26,699 nt of DNA from a virus. The stretch is taken from positions 1-26,699 of IMG/VR virus record IMGVR_UViG_3300029258_002049; one strand, written 5' to 3'. Shown piece after piece: positions 1 through 26,699 of the stretch. How positions within the stretch are numbered: position 1 is the stretch's first letter; every line of letters begins with the position of its first letter. Made by a program: the position numbers and the translations under genes. The notes beneath the pieces are model-generated. The model was not told the DNA's origin. It saw only the letters and a list, made by a program, of their open reading frames with translations, and searched no databases.

Positions 1-623
1 GCAACAGGAAAATCATATGGATGATTCTCTTTAACTGTTACCTGTATATTAGTACCTGAAGTAGAGTCACGCATACACTCAAACAAGACTATATAATCCT
101 GGAATGTCGCCAATGAAAATGTAGTTGTCTTGCCTATATTACCAGCACTATCAATATATATTAAATATGTATTACCAGCTGTCATGCCTGTAACCGTCTG
201 TGAACCTGCCCATGTGACAGGTACACCTTTAATGTATCCAGTGCCAGCCTCTAAAACAGTAAATTGCCCGAGTGTAGTATCATCATAATATGGTGAACCA
301 CCAGACCAACCCTCAAAACCTGTATCAGTTTTTAAGACATCATATGTATCTAACGTTGTACTACTTGCCGCTCCGGACGTTTGTAACGGGCCCGATCCCA
401 CAATGGAAAATGACCCACTAGCGGGTGTACATGTCCCTGAATCCGTAGTAATTGAAGTTGCTACAGCATCAAAATTGATATTCCTATCATCTACCGTCCA
501 CGTACGAGTTGTCGCAGTTGTGATGCCAGATACATCATAAGTCAGAACCTTAGTGTTATCTGCATCATCCTTAATATCTAAACCGGTTGATGCATCATTA
601 ATACAATTCCTTACTGTCGCCAT
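1..623 (-). CDS. Tail fibre/surface protein, C-terminus cut by window edge
   Basis: My translation from ATG at 623 gives about 207 residues and no stop before the left edge, so the 3' end is missing. The first 57 residues are identical to those of the protein encoded at 854-1498, and similarity continues through TDSGTCTPASG. This N-terminal module (DDADNTK, then an ITTATTRTWTVDD motif) also resembles residues 90-133 of the 473-aa fibre protein nearby. After about residue 85 the sequence diverges into a different beta-rich region. The start overlaps the stop of the preceding 73-aa gene by one base (TAATG), with GAGG upstream, which implies translational coupling. I infer a distal tail or fibre component: the shared N-terminus would be an attachment or folding module and the divergent part the functional end. 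No catalytic motif is seen. Confidence 0.75.
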   Translation of the reverse strand, partial: MATVRNCINDASTGLDIKDDADNTKVLTYDVSGITTATTRTWTVDDRNINFDAVATSITTDSGTCTPASGSFSIVGSGPLQTSGAASSTTLDTYDVLKTDTGFEGWSGGSPYYDDTTLGQFTVLEAGTGYIKGVPVTWAGSQTVTGMTAGNTYLIYIDSAGNIGKTTTFSLATFQDYIVLFECMRDSTSGTNIQVTVKENHPYDFPV

Positions 624-844
624 TATTCATCCTCAACCTTAGAAGTTTCATACTCCCGCTCTTCCTTTTTAATCTTATCTTGTTCCTCAGGAGTAAAATC
701 TATTTCAATACCTGTATGATTTTCAATTATTTGCTCAGCTATTTGCTCAACAACATTATCTTTTTTTTTAATTATTATAGTTGTTATTGCACCTACAATA
801 AGAGATACCCCTACAACTATTGCACCAACTATATTTAATCCCAT
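623..844 (-). CDS. Small membrane protein, single N-terminal TM helix (holin-like candidate)
   Basis: This is a 73-aa protein. Residues 3-25 form one very hydrophobic helix (VGAIVVGVSLIVGAITTIII), followed by KKK and then an acidic amphipathic region (VEQIAEQIIENHTGIEIDFTPEE) ending in a Glu/Lys-rich tail. The topology is probably N-out/C-in. Small proteins with this layout, a TM helix followed by an IAE-type helix and TP motif, recur in phage structural modules and are usually left unannotated. AAGGAG stands 5 nt before ATG and overlaps the end of the upstream fibre gene. A holin or inner-membrane lysis accessory role is possible, as is a membrane-bound tail or ejection accessory, but nothing in the sequence decides between them. 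No endolysin is visible beside it. Confidence 0.75.
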   Translation of the reverse strand: MGLNIVGAIVVGVSLIVGAITTIIIKKKDNVVEQIAEQIIENHTGIEIDFTPEEQDKIKKEEREYETSKVEDE

Positions 845-853
845 AATTACTCC

Positions 854-1498
854 TTAAACAACGGTTAAATCAGTTCTACCACTTAATTGTGCCCATGTAG
901 TATTCGCAACAACACACACTAACTCTAACGGCATAGACTTTCCAGATGTGGAACTATATGAAACTGAGCCTCCTGTACCAGTTGTACTTGTACCATTAGC
1001 TATAGTAATAATCTTTTGGCCAGCATTTTGAGTAACTGTAACTCCACTATGAGCAGTATAAGCAACAAGTCGTAAAATATCACCTACACTTGAAGTTGAT
1101 GGTAATAATGGGCTTGCAGACCCTCCGCCACTAGCCGCTATATATCCAGTATTTACAACACCTGTAAATGGATACGTTTGATCATCTATCCAATTGATCA
1201 CACCACCAGAGCCACCAGTACTTGTCACAGTTATAGTGTCTGAACTAGCTGAGGTGGTCACTCCACCTGACCCTTCAATGGAAAACGTCCCACTGGCGGG
1301 TGTACATGTCCCTGAGTCAGTACCCACGGAAGTTGCTACAGCATCAAAATTAATATTCCTATCATCCACAGTCCAGGTTCGAGTTGTTGCTGTTGTAATA
1401 CCTGAAACATCATAAGTAAGTACTTTTGTGTTGTCTGCATCATCTTTGATGTCTAGACCTGTTGATGCATCATTTATACAGTTCCTTACAGTAGCCAT
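854..1498 (-). CDS. Tail fibre/surface protein, paralogue of both flanking fibre genes
   Basis: This 214-aa beta-rich protein is composed of Ser, Thr and Gly to an unusual degree. Residues 1-57 are identical to the truncated gene at 1-623. Its C-terminal half, from about residue 110 (INWID, GYIAASGG, QNAGQKIITI, and a terminal VVANTTWAQLSGRTDLTVV), matches in layout the C-terminal domain of the 473-aa protein at 1508-2929 (GYITNN, QNAGEQIIWD, VADTTWTLLTSKGNITVA). The gene therefore looks like a mosaic: N-terminal module of one neighbour joined to the C-terminal domain of the other. AGGAG lies 6 nt before ATG. I infer a short fibre or fibre-tip protein of the virion. The terminal domain probably folds as a beta-sandwich that caps a trimer; this is inference. 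Confidence 0.8.
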   Translation of the reverse strand: MATVRNCINDASTGLDIKDDADNTKVLTYDVSGITTATTRTWTVDDRNINFDAVATSVGTDSGTCTPASGTFSIEGSGGVTTSASSDTITVTSTGGSGGVINWIDDQTYPFTGVVNTGYIAASGGGSASPLLPSTSSVGDILRLVAYTAHSGVTVTQNAGQKIITIANGTSTTGTGGSVSYSSTSGKSMPLELVCVVANTTWAQLSGRTDLTVV

Positions 1499-1507
1499 AT
1501 ATATCTC

Positions 1508-2929
1508 CTATGCTACGGTTATATTTCCTTTAGATGTCAACAAAGTCCATGTTGTATCTGCTACAGTACACAAAACCTCTACTGCGTCATAATCATCTGT
1601 AGACTCTAGATATCCAGTAGCTCCAACCGTTGTTGCCGTAGCTTCATCCCAAATAATCTGCTCACCAGCATTTTGAGCAAGCTTCCAGCCACCACCACCT
1701 TTACCACAAATACGTACAATTGATCCTAAAGCTGCTGTATCAGGCAGTGTTACAGTTACTTGTGCTGCATTATTTGTTATATAGCCACTATCTACAGCGG
1801 CCGCTTGAGTTGTTCCTGTAACTTCTGACCAAGCAAGTCCCGTGCTACCTGTATATGAAATTGTAATAGTACCAGCACCATTGGCTATTCCTATGTCGGC
1901 TCCTGCGGTCAGTGTTGCAAGTACTTGATTTGCCCCGGTTGATCCAATTGGGATTTGTCCATTGGTTGCAGCACCTAATGTACCTAATTCACCATTAGCA
2001 TCAATTATAGCTGTTTGTGCCACAGCTCCTGGAGTTACACCATGAATACCAGCTATAAAGCAACTATCTTGCTCTCCTGCACCTGATCCTTGTGTTCCGA
2101 TATGTATTGTGTTGTCTTCACCTAACACCCCATCATTGGAAATGCAAATATTTGATGACTCTGCCCCAGTATAATTAATACCAGAACCGGACCCTATGGC
2201 AACATTCAGATCTCCAGTTGTAAGCGTTGACAATACTGGCGTTCCCATACCAACATTTAATGAGCCTGTTGTAATATTTTCACCTGAATAACTACCAATC
2301 ATAGAGTTAAAATTTCCTGTAGTGGTGTCTGTCAAACTATTAAAGCCTAAACAAGTATTATCTCTTCCAGTAGTAAGCACGCTTCCACTATTGATACCAA
2401 AAAATGTATTTCGAGTACCTAAATTATGCATAAACAATAAGCCGCCAATACGCCACACACCTTCAGTAAATGCCACATTTGTAACAGGCATACTAAAGTT
2501 TCCACCAGTTGACACACTGCCTGGAAAGTCTGGAGCAATTAAACTAAGATCCTGATCGCACATTGTCAAAGTACGAGTATTTCCTGTTGTAATCTGATCA
2601 CACTGGATAGCAAACAACTTACTATTATCACCATCATCATATACTCTAAATACATCATCTTGAAATGTTGGACCTATACCAGCCCCGACGGCACTAATAG
2701 TAATCGAACCAGGAGCATCAAGTATATTGATATTTGCGCCAGCAGTTAGGTTTGCTAATACTGGATCGTTTCCAGCACTTCCGATAGGCAAAACTCCGTC
2801 ACCAGCAACAGCTAATGAAACTAACGAGCCATCAGCCGCACCAACTAATAAAGCATGCTCCGTGGCACCTGTTAAATTAGTAATATCTAGGGTTCCAGTA
2901 AAATCAGATCCAAATATAATCTGTGACAT
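1508..2929 (-). CDS. Tail fibre with YadA-head-like repeats
   Basis: The protein has 473 aa. Residues 45-82 and 325-362 carry the same module (PIGS.G...VLA.LTAGA.I.I...G.ITIS). Residues 90-133 carry the DDGDNSK...ITTGNTRTLT module shared with the two distal genes. Residues 170-250 form short repeats (NTFFGINSG, NTCLGFNSL, NSMIGSYSG, LNVAIGSGSG) like the left-handed parallel beta-roll heads of trimeric autotransporter adhesins. Residues 274-300 (IHIGTQG, then FIAGIHGVT) resemble the segment found before C-terminal folding domains in such fibres. Residues 366-473 form a terminal domain (WSEVTGTTQ to GNITVA) shared with the 214-aa protein. AGGGGGT precedes ATG and overlaps the stop of the previous gene. 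The likely role is a trimeric receptor-binding fibre; the receptor is unknown. Confidence 0.82.
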   Translation of the reverse strand: MSQIIFGSDFTGTLDITNLTGATEHALLVGAADGSLVSLAVAGDGVLPIGSAGNDPVLANLTAGANINILDAPGSITISAVGAGIGPTFQDDVFRVYDDGDNSKLFAIQCDQITTGNTRTLTMCDQDLSLIAPDFPGSVSTGGNFSMPVTNVAFTEGVWRIGGLLFMHNLGTRNTFFGINSGSVLTTGRDNTCLGFNSLTDTTTGNFNSMIGSYSGENITTGSLNVGMGTPVLSTLTTGDLNVAIGSGSGINYTGAESSNICISNDGVLGEDNTIHIGTQGSGAGEQDSCFIAGIHGVTPGAVAQTAIIDANGELGTLGAATNGQIPIGSTGANQVLATLTAGADIGIANGAGTITISYTGSTGLAWSEVTGTTQAAAVDSGYITNNAAQVTVTLPDTAALGSIVRICGKGGGGWKLAQNAGEQIIWDEATATTVGATGYLESTDDYDAVEVLCTVADTTWTLLTSKGNITVA

Positions 2930-2937
2930 AATACCCC

Positions 2938-3288
2938 CTATATAACTCTATATGAAGACGATATTGTAACCAATCCAGCTGTAGGATCTGTTCCCGCAAC
3001 AAGTGACTTAACATAAAACTGAGTACCCTTAGGAAATACTATACCATTTGCAGCAATATCAGTCACAGATCCACCATTACTTTTAACTGGAAAATGATCC
3101 TCTACACCGTCTAAACTTACCCATAAATTAGCATCGCTAAAATTATATACTGAATCAATCCGACATGGATGATCTAATGGTGTACCAACAGCAACATAAA
3201 CACCCGCAACAGGAGTTACCGCAGTATCTAAAGTTCTTGCTGGCTCCATCCACCCACGTTCGGCTGATTGAAATGTATATGCATTCAT
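2938..3288 (-). CDS. Small beta-sandwich virion protein
   Basis: From the chosen start this is 116 aa: MNAYTFQSAERG, then beta-rich sequence with NLWVSLDGVEDHF, FPKGTQFYVKSL and a final SSSYRV. The pattern of a variable leading strand, an 'SLDG.. DH' turn, and 'GT..YVKs...' followed by a closing strand is seen in small virion or decoration proteins of short-tailed phages. I know the pattern rather than a named family. I chose ATG at 3288 because AAGGA sits 6 nt upstream. The longer frame from 3312 starts inside a hairpin and has no ribosome binding site. Its place between two fibre genes suggests a fibre-associated or capsid-surface protein. Confidence 0.75.
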   Translation of the reverse strand: MNAYTFQSAERGWMEPARTLDTAVTPVAGVYVAVGTPLDHPCRIDSVYNFSDANLWVSLDGVEDHFPVKSNGGSVTDIAANGIVFPKGTQFYVKSLVAGTDPTAGLVTISSSYRVI

Positions 3289-3303
3289 ATTATTCCTTAA
3301 AGT

Positions 3304-3322
3304 GGGCGCCATAAAGACGCCC
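3304..3322 (-). terminator. GC-rich hairpin between fibre gene and 116-aa gene
   Basis: GGGCG at 3304-3308 pairs with CGCCC at 3318-3322 around a 9-nt loop, just after the stop of the 820-aa fibre gene. On the minus strand the flanks AAA..CTTT add weak pairing, but there is no clean U-run. It could be a weak terminator or a processing/stability hairpin that sets the level of downstream fibre genes. Confidence 0.4.
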
Positions 3323-3333
3323 TTTAATTAAAT

Positions 3334-5796
3334 TTAAGCAGCAATTATCCAGAACGTAAGTATCAAATCACTTGCAAGAGCAGCTGCACCATTATTTTTA
3401 TATGTAACGGTAAACGAACCTGCCAATGGACGCACTTTTTGTATTGTACACTGAGCATCTTCTGCTCCAACACTAGCAAGAGTACACAATATTGCTGAAC
3501 CAACTGTACATACTGCATTTGTAACTGTTAAGACTTGTGTACCAGCTGCGGCGGTAACCAACCCGGTGAAAGTACCAACACCGACGTTTGCATTGACTGT
3601 AACAGCGGCTGCTGCCTGTGTATCTGTAGCCGGAACCATGTCGACTATACCATCAGCATCAAGAGTAAGACCTCCTGTACCAGCTTGAATAAGTGTATCT
3701 GTCGCACCAGTTTTATTGGAAATAATTACGTTTTTGGCAGTAGCATCAGCCCCTATAGAGATAGCTCCAGTTCCCGTTTGCATGGTAAATGCACCGTTAA
3801 CACTATCTACAGTAAAGCCACCCGTTCCATAATCAAAATCAAAACCACCAGCAGCATTCGAAGCATTCAATCTTATAGAGTTAGCAGCTGCAAGACCAGA
3901 AGTCACAACAACTCCACCTACATCAGATGTTACAGCAATAGAAGCCGCACCTGTTCCTTGATCTGCGTGCAATCTAAGAGTCTCATTGACTCCCCCATTT
4001 GTGTGAAGGTAAATTGCGTCCGCTGCATCTTCAGTAGCTGTAATTGTTGTAGAGCCTAATGTAGAGTTAAGTGCAATATCTCCGGTTCCAGAGTTCAAGG
4101 TACATGAGGATGCACCATTAACAGCACCTATCACGATATCTTTAGCAGTTGCATCAGCCCCTATATTAATATCACCTGTACCAGAGACTAAACCAATCTC
4201 ACTATTAGTAGCCGTTAATATGATGTTTCCGGTTCCAGCGTTGAAGGCCAATGCATTCGCACCTACAATATTACCTATAGTTGTCGTACGTTCACCTTGG
4301 GTGCCAATATTAATAGCAAAATCGTTATCATCATTTCCGACATTTAATGTTCCAGCTGTCGAATTTAAGGAAACATTTCCAGTAGCATCAATATCCACTG
4401 TTCCTGTACTTGTAATACTCGTATTTCCGGTTCCAGACTGCAAGATTGTCGATGCCGCTCCTGAGGTCGAACCTACGGTTACGGCGTGTACGGCGGCATC
4501 AGCGCCTATATTCACATCACCTGTTCCAGAGATCAACGATATGTCAGAGTCTGTAGCCGTCATTACAATGTTTCCGGATCCAGCGTTGAAAGCCAATGCA
4601 TTTGCACCTACGATATTACCGATTGTTGTCGTACGCTCACCTTGAGTGCCGATATTAATAGCAAAATCATTGTCATCATTTCCGACATTTAATGTTCCGC
4701 CAGTTGAGTTAAGAGACACGTTTCCTGCTGCATCAGCATCTATTGTTCCGGTGCTTGTAATCGATGTATTCCCGGTTCCTGATTGTAGTGTTGCTGAAGA
4801 GGTTGTATTTGTGCTGCCCAATATTGTGTCATGAGCTGTAGCAGATGTACCAAACTCAGCGTTTCCGGTTCCTACGTTACATGTAATCGATGTCGTTCCT
4901 GTAACGTTACCTATCACGATATTTTTTTGTGCAGCATCAGCCCCCAAGTTGATTGCTCCAGTGCCCGTTTCAAGGTTAAATGGACCATTAGCACCAGTTA
5001 CAGCAAAGCCTCCTGTACCAAAATCGCAATCAATACCACCAGCAGCATTTGAAGCATTTAATATCAATGCATTATTTGCAGCTCTGCCAGAATTCATATT
5101 AACTGAACCAACATCTGAGGTTAATGTTAAAGAGTTATTACCTGTCCCTTGGTCAGATCTGATGCGGATGGTCTCATTGACCCCCCCATTTGCCCTTAGG
5201 TAAATGCAGTCCCCTGCATCTTGATCTGATGTAATCGTACAAGTTCCTGATGTCATCGTAAAATCTACACCAGCAGTAACAGCTCCTCCAGCATCAAGAT
5301 CTCCAACAAGTGTAACATTATCATCTAGGTTGAACGTTACGGCATTTGCCGCCCCTGTACTTCCAATGTTTGTGCCCCCAATCATTTGGGTCACCCCTGC
5401 CAGAGGTGCAGCATTCCCAGCGTCCGTTTGGTACTGAGCCGCTTGTGCACCAACTACAGATAACGTAATTGTTCCTGCGCCTTCAGCTATACCAATAGAC
5501 CCATCTGTACCTAAGTTTGCCCATACAGGCGTCAAACCAGTTCGAGCTATGTAGAGCTGTCCGTCGGTGCCATCAGGCGTAGGATCTGCAACAACAGACC
5601 ATGTAGCTTGTGGAGGACTACCAGATATCAATGTCAAAATAAAATAATTACCAGTTAACCTATTGAGCCACGGTCTAGCAAGACTAGTAATATCATCGCC
5701 AGTTGGGTCTCTATCATAAATTAAAGCACCTTTTTCATTTTCAATTAATGGCTGTGAAAAGCCATACGAAATTTCAGGATATTCTTTAATGGCCAT
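3334..5796 (-). CDS. Large repeat-rich tail fibre / beta-helix protein
   Basis: The protein has 820 aa and is very rich in Gly, Thr, Asn and Ala. Residues 1-60 form a distinct N-terminal domain (MAIKEYPEISYGF, LARPWLNRLTGNYFI), the likely attachment to the virion. Residues 75-115 carry the GQLYIA...VWANL...EGAGTITLS module shared with the 473-aa fibre. Residues 180-700 are repeats: about five copies of a 'sGTGdInIGADAtAKdIvIG' unit, a tandem 115-residue repeat at about 333-530, and a longer block (TITSDQDAGDCIYL..NGGVNET..R) that recurs 397 residues later. This regularity fits a beta-helix or beta-roll shaft. The last 90 residues (TGLVTAAAGTQVL to LILTFWIIAA) form a non-repetitive C-terminal cap. 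AGGAG lies 6-7 nt before ATG. It probably trimerises as the main fibre; no enzymatic motif is seen. Confidence 0.82.
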   Translation of the reverse strand: MAIKEYPEISYGFSQPLIENEKGALIYDRDPTGDDITSLARPWLNRLTGNYFILTLISGSPPQATWSVVADPTPDGTDGQLYIARTGLTPVWANLGTDGSIGIAEGAGTITLSVVGAQAAQYQTDAGNAAPLAGVTQMIGGTNIGSTGAANAVTFNLDDNVTLVGDLDAGGAVTAGVDFTMTSGTCTITSDQDAGDCIYLRANGGVNETIRIRSDQGTGNNSLTLTSDVGSVNMNSGRAANNALILNASNAAGGIDCDFGTGGFAVTGANGPFNLETGTGAINLGADAAQKNIVIGNVTGTTSITCNVGTGNAEFGTSATAHDTILGSTNTTSSATLQSGTGNTSITSTGTIDADAAGNVSLNSTGGTLNVGNDDNDFAINIGTQGERTTTIGNIVGANALAFNAGSGNIVMTATDSDISLISGTGDVNIGADAAVHAVTVGSTSGAASTILQSGTGNTSITSTGTVDIDATGNVSLNSTAGTLNVGNDDNDFAINIGTQGERTTTIGNIVGANALAFNAGTGNIILTATNSEIGLVSGTGDINIGADATAKDIVIGAVNGASSCTLNSGTGDIALNSTLGSTTITATEDAADAIYLHTNGGVNETLRLHADQGTGAASIAVTSDVGGVVVTSGLAAANSIRLNASNAAGGFDFDYGTGGFTVDSVNGAFTMQTGTGAISIGADATAKNVIISNKTGATDTLIQAGTGGLTLDADGIVDMVPATDTQAAAAVTVNANVGVGTFTGLVTAAAGTQVLTVTNAVCTVGSAILCTLASVGAEDAQCTIQKVRPLAGSFTVTYKNNGAAALASDLILTFWIIAA
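4207..4801 (-). repeat. Tandem 345-bp repeat inside the 820-aa fibre gene
   Basis: The stretch starting near 4207 recurs near 4552. For example, TTGTCGTACG occurs at 4281 and 4626, exactly 345 bp (115 codons) apart. Similarity is high for about 250 bp of each unit and fades afterwards. The period is a multiple of three, so copy-number change would keep the frame. Confidence 0.85.
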
Positions 5797-5810
5797 TAAA
5801 TACTCCTAAA

Positions 5811-6029
5811 TTATTTTTTAAACCAATTATAAACTCTATTATACAAACTCTTAATTTTAGGAACTGCTAGTTTTGTAACTACACCTCCAACTATAGATCC
5901 TATAACAAGACCCACTTTGCCTCTATGATTTTTTGCTAACGAACTATTAGCAACCTTATCTTCAATCCTATCCAAAATGCATGCGTTCAATGAAGAACAC
6001 AAAAATATTGTTAATAATACTTTTTTCAT
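5811..6029 (-). CDS. Small lipoprotein with a second hydrophobic segment
   Basis: This 72-aa protein opens with MKK and a hydrophobic core ending in the lipobox LNAC, with Cys17 as the predicted lipidation site; this indicates a Gram-negative envelope. After a short charged linker (residues 18-38) comes a Gly-rich hydrophobic stretch (VGLVIGSIVGGVVTKLAV, about 39-56), then a cationic, aromatic tail (KIKSLYNRVYNWFKK). The mature protein could be tethered to one membrane by lipid and insert into the other or the same membrane. AGGA precedes ATG and overlaps the stop of the upstream ejection-protein gene. Possible roles are an outer-membrane spanin subunit, a superinfection-exclusion lipoprotein, or an envelope-active part of the ejection machinery. 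No partner spanin gene is visible nearby. Confidence 0.78.
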   Translation of the reverse strand: MKKVLLTIFLCSSLNACILDRIEDKVANSSLAKNHRGKVGLVIGSIVGGVVTKLAVPKIKSLYNRVYNWFKK

Positions 6030-6035
6030 ATTTTC

Positions 6036-9000
6036 CTAACGTCTATTAACTCTACTACTGACTTTTGTAATCAAGCCATTAATAGAAGCATCCTTGTAAC
6101 CGTTATCAATTAATACCTTAATAACATTCGATAATAATTTACTATCTTTATTCCTTAAAGCCCTAGCAACATATTTTTCCGCCTTATATAAGCTCATACC
6201 TCGTGATACTGGAACTGATCCAAGACCTGATCCAACATAAGGACCAAAACCTGTAGTAGTTAATGAAGCAACTGAAAATGGCAATACACCATGCATTAAA
6301 GCTTTAACACGAGATACAACACGCTCAGGGGTATATGGTTGGGTTGCATCCCAAGGTTTAAATTTACCTTCATCATATTTACCCCTAACTGGGAACTGTG
6401 TATCTCCTGCCGGCGTAGCTCCAATAAGTTGTTGATAAGCTAACTGTAATACTGGATTACCTTTTCCAAATAATGTTTGCACAGGCTTTGTTCCATAACC
6501 TAAAACTTCAAGAGCCTGTTTTCCAAGATGCGCATACATCTTCCTACCTTTAGAGTCTCTTCCAGGATTGAATATCGAAGATCCTACTTTAACATTTACA
6601 TCAGGTAATGAAAACATATATGCCTTGCTAGGATCACCATCCCAAAAGTTTTTAGCCGCCTTTTCACGAGACCATCTAATACCAGTTACTGAATTATTTT
6701 GCTTATCTGTCTGCTCTAAGCCGCCTAACGCATATTTTAATCCAGCCTGTATCAATGACGTTTTAATCATATAGTTTGCCCAATATCGTCGACCTAACTT
6801 ACCTGTAACTCCTGACCCAAACCCACTCCCAGCTTGTTTTAATGCTGATATAGTCCAGTCAGGATATGCTATAAATCTACGAAGCCATTTCATTGTCTTT
6901 GGATTATTGAAAAACTTACTTGTTTCCCATTGTTGACCACCATAAATGTTATTAACAAGAGTAGCTATATCTCTACCAATTGCCCTACGCTGCTGCTCTG
7001 TAGCTGGATTACCTTTTTTAATTAAATTAGAGAGCTCTTTATTTAATAATTCATTATAAGTTACAGCTTTAAGTCGTGGGTGATATACCTCAAATAAATG
7101 ATTCATACCCTTTTTAAGCTTACCAGTTATCGCTTTAGTTATCCTGCCTCCTTTAGATGCTGCAAAGTCTAATGCTTTATCCATCAAGTTAGAACCTTTA
7201 CGATAATCAATTGGTTTTTCAAACTTAACACCATCACGTACAGCTTCAGTCATAAATTGTTTGCTATTTAATAGTTGATCACCTTGCTTTGCAATCCCTT
7301 TAAAGTTTAATGCTTTCCTATAACCTAATGCCCCTACTGCTGATTCCGTTAAAGCAACTGCATGGAATGGAGATAACTGAACTCGTGCAGTACGCAATAT
7401 ATTAGAAGCATTATCAAAGTTCCGCCAAAATGCACCTTCACGCTTATAACCCTCTTTACTAAATACACCTTGGAATGCATCTGCTATTTTAGGATCAACT
7501 AATACAGCACCTTGAGCAGTTTTCCAAGTTCCATCTGCTGCTTTATATCGTTTTAATATTGGTTCCTCAAACGGTACAAAACCCATATCCTTAGCTTTAC
7601 TATAAAGTTCTTTATTATTAGTTCTAACGATTAACGGATTCTCACCAGGTGTTTTTTCAATTGCATTAACCATCTTAGATTTTGCAAGTGCTCTATTTGT
7701 TATCTCATCATACACAGCAACATTTTCAACAATACCTTTATACTTAGGTTTCAATCCCGCCTTGATTGCCTCTTGATGTGTTAAAAATTGTTTTTGCTCT
7801 GAAAATGGAGTTAACTTAGGGAACCCAGCAGTCTTCACCGCTTTTTTAATATCACCCTCATATAAGCCTGGCAAATAAGTATCAACAAGCACGTCTCGTG
7901 GATTAATATTTTTCAAGCGAGGATCATTATTGATTTGTTGTAATCGTTTTTTAAAATACGTATCTACATCGCTTACGAGTTTTTTTACTTGAGGTGACGT
8001 ACGCTTTTCAAGTGCCTGATATGTATCACCTGTGATATTTGGATTACCTGTTTTTTGTCTTAAGTATGAAGCCTCTTCAAGTTGTGTTGGTGTGAATTTA
8101 GGAACAAGTTTACCCTTATCACGCTTATAAATCTTGTCCCTAAACTCTAATTGCGTCTTAAATATTTGCGCATCACGTTCGCCCACATGCTCTTTAACCA
8201 AATCAAATGCCTGCTTGTTCTGAACGCTTTGCTTAATCTCTTGAGCATAACCTTGAATCCTCTGTATTGGTTTACGTATTGGGGCTGGTAATTTTTCAAT
8301 AAATCTAGATGGAGCTCTCTTGACAGGTTCAGGTAGATATTTTTTTATTGGTGCTCCAAATTTGTGTGCCATCTCCATACCAATTAAAGCTATTGCATTA
8401 TCACGTAACTGCTCTTTACTTGGAAGTTGTCCATCTATTATGGATTGTGCCGTATTTAAACCGATATACTCTAAACCTTTATAGGTAGCTTTTTGACCTG
8501 CACGTGTATTAAGAACCTTATTCCATACAGGAACTCGTTTCAATAAAGGTACAAATCTACCCATATTTGCAGTCACTAGACCCACTGCACCAGCCTTACC
8601 AGTTTCGCCAAGTACATGACTAGCTCGATCAATGAATTCGCCAAATGAACCATCACCGCCCTTTTTAACGTAATCTCTATATTCATTAAATGATGACTTA
8701 ATTAAAACAGGAGCCGCCATACCCATGAATGCTGCCCCTAATGTTGCGCCTAAAGCTGTTCCAGCACCAGGGATTATGGAACCAATAGCTCCTCCAACCA
8801 AACCGCCTATCGCAGCTCCTCCACTAAAAGCAGGAGCATCGGAAGCAAGTTCACCCCCAAACTCAGCAAGATATTCTAAGAAGTTATCTGCTTGTTCTGA
8901 GTCTTCTGGAGATCCCAATATTTGTCCTGTAACACCTCGACCTATACCCCGTGAAGCACCCCTTGCAACTCGCTTAATTATAGATGCATCTTTCCTATAT

Positions 9001-9287
9001 CGCTTATTTGTTTGCAATGGACCATATAACTCTTCAGTTGTTGGAATAAACATTGCACCTTCATCAAATGAGTCCTGAGGACCTGTATCAATATTATAAT
9101 CCTGTGTAGCCGTATCCTGTTGAAACTGAGATAACTCATCTGGTGTAAATGCAAATACATCATCAATAGGAGGTGCCTGCTGCTGAACCATTGGAAGATT
9201 AGCAGATGGTTGTTGTACAGGTTCAGCATTTAACTCTTCAGGTGTAAAAACCAATGGATTATTATTTAACTCTGAACCATTTGCCAT
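6036..9287 (-). CDS. Large internal virion (DNA ejection) protein
   Basis: At 1083 aa this is the largest gene here. The N-terminal 95 residues are acidic and Pro/Gln-rich and contain three related short motifs, FTPEEL (14-19), FTPDEL (47-52) and PTTEEL (82-87). Residues 152-196 are a long Gly/Ala-rich hydrophobic segment that could span a membrane. The rest is largely helical and basic. A region near residues 780-850 (NNIYGGQQWE ... RFIAYPDWTIS) resembles a conserved stretch I associate with large multi-domain phage virion proteins. I saw no lytic transglycosylase or peptidase signature. AGGGAG stands 6 nt before ATG. By position, downstream of tail hub and smaller Gln/Ala-rich proteins, it corresponds to T7 gp16 or P22 gp16/gp20-type ejection proteins. 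That assignment rests on size, composition and gene order, not on a clear homology. Confidence 0.72.
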   Translation of the reverse strand: MANGSELNNNPLVFTPEELNAEPVQQPSANLPMVQQQAPPIDDVFAFTPDELSQFQQDTATQDYNIDTGPQDSFDEGAMFIPTTEELYGPLQTNKRYRKDASIIKRVARGASRGIGRGVTGQILGSPEDSEQADNFLEYLAEFGGELASDAPAFSGGAAIGGLVGGAIGSIIPGAGTALGATLGAAFMGMAAPVLIKSSFNEYRDYVKKGGDGSFGEFIDRASHVLGETGKAGAVGLVTANMGRFVPLLKRVPVWNKVLNTRAGQKATYKGLEYIGLNTAQSIIDGQLPSKEQLRDNAIALIGMEMAHKFGAPIKKYLPEPVKRAPSRFIEKLPAPIRKPIQRIQGYAQEIKQSVQNKQAFDLVKEHVGERDAQIFKTQLEFRDKIYKRDKGKLVPKFTPTQLEEASYLRQKTGNPNITGDTYQALEKRTSPQVKKLVSDVDTYFKKRLQQINNDPRLKNINPRDVLVDTYLPGLYEGDIKKAVKTAGFPKLTPFSEQKQFLTHQEAIKAGLKPKYKGIVENVAVYDEITNRALAKSKMVNAIEKTPGENPLIVRTNNKELYSKAKDMGFVPFEEPILKRYKAADGTWKTAQGAVLVDPKIADAFQGVFSKEGYKREGAFWRNFDNASNILRTARVQLSPFHAVALTESAVGALGYRKALNFKGIAKQGDQLLNSKQFMTEAVRDGVKFEKPIDYRKGSNLMDKALDFAASKGGRITKAITGKLKKGMNHLFEVYHPRLKAVTYNELLNKELSNLIKKGNPATEQQRRAIGRDIATLVNNIYGGQQWETSKFFNNPKTMKWLRRFIAYPDWTISALKQAGSGFGSGVTGKLGRRYWANYMIKTSLIQAGLKYALGGLEQTDKQNNSVTGIRWSREKAAKNFWDGDPSKAYMFSLPDVNVKVGSSIFNPGRDSKGRKMYAHLGKQALEVLGYGTKPVQTLFGKGNPVLQLAYQQLIGATPAGDTQFPVRGKYDEGKFKPWDATQPYTPERVVSRVKALMHGVLPFSVASLTTTGFGPYVGSGLGSVPVSRGMSLYKAEKYVARALRNKDSKLLSNVIKVLIDNGYKDASINGLITKVSSRVNRR

Positions 9288-9289
9288 AT

Positions 9290-10423
9290 TTATCTCCCTA
9301 ATATATTACTCAAGCCACCTGATAATAAATTCTCTAGTCCACCCATAGGAGATTGTTGCTCCTGTGGTGAACGTACATCCGTTGGCTGATAGCCACCAAC
9401 TAAACCACTTATAGCACTTCCAGCTCTAGATAACAACCCAGGTTGTTGTGCCTGTAATGCCTGTTGTTGCTGTAATGCTGCTTGTTGCTCCATCTGTGCT
9501 CGTATAGATCTTTGAACATCCTGTTTTGATGGTTTTTGCACAATATACCCTAAAGACTCAGCAATCTTATAAGCTAACTTTGAAACATGATACGCCTGCT
9601 TTACAGGATCCCATGTGCCAAACCTAATATTTTTACGAGCTTGCTGAAGTGCTTGCTGTTTAAAGTATGCAACAATAGGATCGTTTGGGTCTCTACTTAT
9701 AGGCCTACCACGCATAATTTCACCCTCAAGAGTACCTTCAAGTTGTGCTTGTTCAACAGGTGTCATTTTGCCTTTAACAAATCTCTTTTTGTTTTCACGT
9801 ATCTTTTGTATGTCTACTGGTAAACTTTTTAGTTCCTGCCGTTTCCTAAATTGCTTAGCGCTATATACACCGTAATTTTGCATAGCGTCTTCATAAGTTC
9901 CTCCAGCCTTAATAACATCATTTGCATATCCTTGAAATGCTTTATCTGCACGACTTTGTCTTCGTGCCTCTTGAGCTACAGCACGTTTTTCAGCAAACGT
10001 CTCTTCCCTAGCTCGCTTTTGTATTGTTTTATCTATATATGCTTTTGCCTCATCAGGATTTAAGTTTTGAATTAAAGTAGGATCTATTCCATGTAACTGT
10101 GCTAATTGCAATACGGATTGTCTTTTTTGTTCAAGCTCTTGCTGTTTAAGCTCTTGCTTACTTGTCGATGCTGTTTGTAATCTATTATACTCTAAAAAAC
10201 TTCGTCGCTCACGAGGATCCATCTGCTGAAAATTAGGATCATTAACGTCTATACCTTGACTCCTTGCCAAGGCTGCTACTGACCTAGCTTCACGTCCACG
10301 TCTATTTTGTTCAATCTTTGCTCCTAAGTAACCACCCAATACATTTGATAGGCCACTTATAGAACTTCCAATTAATCTACGTTCAGGGCTGTATTCATAT
10401 TCATCTTCATAATATCTAGCCAT
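9290..10423 (-). CDS. Internal virion/ejection protein, coiled-coil, Gln-rich
   Basis: The 377-aa protein starts with Tyr/Glu-rich MARYYEDEYEYSPERR, then GLSNVLGGYLGAKI, a helical charged and Gln-rich body (QELKQQELEQKRQSVL, RAREETFAEKRAVAQEARR) with coiled-coil character, a poly-Gln-rich stretch near 315-330 and a C-terminus GGLSNILGR that echoes the N-terminal GLSNVLGG. It has no enzymatic motif. GAGG before ATG overlaps the end of the preceding gene (the two are one base apart) and the next gene starts two bases after its stop, so the four ejection-type genes form one tightly packed unit. I infer that it is one of the proteins held in the head or portal channel and released with the DNA, like T7 gp14/gp15 or P22 gp7/gp20. 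Confidence 0.7.
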   Translation of the reverse strand: MARYYEDEYEYSPERRLIGSSISGLSNVLGGYLGAKIEQNRRGREARSVAALARSQGIDVNDPNFQQMDPRERRSFLEYNRLQTASTSKQELKQQELEQKRQSVLQLAQLHGIDPTLIQNLNPDEAKAYIDKTIQKRAREETFAEKRAVAQEARRQSRADKAFQGYANDVIKAGGTYEDAMQNYGVYSAKQFRKRQELKSLPVDIQKIRENKKRFVKGKMTPVEQAQLEGTLEGEIMRGRPISRDPNDPIVAYFKQQALQQARKNIRFGTWDPVKQAYHVSKLAYKIAESLGYIVQKPSKQDVQRSIRAQMEQQAALQQQQALQAQQPGLLSRAGSAISGLVGGYQPTDVRSPQEQQSPMGGLENLLSGGLSNILGR

Positions 10424-10424
10424 A

Positions 10425-12557
10425 TTATTTTCCTCTTACAACAGGATTAACTTTTTGAGGTAAACCTTCAGCAAGTAGTCTACCTGAAATAGGATCTACA
10501 ACATTACCTACACCCTCAGCAACATTCCACAATCGTGTTGGTTGTTGAACAACTCTTCGCAATGGCGCCTGTGGTGTGATTTTTTGCCCTAAGGCTGCTT
10601 GCTGTGCTGCTAAATTATTAGCTCTTATATTAAGTTCAGCTTGCCTCTCTGCTTCCATAGCTCGTTGCTGATTTAAAGCTCTTTGATGCTCAAAGTTTTG
10701 TGCTTGTTCTTGTTGCTGTAGAAGTCTTTGTGCTTGTCTTGCCTGTTGATTAGCTTGTTCAACATTAACTTGTTGTTGTATTTGTCTTCTAGCAACATCC
10801 TCATTAGCTCGTTGTATATTACGTTGCATTACTTGAGGCATTAAAACATCTCTAAGTTGCACATCAAGGTTACCCATAACTTCCTGTGGTTGAACATCAC
10901 GTCCAAGAATTCTACCTGTTTGTTCCTGTAAAAATGGTATTGCTCGTTGTACTGCACCCGCAATTACTGGATTAGCCAACTGCTCACCTGTTTCAAAACC
11001 TGTATGTGCATACTGAGGACCTTGTTGGAATCCAAGTTTCCTTGCTATCCAATCATTTATACCTGTTGCTTTACCAATATCATATAATCCCTGAGCGCCT
11101 TGAAGACCTAATCTAATATTCCTAGCAGCATTAGGACTTCCTAATATATTACCCAAACCTCTTATTGGTGATGCTACACCTCTACGGAATCTTTGAAATC
11201 TTGTTGGTGCTTGCTGGCCTCCATAAAGCCAACCCAAAGGATTTCCACCAAGTAAAGTCTTTCCAAGTTTTCCTAATAATTGTCCCTCAGTTGTACGTTG
11301 TGAGCCGCTCATGAGTGATCTTAATATATCCGCTGTATTGGTACCTCTTAAAAAATCTACTGCTTTACCAGCAGTGGATTGTTTACCTTGTGTACCTGCA
11401 ATGATATCTGCCAAACCTCGTGTTCCACGACTAAAATATCCACCCTGGCCACCACGTAATAAATCTGCCAATCTTGTAAGCTCAGGTTGCTCTTGTGTTA
11501 AATAGTTAGTCAATTGATTAGCGCCAAGACTACCAAGTGCACCACCAGCAACGCCACCAAGAGCAGGCAACCCAACAAGAGCTCCTAATGCAGTTCCTCC
11601 AGCTCTACCACCAATACCAGCTGCCAAATTAGTCATAGGTCGAAATTTTCTAGCAAATCTAGAGACACCACCCTCTTCAGGTCTTATACGGTTAATTAAT
11701 GCATCATAACCTCGCACTAATGGACTATCAGTAGGAGCTCCAAATTGAGGTCTTTGTTCATAACCAGATTGTTGATACGCCTGAGCAAATGCAGGTAAAT
11801 GTTCAGCCACAGCAGCACTAGCTCCAGCTGGAACACCAGCTTTAGCCAATAATCCTGCAACCTCTTTTTCAACCGGGCTTTGCTCTTTTTGCTCTTCAGT
11901 AGGCTCTTTTCCACCAACAGTAGGATCTTGATTTCCTCTTAAAGTTTCAACTAACTGTTGATTAAGATCTTGTTGCTCTTGGGTATACTCAGAACCTGAA
12001 GTAGCATCTCTTGCTTTTGTATAAGATTGAACCGCTGGATGATCTTTATTTGCTGTTTTAGGAAGCTTTTTCATCTTATCAGGGGTAAATATTTTTTTAG
12101 ATTCACTATATACTTTATTTTCAAAATCATTTTGAGGATTGCCCTGTAAGATACGTTGAAAATCAGGTTCATTTAAGTTGTAAAAGTTTTTAAATGTTTG
12201 TACGTCTCTAGGTGTAATGTCTGATTTATCTTTAAGCGGTGTCGGTTTCTTTTTACGAGCCGCTTTGCGAGCTTCCTGTTTTTTAATCTTTTCAGACTCT
12301 GAATGTAAGAACCTTCCAAGCAACCCAGTACTACGGCCTTCAGCCTTAGCTTTTTGTTTAGACTGTTCATTGAGAGCCTGCATACCACGCACAGCTTTAC
12401 CAACCGGGCCTCGCACAGTCCCATATCGTTTTAAAATTTCATCATTACGCTCACTGACACCTTTACCACCCTTAATAATAGCCTGCAATTGTTTTAGATT
12501 AATTTTATATTTACTTAGCAAAGCTCTTATTGCTTTTATCTCTCTTTTATCTGCCAT
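10425..12557 (-). CDS. Internal virion/ejection protein with Gly/Ala hydrophobic segment
   Basis: The protein has 710 aa. Residues 1-110 are strongly basic and helical (many Lys/Arg, KKQEARKAARKKK near 92-104). Residues 200-235 are acidic and Gln-rich. Residues 308-350 are a Gly/Ala/Leu hydrophobic stretch (GTALGALVGLPALGGVAGGALG) with potential to enter a membrane. Residues 570-660 are Gln/Ala/Arg-rich with predicted coiled coil (QQQVNVEQANQQARQAQRLL). The combination of a basic DNA-facing part, a membrane-active Gly/Ala helix and a Gln-rich coil is typical of podovirus ejection proteins. AAGG precedes ATG and overlaps the end of the upstream gene. I see no lytic domain. The specific counterpart in T7 or P22 cannot be assigned. 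Confidence 0.72.
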   Translation of the reverse strand: MADKREIKAIRALLSKYKINLKQLQAIIKGGKGVSERNDEILKRYGTVRGPVGKAVRGMQALNEQSKQKAKAEGRSTGLLGRFLHSESEKIKKQEARKAARKKKPTPLKDKSDITPRDVQTFKNFYNLNEPDFQRILQGNPQNDFENKVYSESKKIFTPDKMKKLPKTANKDHPAVQSYTKARDATSGSEYTQEQQDLNQQLVETLRGNQDPTVGGKEPTEEQKEQSPVEKEVAGLLAKAGVPAGASAAVAEHLPAFAQAYQQSGYEQRPQFGAPTDSPLVRGYDALINRIRPEEGGVSRFARKFRPMTNLAAGIGGRAGGTALGALVGLPALGGVAGGALGSLGANQLTNYLTQEQPELTRLADLLRGGQGGYFSRGTRGLADIIAGTQGKQSTAGKAVDFLRGTNTADILRSLMSGSQRTTEGQLLGKLGKTLLGGNPLGWLYGGQQAPTRFQRFRRGVASPIRGLGNILGSPNAARNIRLGLQGAQGLYDIGKATGINDWIARKLGFQQGPQYAHTGFETGEQLANPVIAGAVQRAIPFLQEQTGRILGRDVQPQEVMGNLDVQLRDVLMPQVMQRNIQRANEDVARRQIQQQVNVEQANQQARQAQRLLQQQEQAQNFEHQRALNQQRAMEAERQAELNIRANNLAAQQAALGQKITPQAPLRRVVQQPTRLWNVAEGVGNVVDPISGRLLAEGLPQKVNPVVRGK

Positions 12558-12560
12558 AAT

Positions 12561-13400
12561 TTACCTTCTCTGTTGTTGAACATTAAAGGCTGGTTGATTA
12601 CCAATTTGATATTGTTGCACGCCTTGCCTATAACGCTGTTGATTATATTGATTAAATATATCTGCAACATTTTGTCCACGTTGTTGTTGTTGTAAATAAT
12701 CTTGTTGAGCCAAACCTTGCTCACCTCGACCTAACCTACCAATAAACTCATCTAATTCATTTTGAGCTTGTCCTTGTCCAGCCGCCAATCTCCTACCCTC
12801 TATATCCGTAATAGCATTTTGCCGTGCATAGTTTGTAAGTGCTTGTAATTGATTTTGACCTGTTTGTTGCGCTCTATTCAAATATAAATCCTGAAGCGCT
12901 CCCGCCACATTTGAAGACCCATACCCTAATCGTCTTCCCATTTGACTTTGATAAGCACCAACATCTTGTTGATAACCTCTTTGGCCTGCCTCTTGCATGT
13001 TCCTTAGTATGGCTGGCAAACCCCTTAATGGCTGTGCTGGATCTACATTTTCAACCTGAGCAGGTACGCCCGCAGCAATACCACCTGCTTGTCGCATCCT
13101 AGCTTCCTGAGGTTGTACTATATTTTGCCTGTTTTGCAAATAAGCAAGTCCCTGTTGAAGATTTTGCTTTTGCAACTCATAGGCCTCCGGCGTCACATTC
13201 ATTTGTGATAGCGTACGATTCCTTTGATATTGATATGGATTTTTCCATTGCTTATATTTATCAATGCCATATGCACCAGCCCTTAACGCATAAGGTAGCG
13301 CCTGCAATGTAAGCCCCGCCCCAATTAACCATGGATTAGCTGTGGCAACGCCAGCCGTAGTGGCCGCACCGCCCCAACTCAGTGGATTATACCATGCCAT
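12561..13400 (-). CDS. Internal virion/ejection protein, Gln-rich
   Basis: The protein has 279 aa. Its N-terminal 50 residues are hydrophobic (NPLSWGGAATTAGVATANPWLIGAGLTLQALPYALRAG as successive short stretches) and could insert in a membrane. The remainder is exceptionally rich in Gln, Arg and Tyr (LQQQQRGQNVADIFNQYNQQ near the C-terminus). Size, a hydrophobic N-terminus and Gln-rich helices resemble T7 gp14 or P22 gp7, the smallest ejection proteins; this is inference from composition and order. GGGAG lies 8 nt before ATG at 13400. It is the first minus-strand gene after the plus-strand insertion at 13488, so the divergent region 13401-13487 may hold its promoter, unless transcription continues from the tail-hub gene. 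Confidence 0.72.
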   Translation of the reverse strand: MAWYNPLSWGGAATTAGVATANPWLIGAGLTLQALPYALRAGAYGIDKYKQWKNPYQYQRNRTLSQMNVTPEAYELQKQNLQQGLAYLQNRQNIVQPQEARMRQAGGIAAGVPAQVENVDPAQPLRGLPAILRNMQEAGQRGYQQDVGAYQSQMGRRLGYGSSNVAGALQDLYLNRAQQTGQNQLQALTNYARQNAITDIEGRRLAAGQGQAQNELDEFIGRLGRGEQGLAQQDYLQQQQRGQNVADIFNQYNQQRYRQGVQQYQIGNQPAFNVQQQRR

Positions 13401-13487
13401 AATCTTACTCCCAAAATATGATATATATATCTAAGAACATGTTCTGTATTATAATAATAATAAGTTTAATAAATTGAGAGGAAAAAA
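13401..13487. promoter_or_regulatory. Divergent intergenic region with two perfect palindromes and a TATAAT box
   Basis: The region separates the minus-strand ejection operon from the plus-strand 152-aa gene. GATATATATATC (13420-13431) and AGAACATGTTCT (13434-13445) are perfect dyads two bases apart. TATAAT at 13450-13455 lies 32 bp before the plus-strand ATG, directly downstream of the second dyad; no good -35 box is visible. GAGAGG precedes ATG at 13488. The arrangement suits an operator controlling one or both genes. Confidence 0.5.
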
Positions 13488-13946
13488 ATGAAAACACAAT
13501 ATAATTATTTTGCATCTAAAGTTTCATACACTCCAAAACAAGAGGAATTAGTAGCTAATATCTTTGATAGATTTAATCAATTAGTAGATATAGTTAACCT
13601 CAAACCTTTAGGTCTTTATGCGGATACCATTTTGCCCAGTGCGGAAAAATGGTATTTAAACGCTACAGCAAAGGCTCAAGGTGTTTTATATACGACTATA
13701 GACTGTGGAGCTTTGCCTAATACTGGAACTAAAAATGTCCCACACAATATACCTATAGTAGCAGGATATAAAATTATTGAATTTTATGGGACAGCAACAG
13801 ACCCAGCGGGCCTTTTTACAAGATCAATGATTGGTGATCCAAATATTAATATAATAATCAATCAGACTCATATTGTTATAACAACAACAGCCGCATTAGC
13901 TTCATATAGTGAATCACACCTAGTAATTAGATATATAACACCTTAA
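13488..13946 (+). CDS. Plus-strand virion appendage-domain protein
   Basis: The protein has 152 aa. Residues 1-45 are helical and hydrophilic (QEELVANIFDRFNQLVDIVN). From about residue 60 it is a beta-sandwich-like domain with the motif GALPNTGTKNVPHNI followed by alternating strands (GYKIIEFYGTA, INIIINQTHIVITTTA, SHLVIRYI). The 'ALPN..TK.V.HNI' pattern is one I associate with C-terminal or receptor-binding appendage domains of phage tail proteins. It is a lone plus-strand gene within minus-strand tail genes. Its stop and that of the convergent tail-hub gene share the palindrome TTAA (13943-13946). It may be a separately regulated tail or decoration protein, or an acquired moron carrying a virion domain. 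Confidence 0.72.
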   Translation: MKTQYNYFASKVSYTPKQEELVANIFDRFNQLVDIVNLKPLGLYADTILPSAEKWYLNATAKAQGVLYTTIDCGALPNTGTKNVPHNIPIVAGYKIIEFYGTATDPAGLFTRSMIGDPNINIIINQTHIVITTTAALASYSESHLVIRYITP

Positions 13947-16063
13947 ATATATTTTGCTGGTTCTGTATAAAGCATTATTGCATTAATAGTTAGTTGTTGA
14001 AACGGTAAGTTATCATCAAGTGTTATATTAAGAGACTGTGACATTACTATAGCAACACTTTCAGCAGTACACGGAATACATACATTATGCCATACACGAC
14101 CTTGTCGAAGCTCTAATGGATCATAACCCTCAGTGTCTAATGTTCCATCTCCTGGATACAATTCATGAGCACTTGGTTGTACAGGTGCACCATTTGGCTG
14201 TAAATATACATCTAACTTACCATTAACAGTTGTTCGATTAACATTAAAAGCTATCTTATTTAAAGATAATCCATAACCATTTTTCATATAAGGATTAAAT
14301 TGCTTTGTCGCTATCAATTTAGTATCTATCGTTAATACATTAGCGTCTCCTGTATATGTAGTTTCATCTACAATAACGACTGTATTATTAGTTACTCTTA
14401 CAGTATTAGCATCAATCACTTCCTGAATGTGATATGAGCCATTTAATCCGTTTAATGCTGAATTAACAACCCTAATTGATGAACTTCTAGCCACTAAATT
14501 ATGATTATAAATAGTCAAACTAATATTGTCAGCATCAAGTCTATGTACATTAGTAATATGACATGAAATTCCATTTTTATAAGTAGCGGGTGCAGTCGTT
14601 AGTAATAAAGTATATCCTTGATGTGTTCCAATCATTGAAACCAACTTATTATATGGAACACCTGTATTACTATGCCCTAAAATACCAAGACTCATAAAAT
14701 AATCATCGAATAATGAAAACGTATTATTTATATAATTATATATTATTGCACGTGTTGGATATCGATCATTAACATTGGGAGCATACGGGATATACACTAA
14801 ACCTTCATCTACATCATTATATATATTCCCGTTACGATATTCAGCAGATTCAAATGTATCTGCTATTTGCTGATCAATCTTATTAACGTTTTTCCCATCA
14901 TAGACATATATTCCAAAATTATTAACAAACAATAAACTATTAGCAACCTTTGCTACACTATTTTTTTTCGCTCCTACATTTGAATCTATAAGATTCCAAA
15001 GGAATGGATCTATAGGGTTTCCTGATGGAACCAACTCATAAATACTATTTTTACAAAAAATAATTAACCTATCATTTAATATTTCAGCACAATTAATCTC
15101 TTCATTAACTGGCAAATCATAAAAACCTCCTTTATTTTTTGCTACTGTAGATTCATACCATGAATCTGCTGCAAATACATTGCCTCCCTCACTATACCTA
15201 ATCCTATTTTTAAACGCCCTTTCCTGTGGAGTTCCTGCGTATTCAACAGTATTCATCAAAAATAATCTACCTTCATATTGCTTAATAACTTTACACCGTC
15301 TTATTGAAGTATCAGCAACATTGGAATAGTTTGGAATGAAATCTACAAAAGCATCTGTAGTGGAATTATAGTATCTTACTGGATCTGTATACTTAGCTAT
15401 AAACAAATAAGCTGTAGTTGGATCAGGGGCACCCAATGCACCAAAGTAGTTTTCAGTTTGATATTCATAAAAAGCACTGTCGGTCCATAGTGTATCACGC
15501 CCTATCCATCCTGGCCCATTAGCATTAGTAGGATCATATCTATAAGCAAACTCCTGATCAAATGCAAACTCTAAAATATCTCCATGTTTATTGTATGCAG
15601 AGATATGCATTACTTTTGTTGATGGATACCAATATACAGGTGTACCAGGTGTTGCATTAACAATATTCACCACCTTAGTACCTACATTACAAGTTCCTGT
15701 AACTGCTGGATTAGTTGTCTTCATATCTCCATTGGCCTGCCATACAGTTAATGTAACCCCATCAACTGTAAACTGTTGTCCTATAGCAACGGTACCTTGA
15801 TGAAAACTTGCAGCAGTCATTGCTAAATTACCTGTTACAAGATCTGTCGTACCTACATTCATTTTTAAACGTGAGCTTAATCCTGCCGCATCAGCAGTAT
15901 TTAATAATCTTGGTGTAGGTCTCTGCTTTACTTTGCCTTTGTAAATATACATATTGTTTAATCCAGTAAATGCATCTTCAGGCAGCATAAATGGAACTAA
16001 ATCAGATTGCAAACCACGTGTAAATGGCGCTATTAAAAACTTATCCATGATAGTACCAGCCAT
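13943..16063 (-). CDS. Tail hub/stabilisation protein (P22 gp10-like beta-propeller)
   Basis: The protein has 706 aa. The opening (MDKFLIAPFTRGLQSDLVPFMLPEDAFTGLNN, quoted in parts: FTRGLQSDL, LPEDAF, NNMYIYKGK) and the central segment (RIRYSEGGN, ILNDRLIIFCKNSIYEL, SLLFVNNFGIYVYDGK) are typical of podovirus tail hub proteins that build a beta-propeller below the portal, such as P22 gp10 and T7 gp12. Such proteins connect the adaptor ring with the tail needle or fibres. The gene overlaps its upstream adaptor gene by 23 bp. ATG at 16063 and ATG at 16048 (MDKFL) are both possible and neither has a good Shine-Dalgarno, so translational coupling with the adaptor gene is likely. The C-terminal 200 residues are beta-rich. 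Confidence 0.82.
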   Translation of the reverse strand: MAGTIMDKFLIAPFTRGLQSDLVPFMLPEDAFTGLNNMYIYKGKVKQRPTPRLLNTADAAGLSSRLKMNVGTTDLVTGNLAMTAASFHQGTVAIGQQFTVDGVTLTVWQANGDMKTTNPAVTGTCNVGTKVVNIVNATPGTPVYWYPSTKVMHISAYNKHGDILEFAFDQEFAYRYDPTNANGPGWIGRDTLWTDSAFYEYQTENYFGALGAPDPTTAYLFIAKYTDPVRYYNSTTDAFVDFIPNYSNVADTSIRRCKVIKQYEGRLFLMNTVEYAGTPQERAFKNRIRYSEGGNVFAADSWYESTVAKNKGGFYDLPVNEEINCAEILNDRLIIFCKNSIYELVPSGNPIDPFLWNLIDSNVGAKKNSVAKVANSLLFVNNFGIYVYDGKNVNKIDQQIADTFESAEYRNGNIYNDVDEGLVYIPYAPNVNDRYPTRAIIYNYINNTFSLFDDYFMSLGILGHSNTGVPYNKLVSMIGTHQGYTLLLTTAPATYKNGISCHITNVHRLDADNISLTIYNHNLVARSSSIRVVNSALNGLNGSYHIQEVIDANTVRVTNNTVVIVDETTYTGDANVLTIDTKLIATKQFNPYMKNGYGLSLNKIAFNVNRTTVNGKLDVYLQPNGAPVQPSAHELYPGDGTLDTEGYDPLELRQGRVWHNVCIPCTAESVAIVMSQSLNITLDDNLPFQQLTINAIMLYTEPAKYI

Positions 16064-17033
16064 ATGGATTAGACCATGTTACTGAATTAAACAGTGTGGC
16101 TGGTGCCTGTTTAGATCTAGCTAAATCTGATTTTGTCATTACTAATGACTCTTGATATTCAAATTCAGCCATCATATTTTGTATGGCCTCAAAATTAGAT
16201 AAATCTTCAAAGATTTTTTTAGCTGCTCCTAAAGCAATATACTGCCACCAAGATTCAATTGGGGGAGTATCATCATTATTTACAAGAGCATCAGGTTTAA
16301 TTCGTGCATTAAACTGTACCTCATACACTTCATCAGGTACTGGTCGTAATGTTAATGTATTGTCATAAAACAACATAGCCTCTGGTTGTGAATAACTAAA
16401 TGCATCAAACTCATAGGTGATTTTTTCATTAGCTGCTGGAGGGGCGCCAAATGTTACATCTAACACCCCAGTAAGATAATTTATATCTCCTATATCAGTA
16501 CCAGCCTGATCAAGCATATCACCTGTATTTGCTTCACGACCAAAAGCATCTGTCTCTGGAGAATCTCTTACAATTAAAGCCTCACCATTAGCATTTAAAG
16601 TACCAATAATAACTGAGTTATGTAGTACTTTATTTGGCAATGTATATGTAAAAGCAGTTGTTACGCCATCGCCTATTCCTATTTCACCATGAAGTTTATT
16701 CATTGGATAAATAGCATAAAACTCTTCAGGCGATTGTGTGAAAAATATCTGATGCCCTGATACATATATAGGTTGATCCATAGAGATAACCATGTCTTTA
16801 AAATCTTTTAAGTTTAAATCAAAATTACCTGTGGTGGTTTTATAAGCATCAACGTAGGGAGTTGTAGCAAACTTTATAGTTTTATTCAAATCAAATGTTT
16901 GTATTCGATTTGGTAAATCTTCAGTCAAAAACGTATTAATATAAAGCAATAAATCTGCATCAGATATCTGAGTATCTGTTGGCATTTTTGTGATCCGTCT
17001 CACTTTATTTTTTATATTTAAAAGTGTTGCCAT
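16041..17033 (-). CDS. Head-tail adaptor protein
   Basis: The protein has 330 aa. The N-terminal helical part (KNKVRRITKMPTDTQISDADLLLYINTFLTEDLP, read in parts: KVRRITKMP, QISDADLLLYINTF) is characteristic of adaptor or connector-type proteins of podoviruses that sit under the portal. The middle is beta-rich with a loop domain (GDGVTTAFTYTLPN, then INYLTGVLDVTFGAPPAANEKI) of the kind inserted in several phage structural proteins. The C-terminal part (ALGAAKKIFEDLSNFE) is helical again, an arrangement comparable with P22 gp4 or T7 gp11. AAGGGAG precedes ATG. Placed between the capsid genes and the tail-hub gene, its role in closing the portal and recruiting the hub is a reasonable inference. 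Confidence 0.75.
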   Translation of the reverse strand: MATLLNIKNKVRRITKMPTDTQISDADLLLYINTFLTEDLPNRIQTFDLNKTIKFATTPYVDAYKTTTGNFDLNLKDFKDMVISMDQPIYVSGHQIFFTQSPEEFYAIYPMNKLHGEIGIGDGVTTAFTYTLPNKVLHNSVIIGTLNANGEALIVRDSPETDAFGREANTGDMLDQAGTDIGDINYLTGVLDVTFGAPPAANEKITYEFDAFSYSQPEAMLFYDNTLTLRPVPDEVYEVQFNARIKPDALVNNDDTPPIESWWQYIALGAAKKIFEDLSNFEAIQNMMAEFEYQESLVMTKSDLARSKQAPATLFNSVTWSNPYGWYYHG

Positions 17034-17055
17034 AACAACTCCCTTAAGTTAATAG

Positions 17056-17439
17056 TTAATAGTTCATATTGCTAAACCAAAACCTCTGAACCACAACTTC
17101 TTCATTACCAATTGGATTACCGTTACTATCAAACTTTGTTTTAATATCTGTATACGAACATCTATTTACATGATCAGCAACCTTCCTAGGTATAGTTGCT
17201 TCCTTATCATGATGTAATGTATAAAACCTTGCTGGAAATTTATCATCGGAATAACTAAACTTTATTTTTTTTCCAGGTGACTCTAGGTTCCTAAACGTAC
17301 CTGTAACTAATTCATCGCCACGTTTAATAACTCCAGGACTAACAACCTCAACATCAGCCTCCTTAGCCTTAGGCTTTGTATCTAATGTTGCTTGTAAACT
17401 ATTATCTGACTTCTTATTTTTATTTATTTTTTCAGGCAT
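17056..17439 (-). CDS. Conserved small virion-module protein
   Basis: The protein has 127 aa. The first 30 residues are Lys-rich and disordered (MPEKINKNKKSDNSLQ). The body has beta character with KIKFSYSDD, YTLHHDKEATIPRKVADHVNRCSY and a C-terminal VVVQRFWFSNMNY. The 'IP..VA.H.N.C.Y' plus 'RF.F' layout is one I associate with short proteins near N4-gp56-type capsid genes in other phages. No function is established, to my knowledge. AAGGAG lies 7 nt before ATG, directly after a strong G6/C6 hairpin that follows the upstream gene. Candidate roles are head completion or minor capsid protein. Confidence 0.7.
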   Translation of the reverse strand: MPEKINKNKKSDNSLQATLDTKPKAKEADVEVVSPGVIKRGDELVTGTFRNLESPGKKIKFSYSDDKFPARFYTLHHDKEATIPRKVADHVNRCSYTDIKTKFDSNGNPIGNEEVVVQRFWFSNMNY

Positions 17440-17456
17440 TTTGTCTCCTTAAACAC

Positions 17457-17474
17457 GGGGGGCAAAAACCCCCC
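17457..17474 (-). terminator. G6/C6 hairpin between two structural genes
   Basis: GGGGGG at 17457-17462 and CCCCCC at 17469-17474 flank a 6-nt loop. In minus-strand RNA this reads G6-UUUUUG-C6, placed between the stop of the 313-aa gene and the ribosome binding site of the next gene. No U-run follows, so it is either a pausing or attenuating element or an mRNA stability hairpin lowering expression of genes downstream of the capsid. Confidence 0.5.
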
Positions 17475-17482
17475 TAACTCTA

Positions 17483-18424
17483 TTAAGTAAATGGACCTGC
17501 ATCGGTCGTACCAGCTCTCCAATGTATAACATCATCTTCAGCTCCAGCAGGACCAGCAGCAGCAGTAGCGCCAGCCTTAAGCTCAAAACCTCTGAATGAA
17601 TTGTTAGTAATTGGACCACTAATAGGCACAACTTGAGCATACGTTGGCAAGGTTACACCAGTCAATGGGAACGCAAATGCCGTATATGTAGTTGTGTTAA
17701 GATCAACTGTAATGGTATTTACTGTATCAGATGTTGTCTTTGCAAGCACCTCAACAGTTTTATCATTAGCCTCAAGCATACCAAATGTTTCTGGCACCTT
17801 AAGTTTAACCTTATCACCAACCTCAAAGCCATGAGCCACACTCATTGTAATAACAGCCTGAGCAGCCTGTGTAATGTTAGTAATAAACCTTACACCTGGA
17901 TACCAAACTTCAGGATATTTTACCTTATAAAAGGAACCTGTTGTTCCTGCTACAATTGTAGCCATAAACGGTAAACTAAATGTTGTTCCGTTTAAATTCG
18001 TTATAGTAAAATCCATGCCATTCAATTGAGTAGCACCTGTTACACTAACAAATCTAACAATATCACCTGTAAGATATGTTGTAGCATCTGTAACAGTTAC
18101 TTGTGGTGGCGTATCCGCACTCACTGCCGTCACAGTAGCATCCTTAGCACTTAAAGGATTATCATTAGTATTTATTGCCGTAATACCTGTAGCAGCTAAC
18201 AATGCTTGTGGAACCACAGCATCTATAGTTGCCTCACGCACATCACCAACACCATATTGATAGTTACCAGTCATATTGGTATCCCAATATGATGTACACA
18301 ATGTAGCATTAGTTGCCGTACGTATCTTTGTTAGGTTACGAATTTCAATCCAATCTGCACCAATAGGTACTTCCAAATATTTATCCTTACCGTCTGCGGT
18401 AAAGTATCCTTGTATTGTAGTCAT
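17483..18424 (-). CDS. Virion structural protein with two beta domains
   Basis: The protein has 313 aa and lies nine bases downstream of the major capsid gene. Residues 1-60 (MTTIQGYFTADGKDKYLEVP, ADWIEIRNLTKI) are a beta-rich N-terminal domain. Residues 94-150 (TVTAVSADTPPQVTV ... GDIVRFVSVTGATQLNGMDF read in parts) and 190-250 (VITMSVAHGFEVGDKVKL) are two copies of a small beta-barrel-like domain with 'G..V.l..V.G...Lng..f.V', which resembles the FCCH-like domain found in phage structural proteins. The last 45 residues (GFELKAGATAAAGPAGAEDDVIHWRAGTTD) are Gly/Ala-rich. AAGGAG precedes ATG. The position after the capsid gene suggests a head decoration or head-surface fibre protein. No catalytic motif. 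Confidence 0.75.
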   Translation of the reverse strand: MTTIQGYFTADGKDKYLEVPIGADWIEIRNLTKIRTATNATLCTSYWDTNMTGNYQYGVGDVREATIDAVVPQALLAATGITAINTNDNPLSAKDATVTAVSADTPPQVTVTDATTYLTGDIVRFVSVTGATQLNGMDFTITNLNGTTFSLPFMATIVAGTTGSFYKVKYPEVWYPGVRFITNITQAAQAVITMSVAHGFEVGDKVKLKVPETFGMLEANDKTVEVLAKTTSDTVNTITVDLNTTTYTAFAFPLTGVTLPTYAQVVPISGPITNNSFRGFELKAGATAAAGPAGAEDDVIHWRAGTTDAGPFT

Positions 18425-18433
18425 ATTATCTCC

Positions 18434-19375
18434 TTACGATACTAGTAATGTTGCACGAGATCTTACCATATACGACTCATTAAGGATCCTAGCAGCTTGT
18501 ACCCATTTAACAGCACAAGTAAAGTTCTGACGTAGTGGATCAATTGGCGGATTGTAAAGGAACTCTGCATTGCCTTCAAGCTTAACTCTTATAGCACAAT
18601 CTTTTGCTATAGTAATTATATTATATACTGTATTATCATTAACTGATTTAGCTGTATCTATAGAGCCTTGAGAGGATACAAAGAACCTTGTATTATGTAC
18701 ATATCCATCTTCGGAGTTCAATATTCCATCTTGATTTGAATATTGAATTTTTTGAACATAATTAGGTATCATACGCAAATCATTAATGAGGTCTGTATGA
18801 CATAATGCAAAATACGAATCACCTATTGGAGATGTTCCGTATTTATTTGTTCCAGTTTTACCACTAGAGATCCTCTTACCATCTGCACTACGCAAGGTTG
18901 TGTATGTCTTAGCAATATCAGCCGCAGTAATATTGGTAGGTTTATCACCATTAGTTCCATAGACACAGTCTTGGAATGATGCAACACTTGCCAATACATC
19001 CCTGATGATTATATCATCAGTTTCTTGTGCAAATACACCAAGTTTTTCAGATGCAATATTTAATACAGGATCTTCATTGGTTAATACAACCTGCTCATTC
19101 ATAGGTATAAATGTACCATACCACTGTACCGGGGTTACAAGATCAACTTTATTAAGCAATTGACCTTTAGGTGTAGCACCCATATCACCAAGAGGTGTTT
19201 TATCTGGTACTAGTGGATCATACATACTATAAACAATTTGTTTACTATGGTTTCTGGGCAAAACTCTAGTTTCCAGCCCAATTCCATAGATTAAATCTCT
19301 AGTTCGAGCTTCAATCAACTTATAGCCATACATCTTAGCTACAGCTGGTTTCAAGTTATTTGTAGTTTGTAACAT
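18434..19375 (-). CDS. Major capsid protein, N4-gp56 family
   Basis: The protein has 313 aa. The N-terminal part contains AKMYGYKLIEARTRDLIYG, then PLGDMGATPKGQLLNKVD and VQWYGTFIPMNEQVVLTNEDP, followed by EKLGVFAQETDDIIIRDVL. This 'TP.G..l....v.v...qYG.f.p......lt..Dp...........g..a..t.D' series is the signature of the N4-gp56 major capsid family, which has the HK97 fold. The mid-region (GDSYFALCHTDLINDLRMIPNY) and the C-terminal VKWVQAARILNESYMVRSRA also fit. It is shorter than the roughly 400 residues of N4 gp56, as in several podoviruses. AAGGAG stands 7 nt before ATG. A 206-bp leader with a terminator and tandem hairpins separates it from the scaffold gene, so it probably has its own promoter. 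Confidence 0.88.
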   Translation of the reverse strand: MLQTTNNLKPAVAKMYGYKLIEARTRDLIYGIGLETRVLPRNHSKQIVYSMYDPLVPDKTPLGDMGATPKGQLLNKVDLVTPVQWYGTFIPMNEQVVLTNEDPVLNIASEKLGVFAQETDDIIIRDVLASVASFQDCVYGTNGDKPTNITAADIAKTYTTLRSADGKRISSGKTGTNKYGTSPIGDSYFALCHTDLINDLRMIPNYVQKIQYSNQDGILNSEDGYVHNTRFFVSSQGSIDTAKSVNDNTVYNIITIAKDCAIRVKLEGNAEFLYNPPIDPLRQNFTCAVKWVQAARILNESYMVRSRATLLVS

Positions 19376-19514
19376 AAACTACTCCTTTGAGTATTTATTA
19401 ATAACATCAACCATGGAATTAGCGACGTTCCTTTACTGCTAAGTGGAGTGGCGTTCTCCGTACAACCATAGAGTGGCGAACTCTTATACAACCAATTACA
19501 ATATATTACATATG
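19376..19514 (-). promoter_or_regulatory. Major capsid gene leader with two covarying hairpin repeats
   Basis: Two repeats of about 25 bp lie at 19445-19494. Each has GAGTGGCG, an arm completing a short hairpin and the tail ACAACCA (19462-19468 and 19488-19494). Hairpin 1 pairs GGAG (19445-19448) with CTCC (19456-19459). Hairpin 2 pairs AGAGT (19470-19474) with ACTCT (19480-19484). The outer pair changes from G-C to A-T between copies, which keeps pairing. A further TTAGC/GCTAA stem lies nearer the start codon. No strong -35/-10 pair is clear; TATAAG occurs at 19482-19487 on the minus strand. Confidence 0.5.
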
Positions 19515-19562
19515 TTAAAAAAATTAAAATATGCTAGATAATTATTACAACTACCTAGCATA
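19515..19562 (-). terminator. Intrinsic terminator between scaffold and capsid genes
   Basis: On the minus strand, an 11-bp stem (TATGCTAGGTA with TATCTAGCATA, one G-U pair; plus coordinates 19552-19562 and 19530-19540) is followed by a U-rich tract interrupted by AA (plus-strand A-run 19515-19529). It sits 20 bp after the scaffold gene, so transcripts from upstream would largely end before the capsid gene. Confidence 0.7.
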
Positions 19563-19581
19563 TCTCCCGGAAAACAGATCA

Positions 19582-20382
19582 CTAATCTCTATTGTTATAT
19601 CTCTCTATAGCATCATCCATCTGCTTACGTAAAAACTTAGATACCTCTTCGGTATATCCATTAGCAAAGAGATTTGCATAGTTTAATTGAGAGTCAGCTG
19701 TCTTTGTTGGTGCTGCTGTTACTGCTGGCCGAGGTTTATTAAAATTATCTTCAATTGTTTTTTGAGTACTTTGGGTAACTGCTTTGTTAGCTTTTTCACT
19801 CATAAACTTTTTAATAAGTCTATAAGTAGCTTTGCCACGAGTATACAGTGGAGCTTGCCCTCTAACAATCTCCGACATTTCAGGATATTGACCAAGTAAC
19901 TCTTCAACATTTTTACTAGTTACAATATCATTAAAATCATTAAACTCTGATCGCAACTTTAAATCAGCAGTTGTCTCTTCATTGCGCATCTTCCATTCAT
20001 TGACCTCTTGACGTAATCCTTCAACTGAATCATGTATGTGGTTTACATGCTTAGGCTCTACAAAATCATCTTCACCAAGTCCTAACGCATTCCTTTGTTG
20101 CTGTGTTGGTTGTTGCTGAGGTTGCTGTACTTGAGGATTGTTTAAAGATTGAACATATCGCAACATTTGATCTCGTTCATATTCAGCACGCTCAGCACGC
20201 TCCTGCTCACGTTTTTTAGATTCCCTTAATAGTTTAATATTTTCATCAAGATCACCTTTAGGTTGCACTGGCTCTTGTTGTTGTGGCTCTTCAACTGGTT
20301 GAATGTCTTCTTGTGGCGTTTCATCTTGAGGAAGTTCAGTTGGTTGAATTTCCTGATTATCCATTGTTTCTTCGTTTATCAT
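19582..20382 (-). CDS. Scaffolding protein
   Basis: The protein has 266 aa and is highly charged, with no hydrophobic core. Residues 1-45 are Pro/Gln/Glu-rich and acidic (EIQPTELPQDETPQED). Residues 45-80 are coiled-coil-like (ENIKLLRESKKREQERAERAEYERDQMLRYV). A Gln/Pro stretch follows, then GLGEDDFVEPKHVNHI and a helical region to residue 215. The C-terminus (ANLFANGYTEEVSKFLRKQMDDAIERYNNRD) is a short helical element like the capsid-binding end of scaffolds. It lies immediately upstream of the major capsid gene, the standard scaffold place. GAGGG precedes ATG within the end of the preceding gene, so the two are coupled. In related phages this protein directs procapsid assembly and is then removed. 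No protease motif is visible. Confidence 0.82.
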   Translation of the reverse strand: MINEETMDNQEIQPTELPQDETPQEDIQPVEEPQQQEPVQPKGDLDENIKLLRESKKREQERAERAEYERDQMLRYVQSLNNPQVQQPQQQPTQQQRNALGLGEDDFVEPKHVNHIHDSVEGLRQEVNEWKMRNEETTADLKLRSEFNDFNDIVTSKNVEELLGQYPEMSEIVRGQAPLYTRGKATYRLIKKFMSEKANKAVTQSTQKTIEDNFNKPRPAVTAAPTKTADSQLNYANLFANGYTEEVSKFLRKQMDDAIERYNNRD

Positions 20383-20384
20383 AT

Positions 20385-20909
20385 TTAACCCTCAATAATT
20401 AGATTTTTTTGATCTTTATTGTTTTCCGTAAATGCAAGTTTGGTATATGTACCATCATAATATTTTACAATATGCTCATATATATCTTTTTCATCTTCAG
20501 GTACTATAAGCACTATATTTTTATAATAATCACAAACAGTCCGATCAGGCACACACCATAAAAATTGTATCTCATCTCCATCATTTACATACTTATATAC
20601 AATCTGATCATGGAACGGAGACGGACAAGTGCGCCTTGCTGCAAATATATTCATATAAGCATCTGAAATAAGACGCTCTTTTTTTATCAGGACTTCAATA
20701 TAAAAGTCACCATCAAAATGTTTTTTACCGTTAGCTACACATTGATTAATCTGTTCATCAAAATCATGAAGGTTGGCCATAACCTGATCTTCAACGCTAT
20801 GTGTATTATATTTACGTAGATGATCAACAGAGGCAGCCTGCTCACCAACAGTTGGTCCCGTAGTATCCCGTAACTTAGTATATCTAACCCAATTTTTATG
20901 AATTTCCAT
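20385..20909 (-). CDS. Conserved virion-module protein upstream of scaffold
   Basis: The protein has 174 aa. It contains FDEQINQCVANGKKHFDGDFYIEVLIKKERL, then RRTCPSPFHDQIVYKYVNDGDEIQFLWCVPDRTVC (read in parts: CPSPFHDQIVYKY, DEIQFLWCVPDRTVC) and a C-terminal helical tail. The pairs 'CP.PF.DQ.VYKY' and 'IQFLW.VPD...C' are a pattern I associate with a conserved but uncharacterised protein of short-tailed phages, often close to portal, scaffold or capsid genes. Several Cys and His residues could bind a metal, but no standard zinc-finger spacing is evident. AGGA lies about 9 nt before ATG. Its start faces the divergent plus-strand cassette. The role is unknown; head assembly or an injected early factor are both possible. 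Confidence 0.75.
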   Translation of the reverse strand: MEIHKNWVRYTKLRDTTGPTVGEQAASVDHLRKYNTHSVEDQVMANLHDFDEQINQCVANGKKHFDGDFYIEVLIKKERLISDAYMNIFAARRTCPSPFHDQIVYKYVNDGDEIQFLWCVPDRTVCDYYKNIVLIVPEDEKDIYEHIVKYYDGTYTKLAFTENNKDQKNLIIEG

Positions 20910-20936
20910 ACATTTTTCCTTTTAATATGTTATCTT

Positions 20937-20951
20937 GTTAATGATATTAAC
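20937..20951. promoter_or_regulatory. Inverted repeat in divergent region, operator candidate
   Basis: GTTAATGATATTAAC is a perfect 6-bp inverted repeat with a 3-bp centre. It lies between the start of the minus-strand capsid-side genes (20909) and the plus-strand cassette (20974). Two RHH-like proteins are encoded in that cassette and such proteins usually bind short AT-rich palindromes, so this is a natural candidate site. Confidence 0.45.
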
Positions 20952-20973
20952 ACTTAAAATAGGAGGAACCAAA

Positions 20974-21225
20974 ATGAAAGTTGTTAATATATTACTCGCC
21001 ACTCTATTGTTATCTTCTCCATTAACCTATACACAATACAAATATAAACGCCAACCCAAAAAGAGATATCAACGGATGCACATCCAGAATAGACGTCGCC
21101 AACAACAAGAGGAAGCTACCTGCTGCACACCAACAAACGTCAAAAACGTAATAAAAATATCAGCGAGTCTAACAAAACTAGCCGTTACAGTATTATATAA
21201 GCTTATCCCTATCATAATAAGGTAA
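20974..21225 (+). CDS. Small exported cationic protein with hydrophobic C-terminus
   Basis: From ATG at 20974 the product has 83 aa. I chose this start because AGGAGG lies 8 nt upstream, and because the resulting N-terminus MKVVNILLATLLLSSPLTYT is a good signal peptide; the longer frame from 20935 spoils it. Residues 22-45 are very basic (KYKRQPKKRYQRMHIQNRRR). CC stands at 50-51. Residues 56-83 form a hydrophobic or amphipathic helix (NVIKISASLTKLAVTVLYKL, then IPIIIR). The gene has its own terminator. Cleaved, it would be a short periplasmic cationic peptide; uncleaved, a two-segment membrane protein. Lysis factor, superinfection exclusion or envelope-modifying moron are all possible, and none can be shown. 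Confidence 0.72.
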   Translation: MKVVNILLATLLLSSPLTYTQYKYKRQPKKRYQRMHIQNRRRQQQEEATCCTPTNVKNVIKISASLTKLAVTVLYKLIPIIIR

Positions 21226-21230
21226 GGATA

Positions 21231-21259
21231 TGTCCGGTGTAAAAGCCGGACATTTTTTT
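21231..21259 (+). terminator. Strong intrinsic terminator after small exported protein gene
   Basis: TGTCCGG (21231-21237) pairs with CCGGACA (21246-21252) around an 8-nt loop and is followed directly by seven T (21253-21259). The T-run is only on the plus strand. Confidence 0.9.
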
Positions 21260-21260
21260 G

Positions 21261-21290
21261 TTGCATATCTACATATAACCATGCTATAAC
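21261..21290 (+). promoter_or_regulatory. Sigma70-type promoter for lipoprotein-RHH operon
   Basis: TTGCAT (21261-21266) is separated by 18 bp from TATAAC (21285-21290), and TG at 21282-21283 gives an extended -10 (TGCTATAAC). It lies just after the previous terminator and 29 bp before the lipoprotein ATG, so this operon has independent expression. Confidence 0.65.
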
Positions 21291-21319
21291 TTTTATATAT
21301 ATCCATAAAGGGGTTTAAA

Positions 21320-21769
21320 ATGAAACAAAGTTTGATATTATTGTTACTTATTTCACTAAGTGCCTGTGGAATGAAACATGTACCAACGTGGTACGATGAA
21401 GATTATAAAAGAGCACGTAAATTCTTAAAGATAAGGAATAAGATGAAATTTGAGTTTAAAGATTTTCAAGGTATCAAAAACGCTGAATTAAAACTAACTA
21501 AAAACGATGGTGAAGATACATACAATGTTATTGTTAACTGTGACGGCAAAGATTGTATTCAATTCCTAACTGTGCCATCACAATATGTTAAAGAGGATCA
21601 AATTGACGATAAGGAAAAAAAGACCCTATCTGAGGAAGATAGCATTAAACTTGTTAAACATAGAGTCAATATTGTCCTATCACAACTAAGGCAATGTATT
21701 TTCACTGCAAATCTATATGGTGCAAAAATCGATGGGTTTATCGAACCTATCAAAAAAGATGAAAACTAA
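21320..21769 (+). CDS. Predicted outer-membrane lipoprotein
   Basis: The protein has 149 aa. MKQSLILLLLISLSACGMK is a lipoprotein signal with lipobox LSAC and Cys16; Gly at the next position does not match the inner-membrane retention signal (Asp), so an outer-membrane location is likely. The mature part is hydrophilic and charged. It has beta-type segments (KMKFEFKDF, AELKLTKNDGEDTYNVIVNC) and helices (EEDSIKLVKHRVNIVLSQLRQC), with three later Cys (C69, C74 and C128 approximately), two of which could form a disulfide. I do not recognise the family. AAGGGG precedes ATG. It is the first gene of a plus-strand operon with two RHH-like genes and ends overlapping the next one. Phage-encoded lipoproteins on separate promoters are often superinfection-exclusion factors (T5 Llp type), which is the main hypothesis. 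Confidence 0.8.
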   Translation: MKQSLILLLLISLSACGMKHVPTWYDEDYKRARKFLKIRNKMKFEFKDFQGIKNAELKLTKNDGEDTYNVIVNCDGKDCIQFLTVPSQYVKEDQIDDKEKKTLSEEDSIKLVKHRVNIVLSQLRQCIFTANLYGAKIDGFIEPIKKDEN

Positions 21770-21935
21770 ACCTGTTTTGATATTGATGAGCGATGAATAT
21801 CGCAAGATGTTGAAGGAAATTGCCACAGCTAGGTCTGAGGATTTAAACTATTCCAGACGTGTTACAGCAACTGAGATCATACTTTATGGTATACAACTCG
21901 CATACAAAAAACAATTCAAAAAGAGGCGGCCATGA
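21759..21935 (+). CDS. Small ribbon-helix-helix-like protein
   Basis: From ATG at 21759 the product has 58 aa. A short strand (KPVLILMSDE, residues 4-13) is followed by helix A (YRKMLKEIATAR), a turn and helix B (TATEIILYGIQLAYKK, residues 36-51), ending in a basic tail KKRRP. This is the order and size of an RHH (MetJ/Arc) DNA-binding protein, which dimerises and inserts its two strands in the major groove. The start overlaps the end of the lipoprotein gene and has no clear Shine-Dalgarno, so translation is probably coupled. In-frame ATGs at 21717 and 21732 are alternatives. It overlaps the next gene by four bases (ATGA). It probably autoregulates the cassette; an antitoxin role is not excluded. 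Confidence 0.62.
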   Translation: MKTKPVLILMSDEYRKMLKEIATARSEDLNYSRRVTATEIILYGIQLAYKKQFKKRRP

Positions 21936-22300
21936 AGAAGATAAAAAAAACAATTGCTTTAAGCAAAGATAACTACGATCTCCTTATAGATATTCGTAAA
22001 AAATATGCGGCAGGTCATGCACCTGAAGCAGACATAAAGCAAACATTATCACAGGTTGATAAGACAATGCCTACGATATCAGGCATTTTTGAACGAGCAT
22101 TGAATCTTTTTTATACTATGGCTATGAAGCCAGGTACTATTTACTTCATGAACATCAATGAGGAACCTATAACAAAGATGCAAACAATATACCTGACACC
22201 AATAGCTAACAAAAAATATAATGAAATACTAATAAGATTTGACTGTAAACCAGTAGACTTAGTTAACGATCTTATAAACTTTATTTATGCACAAAAATAA
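21932..22300 (+). CDS. Tandem double ribbon-helix-helix-like protein
   Basis: The protein has 122 aa. The first half has a strand (KKTIALSK, residues 5-12), helix A (DNYDLLIDIRKKY) and, after a 20-residue insert, helix B (TISGIFERALNLFYTMA, residues 48-64). The second half repeats the order: strand (KMQTIYLTP, 82-90), helix A (ANKKYNEILIRF) and helix B (KPVDLVNDLINFIYA, 106-120). A single chain could therefore form the two-fold RHH unit that normally needs a dimer. The start is set by ATGA overlap with the upstream gene and by GAGG 6 nt before ATG. The gene ends 47 bp before a strong terminator. It is probably a DNA-binding regulator of this cassette or of the divergent capsid genes. The RHH assignment is from pattern, not from a profile search. 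Confidence 0.62.
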   Translation: MKKIKKTIALSKDNYDLLIDIRKKYAAGHAPEADIKQTLSQVDKTMPTISGIFERALNLFYTMAMKPGTIYFMNINEEPITKMQTIYLTPIANKKYNEILIRFDCKPVDLVNDLINFIYAQK

Positions 22301-22347
22301 TATCCTTATACGGTTTATAAATATTATGTGATGTAGTGCATAAAACG

Positions 22348-22375
22348 ACAGGGTGTACTAATACACCCTGTTTTT
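22348..22375. terminator. Convergent terminator, 10-bp stem
   Basis: ACAGGGTGTA (22348-22357) pairs with TACACCCTGT (22362-22371), with a CTAA loop and TTTT after it on the plus strand, closing the plus-strand cassette. On the minus strand the stem is followed by CGTTTTA, so it may also stop minus transcription. The stop codon of the 37-aa minus ORF lies in the loop. Confidence 0.85.
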
Positions 22376-22471
22376 ACGTCTCTTCTTCTTACCACGTTTA
22401 TCTTTTGTAAATGGACGCTTTAATGCCTCATGCATCTCTTGCGCTTCCTTAGTTCGAATACACGTTGGCAT
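22358..22471 (-). CDS. 37-aa very basic small protein
   Basis: I translated this by hand. ATG at 22471 opens MPTCIRTKEAQEMHEALKRP and continues with FTKDKRGKKKRRKNRVY before TAG at 22358-22360. AGGAG lies 7 nt upstream, at the very end of the preceding 58-aa gene. The C-terminal half is almost all Lys and Arg, which suggests nucleic-acid binding. It follows the 58-aa gene without a gap and ends inside the terminator hairpin. Function unknown. The good ribosome binding site and operon arrangement are the reasons to call it. Confidence 0.55.
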   Translation of the reverse strand: MPTCIRTKEAQEMHEALKRPFTKDKRGKKKRRKNRVY

Positions 22472-22479
22472 AACAACTC

Positions 22480-22656
22480 CTATGCTTTGTCGTTGTTCAT
22501 AGGAAGTACAGCTGATTGATAGTTTTGAGGAACTTTACCTTTGGTTGCATTTATAAGGTTCCAAAACTTTTTGGAATCCATACCATTGGTACAGTCTTGA
22601 TACAAACCCTTTTTGCCGGACTTTGGTCTGTAGGACATTTTTTTGGACTTTGCCAT
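22480..22656 (-). CDS. 58-aa basic small protein
   Basis: Hand translation from ATG at 22656 gives MAKSKKMSYRPKSGKKGLYQ, then DCTNGMDSKKFWNLINATKG and KVPQNYQSAVLPMNNDKA, ending in TAG at 22480-22482. AGGAG stands 8 nt before ATG. The N-terminal 20 residues are Lys/Ser-rich, and the rest has an aromatic-containing helix (DSKKFWNLIN). It lies downstream of the portal gene and of a hairpin, and upstream of the 37-aa ORF, forming a small minus-strand pair. I do not recognise a family. A small virion or DNA-binding protein is possible. Confidence 0.6.
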   Translation of the reverse strand: MAKSKKMSYRPKSGKKGLYQDCTNGMDSKKFWNLINATKGKVPQNYQSAVLPMNNDKA

Positions 22657-22707
22657 GATTATTACTCCTAAAATAAAAATATTAATATTTCATCTTCTCC
22701 ATTATAT

Positions 22708-22737
22708 AACGGGATAACTAGAATTAGCTACCCCGTT
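22708..22737 (-). terminator. Hairpin after the portal gene
   Basis: Minus-strand RNA can form a 13-bp stem (arms 22725-22737 and 22708-22720, AUUC loop) that is complete only with two G-U pairs on the minus strand. On the plus strand the same two positions are A-C mismatches. The downstream sequence is UAUAUAAUGG, not a clear U-run, so termination is likely but weak. A TATAAT box for the downstream small genes overlaps the sequence just after the stem (about 22701-22706). Confidence 0.5.
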
Positions 22738-22760
22738 TAAATAAAAGGAGAACACAGTGA

Positions 22761-24908
22761 TTAAATCAATCCTGGAGGCATTCCTCCACCCATCTGTCCC
22801 GGATCAGGTTCCTGCATTGGTGGCTGCCCTTGCATCTGTGTAGGGTCTTGCATTTGTGCTGGATCCTGCATTTGTGGTCCCAGATCTTGTGGTGGCAAGT
22901 CAGCTTGATTAGCAACGTTGTCCATCTCAGTACTCTGAATCGCCATATCTCTATTTTGTTGTATCATATTCAACAATTCAAGTAATTCATCAATACGATT
23001 TGGATCAGCTTGCTCTAGCTCTTTAAGTGTTTTTATTGTTTCAGTATTGGTTTTTTGTTCCTCTCTTGAAGATTCAGCACTCTTATACAGCATGTTGAAC
23101 TTATCAAGTTTGATTTCACTAGCACGTTTTTTAGCTAGAGATGAATCAGATTCAGCACGAGCATTAATCATATTTGTGGTTGCTTGTTGTTCCATGAGAT
23201 CTGACTTAAGTCGCATTTGTTCCATCTCATCAGTTTTTTTATTTTGCTGCTCAATAGCCTGTACCAAGTTCTTTTTGTTCTGTAATGGAGCTGCTTCTAT
23301 GATCACGCTATCAGGAATCTGAATACCCTCTTTACGTAGATTAAGTAATTGACCGAACTCGTTTTGTCTTTGATTAATCGTGTCAAATCCTTCAGAGATA
23401 ACAATGTCAAACTTGGAAAACAACTTAGTATAAAACTGTGCATGTGGCTCTTCATTGATGATACGTTTAACCTTGCTGGGAGCATAATTTTTTTGTATAA
23501 GCTGAACTATGGAAGTACCTAAAAGCTCCATCGAGCCTTCAAGGTTGTCGTATAATGTTTGCAGAGTGGTTACCCCTTGAGCCTGTCTCATCCTCGCTCT
23601 CATACCAGATATATCGTCATCAGCGAAGCCCAATAATTCCTCATTAACACCAGATATTTGTTGAATTTCATCAGCAAGCATCTGTGATAATTGTGTAAAC
23701 GATTGTGGAATATCTATTGGAGGTATCGGTGCAATATCTGCAAGCTCATAACCTCTCTTAACAATTATAGGTCTACCATCTCCAGCCCTTATGATTGAGT
23801 CTGGATCTTTTAATGCGCCCTCTTTAGCAATAAAGCCAGAGTTAGTTCTGGATTCTGCTAAATTGTATTCAATTACTTTCCGACGATTATATAGATATTG
23901 TACGTCTCTTAAACCACGCACAACACCTTGAATCTTTAAGGAAAAATCTGCAACATCTGGATGGAAATATCCAAACACTGGTATGAATGGATAACTATCT
24001 AGTCCTAGGGGATTCACATCGTCGTACATAACTTTGCCGTTAACTAATAAGGCAAGCTTAACCGTAGGTACCATGGTTTCCAGCACCTTGATCTCTGGTG
24101 CAAACTTTAAAAACTGCTCCAGTGCATCATCATCACCATCCCACTCAATTACCTCATTTGTGTTGGGATCGACTAACTGCTTTTGCTTACGATAGTCACG
24201 ATAATAAAACTCATCATACGCCATCAAATTTTGACTAGCGGTAACGCTTTCAGGCATATAATTGAACTTTCCATCCCCCCTAAAGGTTTCCATCTCCTCA
24301 ATCTCTCTACGCTTATTTGGTATCAGTGAAGCACATGCATCTCTTGGCATGTATGATCTTTTCCATATAGCGTTACAGTCAGATAGATCTTTTTCCCTAA
24401 AGTACGGATCAATGATAATACTACTATGGCCACAATTGCTTAATTTAATATCTCCTGAAATTGGATCATTCCTATAATCAACATAAAGTTGAATGAAGTT
24501 AATTCCAGATATAATCGCACCTTCAAATGCATCTGATATAATCGTTGATGCTCTTGATGTTTTAAATACAGATGCTAACAGCTTACTTGTTTGATCAGCT
24601 GCATCTTGATCACTGCCCTCTTGAGGTGAGGCCAATAACGCTCTACGCTCACGTCGCTGAAACCCAGAGATTAAATTAATATTACGTTTTATCCTATTGC
24701 AGGTAAAACTTTGCCTTGTTTTTAACGGCACATTGTATAATTCAGACCATAAAGTTTGATCACCAGCATTAAAACGAACGTCAATAGCTGCTTCGTCTTG
24801 ATATTCCTGGTTCATCATTGTTACGTCAGTATGGAATTTCTCTATCCTCTGTTTTACGGCTATATCTTTTTCATCGAAATAAATACTATTTTCAGGAAAT
24901 AAAGCCAT
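22761..24908 (-). CDS. Portal protein
   Basis: The protein has 715 aa, close to the P22 gp1-type portals (725 aa). Features include an N-terminal helical part with RFNAGDQTLWSELYNVPLKTRQ, FTCNRIKRNINLISGFQRRERR, and the long central segment with LRDVQYLYNRRKVIEYNLAE and QISGVNEELLGFADDDISGMRARMRQAQGV (read in parts). The last is a strong mark of the P22-like portal family. The C-terminal 45 residues are disordered Gln/Met/Pro repeats (QMQDP, QMQDPT, QMQGQPPMQEP). AGGAG lies 7 nt before ATG. It forms the dodecameric ring at the packaging vertex that docks terminase and, after packaging, the adaptor and hub. It is followed by a hairpin, so downstream genes may be separately expressed. Confidence 0.88.
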   Translation of the reverse strand: MALFPENSIYFDEKDIAVKQRIEKFHTDVTMMNQEYQDEAAIDVRFNAGDQTLWSELYNVPLKTRQSFTCNRIKRNINLISGFQRRERRALLASPQEGSDQDAADQTSKLLASVFKTSRASTIISDAFEGAIISGINFIQLYVDYRNDPISGDIKLSNCGHSSIIIDPYFREKDLSDCNAIWKRSYMPRDACASLIPNKRREIEEMETFRGDGKFNYMPESVTASQNLMAYDEFYYRDYRKQKQLVDPNTNEVIEWDGDDDALEQFLKFAPEIKVLETMVPTVKLALLVNGKVMYDDVNPLGLDSYPFIPVFGYFHPDVADFSLKIQGVVRGLRDVQYLYNRRKVIEYNLAESRTNSGFIAKEGALKDPDSIIRAGDGRPIIVKRGYELADIAPIPPIDIPQSFTQLSQMLADEIQQISGVNEELLGFADDDISGMRARMRQAQGVTTLQTLYDNLEGSMELLGTSIVQLIQKNYAPSKVKRIINEEPHAQFYTKLFSKFDIVISEGFDTINQRQNEFGQLLNLRKEGIQIPDSVIIEAAPLQNKKNLVQAIEQQNKKTDEMEQMRLKSDLMEQQATTNMINARAESDSSLAKKRASEIKLDKFNMLYKSAESSREEQKTNTETIKTLKELEQADPNRIDELLELLNMIQQNRDMAIQSTEMDNVANQADLPPQDLGPQMQDPAQMQDPTQMQGQPPMQEPDPGQMGGGMPPGLI

Positions 24909-24989
24909 GAAACTACTCCTATTATTATGGACATACTTTACAAACCCATTATAATGACAAACCAGGAAAAACTTTAAGCTTTAATATTA
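24909..24989 (-). promoter_or_regulatory. Portal gene leader with TATAAT box
   Basis: A perfect TATAAT is on the minus strand at 24948-24953, 40 bp before the portal ATG. The best -35 match (TTAAAG, about 18 bp further up) is weak. It would allow portal expression independent of the terminase-nuclease transcript. Confidence 0.4.
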
Positions 24990-25514
24990 TTATTCAAAAT
25001 TCCATTTGTTAATCTCATATAAATCATCCTGGTTCCAATGGATCATTGAGGTTAATTCAGTATCCTTACTATCAAATATACGATGTTTTAATCTTTGTAG
25101 TGTATCAATACTTGCACAAAACTTACCACTTGGCGATGCAAGGCCAGTCCGATCCTCAATACCGCCGTCGACTGTCCATACAATACCTAGCTTAATCTTT
25201 GATGCATCATTTAATTTCACATATTTATAATATTGGTCAAGATTTAAACTAAGGTTCCAAATATTATTTATCCTATCCCATGTACAAGTTTTTGTATGCT
25301 TAACCTCAATAAACATACACTTTCCATACTTATAGATCTGCATGTCAGGAGCTGGCATCTCTTCATCATTAATAACAAGCTTTGGACCGCAACACCTAAT
25401 GAGTCCACTCTCATCTTTTTTAAATCTCACAACAAAATAACGCTTCAAGTCAAAAAACATTGCAACATCTTTTTCAGCGGCATAACCATATACCGCCTGC
25501 TTATTAAAACTCAT
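24990..25514 (-). CDS. PD-(D/E)XK nuclease-like protein
   Basis: From ATG at 25514 the product has 174 aa. This start has AAGGAG 6 nt upstream; the longer frame begins with TTG at 25562 and lacks a ribosome binding site. A helix with Glu14 (YGYAAEKDVAMFF) leads to a core with PAPDMQIY (Asp57), then MFIEVKHTK (Glu70 and Lys72), and then a helix with Gln94-Tyr95. The order D...ExK...QxxY is the active-site layout of PD-(D/E)XK nucleases, such as Holliday-junction resolvase-like and restriction-type enzymes. All expected residues are present, so an active metal-dependent nuclease is plausible. It sits between terminase and portal. Possible roles are cutting branched DNA before packaging, genome-end processing or host DNA degradation. 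Confidence 0.72.
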   Translation of the reverse strand: MSFNKQAVYGYAAEKDVAMFFDLKRYFVVRFKKDESGLIRCCGPKLVINDEEMPAPDMQIYKYGKCMFIEVKHTKTCTWDRINNIWNLSLNLDQYYKYVKLNDASKIKLGIVWTVDGGIEDRTGLASPSGKFCASIDTLQRLKHRIFDSKDTELTSMIHWNQDDLYEINKWNFE

Positions 25515-25558
25515 TTGTTCTCCTTGAGTTTGATTAATAATTTGGTTTATTCGGATCT

Positions 25559-26699
25559 TCAAACATGTGAGGCGTACATAACTTTTTGATATCTCTCCTC
25601 GTCCTCTCGGGTATCACCTACATCAGCTTCAATTAAATCAATCGATAAACATAGATACCTTAAGCAGTCTGCCCAATCATTGGCCCAAGTCTCACTATCT
25701 TTAGTAGCAAATACTTTGTTAATGGGATCCCACTTACGACTATAGTTTTGAAGAGCATTAAGCAGGGTTGGACATTTTTCCTCATCAATAAACAATCTAT
25801 TAAATTTATGTTTGGTAACCTCAATACCTGTAGCAAGCGCTGACTTATGCAAAACATGCATATCAATACCAAGATTCCTAAAGATGCCAAGCCTTGATTC
25901 ACCTCTAGTTTGATCATGCTTCACTGCATCATGTGGGCAAAAATGATCCCCATAAAAATACTTATGATTAATCTCGTGTGAACGCAGCATAGCCACTAAG
26001 TCAGAGATCTGCGCATTATATGCATGGAAGGAATTAATAATAGCGATCTTGGATCCTATCACCTGATAAAATAGGAACACACTTGGAGATCTCCAACCAA
26101 GATCACAAACAGTATAAACTTTATGCATAGGATCATGAGGTACAAAGCCAACACGTTTTTCAGCATATGCCATCTTTAAGTTATTAGCGTAGTATGTACC
26201 GAAGTTAGCAATCTCAAAGCTGCAATAATATTCCTGAAGGAACAGCTCCTCAGACATTTCAAGCTTCTCTTTTTCCAACGCTTCAGCACTAATATGCTTG
26301 GTATCTTCTACAGTTAGTAAACAAGTGAACCAATCTTTAGACTTTAATGCATTTTTGTAGATATAGTAAAAATCATTGTAGCCTTTAGGTGTTGATATGA
26401 AAACAACCCAACCGTCATTTGCCGCTAATATAGGTCTCATCAAGCTAAATGCCATTGGATTATTTTGTGATGCATACTCAGAGTACACAATGCCAACTGG
26501 GTTAGTTCCTAAAAGAGCCTCAATATTATCTGATCCATTAAATTGCAAGTAGCTTCCATTGATGAACTTGATCTTCATCTGGGTATTATTAATATTTTCA
26601 ATAAGGTCATCAGGAATAAACGAGAGGAACTTCTCACCTGTTATAAGTATCGAATCCCAAATAGCCTTGCGGCACTGCGAGTATTTTGGGAAAAGATAG
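25559..26699 (-). CDS. terL: Terminase large subunit, N-terminus cut by window edge
   Basis: The frame is open to the right edge: 40 codons precede the internal ATG at 26578 (starting YLFPKYSQCRKAIWDSI), so about 379 residues are visible and the Walker A part is missing. Visible ATPase parts are the Walker B-like region VGIVYSEYA, with the catalytic Glu, and the coupling motif VFISTPKGYNDF. The nuclease domain shows the metal-binding Asp in VYTVCDLGWRSPS, a second acidic motif YGDHFCPHDA, and the late Asp in NDWADCLRYL. These are the conserved elements of TerL, which pumps DNA through the portal and cuts concatemers. Its stop lies 45 bp before the nuclease-gene ATG. The internal ATG at 26578 is not the true start. 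Confidence 0.92.
   Translation of the reverse strand, partial: YLFPKYSQCRKAIWDSILITGEKFLSFIPDDLIENINNTQMKIKFINGSYLQFNGSDNIEALLGTNPVGIVYSEYASQNNPMAFSLMRPILAANDGWVVFISTPKGYNDFYYIYKNALKSKDWFTCLLTVEDTKHISAEALEKEKLEMSEELFLQEYYCSFEIANFGTYYANNLKMAYAEKRVGFVPHDPMHKVYTVCDLGWRSPSVFLFYQVIGSKIAIINSFHAYNAQISDLVAMLRSHEINHKYFYGDHFCPHDAVKHDQTRGESRLGIFRNLGIDMHVLHKSALATGIEVTKHKFNRLFIDEEKCPTLLNALQNYSRKWDPINKVFATKDSETWANDWADCLRYLCLSIDLIEADVGDTREDEERYQKVMYASHV

Follow-up and report, generated by a model that had tools for sequence, protein, structure and literature searches.

An accessory gene block read against the head genes in one clade of an uncultured podovirus family

Results

Gene content and genomic setting of the block

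Between the portal gene and p174, the window (the whole stretch analysed here, a 26,699-base virus record) carries four open reading frames, orfA to orfD, that are read from the plus strand amid minus-strand head genes (Table 1), bearing out the opposed orientation described in an earlier note on this DNA. The pairs orfB/orfC and orfC/orfD each overlap by a few bases.

Table 1. Genes and predicted signals of the block and its flanks, in window coordinates
Feature	Position	Strand	Description
p174	20385-20909	-	conserved head-module gene
Divergent leader p174(-)/orfA(+)	20910-20973		conservation; promoter boxes by eye
Proposed orfA promoter	20922-20927 and 20942-20950		TTAATA - 17 nt - extended -10 TGATATTAA; putative, by eye
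orfA Shine-Dalgarno	20961-20966		AGGAGG
orfA	20974-21225	+	83 aa; signal peptide, strongly basic mature peptide, amphipathic C-terminal tail
Terminator 3' of orfA	21230-21253	+	z -4.4 against shuffles; L003 z -6.3; L004 z -4.0
orfB-orfC-orfD promoter	21261-21290	+	putative; TTGCAT - 18 nt - extended -10 TGCTATAAC
Conserved 29-bp element	21272-21300		overlaps orfB promoter; TATAAC repeated at 11-bp spacing
orfB	21320-21769	+	149 aa; lipoprotein signal (lipobox LSAC, Cys16) and conserved 108-aa core
Possible second orfB start, Met42	21443-21769	+	AAGGA-N5-ATG; putative cytoplasmic core form
orfC	21759-21935	+	58 aa; strand-helix-helix-like pattern, possible small DNA-binding regulator
orfD	21932-22300	+	122 aa; by eye two strand-helix-helix units
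Conserved non-coding block 3' of orfD	22301-22322		19/22 invariant
Bidirectional terminator between orfD and late genes	22348-22371		z -5.4, both strands
Portal	22761-24908	-	

The same phage is also represented by a contig of 38,026 bases (L002/L018) that includes the window, matching it without mismatch over positions 1-12875 and, except for one gap, over the remainder. An exact direct repeat of 144 bases at its two ends shows that the L002 contig closes into a genome of about 37.9 kb, which encodes an Erf-like annealing protein, a RusA-like resolvase and one tRNA-Glu. The portal is of the P22 type (Pfam P22_portal, E 1.2e-72), with about 25% identity or less to named phages among the matches listed, and a related capsid protein is encoded by at least 555 stretches of the viral collection; the window phage is a member of a large uncultured podovirus family. 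Three diverged relatives, L005 (portal 93% identical), L003 (89%) and L004 (82%), were compared with it, and these together with the window are the four genomes referred to below, L002 being the same phage as the window. Within this phage, two tail-fibre-like genes (window 854-1498 and L018 1812-4148) have nearly identical first ~50 residues (MATVRNCINDASTGLDIKDD...), which suggests that fibre genes sharing an N-terminus are arrayed in tandem.

Four metagenome bins contain family members, two of them assigned to Chlamydiota, and 8 Chlamydiota genomes out of 234 have capsid relatives. Since no inspected contig is larger than a phage genome, binning error is possible, and we did not accept Chlamydiota as the host. 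Several Chlamydiota-binned genomes have split matches to the capsid gene (L127 10379-12300, L129 10997-12818, and genomes G010, G079 and G102); in L127 and L129 an ORF that by eye resembles a homing endonuclease lies between or beside the capsid pieces, and the capsid gene may have taken insertions more than once.

Selection on the four genes

The block occupies the identical site and orientation in L005, L003 and L004. Substitutions across these relatives fall mainly at third codon positions as read on the plus strand. Measured relative to the window, dN/dS is 0.20-0.44 for orfA, 0.08-0.22 for orfB, 0.17-0.23 for orfC and 0.13-0.20 for orfD, compared with 0.06-0.18 for p174 and portal. By this substitution pattern all four are protein-coding genes under purifying selection. 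The block nonetheless evolves faster than its neighbours, judging by L004, where its genes retain 52-64% identity versus 80-87% for portal, p174 and capsid. A foreign base composition was not seen (G+C 0.33 versus 0.35 to 0.38).

Distribution across the podovirus family

We found the block in five contigs of one clade (the window and L002, L003, L005 and L004) and in none of the other contigs of the family that were tested. Portal and p174 occur in order in 49 contigs, and orfA to orfD lie between them in 4, all clade members; the gap measures 168-6770 bp, and in the 45 others it holds unrelated genes or almost nothing. Within the clade the block is fixed: every close relative found (portal identity 82% or more) has it in this position, and none with the site empty turned up. 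The presence or absence of a gene set at a single site fixed by its flanking genes is a hallmark of morons, and the proposal that these genes are accessory equipment, with the comparison of relatives suggested as its check, is upheld in that they are not a conserved core of all relatives. Because the genes are confined to one clade at a variable site, we regard them as an accessory block rather than as core virion equipment.

Antisense genes occur in the same gap in L006, L027, L083, L085, L093, L094 and L103, and some gap genes are exported, but over the relatives as a whole neither exported nor antisense genes are significantly overrepresented there (odds ratios 1.6 and 1.5, p 0.19 and 0.25, respectively). 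The interval between p174 and capsid also varies (831-5209 bp), so accessory genes between head genes are commonplace in this family. In L085 (6831-7412) and L103 (3504-4061) the portal-p174 gap holds antisense ORFs that by eye resemble serine recombinases, and in L033 (6296-6748) and L129 (14191-14724) p174 is itself inverted relative to the head genes. The window has a second antisense gene, of 152 aa, inside the tail module (13488-13946, plus strand; 50% identity in L004).

Two putative transcription units

A consensus scan of the region returned 19 promoter-like sites against 18.8 expected, which is chance level, and the promoter at 21261-21290 was therefore not acceptable from its consensus match alone. 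Conservation supports it: segment 21268-21300, which includes the extended -10 (TGNTATAAC), is invariant at 28 of 33 positions in the four genomes, versus 43% of third codon positions (P about 8e-7), consistent with a promoter upstream of the lipoprotein gene. The 29-base element that overlaps it occurs, as an exact match in the viral collection, only in members of this clade, and is a candidate operator. The leader of orfA is conserved more strongly still, with 55 of 60 positions invariant in the four genomes (20914-20973; P 2e-15 versus third codon positions).

Both predicted terminators fold far better than shuffled sequences and their pairing is conserved. The orfA terminator has a compensatory change at the stem base in L004, and the stem of the terminator downstream of orfD is preserved in L003 and L004 despite changes on both sides. 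As the latter is bidirectional in structure it also faces the late operon, and it could act in both directions.

These signals resemble those of a moron, with promoter and terminators of its own set opposite the neighbouring operon. They do not describe the single self-contained cassette of the earlier note, which had given the four genes one promoter and two terminators. The promoter segment and both terminators are conserved as claimed, but orfA lies upstream of that promoter, and the sequence signals indicate two transcription units: orfA with its own leader and terminator, and the overlapping orfB-orfC-orfD.

Predicted properties of the four proteins

Searches of the four proteins against Pfam, PHROGs, NCBIfam, PADLOC and PDB sequences, which the earlier note had proposed as a check, gave nothing convincing and yielded no homologue of known function for any of them. 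No toxin or antitoxin family was matched by the block proteins, and Rfam gave no matches.

For OrfA, a signal peptide, a very basic mature part (net charge +8 to +13) and an amphipathic tail are predicted in 4/4 genomes, along with a conserved CC(T/N)PTN. The proposed secreted cationic peptide agrees with these predictions.

OrfB was described as an outer-membrane lipoprotein, which the sequences bear out in part. An LSAC or LCAC lipobox is present in three of the four genomes, where the lipobox region is itself conserved, but L004 has none: its OrfB lacks the first 41 residues and keeps the core without the signal, so that an envelope location is apparently not essential to the core. The L004 gene begins at an ATG preceded by AAGGA at a spacing equal to that of the internal Met42 of the others, and the ribosome-binding signals and spacing at Met42 are preserved in all four genomes. 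Such sites are uncommon in the window genes tested (4 of 114 internal ATGs), so that a second, cytoplasmic OrfB product starting at Met42 is possible. L004 also encodes, after terL (9079-9348), an exported 89-aa protein whose start shares the motif MK..P.W..ED.K with the window OrfB; the match is weak (E 1.2e-5 and 2.8e-5) and includes the signal peptide.

No relatives of OrfB were found in annotated phage genomes (tblastn, 50,697 phage records, E 1). A PADLOC match to HamA2 (E 0.0036) was dismissed as a chance fragment, covering 45 residues of a 308-residue model. The AF2 models of OrfB (pLDDT 47) and OrfD (pLDDT 42) were too low in confidence to interpret, and Foldseek with the OrfB model returned no matches at E 0.001.

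Mnt and Arc of phage P22 are ribbon-helix-helix (RHH) proteins, and OrfC matches an Arc-like PHROG at a borderline level (E 0.11 by library; 7.5e-4 to 0.014 in one-genome searches). Pfam RHH_1 (PF01402) gave no hits in any of the genomes, and OrfC had no match among PDB sequences. A ribbon-helix-helix fold is plausible but unproven for OrfC. It is unsupported for OrfD, which matched nothing in the libraries, the Arc-like PHROG included, and whose halves, considered as a tandem repeat, do not align significantly. The two RHH-like proteins that had been proposed are therefore not established.

Discussion

The best-supported statement about this locus is architectural: the sequences point to an accessory block within the head module that has signals of its own, is under selection and is confined to one clade. 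The closest known design is the immI/sieA region of P22 (sieA, mnt, arc, ant), which lies inside the late operon, is separately expressed, varies greatly between relatives and combines small regulators with a membrane exclusion protein (PMC8022706, PMC10883804), SieA, which blocks DNA injection (PMC10883804). The likeness is one of layout, not of sequence, and the window phage also has a P22-type portal. The differences are considerable: the window block lies between portal and p174 whereas immI lies between gene 16 and gene 9; the block has no detectable homology to SieA, Mnt, Arc or Ant (Pfam, PHROG and other searches gave no ant or sieA matches for OrfA, OrfB or OrfD) and its phage has no integrase; and it encodes a predicted secreted peptide and lipoprotein where SieA is an inner-membrane protein with three transmembrane segments.

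Superinfection-exclusion lipoproteins of the T5 Llp and Cor types are small phage lipoproteins, as OrfB is predicted to be in three of the four genomes, and Llp targets FhuA from its periplasmic side (PMC9586334). However, OrfB is unrelated to Llp or Cor in sequence (by the same tblastn search, and without a PHROG lipoprotein match), does not lie beside a receptor-binding gene and lacks its signal in one relative; moreover, no adjacent regulator pair is described for Llp (PMC9586334). As far as the cited account goes, the Ltp-type lipoproteins of temperate Streptococcus thermophilus phages also have a part in superinfection exclusion (PMC3952083) and are phage lipoproteins, as predicted for OrfB, but they belong to temperate phages of a Gram-positive host, and no sequence similarity to OrfB was found.

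We tentatively favor a reading, reasonable though short of probable, in which a moron-like accessory block, peculiar to this clade, has been inserted in opposition to the head genes and is probably transcribed on its own rather than with the late operon, much as sieA-mnt-arc-ant is separately expressed within that of P22. OrfC, perhaps with OrfD, would be a small protein that binds DNA at the conserved element overlapping the orfB promoter and so regulates its own expression. OrfA and OrfB would have the host envelope as their target while infection proceeds; the likeliest effects are that related phages are kept out or impeded, or that the envelope is changed to the phage's advantage. Because the products appear to be exported (the OrfA signal peptide, the OrfB lipobox), superinfection exclusion at the envelope is our leading guess. 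Several observations count against this: no homologue of known function, the signal-less OrfB of L004, no significant excess of exported or antisense genes at this position in the family, and the weak assignment of the regulators. Neither a tyrosine nor a serine integrase was matched in the closed L002 genome, and no repressor or lysogeny genes were recognised in its ~37.9 kb; there would then be no lysogen to protect, and for the same reason the lysogenic conversion suggested in the earlier note is unsupported. A more specific proposal, that orfB yields two products, one a lipoprotein of the outer membrane and the other a cytoplasmic core form, controlled by two small proteins that bind DNA, making up a previously undescribed immunity or exclusion unit unrelated in sequence to immI, seems to us very unlikely.

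The OrfB core might instead act in the cytoplasm, in a toxin-antitoxin-like or anti-host regulatory operon in which OrfC and OrfD repress the core and the operon, the lipoprotein signal being a later or alternative targeting form. The overlapping genes, the conserved promoter element, the survival of the core without its signal in L004 and the internal start signals kept in all four genomes are consistent with such an operon. However, it finds no toxin or antitoxin family match, RHH is not confirmed, and the lipobox region is conserved in three genomes; we consider it unlikely.

A part in cell lysis for OrfA, possibly with OrfB, as a secreted cationic, membrane-active peptide aiding release, is quite unlikely. 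In its favor, OrfA has a basic character and an amphipathic tail throughout the four genomes, and a scan of proteins from the closed genome (L002, L018) recognised no holin or endolysin family, but the separate promoter and antisense position argue otherwise, OrfA matches no family, and unrecognised lysis genes may sit elsewhere (a transmembrane protein at 623-844, a lipoprotein-like one at 5811-6029). Doubtful to the same degree is that these are ordinary genes of the head region, specific to this lineage (encoding minor virion proteins or helpers of assembly) and inverted by chance, which would suit their fixation in all close relatives, the low dN/dS of orfB and the inversion of neighbouring p174 in L033 and L129, but not the 45 contigs with an intact portal-p174 interval that lack them, the signal peptides or the separate terminators on both sides.

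At present the moron-like block is one clade's orphan gene set, with good evidence for its reality and poor evidence for its function. If it does exclude rival phages, it would be a new exclusion unit, one with no known relatives in sequence, contributed by a large family of uncultured phages, and the gap between portal and p174 would be a useful place to seek more accessory genes.
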